Source: Bryoerythrophyllum caledonicum
Lineage: Eukaryota; Streptophyta; Bryopsida; Pottiales; Pottiaceae
Reading direction: 5' to 3'
NCBI GenBank assembly: GCA_963971425.1
Contig: OZ020518.1
Span: 8,597,989 to 8,661,988 of the forward strand
Length of the DNA: 64,000 nucleotides
The first letter of the stretch is position 1. Each line of letters begins with the position of its first letter. Position numbers and translations under genes: made by a program. Positions 1 through 64,000 of the stretch are shown here, piece after piece. The notes under the pieces were generated by a model that made no database searches, had not been told where the DNA came from, and worked only from the letters and a program-made list of their open reading frames with translations.

Positions 1-1387
1 ATGGTGGGATCTTCCATATTTATGCTTTAACAATTCTCTCAATTTGTCAATTAATTCCCTATAGTTTAATTTCACACCCGGCATAGGTGTTGATAACCAT
101 CTCTCGGCATTGCTTCCATCTCAACAATAAATGCTTCATTCTACAATGACATCTTTTTCTCAATTCTCCAATTATTCTTCTTCCTTAGTTTTCTTCATTT
201 CTATGTCAACTTCTTTTCATTCTTTAATCCACACTTCTTTTTATATTGATTTTTTTATTTTTTTTTATTTTTATTTTTTCTCTTCTTCTTATCAGACGCA
301 GGTCTGATTATTCTCCAATTGTTAATTTCTCTTCGCTGGTCTCCAAAACCAATGGGGTAGCAGCTTCTCAATCTGGCTTCAATCAACTCCAGCACACATC
401 GTACCAATTGGTAACATGGCCATGGCATGCATCCATGCTTGTTCAACTTCCTCAATTGCTTTCAATCTCCACTCCAGCACAGTCAACTCCAATCAGTTTA
501 AATACCAATGGGTGATACAACTCCCCATTGATAATAAATCACTCACAATCACCCATTCACTTAGCATGGCTTCCTCATTGGTTTCTCCAATTTCTCTACA
601 ACAACACTCCATCAACAATTATCCAATCAGTCTGTATTTTATTACTATTCTCCAAATTGTCTCAATCACAATCTCTTCACCCACCATTTTTATTCATTTT
701 TATAATGAGACACAAGTCTGAATTTTTCTCCAATCGATTTATCTCCTCAATCAAGTCTTCCTCCCATGGGCAATTCAGCTTCCCATTGGGTTTCAATCAC
801 ATCCAACATACTTTTACCAATTGGAAACCAAACCATGGCATGCACCTATGCTGGTTTGTTAACTCCAATTAGATTCAGATCTTCTCCATGCACAACTTAC
901 TGCACATCAACATCATCATCAGATTTCCAAAATCATATTTTCATTTCTCCAATAGTATCCACACATCACATCACGGTCACAGAAAAGAAAACTAAAAAAC
1001 TCAACTAATACTTCCCAATATCCAGGAAGGAGCTCCTGCACTACACACAAAGAGACTCATTTTTTCAATCTCCTGCACTACATCAAGCTCCAATCACACA
1101 GATTTCTGAAATCATATTTTCATTTCTCCAATAGTATCCACACATCACATCACAGTCACAAAAAAGAAAACTAAAAAACTCAACTAATACTTCCCAATCT
1201 CCAAGAAGGAGCTCCTGTACTATACACAAAGAGACTGATTTCCCAATTGGCATTGTGCTAACTTATAGTGCCTGATTGGTTTGATTGGTTACCACCAATC
1301 AGCCATCTCATTAATTGATTCTAACCAATTGGGAAATTAAGTACTACTTACACTACCAGAGTTCTATCCATTGGCAACACCACTACT
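1..1387. repeat. Pyrimidine-rich DNA with two layers of degenerate tandem duplication
   Basis: No convincing gene is seen. Bases 920-1063 and 1099-1241 are near-identical direct copies (period about 180) carrying CACACATCACATCAC and AGGAGCTCCTG. A wider, more diverged duplication pairs about 236-480 with about 670-880; both copies have a T-rich run, then an AGTCTGA/GGTCTGA motif, then ACCAATTGG and CATGGCATGCA. The palindromic CCAATTGG/CCATTGGG word recurs down to about 1330. Short open frames here are by-products of low complexity. Confidence 0.7.
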
Positions 1388-3240
1388 TTAACCACAAAAA
1401 GTCACCAATAGAAAGAAAGAAAATAAATCTAACCTCCACAGCTTTCCCATCATGTCCTGGACATTGGAATTTTCCACCGGACGCACTTGGGAGAGTGAGA
1501 GGTTGACTTCCGAAGAATAGAGGCGGGAGATAAGAAAGGTATCGAAAATACTAGAGGGGTCATTTGGAAGAACGCTTCTGGAAGCATATTCTTCCAAGCC
1601 TTGAGCGTCTCTGCGCTTGGTTGAGGGGGTTATTCCAGCTCATGGGGGAAGACACGTCCGGAGTTCCCACAACGTTCTTGTTCTTTCCGAAAGTCTCCGG
1701 AGCTCTCTCTGATGGTCCGGCTTCATCCAATGAGGAACCGAGGTTCATCGGTGAGGTCGGCATCCCCGGTTCATCAAGCGCCATGTTGTTGACAAAGAGC
1801 TGCATCAGACTCCAGGTCTTCTCCATCTTCCGGCCGTGGTCCATAAGGAACCAAATGATCTGGCCTGGATTCAACTTCTTCTCCTTCTCCAGTCGCTCGT
1901 TGAAGAAGAGGCTCCAGTTGACCGTGTCATCCAGAAAACTCAGCGCCGTCCAGACTTCTATTAGTGCCCGGGCTGATGCGTCGGCCTTGTTCTATGCCTC
2001 CTTCTGGGTGACTTGTGCCTCTGCCAATGCTGCCTCCGCCACCTCTAGTTGTTGTTGGAGTTTCGCCTGCCCTTGGATCAGCAGAACCTGTTGTTCCTCC
2101 AGTACGCTCAGCCGGATCTCCTTGTGTTGGAGGTCCTTCATCCGGGGGAGGATATCCTTCACCTCATCTATCTTCAGCTCTTCAAGGATCTCCTTCACCA
2201 ACATCATGCTGTCCGCGGAGAATTGATTAAGCAGCGCAGCCCTCCATGCCACGTGCTTTAGCAATTCCATGATATCCTCTCTTGAACTTCCGTTGAGTTC
2301 CGGAGCTTTTGCCGCAAGTACTCTTACCTGTGGGGTTGATAGACCGGCCGGTTCCGGATCGGCTTGTGCATTCTCCAGTTGGGTCGGTAGAGTTGCTTCT
2401 GGTTCTGCCTTTGGCTGCACTGACCGACTCCTCTTCCGGGTCCGAGGGGTTTCGACCGGAGGGGGCTCCGATGCTTCGGGCTCATCTTCAAAGTCCGTCT
2501 CCTATCCACCGTACTTCTAAATATTCAGAAGCTCCTCGTATCCGTCGTGCTCCGTTGGCGTCAGCAATTCGTGCTTGGCATATAGGTGCATCAGATAGGA
2601 CGGAAGTGGTGACCCGATCTTCTTTGTCCGATGGAGGTTCTTGACCAACCGTCCGACTAGGTCACTCATCAAAGAGGCCCAATCAACGGTGATCTTTCCC
2701 CTCATCGCTCCAAGGAATGTGCACGCCCACTTGGACACCAACCTTTTGGGCTTTTCTGAATGGAAGACAGGGTTCAGGAACCCCACGACTATCCGAGCAT
2801 GGGGGTCACTGAGATCGCTTGTGTTGTAGCCATCCTTTGGATCGGCGCTTTGACGGAATTCTCCTCTAGAAACACGTTGTTTCTTTCCGCTTTCTTCATT
2901 GCCCCGTCCCGAAAGCCATACGTACACTTCCACTTCGCCTCTGTCCACCTCTTTGGATGAGCTTTGAGGTTGCCGTCGTACTCGTTGTCCGAAGTCCCGA
3001 TCAACTCTGTCACCAAGCCATTGTCCTTCGTGCCCTACGCCACTTCCATGAGTCTGGCGCACCCCAGTCCCCATGTCCTGTAGGAAATGGTAAAGGATTT
3101 GGACATCCTTGACGTCCATGGGGTATTTTAGCGTCACCCTCTAGATTGGTGGCCCTCCGGCGGTAGTATTCTTCATCTTGAGCATCCTTCCGGCCTTGTC
3201 TCCACTCCCAGCCATAGTATCTAATATCTCCGGTCACCAA
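1388..3240 (-). pseudogene. Gag-like retrotransposon pseudogene
   Basis: Read on the minus strand, a broken frame runs from an ATG at 3240 through about 600 residues. Order: an N-terminal part with RYYGWEWRQGRKDAQDEEYY; a conserved block near 2520-2830 with DPHARIVVGFLNPVF and KWACTFLGAMRG; a Glu/Gln-rich predicted coiled coil at about 2000-2200 (LEEQQVLLIQGQAKLQQQLE); then a Pro/Ser-rich tail to about 1388. The frame is lost and regained between about 3010 and 2790, and an in-frame TAG at about 1992 separates two segments that share one frame. The change looks like CAG to TAG, as expected from deamination of methylated C. The coiled coil and the LTR-like flank suggest a capsid-type gag protein, but I do not recognise a named family. 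Confidence 0.5.
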
Positions 3241-3714
3241 CCTTGCTTCTCTCCGATCACAACTGCACGCATTGACCTTGCAAAAAAAACTCTCTACCGG
3301 AAATACTTCCAGACTTCGAAAAGCAAGAAAGACAGAAGGCAGGGAGAAAAAGAGAGAGAGAAAGCAGAAAACAACAAAGAAGAATGGTGGCGCCTTCCTT
3401 TTTCTGACCCCTTTTATCTATGACACGATGTACGGACACTCATGAATGATGTTGAGCTCGTGATGTCGTTTCCGGATCCAGATGTCATCCGGAATATTCC
3501 GGACATTCTTCATATGCTCCGAACGTCCAATTTCTGAAATAGTGCCTAAAGTAACGCTATTTAACGATTCCGGTTAGGTCCGTAATCCTTATTCCTTATT
3601 TCTACCTAGTTATACTATTCTGCAGTACTTTCTTCACTAATTTTTTTGAATTTCCCCTTTCGTTTACCGGATTTTAAGGCAATATCCGAAACCTTATCGG
3701 AACTGATTTCCACA
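1388..3714 (-). mobile_element. Decayed CCGGA-rich LTR-type element, copy 1 (right end at 3714)
   Basis: The right end (3560-3714) is clearly homologous to the right end of the element at 40602-42624: both contain GATTCCGGTT, then TATTTCTACCTA, then CCGGATTTTAAGGC and ATATCC, and end in CA. On the minus strand this is the 5' end of the element, and it is followed by a gag-like reading frame. The left end could not be placed and no second terminal repeat or target duplication was found, so the copy may be truncated. It ends against gypsy pol sequence that starts just after 3714. Only gag-like coding is recognisable, which fits a non-autonomous element; that is inference. Confidence 0.6.
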
Positions 3715-3724
3715 TAAAGGATCT

Positions 3725-6700
3725 TCACCAAGGGGTGAGATTGGCCCACAAAATGATGGATTTGGAGGAGGTCATGGAGAAGATGTTTTTGGAAGAGTAG
3801 ATGGCCTCTCAAATGGAGGAAATTGGCAGACTTAGCCAGTTGGAGGAACTTGGAAGCATAGTGGATGTGGGGAAAGATGGGTCTTCTCCAATTGGCATTC
3901 AATAGCAACCAAAGGTGAAGAAGCTTGCTCCAAAGGAACCAATGGAGGCGGTGACCAAGGAAACTTGGAAACTAATAGTTGGCTTGGCAGACGGACCAAT
4001 AGAGGTAGAGGAACATGAGTTTCTCAAGGATTATATGGATTGTTTTGCGTTTAGTTTGCACGATCTGGGGGTTGTTGAAGGGCAAGAGGTACGTATTAAC
4101 TTGACAGATGAAGCACCTATTTATTGGAAGCCATACAAGTATAGCAACGTGGAACAAAGGATAATTTGTGCTCATATAGAGGAATTGGTGGTTGCAGGGC
4201 TAGTGGAGTTGGCTCCACCAGATTGTGAGTATGCATTGGCAACGGTGATGCCATCCAAGAAGGATATCTATGGTAACTAGACTGAAAAGAGGATGTGCGG
4301 TGATTATAGGAGGATTTATAAATTCATTAAGTCAGGTTGTTATGCCATGCCAACTCCGGAGGAGAATTTCAAGGCCATTGGTCATGCCAAGGTGTTTAGT
4401 ACGTTGGATTTGCACTTTGGATTTCATGAGATAGGACTGAGAGATGAAGACAAGGAAAAGCCGCATTCTGGGATATTGATAAGGATGGGAAGGATCGATT
4501 GTTCCAATGGATGATTTTGCCATTTGGATTGAAGAATGCACCAATAGAATTCCAGTGGGTTATGGATTGAGTATTCTGAGGCTCGGACTTTGTGAAATGC
4601 TAAACCGATGATATTATTGTCTTTAGCAAGAATCGAAGGTAGCATAGACTACACTTAATGGAGGTGTTTCTAGATTTAGACTCCATGGTTTGAAGTTGCA
4701 CCCTGGTAAGTGCTAATTCTTCTTCGATCACATTAAGTGTTTAGGCCACATGGTATATCCAAGTGGATTGGATGTGGTAGGTATCAAGGTGGAAGTGGTG
4801 ATGTCTATTCCTAGACCACAAGATGTTAGTAGACTATAGGCATTCTTGGGGTTGTGTAGCTATAATAGAAAGTTTGTAAAGACTTTCAGTGCTCTTGCAA
4901 AGTCATTGACCATGTTGACAAGGAATGATTAACCTTGGATCTGGGGAGATGAGGAAGAGTTGGCCTTTTAACAATTAAAGGACCGTTTGGCATCAACACC
5001 GATACTTCGAAGGCCAATAACAGGGAGGACTTATTAGCTACACATTGATTGAAGCGTTTTGAGGATTGGCGCGGTATTGACGCAAATGGATGATGATGGG
5101 AAGGAGTTTGTGATTGCGTATGCCAGTCGGCCCAACAACAATACGAAGGCTTAGTATAGCTCGTATGAAGGGGAATGTTTGGTTGCCATATGGGCAATTA
5201 CCCATTTCAGATGAAAGGGTATTTCAAAGCCATGGGATCTCGGAATGGTAACGAGATTTTGTTGGTGACAGATCATCAACCGTTGAAGTGGTTGATGCAA
5301 TCTGACAAATAACATGGAAACTAGCGCGGTGGGCCTTGATATTGATGGAATACAACTTCAAAGTAGTTCACAAGGCAGGGTTGGTGAATATGGATGTTGA
5401 CCGCCTTAGCCATAATCCAGTTTCTAACCAAGAGGACGTCACAGGCGGTAGGTGGCATCGTGAGGGTGAGGCCGATCCGTTGCAAGTTTGACATTGCTTG
5501 GCATTTTTAAGAGTATTGGCAATGCATGGAGATCCATTGATGAAGCTATTGTGGCCATGATAGATGAGGATGGAGGTGAGGAGTCTAGGGGCGCCAGAGA
5601 TATCTTCAAAGACACAAATGTGATGCAATTTCTAAAGGATGGAAAAGCGGTGTCAATATGGTCCGCTAAGGAGAGAGATTGGGTCTTACAACGAGCTAAA
5701 CGGTTCGTGTGGGAGAACACTCACCTTGTTAGAGTGTAGCCAAACAATACCAAGAAGGTGGTGCCGGTCCCTACGGAGAAGGTGAAGCATGCACATGAGG
5801 ACCTTGGTCACTTTGAAGTGCGGAGGACCTATAGTTTGCTATAGATTCACTATTGGTGGCGAGGAACGCAGTCACAGGTTCAAGCATTAGTTGCACAATA
5901 TATGGTGTGTGATCATGTGCAAGCATCCTTTAACTCTCTCATGCGACAATTGCATCCATTGCCAATTATGGGCTTAGGATACCGGTGGAGCTTGGATTTT
6001 GCAGGTCCTTTGCTAGTGACACCTTAGCACAATAAATATGTGTTGGTGATCATCAAACATTTCTCCAAATGGATAGAATTAGTAGCATTGCTTGATAAGT
6101 TCAGTGAGGGGGTTGCTTACTCTTTTCTTGATTGTGTTCTAAGTCGCTTTGGAGCTCCAACGGAGATACTTACAGTCCAAGGGAGAGAACTTTTGGGTGA
6201 GTTTCAAACATTGTGTGAGCAAGCAATAATTGATCATCGCACTACTTCGTGGGATAACCCCAAAGCAGATGGATTGGCAGAGCACATGGTGCAAACCGTC
6301 AAGAGGGGGCTCCAAAAGTAGAGCTTGAAGAAGAAACATCACCAAGATTGGGATTTGCAACTACCATGGATAGCAACGGGCTATTGGTTCAGCAAACAAG
6401 TATCTTTGGCGTCTTTTTCACCTTTCTATCTATTGTTTGAAAGGCATCCAGTATTACCAAAGGCCATTCAAGCAGATGCTGACATCGTGTCGGCTAACAT
6501 GGACAATCCAGACATGTAGGCTCAAGTGTGTGAGCAACGTGCAGACTTGTTCAAAAGGGTGATGCCTATGGCATTGGAGTTCACCTCTCCATTGCTCAAC
6601 ATCACAATATATTGTGCTATGTTACCATACATAGAGGTGGCTATCGACCGCAAGTGCGGCGTTTCACGCCTGGAGACAATGTGTATTTGCAGCAAGCAAC

Positions 6701-7022
6701 GCCCACCAGCTTGGATGTGAAAGCTGGACAAGTAATTTAAAGGGTTCTTGTAGTGAAAAACTCAGGTGTATTAGTGTTGGAGGGTTTTGATGGTAAAATG
6801 TGGAAGGATCACACGCGCAATTGCGCGCCTTGCCACTTGCCACACATTGATGGGACCGTACACCCTGGACTCTCTCACATCTCTACGGGATTGCGTTGTG
6901 GATTATGTGGTAGTGTCAAATAAGCAGCTCAAATGGTTATTTGTAATTTATGTTCTACGGGGTGGCATTTAGAATACTTAACCCCACCTCTTTTGGAGGT
7001 ACCAGTAGGCCAATAGTCTTGT
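3725..7022 (+). pseudogene. Ty3/gypsy pol remnant (RT, RNase H, integrase, PHD-like finger)
   Basis: A heavily mutated gypsy polyprotein is read in shifting plus-strand frames. Reverse transcriptase lies at about 3915-4640, including a GDYRRI-type block, FSTLDLHFGFHEIGLRDED and the active-site region TDDIIVFSK (normally Y-x-DD). RNase H lies at about 4930-5400, with IGAVLTQMDDDGKEFVIAYA. Integrase lies at about 5760-6720: WSLDFAGPL carries the first Asp, the second-Asp motif is damaged (LTVQGRE), and DGLAEHMVQTVKRGL carries the Glu. The C-terminal part has RFTPGDNVYLQQ followed by a Cys-rich finger at 6790-7022. Numerous TAG/TAA codons and frameshifts make it non-functional. The gag and protease regions are barely recognisable upstream of 3915. 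The RT-RH-INT order identifies the gypsy class. Confidence 0.85.
6790..7022 (+). other. Degenerate PHD-like finger at the gypsy integrase C-terminus (copy A)
   Basis: In frame with the integrase tail are a CAPCHLPHIDGTVHP block and then C-x2-C (CGLC), C-x2-C (CNLC), GWH, PPLLEVPVG and a final SC. This follows the C4HC3 PHD pattern, but the sixth ligand is Tyr (WHLEY), the last Cys is lost, and the Trp usually found near the end is a TAG stop. A TAA also interrupts the loop after the first Cys pair. The better-preserved relative at 32826-33212 supports the assignment. Confidence 0.65.
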
Positions 7023-7280
7023 CTAGAGTATTTAGCACATTGAGGTTCTACGTGGACAAAGTCTAGCATTCAAAATGTCTTAGAAGCGATTAACGATGGG
7101 GCTCTACTTGCACCCAACCTACCCTTTGTTTATGGTCTCTTTAAGCGTCTTTTCATGTGGATTACATTGTTTCTATGGTCTTGAGAGGTTTTCATTCACG
7201 GTCTCCATCGAGTTGATATGACTATGTCGTTTGCCGGTGTGAAAGGGGCTTCAGCATGGGCAAACATGGCGAGTAAAGGG

Positions 7281-8105
7281 GTACTTGTAGACCGTTTACT
7301 ACTTCTTGGTGTACGAGGTTATGGACATTTATTTCTTTTCCCTAAGTCTAGATTGCTAATAGTGTGTAAGTGTGTGTTGTATATTGTTTAATGGAAGTAA
7401 CGGTGGTGAGTTTGTCACCATTACTCTGGATTTGTCTCTAACTATGCGCTCTCACCTGACTAGCACAATGTTATCTTGGCACAATGCGGTTGTGCACGAC
7501 AACTGTCAGGTTCGGTGCGTTGGAGAATCTGTAGAGGTTGGTTTGTGTGTCGTGAGCCAACTAGGAGGTTAAGCGGCCAAGGGAAGACCTAGACTCTAAC
7601 TCTAGTTGGTAATTAGAGTTAGTATTAGAGTCTTTTGACTTTTAGGGCATTGGTGGTGTCTTTTGACACCTCATTTGGGACTTGGAGTCCAAATGACCTC
7701 CACGTGTAGTTGAAGGAGACTCATCTTTCTCAAGTTGAGTCTCCCAAGTGATGGAGTGAGGGAGTATGTGTGTGCGTGCACTTCATTAGCTTCATTGTTA
7801 TCATGCAATCATTCTTTAAGAATGGCATTGACTTGACTTTGTTGTATGTTTTCAAGTGGGTTTCACTTGTTTTTTAGTAGAAGAGTACTTGTGGACCGCT
7901 TACTATTCCTTGGTGTAAGAGGTTATGAGTCATTTAATTCTTTTTCCTAAGTCTAGATTGTTGATAGTGTGTAAGTGTGTGTTGTTTTATTGTTTAATGG
8001 AAGTAACGGTGGTGAGTTTGTCACCGTTACTCTCGATTTGTCTCTAATTGTGCGCTCTCATCTGAATAGCACGATGTTATCTTGGCACAATGCAGTTGTG
8101 CACAA
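7281..8105 (+). repeat. Pair of about 220-bp direct repeats 604 bp apart, probably retroelement-derived
   Basis: 7281-7500 and 7885-8105 are strongly similar over their full length (shared GAAGTAACGGTGGTGAGTTT, AGTGTGTAAGTGTGTGTTGT and TTATCTTGGCACAATGC). They lie just downstream of the gypsy integrase and may be its 3' LTR, tandemly duplicated, or a separate pair. No clear TG..CA ends or target duplication were found. The sequence between them (about 7500-7884) has no gene. Confidence 0.6.
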
Positions 8106-8968
8106 CATACAAAATTTGATAAGGCATATTTTTTGTGAATCTATAATTGTGGGCTTTCTCCACAAGTTTATAAAGAGTTTGTTATCAATGTTGTTGTTAC
8201 CGGTCCATTTGTTTATGATAGGAAAACTTCCAAGAAGAAATCGAGGTTGTTAATCAGATCTTGTTTTTTGAAATATTTGTCGACGAAGTCCTCCATAGAA
8301 GACCAACTATTTCAAGTATCAATATATAGTGACATGTGGTTAGTGGTAGTTAACAAGCAAAGCCAAATTGAAATAGAAGAAGATGATTTATATATCTATT
8401 TATAAACTCACTATAAGTTTAAAATGACATTAATAGGAAAAGTAGACTTAAATAAAAGATTAAATTGAAAGAGAAAGCCTTTCAAACTTTGAAAGAAAAG
8501 TTATAAGTGATAATAAAGGGATATTAGTAATAAAAGAGATTTTTTAAGATCATATCATGACATGTTGTCACAAGAGACATGTTATACCGGTAGTGGAACG
8601 TCTGAATCTCAAGAAGTGACCCAAAATAAAGGGTAGTGATAATAAAGGGGTTTCGGGATACGTTGCTCTACACATATTAAACAAATGATGATTTTCCTTC
8701 TACTACATGTAGTAAGAGAAGAGGGGCCAATACCCAGTCGGTATTCAAGCAATTTGTTGTGCCACGTGGCAATACCACGCCTACCCTACTATTGGCCTTC
8801 CTTGATACGTGGCAATAGCTAAGTAAAAAAAGAAGGGACATGGTGATGAAAACTGGGGATACCTTCGTGATACCCGCAGTAGGTGGCAGTAGGTGACATG
8901 TGGCATTTACTTTTTTACTTCTTTTACTTTTACTTTTACAACTTTGATTACCATATTAAACTTACACC
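8106..8968. other. Non-coding, AT-rich; no gene seen
   Basis: No sustained reading frame. A short self-complementary block (GCCACGTGGCAATACCAC and a later ACGTGGCAATAG) lies at 8760-8820. Nothing else could be assigned. Confidence 0.5.
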
Positions 8969-10117
8969 ACACTAAAGATGGCTTTTAGTGTAATGGATAC
9001 TAAATACAAACCCATACACTAATTGTAAAGTTTACAATTAGTGTAGTGTCAGAACTATACACCAAATGTCAACTACTACACTAAATGTCAATTCTAGTAA
9101 ATAGTGGAACATAAGGTTTTTTACTTGTGGACATTTAGTGTATGAAACCTAGAAAATGATTATGTGTACATTTCGAGCATCAAAGTAAAAAAGATTTTGA
9201 GTGCATGTAGAAAAACAAGAATTTGCAAGAGAAATATTGGGAAAAATAAAACGTAGTTATGGAACAAAAAGAAAATCCCCAAAATTGGAAAAAGAAGAAT
9301 GTACATATGGAGGGGAAATGAAACTCCGAGTACAAGATTGGAAAAATAAGAACCTTGAAAGTTAGAAAAAAAGGAATATTGGAATAGGAAAAAAAACATA
9401 AATATACAATAAATACACAATAAATATGCAATAAATATACAATAAATATGGAAATGTACATCAAATATTCATTAGATATTCATTAAATATGCATTAAATA
9501 TGCATTAAATATGCATTAAATATTCATTAAAAATCATTAGATATTCAAATACACATTAAAATACATAAGAAAATTATTAAATATTCAATAAATATTCATT
9601 AGATATACAAATATACATGAAATTGACATAAAATATACATTTAAAACTCATTAAATATTCATTAAGTATTCTTTAATTATTCTTTAAATATACAAATATA
9701 CATTCATTATTCTTTAAATATAAAAATATTCTTTCAAATTCTTTAAATGTACAAATGTACATTAAATATTCTATAAATATACAAATATACATTTCATATA
9801 CAAATATACTTTAAATATTCATCAGATTCACTAAAAATTTCAAGGAATGCAAGAGATGTGAATGGGAAGTGAATGGGAAGTGAATGGGAATAGTTGGAAA
9901 TGGGAGGATAAAGAGATGAGGTTGAGGATGAGACAGGGAGAATAAATGCATGATGGCTGGTAGGTGGTTGATTGGGGGCTAATACTAAGGTAGGTGGACG
10001 ACTAAGGGATAATATTCATGACAATGGGGGCTAACACTAATTGCCAACTTGTTAACAAATAGCGTACTAGGGTAACTACACAATTTGTACCATTACACAA
10101 AAAGCCATCTTTAGTGT
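8969..10117. mobile_element. Inverted-repeat-bounded block, possible non-autonomous DNA element
   Basis: 8969-8996 reads ACACTAAAGATGGCTTTTAG then TGTAATGG. Its reverse complement, with one mismatch, is at 10090-10117. The 1.15-kb interval contains repeated ACACTAAATG-type words (8995-9140), an AT-rich simple-repeat core and no transposase. Related ACACTAAATG-rich sequence occurs at 50338-50575 and, more loosely, at 46450-46660, so it is a dispersed family. The true outer ends and the target duplication were not resolved. Confidence 0.5.
9398..9830. repeat. AT-rich simple repeat (ATTAAATATGC / ATAAATATACA type)
   Basis: Dozens of imperfect 10-12-bp units such as CATTAAATATG, AATAAATATACA and TACAAATATACATT run almost without interruption. 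The apparent open frames on the minus strand nearby (9160-9464) come from this composition. Confidence 0.85.
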
Positions 10118-10717
10118 CTTTGTTGGAGACAACAAATTGGTATACTACACCAAATATTGAATATAGTGTGGATCCATTGGTAATGTAGGTGAAAAATGAT
10201 GTGGACACATTTCAACATGTGTCATGCCATATTTTGCCACCTCACCGCCACTTGCTACCAAATATCTTCCACTCCTCATCGCTTGCTGCCACCTCTCTAT
10301 AATCCACATTAATTTTGTGTCAACAATTTTAAAACATCCCACACCATTTTCCAAGGAACATGATTTGATGTGGATTGAGAATTGAGGTGGACTGGTGTAA
10401 TTTGAGTGTACTGAAATTAGTGAAGGTATTTCGAAATAGGCTGGTCCACACTATATGCAGTGTTTGGTGTAGTTGTTTTATTAAGAAAAATGGGGGGGGT
10501 GTGGTCGGCACTGACTGATTCAAAGATTTTCCACACAAAATGGATGAGCTTGTGCCACTTGCCGTGATGTGTCGGGTGACACCCAAAAGTCCTACTTTTG
10601 TTTTGTTTCTTGAGTCCCATGGAGGGCATGAGTTATCGTTGATAACTTGCTTAATCAAGTTGTGGCTTTGAAGCTCTGATTTTGGGGTGGTGTTTTTACT
10701 GTTGTTGTCGAGCAAAG
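10118..10717. promoter_or_regulatory. 5' flank of the FAP-like gene
   Basis: No coding sequence was recognised. The interval should hold the promoter and 5' UTR of the gene starting at 10718. A G-run (GGGGGGGTGTGG) lies at about 10493. I could not fix a TATA box or transcription start. Confidence 0.35.
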
Positions 10718-13364
10718 ATGACAGAAACAGTTGGTGAGTTATTTTTGAAACTGCTTCATTTTCAAAAGAAATGTGTTTGTTGGTGTGGAAAGTATGAGGG
10801 TTTGATTTTTCCCAGAGAGAACATCTTTAGGGTTCTTTTTCTTTTTTTTGCTTGATTTTTGGGTTGTTTGTTCGGCATCCTAACATTTTTCTCGGCTTGT
10901 GCAGAGTCGTTCATGGAGGCAGTAACTGGGGTCAGATTCTCAGCCTCTTTCACTCCTTTGGGCAGCTCCAACCCGCTCAGATTTGCTGGCGCAGGTATGA
11001 ATTTCAAGTTCACCAACTTTCACATGTAATTGATCTTTATGCAACACCACTTCAGAATAAATACCCCTTTGTACATCAGGTAGTGATAGGAAATAAGAGA
11101 GTGAGCTTGCTTGAGAACAAGACAAACAGTGTTGTAAATATCAAGGTGTCATAATTGTTCTCCACCTAGTTTCCACAATCACGTACATAATTTTCACTCA
11201 CATGTTCCAATTTCCATTGTTATTGGATGAAATATCCGCATATTATCCTTGATGTCATCTTCATATTACAGAGCTAAGAAACTTGACCATGCGAAAAAAC
11301 GTGTCAAAATTGCTGTTCCAAAGCTTTGATAGATACCAGTCTTCTGATATGTAATACTACTCTTTCCTCACTCTTTAAGAGCTATCAGATCTTGAAGAGT
11401 TTGGTGGTCTCTCCTTCAATTCAGTCAAGAGCTTGGCGATCTCTAAACTCAAGTTAGAATGATGATTTTAACTCTTTAAAATGAGAAAAAGAGATCAAAA
11501 CTCACCTCACTTTTACAAATAGCTTTACAAGTGCATGACTGATTTCTTTTAATTCTATTTTTCCATTTCTTTTGCAGGTGTACGTGAGAAGAAAGTGGCC
11601 TTTATAAACGTGAAGGTGTACGCGGTGGCATTGTATGTGGAACCAGGAGTGAAAGCTGCATTGGCGTCTTGGCGAGGACACTCCGCATCAAGTCTTGCTA
11701 CCAACAGCGCTTTCTTCAACTCTGTATTAAGTGGTAACATATCATACTCCTTCAAATCTGGATTAGTCGTGAAGGCACCCAAAGTTTCAATGAGAACCCT
11801 AACCACTTCACTTATTTTAGAGTTCCTTTAGAAATTCTTCATTGAAATGAAAACTCCAACCTCTTCATTTTTATTACAGGTATTTCTAAAGTCACCCAAA
11901 GTTTCAATAAGATGCCCCTCTTCTTATTGTAACACTACTCTTTCCTCACTCTTATTAGCTATTGAATCAACCGAACCGAGGTCATGCTGTAGTATGATTC
12001 TTCATGCCCTCCTCACACTTCTAATAGCTATTTGATCAATAGAAGAGCTTTTTGATGCCTAAACTAGAGTTTTTTCAAGTATAGAAGAGCTCGAAACTCA
12101 TGTTAGACGTAGTTTCAGGATAGGTGATGTTGTACCATGGATTGTAGTCACCTTTTTTTGCTTTGATTAAATGAGAGCTGATTTCAATAGTTAAAAATGA
12201 GAAAAGAGGTCAGTGCTCATGGTATCTTTGCCTCACTTTATAAATAACCTTTTGCCCTTTTATTTTTACTGTTTTTATTTCCCTGTTTTGGACAGCTCCG
12301 GTGCAGAAGGCGTTGCAGATTGTTTTGGTGAGGGACATCACCGGCGCCCAATTCTGGGGAGCGTTGAGTGATTCTTTGCAGCCCAGGCTGAGGGCGGCCG
12401 AAGCTGGGGAAGCTGGGGACAAGGCTTTGGCTGAGTTGGGGAAGGTGTTCCAAACTCGCCCTTTAACCAATGGCATGTCCTTCACATTGAACTGGATCCA
12501 CCCCTCCACTCTCCAGGTAAAAACAAGTCACACCACTTATAATAAGCCCTCTACTTTTTCCATTGTTTGAATTGAATTGAAATCTATGATTCCTGTGGTT
12601 TATTTGTAAAGTCACCTCCTTGTTTGAAACTTCTACAATCCATGATTATTGTGGTTTATTTGTAACTTCACCTGGAGTTTGAATAAGATAACCTCTCTTG
12701 TTTCTTCATTGTTTGAAACTCACACCGTCTATGAATAACCCCTTCTTTTTCTTAATTGATTAAAACTCACACCGTCTATGGTTACTGAAGTGAATTCTTT
12801 GTTTAGTCACCTGGAGTTTACTAAGATATCCCTCTTTTTTTCCTCTTTGTTTGAAACTCACACCATCTATGATTACTGCGGTTTTTATAGAGTTCTTTGT
12901 AGAGTCTGGAGTGTGAATAAGCAACCCCTCTTTTTCTCACTGTTTGAATTGAATCAAAACCAACTGAAAGAAGAGAAAGGTTGAATGAAACAGCCATTCA
13001 TTTTAACAGTCGGTTCTCTGTTACAACAGCTTGATTGTTGGAAATATCAACTCTCTCTGCAACAACCCAAGCCGATTGTTATACATGAAATGGTTGTTGT
13101 AACAAATGCTTTTGTAAAGGGAGCTGTTATCATTTTGATGTATTTGCTTTATCTGGGATTGGAGTTGATGTGTTTTTTCTTTTTTCTTTTTTGGTTGCGT
13201 TGCAGGTGGCTGTGGCACCCACTTCCTCTGCAAAGTCCACAGTTGAAGTCTCCATTGACAACAAGGCTCTTGTATCTTCAATATTTGATATATATGTTGG
13301 AGAGCAACCTATATCACCAGGTGCTAAGGTGCAGTTTGCTGCTGGTCTTGCGCGGTTTATGTAA
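10718..13364 (+). CDS. Chalcone-isomerase-fold fatty-acid-binding protein (FAP / type III CHI-like), 5 exons
   Basis: Exons 10718-10733, 10905-10994, 11578-11733, 12296-12516 and 13206-13364 join with GT..AG borders and consistent phases to 642 nt (213 aa plus TAA). The protein matches the CHI-fold FAP group: VREKKVAFINVKVYA (residues 37-51), LQIVLVRDITGAQFW, FQTRPLTNGMSFTLNWI and VSSIFDIYVGEQPISP. In Arabidopsis FAPs, an Arg and a Tyr at the positions equivalent to R38 and Y50 contact the fatty-acid carboxylate; both are kept here. Arabidopsis FAPs act in the plastid stroma in fatty-acid metabolism. This protein starts MTETVESFMEAVTG and shows no obvious transit peptide, so it may be cytosolic or have another first exon. 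It is not a catalytic chalcone isomerase by this pattern. The 16-nt first exon is the least certain part; the rest looks intact. Confidence 0.85.
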
Positions 13365-14249
13365 GATTTCAATGAATTCCTAAATGTGCAGGAGGATGAA
13401 AGTGTCCATTGTTATGGCTCATTAGCCCTCAAATGAATTACTAAAAGAAGAAGAACTCCGGTTTTCATTGGAGGTTGCCGTGAATAAAGTATCTGTTCAT
13501 TCCACCACTAAGTCAATGCCCACCGATAAATAATATGTAGTATGGAACTATTTTTTCCTCTCGAGGGTAGACACTACAAAATAAAGGTCACAACAAACAA
13601 AAATTATTAAGGTGTGGCAATACCTTGTGTAATAGGTTAAATGTTGGTGGCTAGAATAATCATGTTTATGGTCATATTTTTTAGTTTTAATTTTATGGGG
13701 GCTCATGTGGGTTGGGTAGAGGTTGGTTATTTTCCAATCGTATCTTATGTTGGATAGACATGGCATGTTGAATAGCAATGGATGAATCACTAGAAACTCG
13801 AATGAGTTGTATACCATCATGGGTACCAATTTAGATTGGCAAACTTGACCAAGTTGTATGCTTTGTGATATGGGATTATTTGGATATGTATTGGACGTTT
13901 CTTTGTTTTATTTATGGGAGTTTGAAGTGGTCTTTTTATTTTGAGGAGATGAGATTTTTATATCTAGTTAGGCATTTGGAGAGGAGATTGACCTTCATTT
14001 TAAATTGTTAATTTGTATTTTTTATTTTATTTTATTTATCTAAGGTGTTTATTTAACATCTTCTATTGTATAATATGATAGATTTTAGAGGAAAAAAATT
14101 GTTGAGATGAAAATGGAGACATGTCTATCTTCTTTGATTGTAGGAGGTTCAAACTTGTGAGGTAGATTTTTGTTTCAGAATTATATAAGGTTGTATGAAA
14201 TCTGAAACAATCAAAATCTAATTCATTTGTATCAAATTTGAAATTATCT
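13365..14249. other. 3' flank of the FAP-like gene; no gene seen
   Basis: AT-rich non-coding DNA, including the presumed 3' UTR. No reading frame has a recognisable product and no clear repeat was found. Confidence 0.4.
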
Positions 14250-14253
14250 TTAA

Positions 14254-14540
14254 CCCTTTGAGACCAATGAGCATTTTTGGCTTGTGAGGATCTACAAGCA
14301 CTCTAGATCATGCGAAATGACATCTACGCAATGGATACATTTTAGCACTAAAGTCTATAAACTCAATTCTTGTAAATCACTGATGCTTGCTCCGATTGCG
14401 GCGGTAATGGTCTCAACAGATGCCCATCTTCCTCCACCTCTAAGTGATGGTCTATTTTTTCCTTTGAGGGGGCCGGTAGCACTTTCTGTAAAGGTTCTTG
14501 TGCCAAAACGATCCATTTATGGTTGATCGGATTTAACGGG
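14254..14540. mobile_element. Possible short TTAA-flanked MITE (diverged)
   Basis: TTAA precedes CCCTTTGAGACCAATGAGC at 14254, and CGGG is followed by TTAA at 14541. The left terminus resembles the CCCTTTAGTGCCC family described at 14955, but the right terminus matches it only over the first three or four bases. Weak candidate. Confidence 0.25.
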
Positions 14541-14954
14541 TTAAGAACTTGAAAAAATGTCAAACTTCAGTATCCTTGAAATCATAATCTTCGGACAAAT
14601 GAAGAACATGCTTTGAATCTTCAAGGATAACTTTGGTGTGAATTAAATCTGTTGATGAACTAGCACTTTTGAAAATGAAAGAAAAACTTGAAACTTGCAA
14701 AAAATGCAACTATTTACATGCAACCATGCAATAATCCCTAAAGCTTTGAGTTTTGAGGTGGAATTTTGAAATCTTAGGTTGTTTTTTATGCTTGTACTTG
14801 CATTTAGTGCTTTTGTAGGAAGATTATTTTAAAAACTATATTGAATACAAATCTGATAAATTAGGGTAGGATTTAAACTTTATGCTGCAAGACTCCCATT
14901 TATATCTTGGTTTCCAAAAATGTGTTGAAGAATTAGAAGTTAGTTCTTGTTTAA

Positions 14955-15747
14955 CCCATTAGTGCCCACGAGACCCGTAATGGGACTCTGGAGGTGTTAA
15001 AACTCAATTTGCATGAAATCCATGAGGAATTAGGTTGTGAAATTTGAAGTGCACATTTGTGCACACATAACATAAACACTGTGCAAAAACCAGATCATGA
15101 TTTGGAGTTATAGAGCTTATGGAAAGCTAGGAATACAACACAAAATACATCAAATACACTAAAATACGATGATTATCATGCTGCATACTATGTTGTATTT
15201 CATACACATGCAAAATGGTTCTGGTCTTAAATTGTGATTGAAATTTGTCTTTAAGAGCTTCTTCTTTGTTTTGTGATTATTGATTCTTTCATTCGCATAC
15301 AAAACTTCCGTTTCAATTTGTGTAAGTTTGGAACATTTTTGTATACAATCACATAGACAAAACATTAAAAAATCATCAATAATCATGTTTAAATGTTTTC
15401 TTCACATATGATATGTCAATGCAAAGCTATCAAACTAGTGCACATGTGAACCTTTTTTTATCCATAGTACAATACAGTTTTTTTGCAAAAATCTATTGAT
15501 AGAAAAGTAGTGTATCCTTCAAAGTCTACAATTTTCATTACCAATATACTGTAACTTTAAACACTATAATCTATTCCATCAACTATTGGATGTTGTGCAA
15601 ATTTTCTCCAAAGTTTAAGTCATGGTTTGAGTTCAATTTTGTAAGGTTGGATACTAAAATTAGGCATTTGATTTCCATCAAAGTTAGATAAAGAAAAAAC
15701 CAGCACATATCTTGGTTTTGGAGAAACATGACTTGGGCACTAAAGGC
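14955..15747 (+). mobile_element. TTAA-flanked MITE, family 1, 793 bp
   Basis: Flanked by TTAA at 14951-14954 and 15748-15751. Left end CCCATTAGTGCCCA and right end (reverse complement) GCCTTTAGTGCCCA match at 12 of 14 positions. Internal marks shared with the copies at 20.4-21.5 kb are GGGACTCTGGAGGTG, CTCAATTTGCATGA, TAACTTTAAACACTATAATC and GGATGTTGTGCAAA. No coding capacity. TTAA duplication with CCC-starting termini is the signature of the piggyBac superfamily, so a piggyBac-like origin is inferred. Confidence 0.75.
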
Positions 15748-15751
15748 TTAA

Positions 15752-16574
15752 TTCTTTAAGAACAAGGTAGCTATGGCCGATGGAATCTACAAATGTAATG
15801 GATGATATTCTTCAAAATCTATTATCATTGTGGATTTGACCATCATCCATAGCTACTTCCTTAAAAGGTTAATTCCTAGTGGACAGAGCAACCAAAAAGT
15901 GGCCTCTTAGATAACATTTTGAGGATGATAATTGATGTAAACAATTGTTTCTCATCCAATTCTTTTTTGAAGAGTTCATTAAATTTGTAAGCATTAAATG
16001 ATGAAGAAAGTTGCCTTGTCGAGGAAATCATGATTACTCAAAAGAAAATGTTTATGACATGGATCTCAATGTAGTTAATTCTAAAACTTCCAACTTTAGC
16101 TCTAAATCTAAACTTGAGTAATAAAAATGATATCTTTTGAATTTTAGTCCAACTATTATTTGGACTAAATTTCAAGATTACCTATGTCTAACTTCTTAAC
16201 AAGTGTGGCTTGGGCTTTGAGCTTGATGATTGATGTTGATCATTACTAAATTTAAATTATGGATGTTACTCGTTTCACTAGTATTAGCCTAAAAATATCA
16301 TCAATATCTACAGGATCCAAGTTTTGCTCATCCTCATAAAGGTGCCAAGGTTCTTAAAAAATATATTGTTTCACATCTTTTAAATTGAATATACCTAACA
16401 ATCATAGAGCCTCCTTCGTGGATGTGATAGTGGAGGAGCCACCATACTTCAAATAATTGGTGAAGATGGTGCAAGCATTTGTTAATGCAAAATTTGTGCA
16501 TCCAATGGTGCAGGATTAGGTCCATGATGTACTAAGGTAAGCCTCTCCATAACCATCAAAAACCCATAGCCAAC
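15752..16574. other. Intergenic; no gene seen
   Basis: AT-rich DNA with many stops in all frames and no recognisable domain. Confidence 0.4.
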
Positions 16575-16880
16575 ACCTATAAAATTTGGGTATATCCAAC
16601 CCTCTTCCATCCCATTACCACCAACTCAGCTCCAAATGGAGGTTTGCTATTAGTCAAGACCCTTACTTTTGGTCGTTGGTTATGGGGGTACCTACTGCTG
16701 GCCACCCACTAAACATGGCTGCACACTTTGAAAATTCATAACTAATTCAGTTTTCATCGAAAAAATATGAAATCACTTGGGTTGGAATTGTAATTCTATT
16801 GGCTATCACTGAAAAATTACAGTATAATTATCTCCTCTCTCCATATACGCACATTCCTTAACTTGTCGACTTCAGGGGGG
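16575..16880 (+). repeat. Dispersed direct repeat, copy 1 (partner at 19060-19395)
   Basis: Shared words with the partner include CAGCTCCAAA, AACATGGC, AATATGAAATCACTT, GCTATCACTGAAAAAT and a CATATACGCACATT-like end. The two copies are in the same orientation about 2.5 kb apart and flank the copia fragment at 17.7-18.9 kb. They may be LTRs of an unidentified element or a segmental duplication. Confidence 0.5.
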
Positions 16881-17695
16881 CTTACCTTAGTCATTGCATC
16901 CTCACATGTCTTTGATTCACATCATTTGGTAACTGACCATATGGAGTATCTTGAGGATGTAGGTCAAAGTTGTCATCTCCATCAACACCAAAGATTTACC
17001 ATGAATTGGACTCTCCACCACATCTCCAAGCTCCCTTTCATTCAATTCATTCACCATCTTACCATTTCCTTTTATCCAAATGCAGAGAAATCAACAAGTA
17101 GATCAAAGTGAAAGGACATAGCAAAGTGAAAAGTCAAAATATTTAATACAGACCTGTACCTTCTATATTGGCCTTCACCTTTAATGAAAGAATACCTTTG
17201 TTCCAACCTTTTTCCACTACAAATGGATGGTTTTTAAGTATTAATGGTGAAGAATTCCTTTGAATGATAAAATTGGTTTTGTACAAAATAAATTTAGAAC
17301 CATTTGTTTCAATTATTGTAGGGTTCTTTTTGGTTTAAAAAAACCTTATTTATATAATATGATGCCAAAGCTATCACAAACATGATTAAATTAAGTCTCA
17401 AGTTTGAATAATATTGGGATTTTCTTAAATCTAGAAAATACTTAAACAAGAAAAGGTCTAAAATCAAATCATTTTAATACTAAGGTATAAAAGTCTTCTT
17501 ATGATACACTAATTTTTTCTAATTATTTACCAAAGATGATGATTTTTCTACCCAAAAAAAAGGTATTAGTAATACAAATGTAAAAATACCTTTCTTGACA
17601 AATTTAATATTAATATTCATCCCATATAAAAGTAATAACATTTTAAAAACAAGTAATACATGTAGCCTATTATAAATGATAAAAATAGTTTGAAG
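16881..17695. other. Intergenic; no gene seen
   Basis: AT-rich sequence without sustained coding. A short frame at 16863-17111 has no recognisable motif and runs out of the repeat, so it is not called. Confidence 0.4.
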
Positions 17696-17696
17696 A

Positions 17697-18180
17697 AGCT
17701 TTTAGGGGGTATTACGATGCAGATTGGGTTGAAGATGCAAATAAGCATCCACTACAAGGTTTATTTCTTTGTTGGAGTTGGTGCCATCTCGTAGAATTGC
17801 AAGAGACAACCGACTATTGCCTTGTCTACGACACAGCTGGAGTACATGACTACTAGCCAATGTACCAAGGAGACCATTTGGCTTTGCAAGCTATTAACAA
17901 ATGTGGGGCTTGTTCAAGAAGCAGCAACCACCTTCATATGCAACAACCAAATATGTATTGCACTTGCAAAGAATCCTACACACCACTTAAGCACAAAGCA
18001 CATTGATGTGCAATATCACTTCATTTGGAAGAAGTGGGAGAACAACCACATAAACTTAAAGTATTGCACAATAGAAGACATGATTGTAGATGTATAAACA
18101 AAGGTGATGACAAAGGAATGGCATCAATTGTTAGTATGGGTGATGGGATTACGAGAAGGTAATTATTTGCAAATTGGGGG
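17697..18180 (+). pseudogene. Ty1/copia 3' fragment (RNase H and C-terminus)
   Basis: Starting with a YYDADWVEDANK block, the sequence follows the same copia family as the element at 37.8-44.9 kb: WCHLVELQ matches its SWNCKR region, LEYMTTSQCTKETIWLCKLL matches its MTEAEYMATS block, and ALAKNPTHHLSTKHIDVQYH and LREGNYLQ are conserved. Frameshifts (before 17822) and a stop in the normally ADVLTK block make it a relic. Only about the last 160 residues of pol are present; everything upstream is missing. Confidence 0.8.
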
Positions 18181-18715
18181 TGTTAGAGTACAAGAGTTGT
18201 TCATGGTTGTCACGACACTGTAAATAGTTGAAGTAGAGGGGAAAGAAAAATGAGTGAAAATGGAGAGATGTGAAAGAAATTTGAGGTAAGATCGCCATGT
18301 GTCCCATATGTATTGGCAAAGGTTGTTACCAAGTGGTACTATAAGTAAAGGCCTTCGAAAAAAAGTAAACATCTCACTCCAAGCATTGTTTGGAATACCT
18401 TGTGTGTTTCATTTGCTTGTGCAACCATTTTTTTACTTTTATTAAACTTCAATAGCTTTTAAGCCCATTCATGTGAGTTGTGTGTGTAGGATTTTGGTGA
18501 AATAGGTAAGGATGATATCTTGAGAGCCTTTGAGTATTGGAGGTGCACAAGGTCCAATTTGGAGTATTGGAGGTACACAATAGTTTATAGAAGGTTGTTG
18601 GAGCATTGGAAGTGATTGAGGACGGCACAAGGAATTTTAAGAGCATTGATGATGTATGTTCAAGCTTGTAGACTTTGTAAGTGTTCAAAAGTGTATGAGC
18701 ATACTTTCACATTTA
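18181..18715 (+). repeat. Copia LTR and adjoining sequence of the 17.7-kb fragment
   Basis: It begins TGTTAGAGTACAAGAG and is colinear with 37803-38340: CCCATATGTATTGGCAAAGG, GGTACTATAAGTAAAGG, CTTGTGTGTTTCATTTGCTT, then the GGAGGTGCACAAGG-rich part. It lies directly after the pol relic, so it is the 3' LTR of that insertion. The right boundary is not sharp. Confidence 0.7.
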
Positions 18716-18920
18716 TAATGAGTATTGACCTTGAAATGCAAGGGCTACCAAGTACTTACTTTGCAAACTTTCTTTATCACGAGGGGTATTGACTTTGTAA
18801 TGCAAGCGATGCTAGGGACTTATTTTGCACAATTTTTTTTCTTCATGACGGATACAGACCTTACACCGCAAAGGATACCAATGACTTATTTTGCACAATT
18901 TTTTCTTTGTAATCGATATC
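18716..18920 (+). repeat. Three tandem units of about 65 bp
   Basis: Units start near 18719, 18782 and 18847. Each contains an ATTGAC/ACAGAC..TGCAA block and ends in ACTTATTTTGCACAATTTTT or a variant. The last two units are the closest pair. No coding function is evident. Confidence 0.65.
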
Positions 18921-19059
18921 GGAGTAGGATTTGAGTGCTTTTAGGTGCGCATTTGCACCTCAATCTAATCAGCTTCTTCAAGGCTCTTTCAAGGCTATAT
19001 TGTTCAAATACACAACTCACACACTCTAAGGTAGTCATGCCCATCACCGCCACTCTGTT

Positions 19060-19395
19060 TGGTCCCAATTCCATTCTATATCCGCCCCATTTCCACCCAC
19101 TAATTATTTTCCAGCTCCAAATTAAGGCTTACTATTGGTGAAGACTCTAATTTTTGGTTGGCGCTAATGAAGAGTACCTAGTGGCAGAAATAGGCCAAAC
19201 ATGGCAACACACATTAATAATTCATAATTATATCAAATTCATCTTGATAATTCATAATTAATTCAAATTCATTTGAAAAATATGAAATCACTTAGATTGA
19301 GATTGTAATTCCATTAGCTATCACTGAAAAATAGACGTATAATTATTAGGGTTCTCCTTATATGCACATTACTTCATCTGTCGGTCATGGGTATA
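19060..19395 (+). repeat. Dispersed direct repeat, copy 2 (partner at 16575-16880)
   Basis: This is the same order of shared words as copy 1, with a small internal duplication of the TTCATAATTA..ATTCAAATTCAT segment at about 19220-19270. Confidence 0.5.
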
Positions 19396-20412
19396 CCTAA
19401 ATGAGTCCAAAGCCTAAAGCCTCCAAGTGTTCCTCCTAGGGATGATCTTCTTGATTTTGATGGCAATTATCTTTCAATCTATATGGTCAAAATTCACAAT
19501 TTGTTTTACCACATCATCTCATATATGTTTAGAAAAAGATCCTACGTTACATTCTCAAAATATTCTTCTTTGCAACAAAGTAGAGATTCCTCTAAAATGC
19601 CTTGGTCTTTTAGGTAATAAGATGGTATAACATTTTTTCCATAGGTATAATGAAAATAAAAATTATATTCCCATGTATCTCTTATCCTCTTGCATCTTTA
19701 TACGAAATTCCAAGAATTGTAAATATGAATTGCTACCATGGGAACATGCCTAAGATATGCAAAAGTCCACCTCAGGACTTTTGTCATTTAGGGGTAAAGA
19801 TCTTACAATTGAAGATGGAAATAAGGACTTTACTTTTCATTTCCACACTTTGCACTAAAATGAGGAGTTTTTGGGTGGTTTGGAGAAACCTCATTGGGTT
19901 ACAAATTAGGGATTAATTCTTTACAGCCTAAGAGACCGCGATAGGATCAATTTTGGTGCACAATTGGCCATTATCTCACATCTTCTAGACCAATATTGAG
20001 CTCCTCATTAGCTTTCCAATAGATCTCTTTGATCTCTAATCCATGAAGGCATTAGCAAACTACAATGATTTCCGTGAAGTAAGACCATGCTGAAATGTAT
20101 CCAATGTGTAGATGATGTTCTGCCAAATCTATCACACTCATAGATTTTCCGAGGCTCTTATAGTCCACTTAGACGATATAGGGTTCACATAGTCATGTCC
20201 TTTACGTTATAAACATGTCATAGTAAAAAGTAAAATAAAAAGGATTGGAATAATGAAGCTGCTAAGAAATACTATTGTTTATAATATTTGAACACAATAT
20301 TTTAAAATAGAACTCGAGTTCCTCTATTGATATCTGGAAAAGAAACCATGTGATAGTTGCAGATCCCAACAGATAATATTCAAGATCATATCAAGAGCGA
20401 CAATCTTTGGCC
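19396..20412. other. Intergenic; no gene seen
   Basis: No domain or repeat could be assigned. Short open frames at 19427-19916 are AT-rich and show no protein-like composition. Confidence 0.35.
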
Positions 20413-20416
20413 TTAA

Positions 20417-20707
20417 CCCTTTAGCATTTTAGGAAGCCCAAAATGGGACTCTGGAGGTGCTAAAACTCAATTTGCATGATATCCATGAGGAATTAGGCTC
20501 CGAGATACAAGGTTCAGATTGGCGCACACATTACATGAACACTCTCCAACAATTAGATCATGATTTGGATCTGTAGAACTCTTGGAAAAGCTAGGAATAC
20601 AACACAAAATATACGGTAACTTTAAACACTATAATCTATTCCATCAACCGTTGGATGTTGTGCAAAATTTCCCCAAAGTTTAGTCATGGGTTAAGTTCGG
20701 TAAAGGG
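20417..20707 (+). mobile_element. TTAA-flanked MITE family 1, internally deleted copy (291 bp)
   Basis: Bounded by TTAA at 20413-20416 and 20708-20711. Ends are CCCTTTAGCATTTTAGG and, reverse-complemented, CCCTTTACCGAACTTAACC. Sequence runs as in the 14955 copy to ACAACACAAAATATA and then jumps to CGGTAACTTTAAACACTATA, skipping several hundred bases of the middle. This is a deletion derivative of family 1. Confidence 0.75.
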
Positions 20708-20711
20708 TTAA

Positions 20712-21512
20712 CCCTTTACTCCCGAGGGATGTTTATGGGAAAACCAAGATTTCTGTTGATTTTTTTCTTTGCACCGGATTTGATGGAAATACAATGCTTA
20801 ATATTGATATCTAACCTTACAAAATTGAACTTAACCCATGACCTCAACTTTGGGGAAATTTTGCACAACATCCAAGGGTTATCCGAATAGATTATAGTGT
20901 TTAAAGTTACTGTATATTGGTAGTGAAAACTGTGGATTTTGGAGGGTGTACTACTTTAACCATCAATAGATTCTTGCAAGAATCTTTTTACTTTGAATTA
21001 GAGCGGTTCACATGTGCACTAGGTTGATAGCTTTGCATTGACATATCATATGCGAGGAAAATATTTATACACAATTATTGGTGGTTTGTTTGTTTTTTTC
21101 TACTTGATTGTATACAATAATGTTCCATCCTTATACGAATCAAAACCGTAGTTTCGTATGTGAAGAGAGAGATCGACAATCACTAAACAATGAAGAATGT
21201 CTCAAAGACAAAGTTCAATCAAAATTTAAGACCAAAATCAATGTGCATGTGTGTGAAATACAACATAGTATGTGGCATGGTATTCAGTATATTCACTATA
21301 TTTGAGTGTATTTGGTGTATTTTGTGTTGTATTCCTAACTTTTCCAGGAGTTCTATAAATCCAAATCATGATATGATTGTTGGAGAGTGTTTGTGTATTG
21401 AGTGCACAAATCTGAGTCTCGTATCTCAAAGCCTAGTTCCTCATGGATTTCGTGCAATTTGAGTTTTTAGCACCTCCGGAGTCCCATTTCGGGCTTCCTG
21501 GGCGCTAAAGGG
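20712..21512 (-). mobile_element. TTAA-flanked MITE family 1, reverse-oriented copy (801 bp)
   Basis: It shares the TTAA at 20708-20711 with the previous copy and ends at TTAA 21513-21516. Ends are CCCTTTACTCCCGAGGG and, reverse-complemented, CCCTTTAGCGCCCAGGAAGC. Internal sequence is the reverse complement of the 14955 copy (ATAGTGTTTAAAGTTAC, TCATGGATTTCGTGCAATTT, CACCTCCGGAGTCCCATTTC). Non-coding. Confidence 0.8.
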
Positions 21513-21516
21513 TTAA

Positions 21517-22868
21517 AACTGGCTTCTTCAAAATGAAAGTTCGATTATTTTCAAGGGGAAAAAAATAGGAAAAAGCGACAACCTTCCAAATTTTTGAATG
21601 TATATCTGACACAAAAATCTTATTTTAGATCATACGGTCAACAAAGCTACCAAAGCGAGATACGGTTCCTCCCCACAGTCCAGATATGAAGTGGATAAAT
21701 ACATGGAATAAAGCAGCTGCCAAGTGGACGGCGCCACTCAATTCAATCCCCTGCAAACTCCATATGAATATTTCCCCTTTCCGACTCACCCAAGTGGCAC
21801 ACCCTGGTTCTATCATGACTTATCTGCACACTGTGCAAGTCAACCTATTTGCAACATGGCACGTCTCGAGCCTCATCTAATAAACTAGAATTAAAAGATC
21901 CTCTGGCCAGAATGTTCCAATGACAAAATAAAGCACAGAGATCACCACAATAGCCCCGACAAGAGAAGGAAACGAGGTTTGGGGAGAGGAAAGACCCACC
22001 TTTCGAAGTGAGAACGTCCGTCATCTGCGGAAACCACTCCTCATGACTGGTTAGGAAGTTAGAGTTTAATGGAAATAAAATCAAACAGGACCAAGAGTTG
22101 AAGGAAACAAATAGTGAACCACAATAGGTACCGACAATAAACCCATCTTTTGATGGCCAATGGAAGAAGAAAAAAGATTCACCTTTTCCTTTTCTGAACC
22201 CCGTGAAGGTGAGAACATCTGTCATCTGTGCACACCACTCAAACCACTCCTCGTAACTTTTCAGCATCCACTCTACACAGACAGCTAACACTTGTGCCCT
22301 GGATCAGATGGGCCACTCTAAAGAGAAGCATCTCCTAAGGGATAAGCCGAAAAGTGACCTACTAGCCAAGACTAGGGACTCGACTGAAATGCTATCAGTT
22401 TTCTGCCAAGGTCAGAAACACGAGGCATTAAGAGCTACGAGGAGATATTCAAGTTAACAGACAAAGGAGAGGTTGGTGTACCTCATGGGAGACAGGTCGT
22501 TGAGGAGTACAGGACCTGATAGTCAAAAAATGAGCAAAGTTGTGGAGGAGCCCAAATCCCCTTTATGTATAGGTCAATTATTTAGACAAGGCGTCCAGAC
22601 ATTGGTGTCCACCTGAGGATTAACAATATTTACTTGGTTTCGGATCCTGGGCTGCGGCTGCGTCGACCACACGGCTGCTCTACTCCTACAAAAGTATGTC
22701 CTGTCTATAATCTCGTTGAGGGTTGAAAGGAGGCTGAAGGGAGATCTGCACATTACAAAAACAAGAGGAACCGGACAATGATAGCTATTTTTTGCAAGTG
22801 ATAAATAGCTGCGCATACCCTTGCAAATCACTGGACCCTCTCGAGTATTAACATAGAAAGGATCCCAA
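21517..22868. repeat. 3' flank of the 294-aa gene, with an about 200-bp tandem duplication
   Basis: 22010-22060 and 22200-22260 are diverged direct copies (GTGAGAACGTCCGTCATCTG versus GTGAGAACATCTGTCATCTG, both followed by ACCACTCCTC). On the minus strand both read EEWF..QMTDVLT, so an exon-like segment was duplicated. I could not assemble a gene from it. Bases 22300-22868 probably include the 3' UTR of the gene ending at 22869. A minus-strand open frame at 22574-22954 overlaps that gene in another frame and is not called. Confidence 0.5.
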
Positions 22869-24644
22869 TCACACAATTTCCCAATCGTCCAAATCAGGCT
22901 CGTCCTCGTCCTCCTCGTCCTCGTCGATAATAATGTCGTCACCCTCCCAGCCATCCAAAAGAGACGAATCAGATGCTGCGTCCCTCCGAGATTCCTTCAC
23001 GTCATCCGCTGGCGACGAAGTCACTATGAATTGCTCCTCTCCTTCCACCATCTCATTTGAGTTCTTCACGTCCTCGTCGACGTCAGCTACAGGCTCAGCC
23101 TGCAGAGATGAGAGGAAAACAAATCAGAGACTATCCATCTGATGTGGAAGAAATTCTACATGACGTGTACAAGGTTGCTAAGACTTGGGGAAAGAAAAGC
23201 CGATTACAGAAATAACCGCATGCTCGGAAAAATGAACCACCCGACCTCTACAAAACAAATTCAGAAGGAGTTTGTTGACTAAGAAAAAAAGTGTGAAGAC
23301 ATTATTGATTACCAGGGCAGTCGCACAACCAACAAAGCATTATTCACAATCGAGCAGCAAATCTCACTATTCTCCAATCAAAAATTGTTCTGTAAACAAT
23401 GGATCGGAATACAACCTTCACGAAAAGGTCCATTTCAGAATCGGATAAGTCCAGAGATGCGCAGCTGGCCTGTCCCACTTCTTGGTACTCTGGCTGGACA
23501 TGAGCTTCCACTGACTGATTGTATGGTTGCTGCGGCCAATCCCATGCAACCTCGCCGAAAGGAAACTTGTCACCATCCTCAAGAGGAAGAACATCCAGTG
23601 TTCTGCGACTGCCGTAATTTGTATCACAATCCTCCTTGGACTCACCTGCAAGCATCCAGCCACTATTGAATACGACTCCAAAATGCAAGAAGATATTGAA
23701 TGAGTATGCTTTGTCTTCCTGTACTAATTTGGGTGAGTTCACGACAAGACAGAGGAGATAATGCATACAACTCTACATTTCACCCAACAAAACTCACTTC
23801 TGCAAAACCCGTAATATTTCGAAAGATGTCTGCAAAAAACTATCGACCGGATGAGAGCCGACAAAAGTATACAGAAAAGGTCTAACTTTGTAGCTACCTT
23901 TCTTGCTCATCTTCATGCAAGCCTCGTCAAAGAAGTTCATGGGAGCAGCTGCAGCTGGCAGTTTAGCTGGCTGCTTAGCAACCTGCTGCTCTCCGTGCAC
24001 TGATTTCAGATCACGTTGTTTTGGCAAATCCACCACTTTCTCCCCAATTCCTTCGTTAGAAGTGAGAGGAACATTAAGCAGTTCTTGCACGAAATCATTG
24101 GCTTCGTTCGCAAACTTGCGGATTCCAGCGCCAAGGGTGTTGAATTGCACCTCGATTTCCTGTCGCACCAGATCAAACACTAACTCAGTAAGTGGAAGAA
24201 ACATGACGGCTTGTATGCGACGTTACCCCTAAACCAAATAAGGGAATCATTCACCCAAAAAGCGCAGAAGGCAAAGAATTCAGCAGCAGTAATCTCCATA
24301 CCGCGTACTGATTGCCAGGTAACCCTAACTACGTAACCACACTTCGGTTTCTACCTTTCGAGATCATTAACAGAATTGAGGAATACAACTGATCATTATG
24401 GTAAGCCTCGCAAATAAAGCAAATGACACGTCTAATCTTTAATCACGTCCATTTCAGATCCATTAACACGATTTGCTTTACACGAAGTACAAAGATGTAT
24501 TTATACCTGAATAATGACAGAGGGCCCACGGTTAGGCTCTTGGAAGTCGCAATAAGTCTCAAATTTCTGACACATTCGGTCCATCCACGAAGCCTCCTTA
24601 GTGGCATTGCCACTGCTCTTAATCGCATACGCTTTCGGGCCCAT
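22869..24644 (-). CDS. Conserved-looking 294-aa protein of unknown function, 4 exons, acidic C-terminus
   Basis: Minus-strand exons 24644-24507, 24183-23898, 23645-23416 and 23099-22869 join with GT..AG borders and matching phases (885 nt including TGA). The protein starts MGPKAYAIKSSGNATKEASW. Exon 2 adds a helical segment (VRQEIEVQFNTLGAGIRKF), exon 3 a Trp-containing block (FGEVAWDWPQQPYNQS), and exon 4 a very acidic tail (IDEDEEDEDEPDLDDW) ending DWEIV at the stop. No signal peptide or membrane segment is seen. I do not recognise a named family. The first coding exon has an in-frame extension upstream of its ATG (ELSRDFK) after a CTGCAG acceptor, so either a 5' UTR intron precedes the ATG or one more coding exon exists upstream. 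Codon use, splice sites and open frames all look like a living gene. Confidence 0.75.
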
Positions 24645-27293
24645 TTTGAAGTCCCTGCTCAATTCACTGCAGACGTATATTCAATGAGAACGTAAGTCAG
24701 GTGATGAGTAAATCAGGCTCTGCCGCAATCTTTCACTGGAAGGAATTTTAGGTTCGCTTCTAATCACATCCAGATCAATTATCACACTACTCCGATAAAT
24801 GTTTACAATCTTTGTAAGGCAACCAAACAAGACTAAAAAAACAGTAGGACTATCAAAACCTAATCAAGATAACGCAATTAAGCTTCTCATCAATAAAGCA
24901 AAAACCTAAAACATATCTACGTATTGCCTAATTTAATACCTCTTCTATGTTGGTTGAAACCCTACATACTCATATATATTTCGCGGCTGTAGAGCGTAAA
25001 ACTTCCTTATTACTGCAAATCCCTCGACGAAATTAATCGTAGTGTGCTAAAAAAACTCAAAAGCTCTTGGAAATAACGACTGACGATGCAACGATTTCCT
25101 ACAAGCTGGGAAAGAAATCAAAACCAATTCGTCATGGACGTGACAATATACAACAACAAGGAGTATGCATCAAAATAAGAATGAATTCTTTCAGTGATCA
25201 CTTTAGTGAAAGTGTTCCGTCACTCTTCCTTGCCACAATTGAACATTGCAAAAAGAGAGAACCGGTTGCAGAAACTTGCGGAACCAGAGAAGAACAAGCA
25301 CGTTTTGCCTATCCAACCATTATTGAGGGTGCGGCACGTTGAGCTACTGCTAAACAGAAACCACGTTCTTCATTGCATCTCTTGAGCGCAACGTATTGAA
25401 CAGAATAAAACAGGAACAAGCGTAGCACTTTATTTAACAATAGTCCCGTAACTCAAGTCGTGTCTATACGGAGCACCAAGATCTCCGGCAGCGCGGGAAT
25501 ACAGGAGAAAGTAAAGCCTACGGAATTCACCAAATACACAAGAAACCAAAACACGTGATAATGAAAACCACGACAATCCACATACCATCCGTCGACTGCA
25601 CCATGCACAACGGCGCCGGAAGAAGCTCAACCGACAAGCCACAGCATAAACCCCAGAAAACAAGAGATTTTTCAAACCTTCTCACACGAACCGGCAAAAA
25701 AAACTCCAAACAAACAAACAATCACACGGAACAGTAAAGACATACACATGCGGGAAAAAAAACAAACGTGTCGTACACAGGACAACCTCCCCACAGGCCG
25801 TTCCTTACGAAACTTCCCGTACGAAAAACAACACCAAAAGCGCAATAGTCCACAACAAACCAGCGCAACCTCCACGATTCCTCCTATCCTCCGGCAACAA
25901 CACAAAACCACACCAAAACAACAAAATTCACCAAACCAGACCAAAACTCACCAAATTCACCAAACCAGACCAAAACTCACCAAAATCACACCGCTCCGCA
26001 GCCACGCCACTTAGCGACGAAGCGACACACCGCCGTGTACCAAACCTGTAGAATTCCGTTTCCAAAACCAAGTCAGAAAAAAAAACAAAAAAACAAACAA
26101 TCCGTACAAACAACTCCCGCTTCCTCAAACCTCTCCACCTCCAAACCCGCTAACAACAAGAAACTCTCGCTTGACACAACAACACAATCCTCCCTCTCCT
26201 CCGTAACGGCCCACCACCGCACTCCCTACTCTCTCCTCTCTTCTACTTCCCTCTCCCTAACAGCAACAAAACACCTCAATTCCCTCCGCACGCAACAACT
26301 AATCTAACCTCGCAGACTCTTCCCCCTCCCTCTCCACGACAGCAAAATGAACGCCTCTCTCAAAGATCACTAACCACAACAAGAAAAAGAATCGAAGAAC
26401 TCCGCACCTTCAATTCCAAGGCGCTCCGTTGACGATCGAGCGTGAAAATTGCCGCCCGGACGGAGGAGACGAGACGAGACGGGACGGGACGAGCGAGGGT
26501 TGAGGAGCACAGCGGAATTGGCGATGGAACCACCTCCGAAAACAACAACAACGAAGAGAGTCGATGACGCTGCTGCCAACAGCAGGGCGGACGTACTTTC
26601 AAGAGGAATTTTGCAGCCGAGCCCCGGCGACGGCCCACCCTGTTTCGCCTGTTGCTAGAGGCGGTACCTCCTGGCTCTGCCTTACGTCGCACGCGACGGT
26701 CGTCAACAGTGCCGGGTGGGGCCCTGTCGCGTGTCTCGCGACGACGTGTCCTGCAGAACTGCACAGTACCACCTCCGTGGGTGTGGGTCCACAGAAAGGC
26801 GACCCGCCGTACGGAAAAGTAGATTTCAGATGGTTGAATGATAGTGGGCAGTAGAGCGTGAGGGCTTTAGACGTAGTGTTGGTTTAGTATACGCTCGAAC
26901 CGGACAGTCGCGGAAATAGGAGAGACATAAAGACGACACTTGACGTAAGAGAGTCAATATGTAGATGACCGTGCCGATCTGCATCATGTATAGATAAGGA
27001 CGGTCTTGCATGGACTGATGGTTCTAGGATATGCTGAATAGGGGACGAGAGCAGTTCGCAAGGTTGGAACATAGGTCTGTCGCTAGAGGGTCCAATGGTA
27101 TATTTTCATTGAAGACGTAGATAGCGGTGGTTATAGCGGGATTGACGTTTACTCCAAAGTCGCACCTCCCGATTGCAAAGTGGATGAACCAAGAGGAGCT
27201 ATAAAGCCGCTACTCAGCAGAAAAGCAACGAAAACCTAGAATCGTCAAGTGTACAGAGACGGTCTAAGGGTTTCGACCCCCACAGGAACTAAC
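24645..27293. promoter_or_regulatory. Upstream region of the 294-aa gene: probable 5' UTR intron and GC-richer promoter
   Basis: Directly upstream (minus sense) of the first coding exon is a CTGCAG splice acceptor at about 24670, implying transcription starts further up. 26400-26800 is markedly richer in CG dinucleotides than its surroundings, and 26100-26340 is a C/T-rich stretch on the plus strand, both common near plant promoters. The many open frames on both strands here are caused by this composition. The position of the first exon is inference; I cannot place it to the base. Confidence 0.4.
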
Positions 27294-27297
27294 TTAA

Positions 27298-28220
27298 CCC
27301 CTAAAGGACCACGACCTAATTCGCTCTAAAACCAGTCCAAAACTGCCACTGTCAAAAAGAGACATGAAAATCACATTTTAAAGTGAATTTTGGATTTTCA
27401 ACCGTAAGATCTTAAAATAGACTTCCATATAAACATGCCATCAAATTTTGGTTGCAATCCACCGCATGGATTGATAGATTTTAGTGTTTAAAGTCAAACA
27501 ATGGTTCATTTTCATCCCTGCGTTGAGTAGATCAGCTGACTTTGACTTCATTTTGTATCAAATTTTTGCATTGTACAGGGTCTAAATCTTTTACCATTGT
27601 CTTCAGCATGATGCTATTTCCCAACACACCAATTTTTAGAGGTAAAAAAGGGGTGCAGCATATTCAAATCAAGTGTGCAAGGAGTGGAGGTTCAAAAATT
27701 GCCATTTCACGTTTTATTTTTTTGTGAACTACGTATGTATTCAAATGATAATCCAAACGGTCAATAAGAAGGTTTTCACCATATATTGTTGTTGAAAAAA
27801 AAAAAAGTGAAAAATATGAAGATCTCTAGGTTTTATGTAGAAAAGATGAAGTTTTTTTCCCCGTTGCCCAACAATGTGTGAAAATGTTTGACTTGGAATA
27901 AAATGCCTTTTTACGCTAAAGACAAGAATTTTTTTTGAAATTTTCTAAATAAGGAAATATTCTTTATATGTGTGAAAAATCTCAATGTCAATAGAAACTT
28001 TTGTCAAAAATTTTGGAGGTGCCCGAAGTCCCACTTTTGGCTTTAAGTGGTACTAACTTTCAAACCACAAATCCAAAAAAAGATTAAAAAAAATCTCCAC
28101 GAAGCTCTTATCAGATCCTATCTTGAAAAGAAAATTCAATTAAAAAGGATTTTTTTTCAAATTGTAGGTACATGCCCAAAATCCAAAATGACCCCGGGGG
28201 GACATTTGGTCCTTTAGGGG
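27298..28220. mobile_element. TTAA-flanked MITE, family 2, 923 bp
   Basis: TTAA at 27294-27297 and 28221-28224 flank perfect 14-bp termini CCCCTAAAGGACCA (right end reverse-complemented). The interior is AT-rich and non-coding. A diverged second copy at about 55339-55990 shares AAATTTTTGCA, ACACCAATT, TTAGAGGTA and TATTCAA in the same order. TTAA duplication plus CCC-starting ends again suggests a piggyBac-like non-autonomous element. Confidence 0.8.
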
Positions 28221-28224
28221 TTAA

Positions 28225-28614
28225 GAGCATCTCCACCCCAAGACGGAGAACCACCAAATTGGAGTTTTGTGAGGTCAAAAAGTTGCACCCATCACCTCAA
28301 AATGGGGAAACTTTATAAAAATTTAGAAGTTTTGATGCATGGTACACCAAAATCTCCTTGGATGGGAGGAGTGCGCCATTTTTTGATGCTGGTGACACAC
28401 CCATACCCTCGCGACACGTGGCGCCATGTCATTGATGTCGACACATGGCGCCGTGTCATTGGTGGCGGGAGGTAAAAGGTCAATGCATTTTTTTGGGTAA
28501 ATTTTTTTGGAGCTTGGGGTGGAGCCAAGCAAGCACCAAACCCTAAACCACTCCTGGCGTGAAATTTTTTTCCGTCCTAGCGTGGAAAATTCCACGCCAG
28601 GAGTGAAGATGCTC
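28225..28614. mobile_element. Tourist-like MITE (PIF/Harbinger type), 390 bp
   Basis: TAA at 28222-28224 and 28615-28617 flank termini GAGCATCTCCAC and, reverse-complemented, GAGCATCTTCAC. A 3-bp TAA/TTA duplication and GAGCATCTCC-like ends are typical of plant Tourist MITEs. The right part also contains a local palindrome around TTCCACGC. The element sits exactly on the right TTAA of the family 2 MITE, so it inserted after that MITE. Confidence 0.8.
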
Positions 28615-28617
28615 TAA

Positions 28618-30303
28618 GGGGACGAGTTTCCCATGTAATGGGAATTCTAAGGTATGACAACCCAAAACCGATTGGCAATTCAAAACCGCTTCCTTCTACA
28701 CCCTTTTTAGATTTTAGGGAGGAAATGTAGTTGGTCGTCTCACAAGATTAGTGGCCGTCATGAAAATCCGAGTTCATGGTCGGGGGTTCATCCATGATCG
28801 TTGATCCATAACCACCCACAAACTGTTTACTTTTGAAACGAGACAAAGTTTAAGTTAAGGTTACCTTCAGTTAGTAGCTTCTAATTTTAGTGTAAGTAAT
28901 TGAAGAATGTCCTTAACCCTTGCAAACAACAGGGATTTGGTAGTCACTTGTAAATCAATTGATATATGTATGAGCACTGTAATGATAGGCTACATTTCCT
29001 CCTTGAAATCTAAGAAGGGAATGGATGGGAGCGCTATTGGATCACCGGTCGGTTCTAAGTTGTCCTGATTAGTCTGCCGCAAATAGGGTCACGGTGACGA
29101 AACAAAACCATATCGTTTCTCATCTTTTTAGTTCTCTTTGTTGGAAGTGGTGGGTTTATGTTCAGTGACGGTTTCGTGTCCACGTCCTCTTAATTGCAGC
29201 CGGCGCGGGAAATGAAGGGAACTAGTGGGAACAGACGGAATATGAGGGAAACTAGTGGGAACAGTCGGAATATGAGGGGAACTGGTGGGGTCGGGCACGG
29301 CGACCACGCTTGCAGTTCAAATTTAATGACTACTTTTCTATCTTACTTGATTGAAGATATATCTTGGGTGGGATGTAGATGTTAGGTTATCTTGGTATTG
29401 TGTAGAAAGATACTGCCGAGAATTTGCTGGGGATGAAATCTTTTCTTGACAGGTCAGCGAGAGGTGTCTTTGAGTTGGATTTTACATTTTGGGCCAGGAT
29501 CCGAATATATGGGGGTTCTTTGTTCAATCCTTTCATTCAACACTTCTGGGTTGGCAACTTTGCATGCTCTCCACCGTCTGGATGGATTTTTTATACACTT
29601 TTTAGTGGAAAAGTAAGGTTTGCTTCTCAAAAAATGTAAATGTTCATTCTCAAGGTTTTTGCAAGAAAAAATATTGAAATTCTTTTCAGATAGGAAAGTG
29701 TCAATATATTCGAACTCCTTTCCTTTTCGAGTATGATGAGAATTTAATGAATCGAATCGAGGATATAGTTTAAATATCTTGTTATTACAATTTTCTCATT
29801 ATTTCATTATATTTGTACATTTGATAAGTCCAAATATAATGAAAAGTCATTGTAACGAAAGCTTTGTTGCACATGCGTATTTGATGAAATAAATCACTGT
29901 ACGTGCTCATTTAGAGTCTTCAATGCCATTCTGCTATGGCCATTGTATGCATTGGTCAATTTTGGCGCCTCCTTGCCAAATTGTATATTTTCCAAATTAT
30001 AATGGTTTGGATATAAAGGGTACTACCCATATTGTATGGATATCGGCTAGATATTATATGGGTATCACCTTGGCATTACATAGGTTATATCATCTAGACA
30101 AATCTTTTGAATTTTTCAAAACTCTTAGACATTTTCCATTGTGAGTTGTTTATGTACAAAAGTGAGTGACGCATGAGGTATGTTTTCCAATCTTCACTTA
30201 CCATGTCAAAAAGTATGGGCTAAAGCTTTAGTTTTTATCGAATTTAGGGTTGTTTATAGTGTTGTTGCACTATTTGTCATATGTCATTGAAAACTGTTGC
30301 ATT
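28618..30303. repeat. Intergenic with a short about 30-bp tandem repeat at 29209-29290
   Basis: Units of GGGAACTAGTGGGAACAGAC / GGAATATGAGG occur about 2.5 times at 29209-29290. The remaining sequence has no recognisable gene. Confidence 0.5.
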
Positions 30304-30833
30304 AAGGTAGAGGCACCCAATTCCGATCACTTAAGCCAGTTGGCGACTCGAATGACATTGTATGTCAAAAAAAATTATGTAGAAAGATGCGGAATTCGGA
30401 ATGAAACTCATCAAATATTATTTCAAATATAATCACAAAGATTTGGAATTGATATTGATCTTAAAAGCCCAAAAACCACCGGAGCCCATAATTGAACTCA
30501 AGAGTAGATGAGATTTGGTGCCCTCCTTTGCCCAATACCAATAAGTGAGAGCGAGTAAAAGAGAGAAGACATGTAATGAATAACCAACTCATGGAGGGTA
30601 CCCAATGCCGATCGGCCTTGTTCAACTTTTGAGGCAAGGCCACCAATGAGAGCTCAATTGAGGTATAGGAACCCAAAATTGCACACATCATGACCCAATG
30701 CCGATAATGACTAAAGTTTTCATATTATGAGTTATCGGTTTTTGGGTTGCTTCATGCACTATTTCAGGCATTTCCCATTTTCTTGCACCATTCCATGCAT
30801 ACTCTACTGATTGGAATTGGGTGCCTCTACCTT
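30304..30833. mobile_element. MITE candidate with 26-bp inverted termini, 530 bp
   Basis: 30304-30329 (AAGGTAGAGGCACCCAATTC then CGATCA) is matched in reverse complement at 30808-30833 with one mismatch. TA borders both sides, which may be the target duplication. The inside repeats the CCCAATGCCGAT word twice. No coding capacity. The superfamily is uncertain: TA would fit a Stowaway/mariner-like MITE, but the termini are not the usual Stowaway sequence. Confidence 0.55.
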
Positions 30834-31984
30834 ATTTGCCATATGTCTTTGAAAATTGTTTGTAACTTTTGAACTATAAGTTGGATTTTACAAAAAAAAA
30901 TCATGTCATGTAAAGCTAACAAATGATTGTCCATTTGATAAAAAATCTCAGAAAAGACCAAGCAAATTTTTTGAGAACATAGGACTCTATGCCAAATGCA
31001 AATTGTCTTGTGAAGGGACATTTGTCCATTAGGGATCAAACTGTAAAAATTTGTTAGGGATCATATATACGAATACAAATTAGACTCATGGAGTACAAGA
31101 AATGTATGAATTGTTAGCAAGACATACAACTCTCGATTGAACATTTGTTAACTATCATCTTTTATATGGAGATCATTTTAATATCTAAACCTTATCATGT
31201 TGAAATACAACACCATACATATAAAATATATGACCATTTTGCAACTTCTCATATATGTAGTAGTTTGTAATAATGATCTAAAATTGAAATGCCATGTGTC
31301 ATTGAATAGAACTCAGCACAAACAAAAACCTTTGTACATATTGTGTACATCACTTCTTACACCTTGTATGTCAAATACACAGAAAACATCATGTCGCAAC
31401 CCAAATCTGGCTTTTGAGACCTTTAAAGGTTTAATAAGGGACAATTTACAATATTCATATAACTAACATCATTCATATGGAGGTCATTTGCAATAATCAT
31501 ATAACATCTAGGTGATACATGCTGCTTCCGAACTAGTGCAGATTGAGAAACAATAATTAATTCAATAGGGAGTGTCCAAATCGTACCAATGCCTACGGTA
31601 TACCCAAAAAGTAAATGGGCAATTATCAAAAAAGACGATACAAAATATGACTTTATATTGATCTCAAGTCTTGTATTGTATTTATTTGAAGGTCATTGTC
31701 ATGTTGAGGTTGTCCAACAAAGTTGACCTATGATAGACTATCTTCTTAAAAAGCCTCAAAATTTTCATCCATGTTTGAAATATTCCACAAGATGATCTCA
31801 TCTGCATTAAAAACCTCCACTAAACAAGAATCTCATTTTTCGCCAAGTACATTTTTTCATTCCTCTAAAATCTTTCATTTGTAGATCGTTCAATTCTAGT
31901 CCAAAGTGTCTCCATATATAATATGAACCTATTACGGTAAACCCCCCATAACCAATAAGTTACGCAATGTGCACATATTGTCGT
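30834..31984. other. Intergenic; no gene seen
   Basis: AT-rich DNA with stops in all frames. No domain, RNA gene or clear repeat was found. Confidence 0.4.
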
Positions 31985-32565
31985 GTAAACGAAGATTTCT
32001 CAACACAACAGATCTAGAATCACAACCAATATCAAATAAACAAAAAACATAGCCAAACACAACTATGATAATCACATCCTCAAGGAGATTGTTGTGAATC
32101 ACAAGAGTAGTCAAGCGTCTTTGCAGTCCATAAGGGGAGAATCAACGGGTGCGAGCGGAACTAGAGAATGCGGATCCTTTACTACTGATAACCCATCACT
32201 AACAAGCAAAGAAAACTCACTAAACACTCTCAAAACACACTCACAAAGCTTGACTTGACAAAGACGTCAAGTGAAGTGCGTCTGCCGTGCTATACACACA
32301 CATGCAAAACCCTAGCAGATGATACATATTTGTTGGACGGATGTGGTTTGGTGGACGTACATGACTAACAAACGTAGATTAAAACTATCTAATCTACCTT
32401 AACACTATGCGGTGTGGTGCGGTCCTTGATGCCACATCCCCTAAAAGTTGTCCTCCAAACAAAGATTGTAAAATACAACAGATCAAGAATCGCAACCAAC
32501 TTCAAACAAATAAAAAACATAGCCAAATACAACTTTGCTAAGCACACCTTCAAGTGGCCCCCTAA
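31985..32565 (-). repeat. Reverse-oriented LTR-like sequence with an internal direct repeat
   Basis: 31985-32095 and 32460-32560 are direct copies (ACAACAGATC, AATCACAACCAA/AATCGCAACCAA, AACATAGCCAAA). Between them, 32100-32440 read on the minus strand is homologous to 35640-35960 on the plus strand: GTCAAGTCAAGCTTTGTGAG, AGTAAAGG.TCCGCATTCTCT and GTTGATTCTCCC. It lies downstream, in minus sense, of the gypsy integrase relic at 32826-33545, so it may be that element's 3' LTR. Confidence 0.55.
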
Positions 32566-32825
32566 GTGATAAAAAGCCCCTCCAACCAGCTAAGACCAAA
32601 CAACACTAATACGACTAATCATCACGGCGATGTCGCTGCAACCGGTCAAAGATGTTGCTCGTTGCCGAATCAATAAGTGTATGGAGAAGTAAGACAAGGT
32701 AGGCCGGTTGCACTCTGAGCCCCATCCTTAATTGCCTTACGCAACTTTGTTGTCAATCCCTTTGTCAATCTCCACATAGCCTATGCCAGAAATGAAACTA
32801 GGAACTCCAACTAGATGGCAACATT

Positions 32826-33545
32826 CTACACAATGACAAGTCCGCAAGGAATTGAAGCCGTTTCATTGGGTGAAACGTGGCTCAAAAACCTTCTACAGTG
32901 AAGGCAAGTCCAATCTCCGGACTGTAGAATAAGAAGAGGCGGCGTCAAGCAAGCCATATGCCAACCACCCTCGCAATGATTACAAAACAACATGGTACCC
33001 GCGTTTATCTTCTCACCACACACTAAACATGAATGACCGTTTGGCACCACAACCAACTCGGTATGAACGGAGCCATTAATGGGTAAATGGCAGAGAGCAC
33101 AATTCCTAGAATGCTCATGATACTCCCGGCCATCTTTGCCATTCAACAACAAGATACCATTGGGCAACACATCCTTCACGTGAAGAATAGTGCGCACTAC
33201 CTTGACGTCCAATGTCGCGGGCGCCTCACGCTACAGATGAACGTATTCCCCCATGGAAAAAGTCCCAGCTGAGGTAGGTAGGCACCGCTACGAATACGAG
33301 CGTACCGCAAGGTATCATTGTGTGATGGTGCTGAGCGATGAATAAATTTTCCATGGCCATTGGCATGGCCCGCTTGAAGAACTCCGCTCAATCTTGAAGA
33401 CACTGAGTCCGCACCTTTGGATCATCAAAATTCACAACCGGAGCCAACTTTTTCCTAATGGAACTTAGTAAAATTGGCTCCCGCCCGTATACAAATGCTA
33501 ATACACGAGCAATGAGCCATAAGCGGTGAGTTGAGAGTAGTGAGC
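32826..33545 (-). pseudogene. Ty3/gypsy integrase C-terminus with an intact C4HC3 PHD finger (copy B)
   Basis: Minus-strand frames read, in order: an integrase tail (VYGREPILLSSIRKKLAPVV, AEFFKRAMPMAMENLFIAQH), a region matching the GDNVYLQQ..LDVK part of copy A (broken by a frameshift near 33200), then an open frame 33212-32826 with RTILHVKDVLPNGILLLNGK, NCALCHLPINGSVHTE and a finger. The ligands fall at residues C62, C65, C77, C80, H85, C88, C103 and C106 of that frame (genomic 33029-32895), an exact PHD spacing with the Trp two residues before C103. The upstream part of pol is missing. PHD fingers in other proteins read histone H3 tails, so a targeting role like that of chromodomains in chromoviruses is a reasonable inference. 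A TAG interrupts the tail (QD stop AEFF). Confidence 0.8.
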
Positions 33546-34899
33546 GGCAAGGATTAAGGATTCATTTTGAAGTTAGGGATCCTATGTCCACAATTTTTTA
33601 TGTTCATTTTGGTGGGTTGACCTATTTCTGTGTCGCTAAAAAGGGTTAAAAAATGATATTGTGGAGTTGAAAACCAAAAGTATAACCATTTGAAGAGGAA
33701 ATGGATGAATGTAGATGGATGATTATTCTAAGCAAATGAATAGAGATGGATGAATATATACGGATGAATGTAGATATATGGATGAATGTGGATGTAGTAT
33801 AGCGAATGCAAAAATGTACTCTAGTGAAATCCTTTTTCCAATGTATTCTTGTGAAATCAAATGATGAATATCACAAAATTGCTTATAAAAAACATAGCCC
33901 CTTGGTACAGGGTAGGTGTATGAAGTGGGACTGGTAGTTGAAGGTGTAGTAGCAGATTATATGCGTCTCATCACTACATTATTTACTACTTAAACTTGGC
34001 CATAGTCAACATAATTTTATATATTATTATTGTTTTATGTTGTACATACACAAAACTAAGAACCTCAAAAGAAAGACCTCGATACGAAGGAGGCACATAG
34101 GGACCTATTGGGAGGTTTTCATCTTGAAATTCCTGTGTGAATTTCTTTAGTTTTTTGAAAAAAAATTTGTTTAAAAAAATTCAAAATTAGAAAATTAAAT
34201 TTGTTTTTAGGGTGATTTAAATATTTAATTTTAAAGATTAAAAATGAAGAATTTACATATTAAAATATTGACATGTTTTATTTTTGAAGACACATTTATA
34301 TTAGCACAATTAAATTTTGTGTTTTCTTAGACTGAAAGTGCAAGAACGAAGTACAAATCAATTTCCTCCAGCCTTAACGCTTAACAGAATAGAAGGCATT
34401 TTTAATAATTCCTTCAGTTTTAAATGGAATAATTCTCCAGCGGCGTGTCAATCCATGTGAGAATGGTCAAATAATATCATCATTTTAAATATTTTCTTGC
34501 TATTATTTGAACTCCTCTGAATGGAGAGACCCTTTGCCACCTTTGAATTGCAAACCGCAAGGCAACAAAGAGCTCTCCAATTAGATATACTTTGATAGTT
34601 CTTCTCATTAAAATGATTGAGCTTTATATTAAAGGTCACGGTGTTATGATGAACGATATGGGACAATGACCAAAGAATGATGTGGATCGATATTTTGGCC
34701 TAGGTTTTGGATCAGAGGGATTTGGGAAACTAACCTGACAACCTCAACTGCTTGAAAGATTGGTTTAGGGTTATACAAATTGCAAGCAAGCAAGCTCAAG
34801 TGCGTGAACCAAGATAAGTTTTTTTAAGTCATGAAATCTATAGTGGCTCTTTTAGTTTGACTACGTATTAGCAAATGGAATTACAAAGTCTTGAATATT
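33546..34899. repeat. Intergenic with GGATGAAT-type short repeats
   Basis: 33707-33803 carries imperfect units of ATGGATGAATGTAGAT / ATACGGATGAAT. The rest is AT-rich, with no gene recognised. Confidence 0.5.
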
Positions 34900-35587
34900 A
34901 TGGCCTCAAAATGCCACTATTACCTCTGACAGAAAGTGAAGATGTATCGTTGCTACAAGAACTATAATCTGAGCTAGAAGCACAAAGAGCTCTTGAACTA
35001 CCACCGCTACCATACAATGGCTCCAAGTCTTGTTCTCTTTCCATACTTGCCTCTTCATCATCCAAGTCATCTTCTTCCTAATCTACCTCCTCAGCTTCTA
35101 TATCCAAGAGTCTCTGTACTCTAATATCATATTCCAGAGAAGGTGATAGACCTATCGGAGTAGAAACACTCACCATCTCTATTGCAAGAGACTCAATATA
35201 TCACAGCGAGTAATATGTCATTGGAGGGCTTACTCATTCATCCAGATAATTGCAACAAGAGATAAATGAATTTTTAGTGAAAATCCGAAAGTAAGTGACA
35301 TAAAACAAATAAAAAACATAGCAATAAATAAAACAAATACTGACAATAACAAAGGATTAGACTTACCTACTTAATCAATTCTTAAGAATCTTTTTTGGAG
35401 GCCTCTTCTCCAAACTCTCCTCCGTTTCTAATGGTGCCTTATACTTGTTGTTCTTAGAAACTACTTTAGGCAACATTGAACTCAGAGATGCTAAAACGTC
35501 TCTAAATATAAATGTATCAGACTCCAATGCCTCAAGGTAGTGTCCACTTTGACGACATGCGTGGACACTTGGACCTGGGAACATCAA
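34900..35587 (-). pseudogene. Unidentified broken minus-strand coding sequence with an acidic Ser-rich tail
   Basis: 35587-35375 reads MMFPGPSVHACRQSGHYLEA.. and ends in a basic KRPPKKILKN. 35165-34900 reads MVSVSTPIGLSPSLEYDI.., an acidic run (EEDDLDDEEASMERE) and a Ser-rich end, with one in-frame TAG. A GTAAGT donor at about 35368 suggests that the two pieces were separated by an intron. Protein-like composition suggests a former gene, possibly the tail of a transposon protein, but I recognise no family. Confidence 0.3.
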
Positions 35588-35639
35588 AATGCGTTTGTTG
35601 GGAATGACTCCATCAGGTCCCCCATATGACTAATAGAGC

Positions 35640-35990
35640 TGTCGCGGGGCGTGGCGTTGAGGGCCTCTCCGCATCGTAGTGTTTTAGCATAGATTAGTTT
35701 GTTACTAATCTAAGGGTTTAGGGACATACGGCGGTGCACTACATTCATTTGTGGATGTTTTTCATCCACTAAGGGTTGTGTATGTGTGTGCGTATAGCGC
35801 CGCACACGTCTTTGATTTGACATCTTTGTCAAGTCAAGCTTTGTGAGTGAGTTAGAGAGTGTTTAGTGATTACCTTTGCTTGTAAGTGATTGTTTATTAT
35901 TAGTAAAGGCTCCGCATTCTCTTATGCTATTTACACTCGTTGATTCTCCCTTCGTAGACTACAAGATGTTTCACTACTCTAGTGATTCAC
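35640..35990 (+). repeat. Solo LTR-like sequence, same family as 32100-32440
   Basis: It starts TGTCGCGGGGCG and shares with the minus-strand copy at 32.1-32.4 kb the CAAGTCAAGCTTTGTGAG, AGTGTTTAGTGA and CCGCATTCTCT blocks. It ends in short direct repeats of TTCACTAGTTA. No linked internal retroelement sequence in the same orientation was found, so a solo LTR is the simplest reading. Right border and target duplication unresolved. Confidence 0.5.
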
Positions 35991-37802
35991 TAGTTATTCA
36001 CTAGTTATTCACTTGATAAAGACCTCCATTTTTACTCTAGCTCTTGCCGCTTTTGCATTGAGAGAATTAGTGAAAGAGTTGAACATGATGGGTTACTAAA
36101 TGGATTACAATTATTTAGGTGTTATATGCAACATTTTCTTGAGTTTGAATAATAGGAGTTAGTGTTGGGTGAAGAGGAGTCGAAGGAGAGAGGCTGCTGA
36201 AGCATCTGCTACAGTTTGCAGGAGCCTTCAGCTCAAAGTGGCGAGAGAACGCTAAGGAACGCTAGGGAACCAAGGCAGCGAGGGCGATTTCGGAACATCC
36301 ACAAGCACTGATCCCGGAGGAGGGGACCTACGTGAAGTGACTGCAGGCTTGGGACAACTAAGGTCGGGACATGGACAACCTGCGAGCGAGTAACTTTGGA
36401 AGGTGCCGTGAACGAGCATCGAGCTTCGGGAATCGGGCAGGCTTAACCCTAAACAACGGGCACGTAAGAGACGCCCACGTGGCGGGAGTTTAAAAACTTA
36501 AGGAGGACCCTGCTCGGAAGAAGCGAGAGAGCAGTGCATTGGGTGCAACCATCAGACTTACCGCGTGGAAGCTACATGAGACCTTCTAGGGGAGCACATG
36601 CAGTCAGGGGGCAAGTGCTAGAAGAGCACAAAGGCGCGAGAAATGCATATATGTCAGGTACCTCCAAAAATCGTGCCACAGATCCTTAAGGCGTCAGTTA
36701 GGAAGCAAAATTTTGAGAAGTCCTTGGAGTCGACACCTTAAAAACTCAACTTTTGCAATTTTAGTTATTTTGCGATTTCGACTGCGGGTTTGAGTTTGTG
36801 GAAGAAATTTAAGATTAATGCTGTACAAAGTTTTCTAGTTTAAAAAAATTAACGTGACATTTAAAAAAAATTAATGTGACATTTAAAAAAAAATTAGTGC
36901 TAAACTTTGGGAGTAGATTACGAGGGCATTGTTACTCGGATGTAAGTGACATTTATGCTTATAGTTAGGGTTTTTGTCCTTTGATCTAATTTTAATAATA
37001 ATTTGGCATTTTTTGTGATTATTTATCAATGTACGTGATTTCATTGGAGGATTAGTGCTTTTGATCACCGTAGTCAATCTCCACTTCTCCCTTAGTTTTT
37101 GAGGTTGGAGTGAACACTTTCTAGTGTTTCTCTTTGTATTGCAAGTTTGCGACTCGGGCCATCCAGTGCAGGCGTGTGCCAGTGGCTCTGACTCCTTATC
37201 TTTCTTATTTTTATGTTGTTCGAAAAAGAGATCCGGGTTTGATTATTGGATTCTTGTGCGGTACCTCCCCGATGTTATGAGCTTGTTGCCGGTGTTTTCC
37301 AATGGAACCCTTTTCTATTGTATCTAGATTGTGATAGGGTACTGTGGAAATGAAGTCGGGTTTATGGCCGACAAGACCTTTCTATGTAAAGGGTTGAGGT
37401 TGAACCTGTGCTACCCGGAGGTGATGACCAGTGAACCACAAAGTTTGGTGGTTTTGCAAGTACATGTTGCCCGTTTGTATCCTTATCCTTTAGATAATAC
37501 TCATAGATAGGTCCCGAGGTGGTTGTTGTTTATGGTGAATACACATTGTCAGTATTACGAATCTCCCTCACCGAACTACTTAGAGAGTGCTTCCACCAGA
37601 GACTTTGGGCCAGGGTCAGATACCGTCGAGGCTTTTGAGCCTGTTTAGGCGTTGGATACCGACACTAGGCTTCGGGACTGGGGCATGGACATGTTTGACC
37701 ACATAAAGGACGATCTCCGTTATGTCGTGCAAGACAGATTCTCCGGACCGGCTTGGGGCATCTCCCTGCCCAATTGACGGCTCCAATATCAAACAAGGAT
37801 GA
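35991..37802. other. Intergenic; decayed coding-like stretch at about 37120-37790
   Basis: 36180-36660 is GC-richer with no coherent frame. From about 37120 the plus strand shows protein-like segments separated by stops (RSGFDYWILVRYLPDVMSLL, GYCGNEVGFMADKTFLCKG, WGMDMFDHIKDDLRYVVQD). They probably derive from a transposon but cannot be assigned. A small direct repeat of GTGACATTTAAAAAAA occurs at 36855-36890. Confidence 0.35.
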
Positions 37803-38570
37803 TGTTAGAGATTAAAGTTGCTCGTTGTTATTATGATATTGTAAATGGTTGACGTAGAATTAGAAAGTATAGGGGAGAAAATGAAAAGATATGATACGAT
37901 CCTAAAGTAGTTCCATATGTATTGGCAACGGTTGTTACCAATTGGTACTATAAGTAAAGGCTTTCGAAAGAAGGCCATATCTCACTTCAAACATTGCTTG
38001 TAATATCTTGTGTGTTTCATTTGCTTGAGCAATCATTTCTCTACCTTTTTGAACCTCACTAGGTTATGGGCCCACTCATATGAGTTGCGTGTGTAGAGTT
38101 TTAGTGCAAATTAGTTAGGAGGAGATCTTGAGAGTCTTTGACTGCTGGAGGTGCACAAGATCCAATTTGGACCAGTAGAGGTGTACAAGAGTTGACTCAA
38201 GGTTGTTTGAGCATTAGAGGTGCACAAGTGTTGATTCAAGGCCGTTGAAAGCATTGGAGGTGATTGAAGTCGATCTAAGGAGTTTCTAGGAGCATTGGAG
38301 GTGCACATTCAAGGGTGTTGACTTTGTAAGTGTTTACATTTGCACTTTTGCACTTTTGGACTTTGCCCATATTCATAGTACACAATCCATATGGGTAGCC
38401 CTAAAATTTGAGTGTTCTTGGTGTGTGTGCACGTCGCTGATACACATAATACGTAATCCGTATGCGTAGCTTTGAAACTTAAGTGTTCTAGGTGCATAAG
38501 TGCACATTGAAGCCTAAAAAAGGCTCATTGAGGGATTGAGGTGCACTAGTGCACATTGGAAGTTAGAAGT
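37803..38570 (+). repeat. 5' LTR and leader of the copia element
   Basis: Colinear with 44626-44887 and with 18181-18690. It contains CCATATGTATTGGCAACGG, GGTACTATAAGTAAAGG (a possible TATA-type core promoter) and repeated GGAGGTGCACA words. The LTR/leader border and primer-binding site are not resolved. Confidence 0.65.
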
Positions 38571-38588
38571 TAGTATTGGAGTGCAAAT

Positions 38589-40601
38589 ATGGCAACATGT
38601 GATGGCGAGAGTGCTGGAGTCACTGACAAGTTCAAATGTGAGAATTTCAATCTTTAGAAGTTCAAGATGGAGATGGTGTTGGCATCCATGAACCTTTGGG
38701 ACATTGTGGATGACTCCGAAGAGCCTCCATCCGAAGACAATGATTCAAAGGTGAAGAAGGATTATAGTCGGCGTGTGAAGAAGACCATGTCCGTCATTGG
38801 CTTCAACTTGGTGGACAACAAACTTGCCCACATCAAGAGTTCTAAAGGACCTTGGGAAGCATGGAAGACTTTGTGCAACATCTACAAAACAAGGAGCTTG
38901 TTCAACATCCTTTTCATTTGCCGCAAGTTCTTCACAACCAAGATCCAAGTCTAGGGAGATGATTTATTGAATCATGTCAACAAAGTGAAGGCACTTGCAA
39001 ATTAATTCACTTGATTAGATGTCCGGGTGAGAGATGAAGATGTGGTCATGACCTTGCTTGAGAGTTTGCCGCCTTCATATGAACACTTGATCACGGCCTT
39101 AGAAACCTTGGCAATGAAGAAGCTCGCCATGGAGTTTGTGACGACGCGGTTGATGCACAAAGTATCCAAGCGCAAAGAGAAGGAGCCCAATGGCAAAGAT
39201 GCGGCCTTGGTGTCAAAACAAACAAGTTGGGAGGCTCTTCTTCAACACGTGGCGAGCCCAAGGTATGTTACAATTGCGGCAAATCGGGCCACATTGTACA
39301 AAATTGCTTCAAGCCAAAGAAGCGGGAGTAGGACAACGCGAACCAAGTAAAGGAGAAGGAGAACGCCAATCATGCAAAGGAGGAAGATGATTACCCATTT
39401 TCAACTTAAGGTGGACCACATGCCAAGTCCATGTGTAAGTGGAATATGGATTTGGGCGCCACAAAACTCATGTCACCTCATAAGGCGGCATTTGACACGT
39501 ATGAAGTAATTACTCCATAGAATGTGCATTTGGGTGATAATAGTGTTGTGGAGGCTCTTGGCGTCAGATCTATTGTTGTTGAAGTACTTGTGAGGAGATG
39601 CTTTAAGGGGTTTAGAATCAAGGACGTTCTCCATGTGCCCAAGTTGCAAGCGAACTTGTTCTCCATGAGTAAACTTGTGACAAGTGGAATGGAGGTGCAA
39701 TTCAACGTGGATGGATGTGTGTTGAAGGCACCAAATAAAGATGTTCTTGTGGAAGCACCTCGTGAAGGCAATATGTATCAAGCAACTTTCATGAAAGTGT
39801 CTAAGACGGATGCGGCCAACGTGGCACAATCATCAACAAAGAGCGGTGCAATAGAGCTTTGGCATCGTCGTCTAGGTCATTTGAACATGAAAAGTGTGCA
39901 TTTACTTCAAAACATAGTAAGTGGCATGACTCCTGGCAAAGATAAATTACATATGTCATTTTGTCAAGGATGCGTGCAAAGCAAACAACATAGGACACCA
40001 TTTCCGAAGGATGGAGCGATGCGTGCAACAAAGCCTTTGGAGATTGTGCATTCGGATGTGTGCGGCTCCATGAGGACCACTTCCATAGGTGATGCAAAGT
40101 ATTTTGTGACCTTCATTTATGACTTTTTGAGGAGGGTGTAGGTGTACATCTTGAAGACAAAAGGGGAATGCCTTGAGAAGTTCAAGGAGTTCAAGGCCCT
40201 TGCGGAGAAGCAATTGGATTTCAAGGTGTTTCGGTCGGACGATGGTAGAGAGTTCATATCCAAAGGCTTTTGAAGTTTCTTGAAGAAACATGGCATTGAG
40301 ATGCACACGTCAAAACCTTACACGCCAAAGCAAAATGGAGTCGCGGAGCGTGCAAATTGTACCATAGTGGAAATGGGGAGGAGCATGATCCATGCATAAC
40401 GCCAAAAGCTTGAATTTTGGACGGAAGCGGTAGTCAAGGTGATCTTCATCCGCAATCGATGTCCAACGAGGGTTCTTGTCACTATCACATCTCAAGAAGC
40501 TTGGACTGGCTGCAAGCCATGCATTGCGCACATGAATGTGTTTGGATGCATTGCATATACGATGGTGCCGGATACAAATAAGGATAAGCTTGATGCAAAA
40601 G
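38589..40601 (+). pseudogene. Copia gag, protease and integrase, 5' part of the polyprotein
   Basis: Gag starts with ATG at 38589 (MATCDGESAGVTDKF) and has in-frame TAGs at about 38655 and 38952 and a frameshift before a CCHC zinc knuckle at about 39260-39310 (CYNCGKSGHIVQNC, C-x2-C-x4-H-x4-C). The protease motif is damaged: DLGAT in place of DSGAT. Integrase has the HRRLGHLN..CQGCVQSKQ zinc-binding region at about 39860-39990, HSDVCG with the first Asp, FRSDDGREF with the second, and QNGVAERA with the Glu. Stops at about 40139, 40272 and 40398 interrupt it. Coding stops at DKLDAK where the nested element begins and resumes at 42630 with GIKCLFLGY. Confidence 0.85.
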
Positions 40602-40784
40602 TGTTGCAGTTCGTAGGATCAGTATTCCTCCGGAATGCACTTAATCGTCACTAAATGCTTCTAAAGTAAACCGCTCCAGTTTTGTTCTGATAGAGACTTG
40701 TCATTTCTTCTAGAATCACTAAATAATCCACAAATATTAAGCACCAATCCACCGGATCCTCATTCTCACTCGTTCTACAACTAT

Positions 40785-40955
40785 TTCCGGATCCTTCCGG
40801 ATTCCGGATTTTAATAATAATTCTCGGATCCTTCTAGATTCCGGATTCTAGTAATAGTTTTTGAATCCTTCCAGATTCCGAATTCTAATAATAGTTTCCG
40901 GATCCTTCTCGACTCTGGACTTGTTACCCTAATTTCCGGATCCTTCCGGATTCCG
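40785..40955. repeat. Tandem about 60-bp CCGGATCCTTCCGGATTCCGG units
   Basis: Three to four units each contain (T)CCGGATCCTTC..GATTCCGGA followed by TTTTAATAATA or TTCTAGTAATAG. They lie inside the LTR-type insertion and give it its CCGGA-rich character. Confidence 0.75.
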
Positions 40956-42053
40956 GATAACTTCAGATGGAGTTCCTTCCGGACTTTTTAAGCGAGTGGT
41001 TGGGTACCATTGATCCTGTTTTGTGTAAGTGGCCGGATTTCCCACTGTCTTGTGACTTAAAGTGGCTAGACACCCACTGCCCCAAAACTTATAGTGGTTG
41101 GACACCCACTCTCCCTACTCCGCTAACCGGTGGTTGATTGCTACTGCTATACCTATACTCTTACAACATCCGGATGGCCATCCGAACGCGGTCACGCGGA
41201 GATAAGTCCGGACTACAACGACATTCCGGCAAGTGTTGTCGCAATTCTATCGAGTGAGTATTACGGTTTGCAATGAGGACTCCTTCTAGACATACACATC
41301 AGGCTTTTTCCTATCGTAGGGGTAGATTCCGGCCTCAACCAAAATCCGGGTTTACACGGATCTTCCGTGCCCTAAAGACTACCAGGAACACCTCTGCAAT
41401 ACATCTCTTCCCCTCCTGGCTTCTTCCGGACCCTGGAGACTACCAAATACACCTCTACAATACGTCTTCAGCTCTCCCGGGCGCTCTTCTAATGCAAGTC
41501 CTAACCGGTTACCTCAAGTTACAAACACAATAACGCTCACTACGACATAACCTATCCACAACAACACAAACCGCGATGGATCCCTTCCTCACAAAAACGC
41601 TCAACACTAGAATATAGAGAAATATAATCAAAAGCTAAGACGTCTTCAGCAAGAGGAAACAAGATGATGAGCCTCCGAAGATTCATCCTTTAAGTACTAA
41701 CTAACTTCCTAACCTTAGCTCCATCTTATCCGTGAGGAATCCAAAAAATCTTATCCTAACAATAAAAAGACTTATCTCTAAAAATCCGGAATTCAAATCT
41801 CAGATCCGAAATTTATAGATCTGAGATCCAGAAATCTAGAAATTCCCTAAAATCCGGAAATTCTTTGAAGTCTAGAAAAGCTTTCGGACTCACAGTTTTC
41901 TAGACTTAGGCATTCCGGATGCAAACTTCCCTTATTCTCCCTTGTAAGTAGCCGGGTGCATTTCTGAGCTCCATCGTTAATCGCTACTAATTCAAAAGGG
42001 ATTAGGGATTTCCTAATACTTCTTCCAACTATAGTGTCTTCTTATTGTTACGC

Positions 42054-42356
42054 CTAGGTGATTTCTTTATCTCCTTCCCGGCGTCTGTCTTCTCCGGCTG
42101 CTAAGTTCCGGATCCGGAAGCCGCTGCTAGAGATTATTCTGTTGATGGTGTTGCTGCCAACCTCCCTACCGACTAGATCTGCTTTCCCATAAGGTCCCGG
42201 AAGCTCTCTGTCGGACTCGTAGCTTCCTCGAAACACCGTCTCGAGGTCGGGAAAGTCTACCTCCGGAGGATAGTTGATGGCGGTATAGATGAGCGCCGGA
42301 ACATCGAAGGGGTTTCTTGCATGAGGATCTCCTCTTAGAGTTTCCCTGAGGAACAA
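42054..42356 (-). pseudogene. Open minus-strand remnant (100 aa) inside the CCGGA-rich element
   Basis: MFLRETLRGDPHARNPFDVP.. ends in a basic GEDRRREGDKEIT. It shares only a short DPHAR word with the gag-like remnant at 1.4-3.2 kb, so homology between the two proteins is not shown. It may be a short piece of the element's own coding region. Confidence 0.3.
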
Positions 42357-42624
42357 ACGGCTGCCAAATGAGGTCTATTTCATGATGACAGTTCCGGATT
42401 CCGGATCTCCCCTGAAATAGTCCGGATTTCTTCGGACGTCCGCACTAATACTAAGTACTCTAATAGTATTGTTTAAGGATTCCGGTTGGACCTAGATTCT
42501 TTATTACCTATTTCTACCTATTTGTGTCCTGCTGTAATAATCTATTTACTAATATTTTTATAACTTTTGTATCTAGCCGGATTTTAAGGCTATATCCGGA
42601 ATCGTGTTGGAACGAATTTCGACA

Positions 42625-44638
42625 AAAAGGTATAAAGTGTTTGTTTCTTGGCTATTGTGACGGCACTAAGGCATATTGGCTCATGTGCATTGAGACGAAG
42701 AAGATCATTAAGAGTCGTGATGTAGTATTTGTTGAAGGTACTACTTGTATTGGTGATGTTTTGGAGATGAATCCAAGTGGGAGAAGCGAGACCCCTACCT
42801 TGGTGGACGAATTTTCCAAACCACTACCCTTGAAAGATTGCAATGGCAATATCAAGAAAGAAGTGAGATTGGATGCTGAAGAAAGAGGTGTAGCATTTTC
42901 ATCAACACCTTCACCAAGCGATGAGGATTTGGGGAACTTACAACAGCCGCGGTATCCAAGAAGAGAGCGTCGCCCGCGTGGTGAATGGTGGAAGAGCCAC
43001 ATTTTGCGTCAACATAAAATAGAGCATGCAAATGTGGCGTCATTGGAGGATCATTTAAACATATGTGAGGCTGTGCAATCAGAGGATACAAGCAAGTGGG
43101 AGTCGGCCGTGCAAGAGGAATATGGCTCGCTCATGGCAAATGGCACGTGGGAGTTGGCTCTTTTTCTAAAGGATTGCAAGAGCGTTGGAGGCAAGTGGGT
43201 GTTGCATACAAAGAAGGATGCTTCGGGTCCAGTGGAGCTCCACAAGGCAAGATTTGTTGCCAAGGGGTACTCTCAAGTTGCAAGAGTGGACATTCTTGAG
43301 ACGTTCGCTCCCGCTGCCATGTTCACGACCATTCGGTGCATTCTTGCGCTTCGATCGGCCTTGGACTTGGAGATCCACCAAATGGATGTGAAGACAACAT
43401 TCTTAAATAGTGAATTAGAGGAGGACATTTACTTGGAGCAACCCCAAGGTTTTGACCAAGAAGACTTTGATCATCTTGTGTGCAAGCTCAAAAAATCATT
43501 GTATGGACTCAAGCAATCACCAAGAGCACGGTACCAATGCATCGATACTTTCTTCACCAAGGAAGGTTTTACAAGAAGCCAAGCGGACCATTCCTTGTAC
43601 ATCAAGCAAACGGGTGAGTATTTAGTGATAGCCCTCATCTATGTGGATGACTTGATCATCTTGGCTAGCATTTTGGCTAAGTTAGCATGGCTCAAAGGTA
43701 AACTTAATACGGAGTTTGAGATGAGTGATCCTAGTGAGTTAAAGTATTGTCTTGGTGTGGAATTTGTGAGAAACCGCAAGGCACGCACGATCTCCATGAG
43801 CCAAAAGAAGTATGTTGAGGAGGTGCTCAAGCGCTTCAACATGGAGGAGTGCAAGCCCATTGATACCCCTCTTGATGTGAATGTCAAGTTGTTGAAGCTT
43901 TTGAAAGAAGAGTTTCAAGCCATTCAAGGTGAGATGGAAGTCCTTCCATACAAGAGTGGAGTTGGATCCTTGGTCTATGCTATGGTAGGCACACGGCCTG
44001 ACCTTGCTTTAGCGGTGAGCATGGTGAGCCATTTCATGTCTAAGGCTGATCCAACATATTGGAGTGCCGTGAAGCGCATCATGCAATACTTGCAAGATAC
44101 TATAGACCACAAATTGTGCCTTGGTGGTAAGGACATTGCTTTAAAGGGGTATCGCGATGTGGATTGGGCCGGAGATGCGAACGTGCGTCGTTCGACGGCG
44201 GGATATGTGTTCTTTGTTGGAGTTGGTGCCATCTCGTGGAATTGCAAGAGGCAACCAACCATTGCCTTGTCGATGACGGAGGCGGAGTACATGGCAACTA
44301 GCCATAGAACAAAGGAGGTAATTTGACTTTGCAAGCTTTTGGTGGATGTGGGGTTTGCTCAAGAAGGAACAACAACCACCATGTGCAACAAGCAATGGTG
44401 TGTAGCTCTTGCAAAAAATTCTACACCTCACTCATGCACAAAGCACATTGATGTGCAACATCACTTCATTTGCAAGAAGTTGGAGAGTGGCAAGATTAGC
44501 TTGAAGTATTGTCCAACGGAAGACATGGTGGCGGATGTGTTGACGAAAGCACTTGAGAAAGAGCAACATCAAATGTTAGCAATGGCAATGGGATTGCGAG
44601 AAGGTAACTACTTGCAAAATGGAAGTGTTAGAGATTAG
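42625..44638 (+). pseudogene. Copia integrase tail, reverse transcriptase and RNase H (mostly open)
   Basis: Continuing the frame from the 5' part, the sequence reads GIKCLFLGYCDGTKAYWL, then the RT with KWVLHTKKDASG, RFVAKGYSQ, QMDVKTTFLNSELEEDIYLE, KSLYGLKQSPRARY and the active site YVDDLIILA. RNase H follows, with DVDWAGDANVRRSTAGYVFF, SMTEAEYMATS and ADVLTKALEKEQHQM. Only one stop (TGA at 44324) interrupts it before the terminator at 44636-44638. The uninterrupted frame that begins at 42524 includes about 35 residues from the nested element and is therefore a chimera, not the original start. This is the best-preserved retroelement domain in the window. Confidence 0.9.
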
Positions 44639-44887
44639 AATTGCTCGTTGTTATTATGATACGATAAATAGTTGAGGTAGAAGGGAAAGTAAAGGGGAGA
44701 AAATGGAAAGATGTGATACAGACTTAAAGTAGTCCCATATGTATTGGCAAAGGTTGTTACCTATTGGTACTATAAGTAAAGGCGATTGAAAGAAGGCCAT
44801 ATCTCACTCCTAGCATTGTTTGTAATACCTTGTGTGTTTCATTTGCTTGTGCAATCATTTCTCTACTTTTTTTGAACCTCAATAGAT
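44626..44887 (+). repeat. Truncated 3' LTR of the copia element
   Basis: It matches 37803-38068 from TGTTAGAGATTA to TTGAACCTCA, then diverges abruptly into unrelated sequence starting ATGAAGGAGGAG. Confidence 0.75.
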
Positions 44888-45269
44888 GAAGGAGGAGCGT
44901 CAGCGGACGCCGTCTTTTAACGACTAGTATGTGTTCAAGCTCTTGCCCTAACATTTGAAATTGGAGGCCCTTCAATCATATAGGAGGTGAACCACGCAAC
45001 ATAATGCACAGTTGGACCCTGTTGAGGAATACAAGCGCCAACGTATAGAGTTGGTGACTGTACTCAAGGAGAGTGCAATTGCCCAACTCTCGACTTCCAC
45101 CAAGGAGCCTAAGGTGGAAGAGAGTTTCCTTGGTGAGCACTCCAGGGGCTAGGGCATTGCCTTTGTGGCTGAACGATTTGGCATGTCACGTTTGGTCGTG
45201 GCTATAAGTGCGGCATTGATGGCATTGATCGCAACAAAAATCTACACTTGCAACCTGCATGAGTGCGCT
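44888..45269. other. Unidentified sequence with a coding-like stretch
   Basis: 44990-45250 reads on the plus strand as DPVEEYKRQRIELVTVLKES.. and then EEYK/KEPKVEE-rich sequence with one stop. It could be part of a gypsy gag, but no diagnostic motif is present. Confidence 0.3.
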
Positions 45270-45309
45270 CTAAACCTATTGATTTAAAAGAAGTAGAAAG
45301 ACGGTTGTA

Positions 45310-46982
45310 CAGTGGGGTTCAAAAATAAATCGAATTTTTGTTGGGAGGGTGAATAAAAAAAAATGTTGCAACTTTGAAGAGCTCCTGCCTGCTTAAAAAT
45401 TCATCAAGTCAGAAGCCGTAAAGTGCGTTGAAAAGGTGGTGGAATGTACTTTACTATAAACTAATTTGACATAACAAAAATATAGTACAATACAATAGTT
45501 TAAAATATCATAACAAAGTAGCTACTATCTAGTGCTACCACCTTGTGCTAAAATAACAGCTTGCATTCTATCAAGCATACTTTCAATGAAGGTATGGAGT
45601 TGCTCTAGAGGTATTGTGTCCCACACGGATTGAATGGTTTGCACCATTTCTTCCTTATTTCTTGGTCTACCACGATGGCGTAACAAATCTTTGACAATCT
45701 TCCATATATTCTCTATGGGGTTCAAGTCTGGAGAGTTTGCAGGCCATTTTAGCTTTTTCACCCCATGAGCTTGTCTCTACTGTAATGGAAGTAAGTTGCG
45801 GTGGACTAGAGCACCGTCTTCCATAAGTATCATTTGCTCGTGGTCATCATGCATAAAATAGAATCCACTAAATGTTCTTTCATAAACAAGATTCACAAAA
45901 TAGCTTGTTGTCGTCATATTTGAAGGTATAGGAACTAGTGGGCATTTATCGAAGCCACTAAATGCCCTCCAAACCATCACTAAAGTACGCCTTGATTTGA
46001 AAGATGGAGCAATGCAATCCCGTGCATGTTTTTCGTGTGACTTCCGCCATACTCTAGTTGTCTTCTATCATCTAGAACTAAATGTACCAATATCCGAATC
46101 CCACGCTCAGATATTTTTCGATGCCTGCCACATTGACTTTTCAAGGACTCTACACTTCCACGGACCTTCTAATTTGTCAAAATAGTGGAAATGGTTGAAC
46201 ATGGAACATTCAATTCTTCTCCAATATCCTTACATTTCATCCCACCCTCATGCATCCCTACAATCCGACTCTTCTCTTCGGTACTAGGAATCCGATACTT
46301 CATGATGCTCAATCCTCACATAAATTGAAGTATGCAAACGTGAGTACAGCTCCAGGCAACTTCACGGCTCCAACAACTTCACAACTTTGTACCGTCAACT
46401 CCAAGAGGCAACTACACTCACAATGCCTCACTTCATCGTTCCGTGAATATAGTGTAGACCAGACTATTTGAAATTTCCTACACTAATTGAAAATTTACAT
46501 GCAATTGTTGACTAACATACACTTGCTTGAGAACAAGTACCCAATCAGAATTTGGCATGCACATGCTTTGATGGAAATTAGTGTAAGTGATCTACATCAA
46601 TAATCCCTCTACACTATATTTAGTGTTTAGTGTAGTAATTCAGTTTGGTGTTCTAATCTATGTCTACATCATTAAACACTATCAAGAGCAATGAACAATT
46701 GCCATGGAAGCATCACAAGTGGCTCAAGGAGCTCAAGAGTCAATGATCCTTTTCTAAGCTCTTGACAACAAAATTTACTAAATCTATCCATATTCTCTAA
46801 TTTGTGACAACTTTCTGTGATTCATTGGTGGACATTAGTAACCACTCACTCCTTAATACGTTGCAATTTGTTTGGTGAAGAAAGGTGTCCAATTCAGGGA
46901 GCTAGATTTTTGAGAACATGAGGCTTCATGTGAAACCGGAAGCTACCGCAATAAAAAATCGATTTATTTTTGGACCCCACTG
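45310..46982 (-). mobile_element. Tc1-like DNA transposon, 1,673 bp
   Basis: TA at 45308-45309 and 46983-46984 flank inverted termini CAGTGGGGTTCAAAAATAAA and CAGTGGGGTCCAAAAATAAA (right end reverse-complemented), followed by TCGA on both. The transposase remnant is on the minus strand at 45525-46303. TA duplication, terminal repeats and transposase together make the assignment firm. Confidence 0.9.
45525..46303 (-). pseudogene. Tc1-like DD34E transposase pseudogene, internally deleted
   Basis: From an ATG at 46303 the minus strand reads a helix-turn-helix region (STEEKSRIVGMHEGGMKCKD, then IGEELNVPCSTIS) and a stop. It continues with a GRHRKISERGIRILVHLVLD block in another frame and then a catalytic part with VMVWRAFSGF, LMEDGALVH (second Asp) and WPANSPDLNPIENIWKIVKD (Glu). 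Thirty-four residues separate that Asp and Glu, which is DD34E. A TAG lies between them at about 45777. The region between the second HTH and VWRKSHEKH is too short for a full Tc1 transposase, so the middle, including most of the first catalytic strand, is deleted or scrambled. The protein would not be functional. Confidence 0.85.
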
Positions 46983-47335
46983 TACAAACAAGTGAAAGAC
47001 ACACAAGGTAGTACAAACAATATTTGGAGTGAGATGTTGTCTTCTTTCAAAGGCCTTAACTTATACTACCACTTAGTGGCGTCTCATGTATCTTATAAGT
47101 GACTTCCCAAGCAACTTGCAAGTCCCTTTATGCCAACTCTTGGCCACCCACTTGTCCTTGCTCATTCTATGCAAGACATGTGGGTTGGACCTACCTCTTT
47201 GACCTTACGCCATACATGTACCTCTCAAGTTCCTTTCACCTCTCCTACTTCTCTCCCTATCTACTTTTTCCTCTAAATCTACCTCAATAACTATTTACAA
47301 TGCCGTAATATTACAAGCAACTTTTAACTCCAATA

Positions 47336-49021
47336 TGCCCACCGTTGACAACCTTAGGCATCTTGATCAATTGCCATCCCTATCTCCTGTCAAGTTTAAA
47401 AAATGATTTGAAAAAAGCATCACGTAGAAAATTGACCTATAAAAAAGAACTCTCAAACTCAAGTCTAAATCTAAAATCCTAACCCGAGCCCTAATGCATA
47501 ATCTCAAATCATACAATGCAAAATCCTAACCTTTTGACCCTACATCCAAACATTGTCATTCTTACGCCACCCGTTGCCTTGTGTATTAGGAGGCCTCTAG
47601 GAATAGTGGCAGGCAAGAGCTGCCTCTTCCATGCACTCTTCTTTGTCATCTTAGAACCTGTCATTCAAAACCCCAATGCTCCCTAATGCACTCTCAACAA
47701 CCACAACACTTACAATCTTCACAATACCTAATGAAAAAGAGTGAGAGCAATGGGTGTTGGTGGCTTACAAAAGATTGTTGTGGGTTGTACTCACAGCGTT
47801 CCTTCACTAGCAATCACGACAACTCAAAATGTTTGAATCCCAGCCCAATACATACGATTTTTACTCATTACCTATTTCACATTGTCTCTATCTCTCTACC
47901 ATCTATTACACCTTGTCTCTATCTCCCTACCACCTCATCATGACCATACAAAAATAGTTAACTTTGTCCACTACTTAATCCAACGACCTCTAGTCCAACC
48001 AAAGCCATCGACCTCGCCTACTTTTTAACCCACAAATACAAAAAGAAAGAGATTCATTGAAGCCAATGCATTTCCACCACATAGGTTAACTGAAGTGAAG
48101 CTTAATCTCTTCCTCCTCTAGGATGCATGCCGTTGAAGGCCTTCTCTCGGTCTCCACAAACAACCTTGCAAACACAGCTCCTAGTTGCTTTGCGGTTCCC
48201 TTCATGACAGCGGCCCGTATCATCCGTCTTTGCTTCAAGTCCTTCAAATTTGTGAAAGGAGCCGCCACTTTCTTCTTCTTTGGAGGCAACTGTCCAATGT
48301 AATGGTGCTAAACCATTTCAAAATGAAAATGAGAGAACAATTTTGGTTGAGCTCGCTCTATGTTGAATCCAAATGGTACACCTCTCCTCAAATTTGAATC
48401 CTATTCCCAGGGACAATAACTTCATCCATCCATAATGGCAACTGCTTTCATTGTAACAAATATTTATTTCCTAGATTAGTTACGATTTTCTACAGTCGTG
48501 AATGCTTTTTGAGCAAGATTCTTTGCATCAATCCTAAATACAATTTTCACAAGCTTCTTGGAATAAAAATAAATAAACACATCCTATTAACTCATTGTAT
48601 GGAGGCGGCATTCTAATTTCTAAGAATTATGACCTGACACTCTACATGATCACACTATAATTTGGCTTCTGTCCCCCTAAGATCGAGCGGGTTCCAAATA
48701 TCGATTTTAGCTCATGCCAACTAAAGCCAACCTTATGTAGTTTTTATACACTCATTTTTTACATTTCTCTACATTTCTATTTTTATATTATTTTGTCGCT
48801 TTTAGGTGGCGCCGTCTCTTCTAACAACTTTCTCTAAACTAATACTAGCATGTGACGGCTTATCCTTTCCATTTTAAGATTTTAGATTAAGTAAGCTGAC
48901 TACCTGCTTGTCATTCACTGCTCTGTTGAACAACGTATAGATACTATATACTATATATGCGTAGATATTAATATTATATATTTTAGCCTTTGCCTTTGTT
49001 TGAATCAAAATTGCTTACCTC
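47336..49021. other. Intergenic; only a doubtful small frame at 48086-48289 (minus)
   Basis: The minus-strand frame at 48086-48289 encodes 67 aa starting MPPKKKKVAAPFTNLKDLKQ. It is basic at the N-terminus and acidic at the end; no family is recognised and it may be chance. No other feature was found. Confidence 0.3.
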
Positions 49022-50015
49022 TTGCCTTCCTTCGCCATGGCTACCTCTTCTAAGGATCCCGCTCCTCGCCTTGTTTTCCTTTGTGCGAGTGGCGTTAGTG
49101 CTCCTTCCATCTATAGCCTAGATAGTGACGGGCTTGCTTTTGTAACTTCTTTACTAATAAGTCTTAGAATCTCTTTCTTGCAGGACAGTATCTACATTGA
49201 GGAAGAAGTTTACGACAAGGTAACCTCGGAGTTTTCTCATACTTTAGCTATGCAATCCAATGTAGAGGTGGAATTGCAAAAAGTATGGAAACTAGGACCC
49301 GATTAGTATAGAGTATATGGTCTCATCAATCCTACGGTCGCTGCCTCAATCGAGATACTTACTCCTCGTTGATCATCATCATATAGCATGCACACCCCGC
49401 TCTCGTCTGGAGTTATAGTTAAGGTAGAGCCTGGGAGTGAGAGCGCCATACTCCTGTCATCAGATGATGACTTCGCTTCTCTTATGACTAGTCCGTCAAA
49501 GTCATGTACCTCAACGCCATGCCTTCCTCGGAGTACCACTCCGTTGTCATGCCCACCTAGGACTCGCATGCCAACATCTTATCTTTCTACGTCTCGTACT
49601 CCAATGTCATGCCCATCTAATCGTCATGCAAGCTCTCCTCTACGTAGTGTTATGTCTTGCTTGAGAGAGTTGCGTTCCCGTCTTGGTAGTAAGAATCCCT
49701 TGAAACATAGACTACAATACAATCTATCATGAGAAAGTAGTGTATCTTTCCCACCAATTTAACGGAAATGTTATATTCAAGCTCCGTCCTGCAGGTCCAA
49801 CATTGACCTCTACTCAAGCAAAGTCCATGCATAGCATGCACAAAAGATACGACGAGCATGTTTCGACAAAGACCATCGTAACCAATATCACCCATGACAA
49901 CAGCCTTCACTTTTGTGTGTCAGTCATCTTCGATGCGGCAACTCTGACAGTGAGGTCCTACAACAAGACCATTGAACTACGCCCTTCAATGAGACAGAAT
50001 TTGAAGGATAGATGA
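49022..50015 (+). pseudogene. Unidentified broken gene at the hAT insertion site
   Basis: One plus-strand frame from MPSFAMATSSKDPAPRLVFL at 49022 continues past a TAG (49304) and a TGA (about 49370) into GVIVKVEPGSESAILLSSDD and a Ser/Thr/Pro-Met-rich repeat region (STTPLSCPPRTRMPTSYLST). A different frame (49740-50015) is open with LSHQFNGNVIFKLRPAGPTL.. and ends in a TGA that overlaps the GATGATTC target site. The product is unknown. The big hAT element inserted at or just past its 3' end. Confidence 0.35.
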
Positions 50016-50018
50016 TTC
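50011..50018 (+). repeat. 8-bp target-site duplication, left (GATGATTC)
   Basis: Identical to 63814-63821. Eight base pairs is the duplication length characteristic of hAT insertion. Confidence 0.85.
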
Positions 50019-50212
50019 CAGGGTTGTCATACTGGATGGACGTCCGGTACGCCCATTCGGTAGAGCTCTCGCCCGTCCGGGTAAGTCAACTGAGGGTTGA
50101 CTTACCCGCTAGGTAAAAACAGACGACGTGGCAGCCATGTTGGCACCACATAGCTGCCACGTAGGAGAGGATCATGTTTGAGTAGGATCGGGGACTAATG
50201 GCAACAGGGAGG

Positions 50213-50331
50213 TGGGGCGGAGACGTCTCCGCCCCTGCCCTGTTAGGGGCGGGGATGTCCCCGCCCCTGCCCATAAAGGGGCGGGGACGTCTCTGCCTCT
50301 ACTAGTGCAGGGACGGGGACGTCTCCGCCCC
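50213..50331. repeat. GC-palindrome array 1 (left subterminal)
   Basis: Three to four copies of GGGGCGGGGACGTCTCCGCC or near variants, each a palindrome centred on GACGTC. It starts about 195 bp from the left end of the hAT-type element. Confidence 0.85.
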
Positions 50332-50337
50332 TTCATG

Positions 50338-50575
50338 AGTTAGTTAATAGTGTTTAACTATTGACACTATGTTGGTAAACTAAAATTTATGTTTACTGCA
50401 GTATACACTAAATGTGAACCCATACACCAATTGCAAATGAGGCACTTAGTGTAGTGACATAACCGGACACTAAATGCCATTTACTACACTATGTATCAAT
50501 TTTTGTAGAAATAAAAAATTTATTTCTTTCACTTGTGCACATTTAGTGTATCAATAGTGTATCAATTGTTATTTG
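50338..50575. repeat. ACACTAAATG-rich dispersed repeat
   Basis: Related to 8995-9140: ACACTAAATG, CCCATACACCAATTG/ACTAATTG, CACTTAGTGTAGTG, GTGCACATTTAGTGTAT in the same order. No coding. Probably a MITE fragment nested between array 1 and the 3' end of the kinase-like gene. Confidence 0.55.
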
Positions 50576-50918
50576 TGCTTGAACAAATGCAAATCTCGGA
50601 TTTAGAATTTAAGATTTGGACGTATCCAATTTTGATTAAAATATAACGTATGGCAATTGCCAAGTACACATATTCTTCTACGAAGATGCCGTATTGCCTA
50701 TTTAACCACCACATGCGAAACTAATGCAGCTAATTAACAAAAAACTATTGTCGGTAACAACATAGAGGCATAGTCTAGTTGTGGGGGGGTTTCATTAATG
50801 TGTCTAAAACATCTGGTACAGAAGAGGGTTCTTCGAGCAGTTGTTTTTGCAACGCTGTAAGTTTTAACTTCAGCTTTACATATTGCTCCGTATTTTTGCT
50901 GGTGAAATACGAAGTGTC

Positions 50919-52324
50919 TCAATCTTCTTTCCAAATTTTTTCACAAATCCAACCTACCGCAAATGCGTCTGCTGCCTTGGAGTAGAGGTGTGACTGTTGC
51001 ATGACTTTAAGCGAATTGGTGGAGTCCTGCGGCCCAAAATTATAGAACAGTTCTGGTGCCACAAACCGTCCCGCTCTCTCTCTAGTTGAAGCTCCTCCTT
51101 GAATTGATAACCATACCTTGATGGCTCATTCTCCACAACCCGACTTGAAAGCCCCCAATCGCAAATTCCGATGTACACCGTATCGGGTTTCCACTCATCA
51201 AAGTGGAGCAAAACATTCGATGGAGAGATGTCATTGTGTATATAATTTGCGTCGTGGCATTTTCCCACAATGACAAGCAATGATAGCACGAGGTTTACTC
51301 GATTTTGGCGGTAAGTTTTAATCCACCGAAGCTCTTGGATTGACAACCCGGTATTCGGATGCATCTCAATCCGTTCAAATGGCAATGCTTCGTCGACTTT
51401 CGAGTCAAACTTGGACCAAAAAGAAGCCAGAGATCCCCCATTCCACCAGAGCGTGTATCCTTCCATAGTTTTCGGGTGGATGTACGCAAGTCTAATGATC
51501 CCTGGATGCACTACCGGACACCCTCCAGCCTCGTTGATGATGTTTCGGCGCTTCTCCCTCTCGTTGGTGTTGGTCAGAGTCTTTCCGGCGAAGTAAATCC
51601 AACTTGGAATGTTTTCCAATTTGGTTATCATCACCTTCTGTACAGTCTCATAGCCACCCACCGCGCTTTGCCCTGGCATTGGAATCACTTTAGCGCAACT
51701 TTCAAGCCACTTAAAAGTTCCACCAACGTAGTGAGCCAAAATTTGCTTCTCAATAGTCGCTTTCCAAGGAGCTAGTTTCTTCTTACGGGAAGAAGAGTAT
51801 TGTTGAACGAAGCCCTGGATCATCCTCATCTTCACCACTAGTGCGCGCTCCTCCATGTTCCAGGTGCTCTCATCCTCCTTCTTCCCTGTGACGTAACACC
51901 AGTTCGCAACGATATTGGTGGTCACTGCGGTCACTTGTCTGTCCAACCACTCCGAATGCAACCAATAATCTGAGAAATTATTAAATTTCTCAGATTTATC
52001 AAGGTTTGACATTAATTCGTGTCGCATGTCAACCGTCAACTTGTGGTATCCTTCTTCGTTGTGGTTCAGATAGCTCCTCGTCAACGCCCGTGTCGTCTGA
52101 CGCTTGTAAAACTCAACGGCAATCCCTCTACATTCAACCATGTATTCGTACGGGGGCATGTCCGGATTTGGTGACTTCTTCCGCCTCTTCCCGCTCGATG
52201 ACGACGGATTCAATGATCCCGAAGTCAACTCCGTGTTGGTGGACGGAAGAATCGTCTCATCAACATCATCCAAATCCATAAATACTGGGCGCTTCTCCAT
52301 TGACCTACTTCCTTCTCCCGCCAT
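50919..52324 (-). pseudogene. Protein-kinase-like gene with a frameshift in a GA dinucleotide run
   Basis: The open frame 52324-50954 (456 aa) starts MAGEGSRSMEKRP and has a Ser-rich, basic N-terminus (KRRKKSPNPD), an about 200-residue middle region of unknown type, and a kinase-like domain: IPSWIYFAGKTLTN, a catalytic loop HNDISPSNVLLHF (H363, N364, D365; the usual Arg is Asn) and DWG (389-391) in place of DFG. After an AGAGAGAGAG run at about 51070-51080 the frame becomes nonsense. Another frame carries the expected next subdomains, VAPELFY and ADAFAVGWICEKIW, down to a TGA at 50919-50921. So a small indel in the repeat breaks the gene about two-thirds through the kinase domain. HND and DWG variants occur in divergent kinases and do not by themselves mean inactivity. 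It is divergent from the RING gene, with a shared intergenic array at 52543-52630. Confidence 0.7.
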
Positions 52325-52542
52325 ATGTGATTGTCAACTCCCTACCGTGGTCGAAATTCCAAGTTGATGGTTTTAAAAAAAACCGCAAAGAGTCTGGGTA
52401 CAATAAATGGCCCAAGCCCGATCACCCACCAAACTCACTTTCAGGGCGCAAAGCGAACTGACACGTGAGGCCTAGGGAGTGGACTTGGCAGAGAATAAGG
52501 ACAAAATGTCCCCTATTTATATGGTGTAGGGTTCATTTTGCG

Positions 52543-52630
52543 AAGACGTCTCCGCCCTACCTGGGTAGGGCGGGGACGTCTCCGCCCTTGCCCAGGGTGG
52601 GGCGGAGATGTCCCCGCCCCTGCCCCGGGA
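52543..52630. repeat. GC-palindrome array 2, between the divergent kinase-like and RING genes
   Basis: Contains GAAGACGTCTCCGCCC, GGGCGGGGACGTCTCCGCCC and GGGCGGAGATGTCCCCGCCC. It lies 219 bp upstream of the kinase-like ATG and 168 bp upstream of the RING-gene ATG, so it may double as promoter sequence. Confidence 0.85.
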
Positions 52631-52797
52631 CCGTAGACCAGTGCTTCGTCTATCGCCTATGTAATATCGTGCACACCTCTAATTGTCCCCGCCTCACATA
52701 CTCCCTTTTCATCCACCTTTTAATTGAGTTGGTTGTGGGCGTCGTGTGAGGACTTCATCCATTCGCATCACATATATTATTCAGATTTTCCCCACCC

Positions 52798-55082
52798 ATG
52801 GCCACGCTGGTAAAAATGAATAAAGAAGAACGAGGTAAGAGTCGACTACGATCGGAAAACAAGCAACGGAAGAGGTTGCATGTGCTTCGGAATCCTGTTA
52901 AATTGGCTTTTAAAGGTTGGGAAGAAGTTCCGGAGCCATGGAGTTTTGAGGATTGCGCAAACTTCATCGAGTGGTGCCATATCGACAAGGCTTTTCCGGA
53001 GGAGCGACACAATTATCACCGACGCTTTCACAAGGCAAATTTATGGAAGTGCACCGACGAGGCGTTCAAAAACCGGTGCATTATAGTATACCAGGTCTTG
53101 TACGACATCCCTTATATCAAACGCAACGAAGTAAATCTCTTCCTTGCGCGAGGTGTCGATGCGGAGGTAAAGTTGGGCAAGAGGGTGGATTGGTCTACCT
53201 TGAAAGCCATGGGAGATAGCATAAGAGTTCCTTCTCCGACGAATGGATTGATTCCAATGGGGACACGGAGGTATCCAGAAGGCGGATTGGGCAAATCGAT
53301 GGCGAAGACTGAACTGGTCGACACGTACGAGACCGATCCTTCAAACACGGATACAGACTCTGACGGATCCCACGTTCCAATCACAAGGAGCCAAAGGACA
53401 CAAGCGCGCACCAAACGAAGGAGGGCGGAACAAACGGTTAACGTAGTCGTTAACAATACCGTTAATGAAGTTGGGATTCAGGTACAATCCCCCGCGGTTG
53501 TTGATCGAACGTTAGAAGCCTCTACTGGTGCTATTTTTGCCAACACTATTCAAACCTTGCTGAACCAATTGGAAGGGAAGACAACAGAACTATTGTCATT
53601 GCGCGATGAGGTTGGCAAGTTGAGAGTTGAAGTCATTGATAAAAACATTGTTATTGACCAGTGATGACGTGATATGGAGGAGCTCCGACTTGCCCTTCAA
53701 ACTAGTACAATGACCGCAGAAGATCGGAATCCACGACCGGAGGAAGAAGTGCTTGTACACGTGTCAACCCAAGACGATTCATTGTCGTTTGATGAGGCCC
53801 CTACCAACGTAGACAAAACTATGGTCAACAAAGAAGAGGGTGCGGGGGGTGACGACGGCAAAGAGCTCGCTAAAGCGCTTGAAGAGAATTGAAGACTACA
53901 AAGTCGCTTGGATGTGTTGGTAGAACATTACTATCAATGGAAGTTGGCATGCGTCTTCACGGTCGATCGGTCCCAACAATTGGTGGCGGAATTCCAAAAA
54001 ATCGACAACAACTATACCAAAAACAACCAGGAGAGGGTGTTTGGTTTGACATCGCGGCCCTCGTGGATGATCTTTTCAAGATGGATGAAATGGCGATGGT
54101 GAAAACCGCTGGTGGGCAAACAACCATTGATTGGTCCCGTTACAAATGTGATTTCAAAAAGGAGGTTTCATCTACCCTCGATCATCGGGGCAAACCCATG
54201 TTATTGTGGCCACAACCTTTGAGCTTCGTATCCGACGGTACGACTTGCTCAATTTGTCTAAACCCATTTGGTCCAGAAGGTGGGATGCATCTAGGCACTT
54301 GTGAGCACTTGTACCATCCATTTTGTTTGATTAGCTTGATGGTCGTACCCCGGCGGTGCTCATTGTGCAAGGCCCCTTTTCACGAGCGATTGTACGAACT
54401 TTTTGGATTAGTTCCATACATGCCCCCGCATTGGGAGTTCAATGTGACGAACGCTCATGATCAATCACATATGTGGGGAAAAGATTTGGTGTGGAGCTGG
54501 AAACTGAAGATGCACTCGTTGGATAAGATGCACCTCTCAAACAAGTGGGGTTGGAAAAGGGACCCAGAGCAGATTGTCCGGGTGTGTAAGAATTTGATCC
54601 CGTTAAAGGACAAATACGGTCAAGGAAAACGAAATTTCTTCTACCAATGCTTTAATGGCCATTGGGACGAGAACGGGGAGCAATTTCGTTTTGGACCTCA
54701 TCCACGGCAATGGTTGTGGGCCGTTGACGGAGTTCACATCACAGACGACAACGGGGATCGCATTTCTCGCGACGTTGACCAACCGGACCCGCAAGAACTA
54801 AGACAATTATCGAAATCAGAGTCGAAAGAAATTTTCCGAAATGACGGAATCGACTTCTTGCTCGATGTGCACAGTCTAGGGACACGGCAAGCGCTCGACC
54901 AGCTCATGCAATCCCAAATCCTAAGGGCCGTGTTGGATGAAGATGGACCAGCGAGGAGAACACGATCGGCGTCTCGTAGACTTGTATTAGGCTTAGATGA
55001 AGACCTCCCTATGCACGTAGGGGCACACGACAACGAGGCAGGGGCGAGTGGCACTACTAATAGCCCGATGAATATTGACTAG
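52798..55082 (+). pseudogene. Coiled-coil / RING-H2 cargo gene (about 760 codons), broken
   Basis: ATG at 52798 opens a 288-codon frame: a basic N-terminus, then a conserved domain (LHVLRNPVKLAFKGWEEV, FIEWCHIDKAFPEE, KNRCIIVYQVLYDIPYIKRN, ARGVDAEVKLGKRVDWSTL), an acidic/Ser region, a KRRR stretch and a coiled coil ending at TGA TGA (53662-53667). The same frame continues as coiled coil (MEELRLALQ.., KALEEN) past another stop at 53890. Near 54030 it shifts into the frame of 53889-55082, which holds WFDIAALVDDLFKMDEM and a RING-H2 finger at 54246-54368 with ligands C-x2-C..C-x-H-x2-H-x2-C..C-x2-C. After that come KLKMHSLDKMHLSNKWGWKR and an acidic end. RING-H2 domains usually give E3 ubiquitin ligase activity; the rest of the protein belongs to no family I recognise. 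Confidence 0.65.
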
Positions 55083-56180
55083 GTGTATTTTTTGTTATTG
55101 CGGTGCCAAGAGACAATTTTCTTACAATGCTTCATCTTTTAGCGTTTAATGTATTTTTTCCACTTTTGTATTACATTATGGATACTAAAAAAATATATGA
55201 ATAGCACTGTCTACATTCTACTTGATAATAGTGGTGTTAATCCATGTGATTATGGATGTACTTAAGCCTCATAAGGATTTGTGCGTTTGTATAAAAAAAA
55301 TGGTATGGACCAAGATTTAAACCTCCAAACATTTTTAATCACTAAAGGACCAAGGTTTTTTTGCACCAAGAACACTTCAAAACTGCGAGGCTATAGTATA
55401 ATGCCTAAGAATGGAGACAAAACCTTTTTATTTCTACATCTAACCGTAGGATCACAATAAATACTTCTTTGTTAATGTCCCCACAAAATTTCATAAATTT
55501 TAACCACACGGATTGAAAGGCTTGCATAGCTCCCATGCTATTCAGTGCTTGGTATCAAATTTTTGCACTAGATAAGGCCTAAATCCATTACTAATGGTAG
55601 TTTAGGATGATGTTAGTTCCTTATACACCAATTGTTAGAGGTAGAGAAAGGGTGTATCTTATTCAAGTCAACTATGCTAGTAGTGGAAGCTAAAAAATGG
55701 GCAAGTAACGTTTTAGTTTTTAGATACTTGATATGTTTTAGATTGATGTATATTTATGGTCAATATGAAGGTGTACACCACATATTGTTGTGGAAAAAAT
55801 CAAAAGTATAAAAAGTTAAAATCTCTAAGTTTTATGTGGTAAGACGTTTTTGTTTTTGGTACCTTGCCCGTTATATTTTTGGCAATATGTGAAAATCTTT
55901 TACTTGAGTTGAAGCGTTATTTTCCACTAAAGACAAGGAATTTTTTTTTATATTTGGAAGGAAATAATTTTCTACACTCTTATGTTTGCTCCAAAACTAA
56001 TAGGGAGCTAATAAAGGTGTTCCTTATTAGAGAGCATGCCGTCAAAGTACAAAAGTTGTACTTTCCATTTCGCCTTCTTCCCTAGAACTAGGGAGAGACA
56101 TAATCTGCATGTTATTTTAAGTGCATTAGGATCTTGTCGGAACCAAAAATAAATCACCTCATGTTTAATTGTGCACCCGC
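55083..56180. mobile_element. 3' flank of the RING gene with a diverged family 2 TTAA MITE
   Basis: TTAA at 55335-55338 is followed by TCACTAAAGGACCAAGG, resembling CCCCTAAAGGACCA of the 27298 element. Colinear similarity (AAATTTTTGCA, ACACCAATT, TTAGAGGTA, TATTCAAGTCAA, ATATTGTTGT) goes on to about 55990, where the right end is lost. 56000-56180 is repeated at 59125-59300 (AGGGAGCTAATAAAGGTGTT, TCTTGTCGGAACCAAAAATA), marking a larger duplication. Confidence 0.6.
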
Positions 56181-56280
56181 CTCATGGAGATGAGGAGTGC
56201 CTCGGCCAAGCAAGAGTGGCCTCAAACGCCTCCTTGGAAAGTTTTGTGGGGACGAATCCCCCCCCAATTTACAAGCAAAT

Positions 56281-56356
56281 GTCCTCGCCCTGCCCTGGTG
56301 GGACGGAGACGTCTCCGCCCCATACCTGGCAGCGGCGGGGACGTCTCCGCCCCCAC
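56281..56356. repeat. GC-palindrome array 3, before the short paralogue unit
   Basis: Contains GGGACGGAGACGTCTCCGCC and GGCGGGGACGTCTCCGCCCC. The sequence right after it (TTTGTCCCCACCTCGCATAC.., GTGGGCGTTGTGCGAGG) matches the promoter segment 52683-52752 in front of the RING gene. Confidence 0.85.
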
Positions 56357-56689
56357 CGGATTACTATTTTAATGGAGGGGGACCTCATTTGTCCCCACCT
56401 CGCATACTCCTATCCACCATCTCTTCATTGAGGTGGATGTGGGCGTTGTGCGAGGTCTCATTCATCCATCCACGCCAGAATTTTGCATTCACACGTTGTC
56501 GTGGAGAGAGAATTTGCCTTTGAAAAACGCAGGGTTCTTGGCTGCTACCAATTTCAGCAAAGAAAGAAGAGAGGTGTAATAAAGGCGATCTTCATTGGTG
56601 ATAAACTTGAAATAATACAAAGCAAGACTTTGATCTTCAATAAAGGTAAACTTCTTGACTCATCGTGACAAACCCTCGCAAGTGATTAA

Positions 56690-57370
56690 ACAAGTAGTTT
56701 GAATAAACTTGGGGTAGCAGAACTTTCTCTCATTCTATCAAGCTCTACCACTTCATACTTAACTTTATATGAGCATGCAATAGCTTCCTAGAAAACTAAT
56801 ACAGTAACGCTCATACGTACAAAATTTGAATATAAGAAGATCTATACAAATGCTTCTATGAGGAATCAAAGTCACTGCTCTAATTTGCTCAAGGCAGCTG
56901 ACTCCTTTCTACTCAATCTAGCATAACTCTCTCAAACCAACTCCAATCCACTTCCGTAATAGCTTTTTGAAAAGCTAACAACAAGATTAACAAGTGATAA
57001 AATTCTCAATCCTACTGACTCTATATGAAATTAATTATAGTTGCTCAAAGTCACTGCTTGAAACTTGTGGAATAAAACCCGCTCCTCCGAGAACACTCCT
57101 TCAATAGATTAAGTGCCACAAATCCATAACAACTCGGATTTGAGCTTGTGATAGCTCATTGAAAAGCTAATTCAACCACCACTATACACACAAAGATTCA
57201 CTATCTCACTCTTTGTATTCAAGTTTCTACATGGAATCAAAGTTACTACTCTCAAAAATTCATAGCAACTATACCCTCGTTTATTCAAATCCACACCACA
57301 GCTTCTACATATCTCCGATTGGAGTGTGTGATAGCTTGTTGAAAAGCTATTATCAGGTTCTACAACACTC
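56690..57370. repeat. About 180-bp tandem repeat, 3-4 diverged units
   Basis: The marker (A)TAGCT..TTGAAAAGCTAA recurs near 56783, 56963, 57148 and 57330, and AATCAAAGTCACTGCTC-like words recur once per unit. Each unit is AT-rich and non-coding. It lies between the duplicated promoter segment and the short paralogue. Confidence 0.6.
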
Positions 57371-57779
57371 ATAAAACTGACGTCAAAAATCACAAAACTC
57401 TACCTGTCATACCAGAAAACCCGAGCATCTTTTACACTAAATGGAGGAGGCTTTGGCCGAGGGAGGAGGGAAGGAAAGTCAAGGGCCCAAATCAGCCCAT
57501 ACCTCTCTAGCCTTCTTTTTGACTCACCCTTGGACGCCAAAGTCCATTTACCTCCAAATTTTATCTAAATCTTCCCACATAAGCCTAGCTTGACTTTTAT
57601 TTTCTAACCTATAACTCTACTACAAGTTGGCACTATATTTATCCCTCTAAAATAATCCCCAAACTAAACATTTTTTATTCCTACTACAAACTATAATACC
57701 ATAACACTTTGTTTAAGTTTTTTGATCTCAGAAGAATTAGAGAATAGTTTAAATATCATTAGAGCCCACATACTGCCAT

Positions 57780-58010
57780 CGACCGCGGCTTAGTTTGGCT
57801 GGCTAAGCTTTTCGATGCACCTCGCCGATCCGGGTTCGATTCCTTGGCTTGTCAGAGCGGCTGGCGCTCGTGTGGTCAGGGGACTGCCGGAATCAACAGC
57901 AAATCCAGTTGGTGGACGCTCCTATGCCCTGAGCTAGTGACAAGATGCAGTAAAGATCCTCTAAGATAAGCTTCTGGCCTGGTAGGGAAATTGAGGAAAA
58001 AGCCGTTTAT
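57780..58010 (+). mobile_element. Possible tRNA-derived SINE
   Basis: 57790-57806 (GGCTTAGTTTGGCTGG) resembles a pol III A box, and 57831-57843 (CCGGGTTCGATTCC) is a near-perfect B box. They are followed by a GC-rich body (GTGTGGTCAGGGGACTGCCG). This head-plus-body layout is typical of SINEs. I could not fold the head into a normal tRNA or find a target duplication, so a tRNA pseudogene remains possible. Confidence 0.45.
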
Positions 58011-58098
58011 TCTCCACAATTACCTTAACCAGCTAAATTCCCCATTTTTCTTCTCAATCTTATTTTTTATATCATGAACTGTATCGCATCACGACAAC

Positions 58099-58764
58099 GT
58101 GCACACCATGTCTTCATCCGGACAATTGGCCAAAGAGGAGCGTGACAAGACCCGTGCAAGAGCGGGGAACGCCCATCGGAAACGGTTGCACGTTCTTCGA
58201 AATCCCGAGAAGTTGGCTTTTCGAGGTTGGGAGGATGTAGTGGAGCCATGGAGTTTTGATGATTGCGCGAACTACATCGAATGGTGCCACATCGACAAGG
58301 CTTTCCCAGAGGCGCGACACAACTATCACCGGCGCTTCCACAAGGCAAACTTGAAACATTGCATCGACAAGGTGTTTAAAAACCGATGCATCGAAGTTTA
58401 CCAAGTGTTGTATGACGTTCCATTCGTCAAACGCAACGAAGTAAATCTCTTCATTGCGCGGGGTGTTCATGCGGAGGTGAAGTTGGGCAAGATAGTGGAT
58501 TGGTCCACTTTGAAGTTGATGCCGGGGAAGGTAAAAATTCCTCGCCCTCAAAATGGAATAATTCCAATGGGATGGCGCAAGTATCCGGTAGGTGGATTGG
58601 GCAAGTTCATGACTGTGATGGACGACACACCTAGCTATGATACTAACACGTCAAGTTCAGATGATGACTCCAATGGAACCCACATCCAAGTCGCGAGCGA
58701 AAAGGCACAAGCACGTGGTAGGCTGAGGAGGACCGAACGAGCCCTTTACCAACGTTACTATTGA
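58099..58764 (+). CDS. Short paralogue of the RING cargo gene, N-terminal domain only (221 aa)
   Basis: ATG at 58099, or equally 58108 (MSSSGQLAKEERDKT). Residues 20-190 match the N-terminal domain of the gene at 52798 closely: KRLHVLRNPEKLAFRGWEDV, IEWCHIDKAFPEARHNYHRR, KNRCIEVYQVLYDVPFVKRN, EVKLGKIVDWSTLK, IPMGWRKYPVGGLGKF. It ends after an acidic/Ser stretch and a basic RGRLRRTERALYQRYY with TGA/TAG, without the coiled coil or the RING finger. The frame is open, the only intact one among the cargo genes. It could be a truncated duplicate or a regulator made of the N-terminal domain alone. Function unknown. Confidence 0.6.
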   Translation: MHTMSSSGQLAKEERDKTRARAGNAHRKRLHVLRNPEKLAFRGWEDVVEPWSFDDCANYIEWCHIDKAFPEARHNYHRRFHKANLKHCIDKVFKNRCIEVYQVLYDVPFVKRNEVNLFIARGVHAEVKLGKIVDWSTLKLMPGKVKIPRPQNGIIPMGWRKYPVGGLGKFMTVMDDTPSYDTNTSSSDDDSNGTHIQVASEKAQARGRLRRTERALYQRYY

Positions 58765-59340
58765 CTAGGAGTATTTAAAGGTTTAGGACATAGCAAATCA
58801 ATTTTGTGAACAATACTTTTGCTCTAAACATTATATGGTTTTAAATATCCTTTTTGTTTGTAATGGTACAATTTATTTTGAGAACTTGCACATTACATTC
58901 TACTAGAGGCTTATACTACCCGTTATGGATGGGGACTTGCATAGCTCCCATGCTATCCACTACTTGGTTTATTTTTTTGCTTTAATGATATGTGGTACAT
59001 TTCTAATCTTTTGTGGGGCAATTATGTTTAAATTATTTATTTAGAGAACTTGCACATTACATTCTACTAGAGGCTTATACTACCCGTTATAGATGGGGAC
59101 TTGCATAGCTCCCATGCTATGATCTAAAAGGGAGCTAATAAAGGTGTTCATTATTGGAGAGCATGCGGTCAAAGGACAAAAGTAGTACTTTCCCGAAAGC
59201 CTTCCTTCGTAGACATAAATTGCTTCTTATTTTAAGTGCGTCGCAATCTTGTCGGAACCAAAAATAAGGTACCCTATATTAAAACCTCCACCCTCCTCAT
59301 GGAGAAGAGAAGTGCCTAAGCACCCAAAATGCCCCAAAAT
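58765..59340. repeat. 3' flank of the short paralogue with an internal direct duplication
   Basis: 58880-58967 and 59045-59122 are direct copies (GAACTTGCACATTACATTCT, GACTTGCATAGCTCCCATGC). The latter word is also at 55525, inside the family 2 MITE relic. 59125-59300 matches 56000-56180. Confidence 0.6.
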
Positions 59341-59354
59341 GCCTCCTTCTCTTG

Positions 59355-59493
59355 GGTTGGGGAGACGTCCCAGCCCCTGTCCAAGTAAGGCCGGGGACGT
59401 CTCCCCACAACAGGGCAGGGCGGAGACGTCCCCGCCTCTGCCTGGGTAAGGGCGGGGACGTCTCCACCCCTACACGGAGACGTCCCCACCCTC
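59355..59493. repeat. GC-palindrome array 4, upstream of the hAT transposase
   Basis: Five variants of GGCGGGGACGTCTCCACCCC / GGCGGAGACGTCCCCGCCTC lie in 139 bp. The array ends about 30 bp before a TATAAAAG box. Confidence 0.85.
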
Positions 59494-59526
59494 GGGACTT
59501 CAGGTCCCACCCATTCTTGGCTCGTG

Positions 59527-59534
59527 TATAAAAG
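59527..59534 (+). promoter_or_regulatory. TATA box candidate of the hAT transposase gene
   Basis: TATAAAAG sits 255 bp upstream of the ATG at 59782 and just downstream of array 4, in a good position for a core promoter. Confidence 0.5.
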
Positions 59535-59781
59535 GTTCGGAGAAGGCCGATTGTCCTCACGCTTGTCACCTTGGCCTCTATCCCTTGGACCTCAATTTAG
59601 TTTGAGCTCCTTGCGAGTCTACTTGGGTGGCAGGCGGCACTGGTGTGCGGCTGAGGTGATGTAAAAATTGGTTCAAGCAGTGCACTTGCGCTATCAGACC
59701 TCACATTTTCACCTGATTCTATACTATAACTAGCCCCGGATTTTGGCTTAGACGGGACTTGCACATTATTTGGCATAAGCC

Positions 59782-62700
59782 GTGAATGCAATGGGAAGTC
59801 AAAGGAAGCAAACAAAAGAATGGGAACCTTGGTACAATTTTGGTGACAACGGGGGTAAAGTGAGTTGTGTTTTCTGTAACTATACTTTTAGCTACAAACG
59901 TGAGCGTGCATTCGCTCACTTTGGATACGGCGCCAAGTCAGAGAGATCGATTTGTCGTAGCCTACCTCCCTATGTGCGAAGTCGATTTGCCAATTGTGGA
60001 AACATTGTTCCGCAACGAATGACGGGCGGGGACATGTATGGCGGAGATTCAGGCCCGAGTGGTCCATCGAGGGCACCAACTATTGACACTTCAAGCCAAT
60101 CCGACGCTCAAAATAATGTGGCGGGTGGGGTAACAAGTAGGCCTCAGGAAGGAGTGCCTAATCTCTCTCAAGGAAACGACCGCGAACATGTGTCGGGTGG
60201 TCTTACCGCCTCGAATTTTAGTAGATCTGGGCAACTACATCAACAACGGATGCTTGATGCTTTTAACATTGCAAAGAGGAAGGAACTTGATGAGAAATGG
60301 GCGACTTTTTTCTATCAAGAGAATGTGCCTTTTAATGTGGCGCGAAATCAAGCGTTCATCGATGCAGTGAGGGCGACATCTGTGGCAAAGTTTGAGTACA
60401 CTCCTCCTACATATCACCAGTTGAGGACTAGATTGATTGAACCTAAGAGGTTGCAAATTGAGAAAGAGATTGAAGCCAAAGTTGGTTTTGCAATCAAGAA
60501 TTATGGGATGTCGATATGCACGGATGGTTGGGATGATGTCCATCGGAGGCCCCTCATGAATTTAATGATGTCGTGCCCCACTGGTGGCATATTCTAGGGG
60601 AGCATAGACACCAGTGGTGAAAAGAAGTCCATGCGGTACATAGCGGACCAAGTGAAAGTTTACATTGAGAAGGTGGGTTCCAAGAATGTGACACAGATTT
60701 GTACAGACAATGCTCCCAACATACTTGGAGCGATCGATGATATTATTCTCACATACCGGCACATTCACAAGTAGGGGTGCATGGCACATGCATTGGATCT
60801 CATGTTGGAAGATTGGGCGAAGGTCCAAGAATTTAAAGATTTAATAGAGAGGGCAAAGAAATTGTGCAAATATATTAGAAACCATCATTCGACAATGGGG
60901 ACACTTCGTGAGTTGAGTCCAAACTGCATATTGTAGTGCCCACTGAAACCTGCTTTGCTTGTAATTTCCTTATGTTGGATCGATTGGTGAGACTCTAAGG
61001 AGTGTTGGAGCAGTTGAAAGACTACCCCCGTGTTGTAAACTATTTTGCAACCCTACGGAACAAACAAAATGGAGAGCCAGCAGCAATCGTAGCGCGTAAT
61101 GTGGTGCTCACTATCGAAGATGTGGCCTTTTGGCAACGATGTCAGAATTACGTGCACATGACTGGGGATGTTTTGAAGGCATTGCGTGTGAATAATGGCC
61201 GCGAACCAGCCATGGGTCGTGCGTGGCTCGTGATGCATAATTTGCGAGAACACGTGTACTCTTTGAGAGAGTCACCCTTTACTCTACGAGCTGACATAGC
61301 ATCCACTTGAGCAATCTTTTGATGCCCGGTGGCAAATGGTTTTTACCGATGTTCACTACGCCGGGGCTCTTTTGAATCCATACCTCAAGGATAATGTGGC
61401 GCTTAGGGCTGACGGAATTGCACAAAGAGCATTGAATCGGGTTGTTCGCAAAATGATGGAGGTATTGGAAGTCTCATATGAGGACGTCCAATATGAATTA
61501 ACACAGTACGAGGAGGGCACAGGACCATGTGGCCCTACCGAGGCATCTGACATCCGCCAGACAAAGCTTCAACTCCACCAATGGTGGGCTAAGATCGCAG
61601 ACAAGGCATTGTCTAAAATAGTTGTTCGTACTCTAGCCCTTACGTGTTCAGCTAGCTCTTCCGAACGAAATTGGAGTATGTACTCGTTTGTCCACAACAA
61701 GAGCCGAAATCGATTAGCGGTAGAAAAGGCTGCGTCATTAATGTATATTTATACCAATAGCCGATGCCTTCAACAAAGACCGGGGCTGATGCCGTTCGAT
61801 GGTACGATGCAAATATTTACTCGGAGGATTCCGACCCAGATGCCCCAGGGCCGGTCCCGGTGGGTGAACCTAATCGTGAATTTGATGTGTTGATAGCCGA
61901 GGAAGAGGAGGAGCACAATATGGCAGCTCCCCACACTCCGCTGGAGTACCGTGGACACCCTAATCTTTGGACGGAAGGCGCCGATCATCTTGAGGAAACG
62001 AGAAACTATTACGGAGATGATGACGATTTGGAAGAAGAATTGGCTCAAGGTCGTTGGGGACCTTGGAATCAAAGTCCTCGTCGCAGTCCTTCGCCTCATC
62101 TTCATCAAAATGAGGGCATTCATGAAGTGCAACCTTTGTCTACTTCTTCAGAGAGCGACATCCCAAATGTGACTAACCTTGAAGAGCCTGAAATGGGGGG
62201 GGGGAAATGTCGGGAATGTTCGCGACGAGGACAATTCCCCATCAGACTATGGTGGTGGAAATGGAGATGGCGACAACAACGGAGCGGGAGAGAACGCAGT
62301 AAATATTGCGACTCGAAACAACCAAGCATCGGTTGAAAATCGGTATGGCCAAGAGAGCCCTATTGGAATGGGTGCATCATTTCATAGCACTGGAGTGGTT
62401 TAAAGAGACTCTAACGCAAATGTTGTAAACACAACAATTGTAGGGACGACTCGAAGAAATGAAAGGGTTGTTAATCAGCGAAAGCATTTTGACCCGGAAT
62501 ATGTAGACCCTGATGATGCTTTTGCATTCACAGAGGACCTTGAGCCACAACCATCTCCAGTTGTGGTGTTGCCTACGGTTATCAATGACCAGAATGTACC
62601 AACGCCGCCTTCCCGGAATTCCTCTTCTCCTAGAACGGCGAATGCCATGTATGGACCTTTTCAACGAAGTGTAGGCGTTGGGGGGATGGGTCTAAACACT

Positions 62701-63321
62701 TCCGCTACTACTACCAGAAATGGCAGACCCCCTTTGGCCGCTACAAGGACGCCTCTTCATCCAATGGGTCAATATATACAACCGAGTGCAAGGACTAATG
62801 CTCATGGAGGGTCTAGAGGCCGTGGAGCGGCTAGAGGCCGTGAAGGAAGAAACAACGGCGAAGCATCCTCCTGAAGGCATCGTAGACGTCCCCTCCTTGG
62901 AATAGGGGCACGAGATCCGAACGTGGTTGTACAACCGTGTTTGGACACGTATGTTCCAGGACGCTCTTCAACAACTCCGGCGTTTGTTATTCCGAATCGA
63001 GAAATTCGTCCTACCAACAGCCCAACCATAAATTCTGACGGTGATGATCCTCACGCACATCGATAAAAGAGATTCAGACGTTTGCGTTGCGATGGTGAAA
63101 TAGTCATAGAGCTTCGCAATGACAACTCTGAAATAGAGGGCTTTTGGACTACGGATGGTAGCAATGGAGAATTCTCAGATGAGAGCGGTGAAGGAGCTGA
63201 TGATGACAACGGTCCAGATTGCGATGAGGCACCAGATGATGATGATATCGTCCTTCGAGATGCGGTTATGGGTGGCCCCTCCACCGAAGGAGTGCGCAGA
63301 TCGGGCCGTTTGAATAATTAA
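59782..63321 (+). pseudogene. hAT transposase (BED, DUF659, hAT-C) with a long acidic and RG-rich tail, broken
   Basis: From ATG 59782 (MNAMGSQRKQTKEWEPWYNF) a BED-type zinc finger comes first (CVFCNYTFSYKRERAFAHF). Next is a Ser/Gly-rich linker, then a DUF659-type block near 60500-60760 (SICTDGWDDVHRRPLMNLMM; ICTDNAPN). The C-terminal hAT dimerisation region is at about 61570-61760 (WWAKIADKALSKI; SASSSERNWSMYSFVHNKSR). TAG at 60596, further stops near 60772 and 60934, and frame changes near 61000, 61310, 61765 and 62180 break it. After the hAT domain about 500 codons more can be followed: a DDDLEEE acidic part, proline/serine-rich stretches, a RGRGAARGREGR segment and an acidic end closing GRLNN at 63321. 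Most hAT transposases end soon after the dimerisation domain, so this tail is unusual. With the matching ends and 8-bp duplication it identifies the element's superfamily. Confidence 0.85.
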
Positions 63322-63558
63322 AGGACAAGAAAAGTAACTCCATATATGTATGCGAAATCAAGAGAGTTGTGATAATTCATAGAAGAAGCTAGGAGAGAAA
63401 AGGGTTTCTTAGATAACTACAAGATATTACTTGGTTTGGAAGTATGAGATTAGGGAATTGTTGTTTTATCGTGAAACTTTTTAATGTAATAAACAGATTT
63501 TGCTTCCAGATATTAAGGCCTATCCGCTCAATGATGCAGAGGCATGGACGCCTACATG
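63322..63558. other. 3' flank of the transposase gene
   Basis: AT-rich, non-coding, between the transposase stop and array 5; presumably its 3' UTR and terminator region. Confidence 0.4.
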
Positions 63559-63654
63559 AGGGGCGGGGACGTCCCCGCCCCATCGGAGGCGTCTCCGCCC
63601 CAGGGGCGGAGACATCCCCACCCCTCATGGAGACATCCCCGCCCTAGTGCCACG
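63559..63654. repeat. GC-palindrome array 5 (right subterminal)
   Basis: GGGGCGGGGACGTCCCCGCC, GGAGGCGTCTCCGCCCC, GGGGCGGAGACATCCCCACC and GGAGACATCCCCGCC lie in tandem, ending about 160 bp from the right end of the hAT-type element. Confidence 0.85.
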
Positions 63655-63813
63655 GTGGCGTGACACGTCCGTATGTGACGTGGCGATCACAGTAAAAATT
63701 ACTTACTTGCAAAAAATTACTGGGCGCACTTCGGGCAATCCGTCCGAACCGTCCGTCCGTGCCGTCCGGTTGTCCCGTCCGATCACCTCAACCCGTCCGT
63801 TATAACAACCCTA

Positions 63814-63821
63814 GATGATTC
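63814..63821 (+). repeat. 8-bp target-site duplication, right (GATGATTC)
   Basis: Identical to 50011-50018, immediately after the right terminus ACAACCCTA. Confidence 0.85.
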
Positions 63822-64000
63822 ATCCTTTTTCTCGAGGTCAGGATCCACCTATAGGCTCATTGTTAGTTTGCAAAATCTGTTGCACGCGTCTTTCATGTCT
63901 TGCGTTTTGTTCAGCTACAAAATATTATGTTTCAAGTAAGCACAACATTACACGTGCTTCTATTCACCTAGTGAGTCACCACCATCCTGTTAGAATTGGG
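63822..64000. other. Right flank of the hAT-type insertion; no gene seen
   Basis: It continues the sequence left of 50011. No recognisable coding or repeat in the 179 bases available. Confidence 0.4.

What the first reader, a model, noticed from the sequence alone, without database searches (positions are those of the whole stretch)
50011..63821. A 13.8-kb hAT-type element carrying kinase-like and RING-type genes
Seen: GATGATTC on both sides; ends CAGGGTTGTCATA and TAGGGTTGTTATA; an internal hAT transposase; at least three unrelated cargo genes. Known: hAT elements make 8-bp duplications, and Ac ends also differ at the outermost base. Most hAT elements are a few kb with one gene. Inference: this is a large hAT element that carries a gene set as part of its own structure. 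Both cargo gene types are paired with the same GC arrays used at the ends, which argues for a resident rather than accidental cargo.
Basis: partly seen in the sequence, partly recalled or inferred. Interest (0 to 1): 0.9.

Follow-up and report, generated by a model that had tools for sequence, protein, structure and literature searches.

The report
Multi-gene hAT jumping-gene family
This 13.8-kb stretch is one old copy of a jumping gene that is present in many copies in its genome and, in the copies read, travels with the same passenger genes (a kinase, a RING-finger protein and a small basic protein); such jumping genes usually carry only their own transposase, so the set may help the element control or protect itself.

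Summary
Confirmed and extended. Window 50019-63813 is one hAT insertion with an exact 8-bp duplication, and its cargo is resident. The unnamed 437-Mb genome holds at least 40 transposase copies at 96-97% identity. Eight further fetched copies, ends included, share one order: left end, kinase (-), NYH1-coiled-coil-RING gene (+), NYH2 (+), transposase (+), right end. Of 17 insertions with both ends read, 12 have exact 8-bp duplications, 3 match at 7/8, 2 show none. Cargo or its 3' region lies upstream in 37 of 40 transposase hits; in the other 3 it was not directly read. NYH1 and NYH2 diverged under purifying selection (dN/dS 0.20). GC-rich palindromic arrays recur near the ends and upstream of the genes. 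A distant kinase in the same genome keeps the head-to-head kinase-array-NYH module with a different array; a few distant kinase and transposase genes are neighbours. Best mechanism, inferred only: the basic NYH proteins read the arrays as element-encoded regulators or anti-silencers, comparable in logic to VANDAL/VANC.

The parts
50011..50018 (.). target-site duplication GATGATTC, left
50019..50031 (+). left terminal inverted repeat CAGGGTTGTCATA
   Evidence: the left-end 17-mer occurs 506 times in the genome with up to 1 mismatch, 0 in the reversed control
50211..50337 (.). GC-rich palindromic array 1 (near left end), cores 32 bp apart
50748..52324 (-). divergent protein kinase gene, 526 codons in the family; one frameshift plus 2 stops in this copy
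   Evidence: Pfam Pkinase below cut-off for this copy, above it for relative P0001; homologues P0001-P0014; open in 1 of 10 copies compared, C7b
52540..52625 (.). array 2, in the shared upstream region of the kinase and NYH1-RING genes
52798..55082 (+). NYH1-coiled-coil-RING gene, 761 aa in the family; 3 stops and 1 frameshift in this copy
   Evidence: P0016 and P0019 run across the stops
54243..54371 (+). RING domain of that gene
   Evidence: Pfam RING models, below their cut-offs; RING finger proteins of solved structure, best E 1.8e-05
56281..56353 (.). array 3, upstream of NYH2
56382..56469 (+). stretch upstream of NYH2, 78% identical to 52675-52762 upstream of NYH1
56470..58072 (.). 1.6-kb insertion seen only in this copy
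   Evidence: absent from 11 other regions, 10 of which cover the place
58108..58764 (+). NYH2 gene, 218 aa, open, pI 9.7
   Evidence: dN/dS against NYH1 0.20
59361..59492 (.). array 4, upstream of the transposase
59791..63321 (+). hAT transposase with long acidic C-terminal tail, about 1177 aa in the family; broken here
   Evidence: open in 1 of 11 copies compared, C7a, 1171 aa
63546..63645 (.). array 5, near right end
63666..63799 (+). subterminal cluster of 7 CGTCCG motifs (two more at 50041 and 50074)
63801..63813 (-). right terminal inverted repeat TAGGGTTGTTATA (usual family form CAGGGTTGTCATA)
63814..63821 (.). target-site duplication GATGATTC, right

Best explanation
Shown: a multi-copy hAT DNA transposon family, 11.6-14.4 kb in 9 copies measured, whose standard structure holds four single-frame genes: a divergent kinase, an NYH-coiled-coil-RING protein, a short basic NYH protein and an hAT transposase. 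GC-rich palindromic arrays lie near the ends and upstream of the genes. The set moves as one unit. Inferred (about 0.4): the basic NYH proteins bind the arrays and act as element-specific regulators that keep promoters and ends active against host silencing; the kinase and the RING protein adjust that system or a host factor by phosphorylation and ubiquitination. The confidence given is for the shown part.
For: About 40 scored hits each for transposase, kinase, NYH1-RING and left end, lists capped at 40 of 580, 453, 916 and 608 candidates. Linked parts in these lists keep one order and orientation in every cluster of two or more. Eight fetched copies with both ends, plus C7c and C12a in part, show the same order. 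TSDs: 12 exact, 3 at 7/8, 2 none, of 17. Cargo upstream in 37 of 40 transposase hits: 35 with cargo coding sequence, 2 with only the NYH2 3' region. 5 of 5 further left ends fetched lead into the kinase. NYH1-NYH2 dN/dS 0.20, bootstrap 0.11-0.31, at dS 1.27. Array cores mostly 29-33 bp apart within clusters; 1 match in 57 kb of flank of the 8 fetched complete copies; 22-mer palindrome 731 times, 0 in control. NYH2 pI 9.7. In the kinase alignment K247, HND 362-364 and D388-W389 are invariant (that these are catalytic positions is recalled). Distant module with another array.
Against: No expression, binding or methylation data. The NYH fold is unknown (no credible Pfam match; fold prediction switched off). 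The RING matches are below Pfam cut-offs. Not every array position shows the strict motif in every copy: none at the right end of C9a, and in C15a an assembly gap covers the kinase/NYH1 upstream region. No copy compared has all four genes open; NYH1-RING is broken in 8 of 8. In the distant family only part of the kinase-array-NYH module was read at one locus, and its NYH gene has a stop; ends were not read. The distant kinase-transposase link rests on coordinates (3 pairs within 30 kb, 0.18 expected, of 16 transposases; one has another arrangement). Two of 17 insertions lack a duplication. The window copy is dead.
Confidence: 0.9

Rival explanations
1. The two ends belong to separate short elements, or to a small hAT later filled by unrelated insertions.
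For: Nested insertions do occur: 1.6 kb in the window copy, in the NYH1 gene of C11a and between RING and NYH2 of C7a, and upstream of some transposases.
Against: Same gene order between the same ends at separate loci, mostly each with its own duplication.
Confidence: 0.02
2. Accidental recent capture of host genes that then hitch-hiked in one burst.
For: Copies are young: mean other-to-other distance 1.9-2.7% by gene.
Against: NYH1-NYH2 dS 1.27 with dN/dS 0.20; relatives of each gene at 27-83% identity, most from short contigs; a distant family in the same genome keeps the kinase-NYH pair.
Confidence: 0.05
3. The arrays are ordinary CpG-rich promoters or structural repeats read by host factors; the NYH proteins do something else, for example take part in the transposition complex.
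For: Arrays vary in unit number between copies; binding is untested; CGTCCG clusters at the ends could be the transposase sites instead.
Against: The same palindrome is shared by gene upstream regions and both ends; a distant locus has a different array at the same place, which fits a co-changing pair of protein and target.
Confidence: 0.4
4. The kinase and RING protein act mainly on the transposase or on host repair and silencing proteins, and the NYH part is only their targeting domain.
For: RING is joined to NYH and a coiled coil in one protein; kinase keeps invariant motif residues.
Against: NYH2 exists without RING and is open in 7 of 9 copies compared; no substrate known.
Confidence: 0.3

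Closest known systems
hAT superfamily (Ac/Tam3-type plant elements; general features recalled)
   Same: 8-bp duplications, short inverted ends, transposase with DUF659 and C-terminal dimerisation domain; the only hit with a species name in the transposase search is a plant protein (Cornus florida, 27%)
   Different: three further genes, 11.6-14.4 kb, arrays near ends and upstream of genes
VANDAL elements with VANC anti-silencing proteins (Arabidopsis; PMC5735166 passages; PMC10398659 abstract)
   Same: several genes beside the transposase; tandem-repeat targets in noncoding regions that differ between related elements and in unit number between copies
   Different: hAT, whereas VANDALs are MULEs (recalled); NYH shows no DUF1985 or DUF287 match; function here is not tested
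Fungal hAT7 and IS3EU elements with TET/JBP genes (PMC12730594, passages and section 4.1)
   Same: DNA transposons, hAT among them, with resident extra genes, in some families in a conserved order; IS3EU has an alpha-kinase opposite to the transposase
   Different: 7-bp (hAT7) or 6-bp (IS3EU) duplications; gene set is TET/JBP and alpha-kinase; no TET/JBP match in the 7 ORFs scanned here
ToxhAT (PMC12506042, passages)
   Same: 14-kb element first reported with a hAT-like transposase, carrying cargo
   Different: single copy, 2-bp TA duplication, 74-bp ends, now thought a non-autonomous Tc1/Mariner element

Membership tests
hAT superfamily | 8-bp target-site duplication | tested here: met
   12 exact, 3 at 7/8, 2 none, of 17 insertions with both ends read
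hAT superfamily | short terminal inverted repeats | tested here: met
   CAGGGTTGTCATA or close variants at both ends of the copies read
hAT superfamily | hAT transposase with C-terminal dimerisation domain | tested here: met
   PF05699 above cut-off
hAT superfamily | catalytic DDE residues in an RNase H fold | not tested
VANDAL/VANC system | MULE transposase | tested here: not met
   hAT domains and 8-bp duplications
VANDAL/VANC system | VANC domains DUF1985/DUF287 | tested here: not met
   no match at E up to 1 of NYH1, NYH2, P0018, P0019
VANDAL/VANC system | encoded protein removes methylation at tandem-repeat targets | not testable with these tools
   arrays present; binding and methylation not measurable
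Fungal hAT7 with TET/JBP | 7-bp duplication | tested here: not met
   8 bp
Fungal hAT7 with TET/JBP | TET/JBP dioxygenase gene | tested here: not met
   no match among the 7 ORFs scanned; short ORFs were not scanned

The most novel reading that the evidence does not exclude
A whole clan of multi-gene hAT elements in one eukaryote genome carries its own sequence-specific anti-silencing or control system (NYH DNA-binding proteins, a NYH-RING ligase and a kinase), with arrays that change sequence between families while the gene module stays: an arms-race system independent of VANDAL/VANC in another superfamily.
Probability: 0.35. Interest if true: 0.9.

Novelty: new variant of a known kind. Interest (0 to 1): 0.77.

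Why it matters
hAT elements are usually treated as one-gene transposons (recalled). A family that keeps a kinase, a RING protein and two paralogous basic proteins as fixed parts, with shared arrays near genes and ends, suggests that cut-and-paste transposons can evolve elaborate control machinery. It makes testable whether sequence-specific anti-silencing, known from VANDAL elements, arose again in another superfamily, and it gives a natural pair of families with different arrays for a swap test.

Tried and rejected
A second copy inside the window: similarities at 8999-9146 and 27552-27943 are short repeats, read by eye as MITE-like, not further copies. Kinase relatives in IMG/VR and in GTDB contigs: pattern matches but none confirmed; the tool notes that records of the window's own genome may be left out. 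tRNA and Rfam scans of the window: none. Methylmuconolactone isomerase match of NYH1 (19.6 bits, cut-off 29.6): taken as chance. Transposase-only copies: six of 15 transposase hits without cargo at the expected place turned out to have cargo (5) or the NYH2 3' region (1) closer in. Organism: not identified; a LEAFY search did not complete. A review of gene capture by plant transposons (PMC13317346) has no occurrence of hAT, kinase or giant in its main text. Paper searches for multi-gene or giant hAT elements, hAT with kinase and RING, and hAT anti-silencing listed no title or abstract start that reports a hAT with this gene set; the library lacks most subscription journals.

Full report
Observation. 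The transposase has DUF659 and hAT dimerisation domains; the dimerisation match is above Pfam's cut-off, the DUF659 match of this broken copy just below, while the relative P0022 scores 139 bits. The kinase (50748-52324, -) has 14 relatives at 30-71% identity, on contigs of 1.1-9.6 kb (13 of them aligned); that these contigs are mostly metagenomic is my reading of the source labels. The NYH frame (52798-) and the RING frame (53883-) are one gene: P0019 runs across both frames and P0016 across the first stops, and the 7 other copies compared have a gene of 761-762 codons there. A second, shorter NYH gene lies at 58108-58764. 'NYH' is my label, from a conserved NYHRRFHKANL stretch.

Other copies. 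The window is C6:8597989-8661988 of a 437-Mb assembly of an unnamed eukaryote. Searches with transposase, kinase, NYH1-RING and left-end DNA each scored 40 of 580, 453, 916 and 608 candidates; apart from the window itself the main hits are 96-97% identical for the genes and 88-96% for the left end, plus a few short pieces. Where parts from these capped lists fall together they have the order left end, kinase (opposite strand), NYH1-RING, transposase, in all 39 clusters of two or more. I fetched nine 20-kb regions plus two partial ones. Eight regions hold a copy with both ends, C7c lacks its left end in the region, C12a holds the left part and C6end the right part; all show the same order and orientation as far as they reach (one search's output was cut, repeats it in short). 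Eight copies plus the window measure 11.6-14.4 kb (C15a's region contains 201 Ns). C7c is about 21.9 kb because a 164-bp repeat next to NYH2 has expanded (length by hand).

Target-site duplications. 18 insertions were tried; in one (C10b) the right end is missing. Of the 17 with both ends, 12 have an exact 8-bp duplication (window GATGATTC, ATCTAGGC, AATCATTT, TTGTCACC, TCCTTCTC, CCAGCACA, GTACTAGG, ATATCAAC, CCACACTA, AGCCAAGT, CTTCCAAG, TAATTACC), 3 match at 7 of 8 (C7d, C6b, C9c) and 2 (C15a, C9b) show none. Most copies begin CAGGG and end CCCTG; the outermost base departs in the window's right end and in C6b's left end.

Is there a version without cargo? Of 40 transposase hits, 37 have cargo or its 3' region upstream: 20 by the lists, the window among them, C11a and C7c by full sequence, 8 by a RING slice and 1 by the NYH2 3' repeat, and 6 by closer slices. 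In 2 of the 37 only the 3' region of NYH2 was seen. Of the other 3, two belong to elements with a left end (spans 10.4 and 12.1 kb) and exact duplications (C8a and C2b), their inside unread; one lies at a contig end. All 5 further left ends that I fetched, taken from list entries without partners, lead into the kinase, one kinase being cut short. The left-end 17-mer occurs 506 times with up to one mismatch and 0 times in the reversed control; I do not know how many of these are full elements.

Age and intactness. Window-to-other distances average 3.4-4.1% by gene, other-to-other 1.9-2.7%. Private changes are spread over codon positions in most copies, though the window's kinase has 22 of 45 at third positions; 32-88% of them are C>T or G>A. 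Open genes exist in single copies: kinase in 1 of 10 (C7b), transposase in 1 of 11 (C7a), NYH2 in 7 of 9; NYH1-RING has an internal stop or frameshift in 8 of 8.

Long residence. NYH1 and NYH2 differ at dS 1.27 with dN/dS 0.20 (own Nei-Gojobori-type script, 218 codons of the window copy, bootstrap 0.11-0.31), so both were kept under purifying selection for far longer than the present burst.

Arrays. A palindromic unit around GGCGGRGACGTCYCCGCC recurs, mostly 29-33 bp apart, near both ends and upstream of the kinase/NYH1 pair, NYH2 and the transposase; unit numbers differ between copies, and with the strict motif none is seen at the right end of C9a or in the gap-covered kinase/NYH1 region of C15a. 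One match lies in 57 kb of flank of the 8 fetched complete copies. The exact 22-mer occurs 731 times in the genome against 0 for the reversed control; I did not check that every one lies in an element.

Deeper families. A distant kinase (P0012) as query returned 83 scored of 2386 candidates at 39-48% identity to the query, 9 of them with no stop. At one (C1:16656327-16657898, -) I read 1.7 kb upstream: a 21-bp GC-rich unit repeated 16 times, then a divergent gene 44-47% identical to the NYH relatives P0015, P0017, P0018 and P0020, and 51% and 47% to the window's NYH2 and NYH1 over 74 residues; it has a stop. So the head-to-head kinase-array-NYH module is older than this family, and the array differs; this is one locus. 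With P0026 as query I assigned 16 of 39 transposase places, by identity and coordinates, to other families; 3 lie within 30 kb of a listed kinase where 0.18 are expected: 7.5 kb apart in the window's layout (C2), 26 kb (C1) and 0.6 kb in tandem orientation (C9); a fourth lies 54 kb away. Their ends were not read.

Mechanism. Shown: one mobile unit with four genes. Inferred: basic NYH proteins (NYH2 pI 9.7) bind the arrays and control promoters and ends. This is the logic of VANC proteins, whose targets form tandem repeats that vary between related elements (PMC5735166, passages; PMC10398659, abstract). It is a likeness, not membership: the VANC domains were looked for and not found, and the transposase is hAT. 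Roles of the kinase and RING protein are guesses.

Known relatives. hAT elements with a resident extra gene are in print for fungi: hAT7 with TET/JBP, and outside hAT, IS3EU with alpha-kinase and TET/JBP (PMC12730594, passages and section 4.1). ToxhAT is now doubted to be hAT (PMC12506042, passages). My searches listed no hAT with a kinase, RING and NYH gene set, within a library that lacks most subscription journals. I rate it a new variant of a known kind.

Noticed in passing
C7:27636845-27656844 (L022, L023): One copy (C7c) has dozens of head-to-tail copies of a 164-bp unit in the NYH2 3' region, making the element about 21.9 kb with an exact duplication TAATTACC.
   Followed up: partly
window 27300-28225 and 55549-55955: A roughly 0.9-kb MITE-like repeat with ends TTAACCCCTAAAGGACC (by eye); its inner part has a 71% identical relative inside the hAT element.
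   Followed up: no
window 8999-9146 and 50407-50554: Short shared repeat (73% identical) between another part of the window and the stretch behind the kinase.
   Followed up: no
window 57770-58040: SINE-like stretch with box A/box B-like motifs (by eye) in the private insertion; ARAGORN found no tRNA gene in the window.
   Followed up: no
C9:14180839-14185420: A distant transposase and kinase lie 0.6 kb apart in the same direction, a different arrangement from the window's.
   Followed up: partly
protein P0003: A relative of this transposon's kinase is filed as a protein kinase of a Bacilli MAG, probably eukaryotic contamination of that bin.
   Followed up: no
window 14950-15758 and 20701-21517: Inverted repeat of about 0.8 kb, 80% identical, 5 kb apart.
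   Followed up: no
window 39521-44326: Frames that read like a Copia-type polyprotein (by eye).
   Followed up: no
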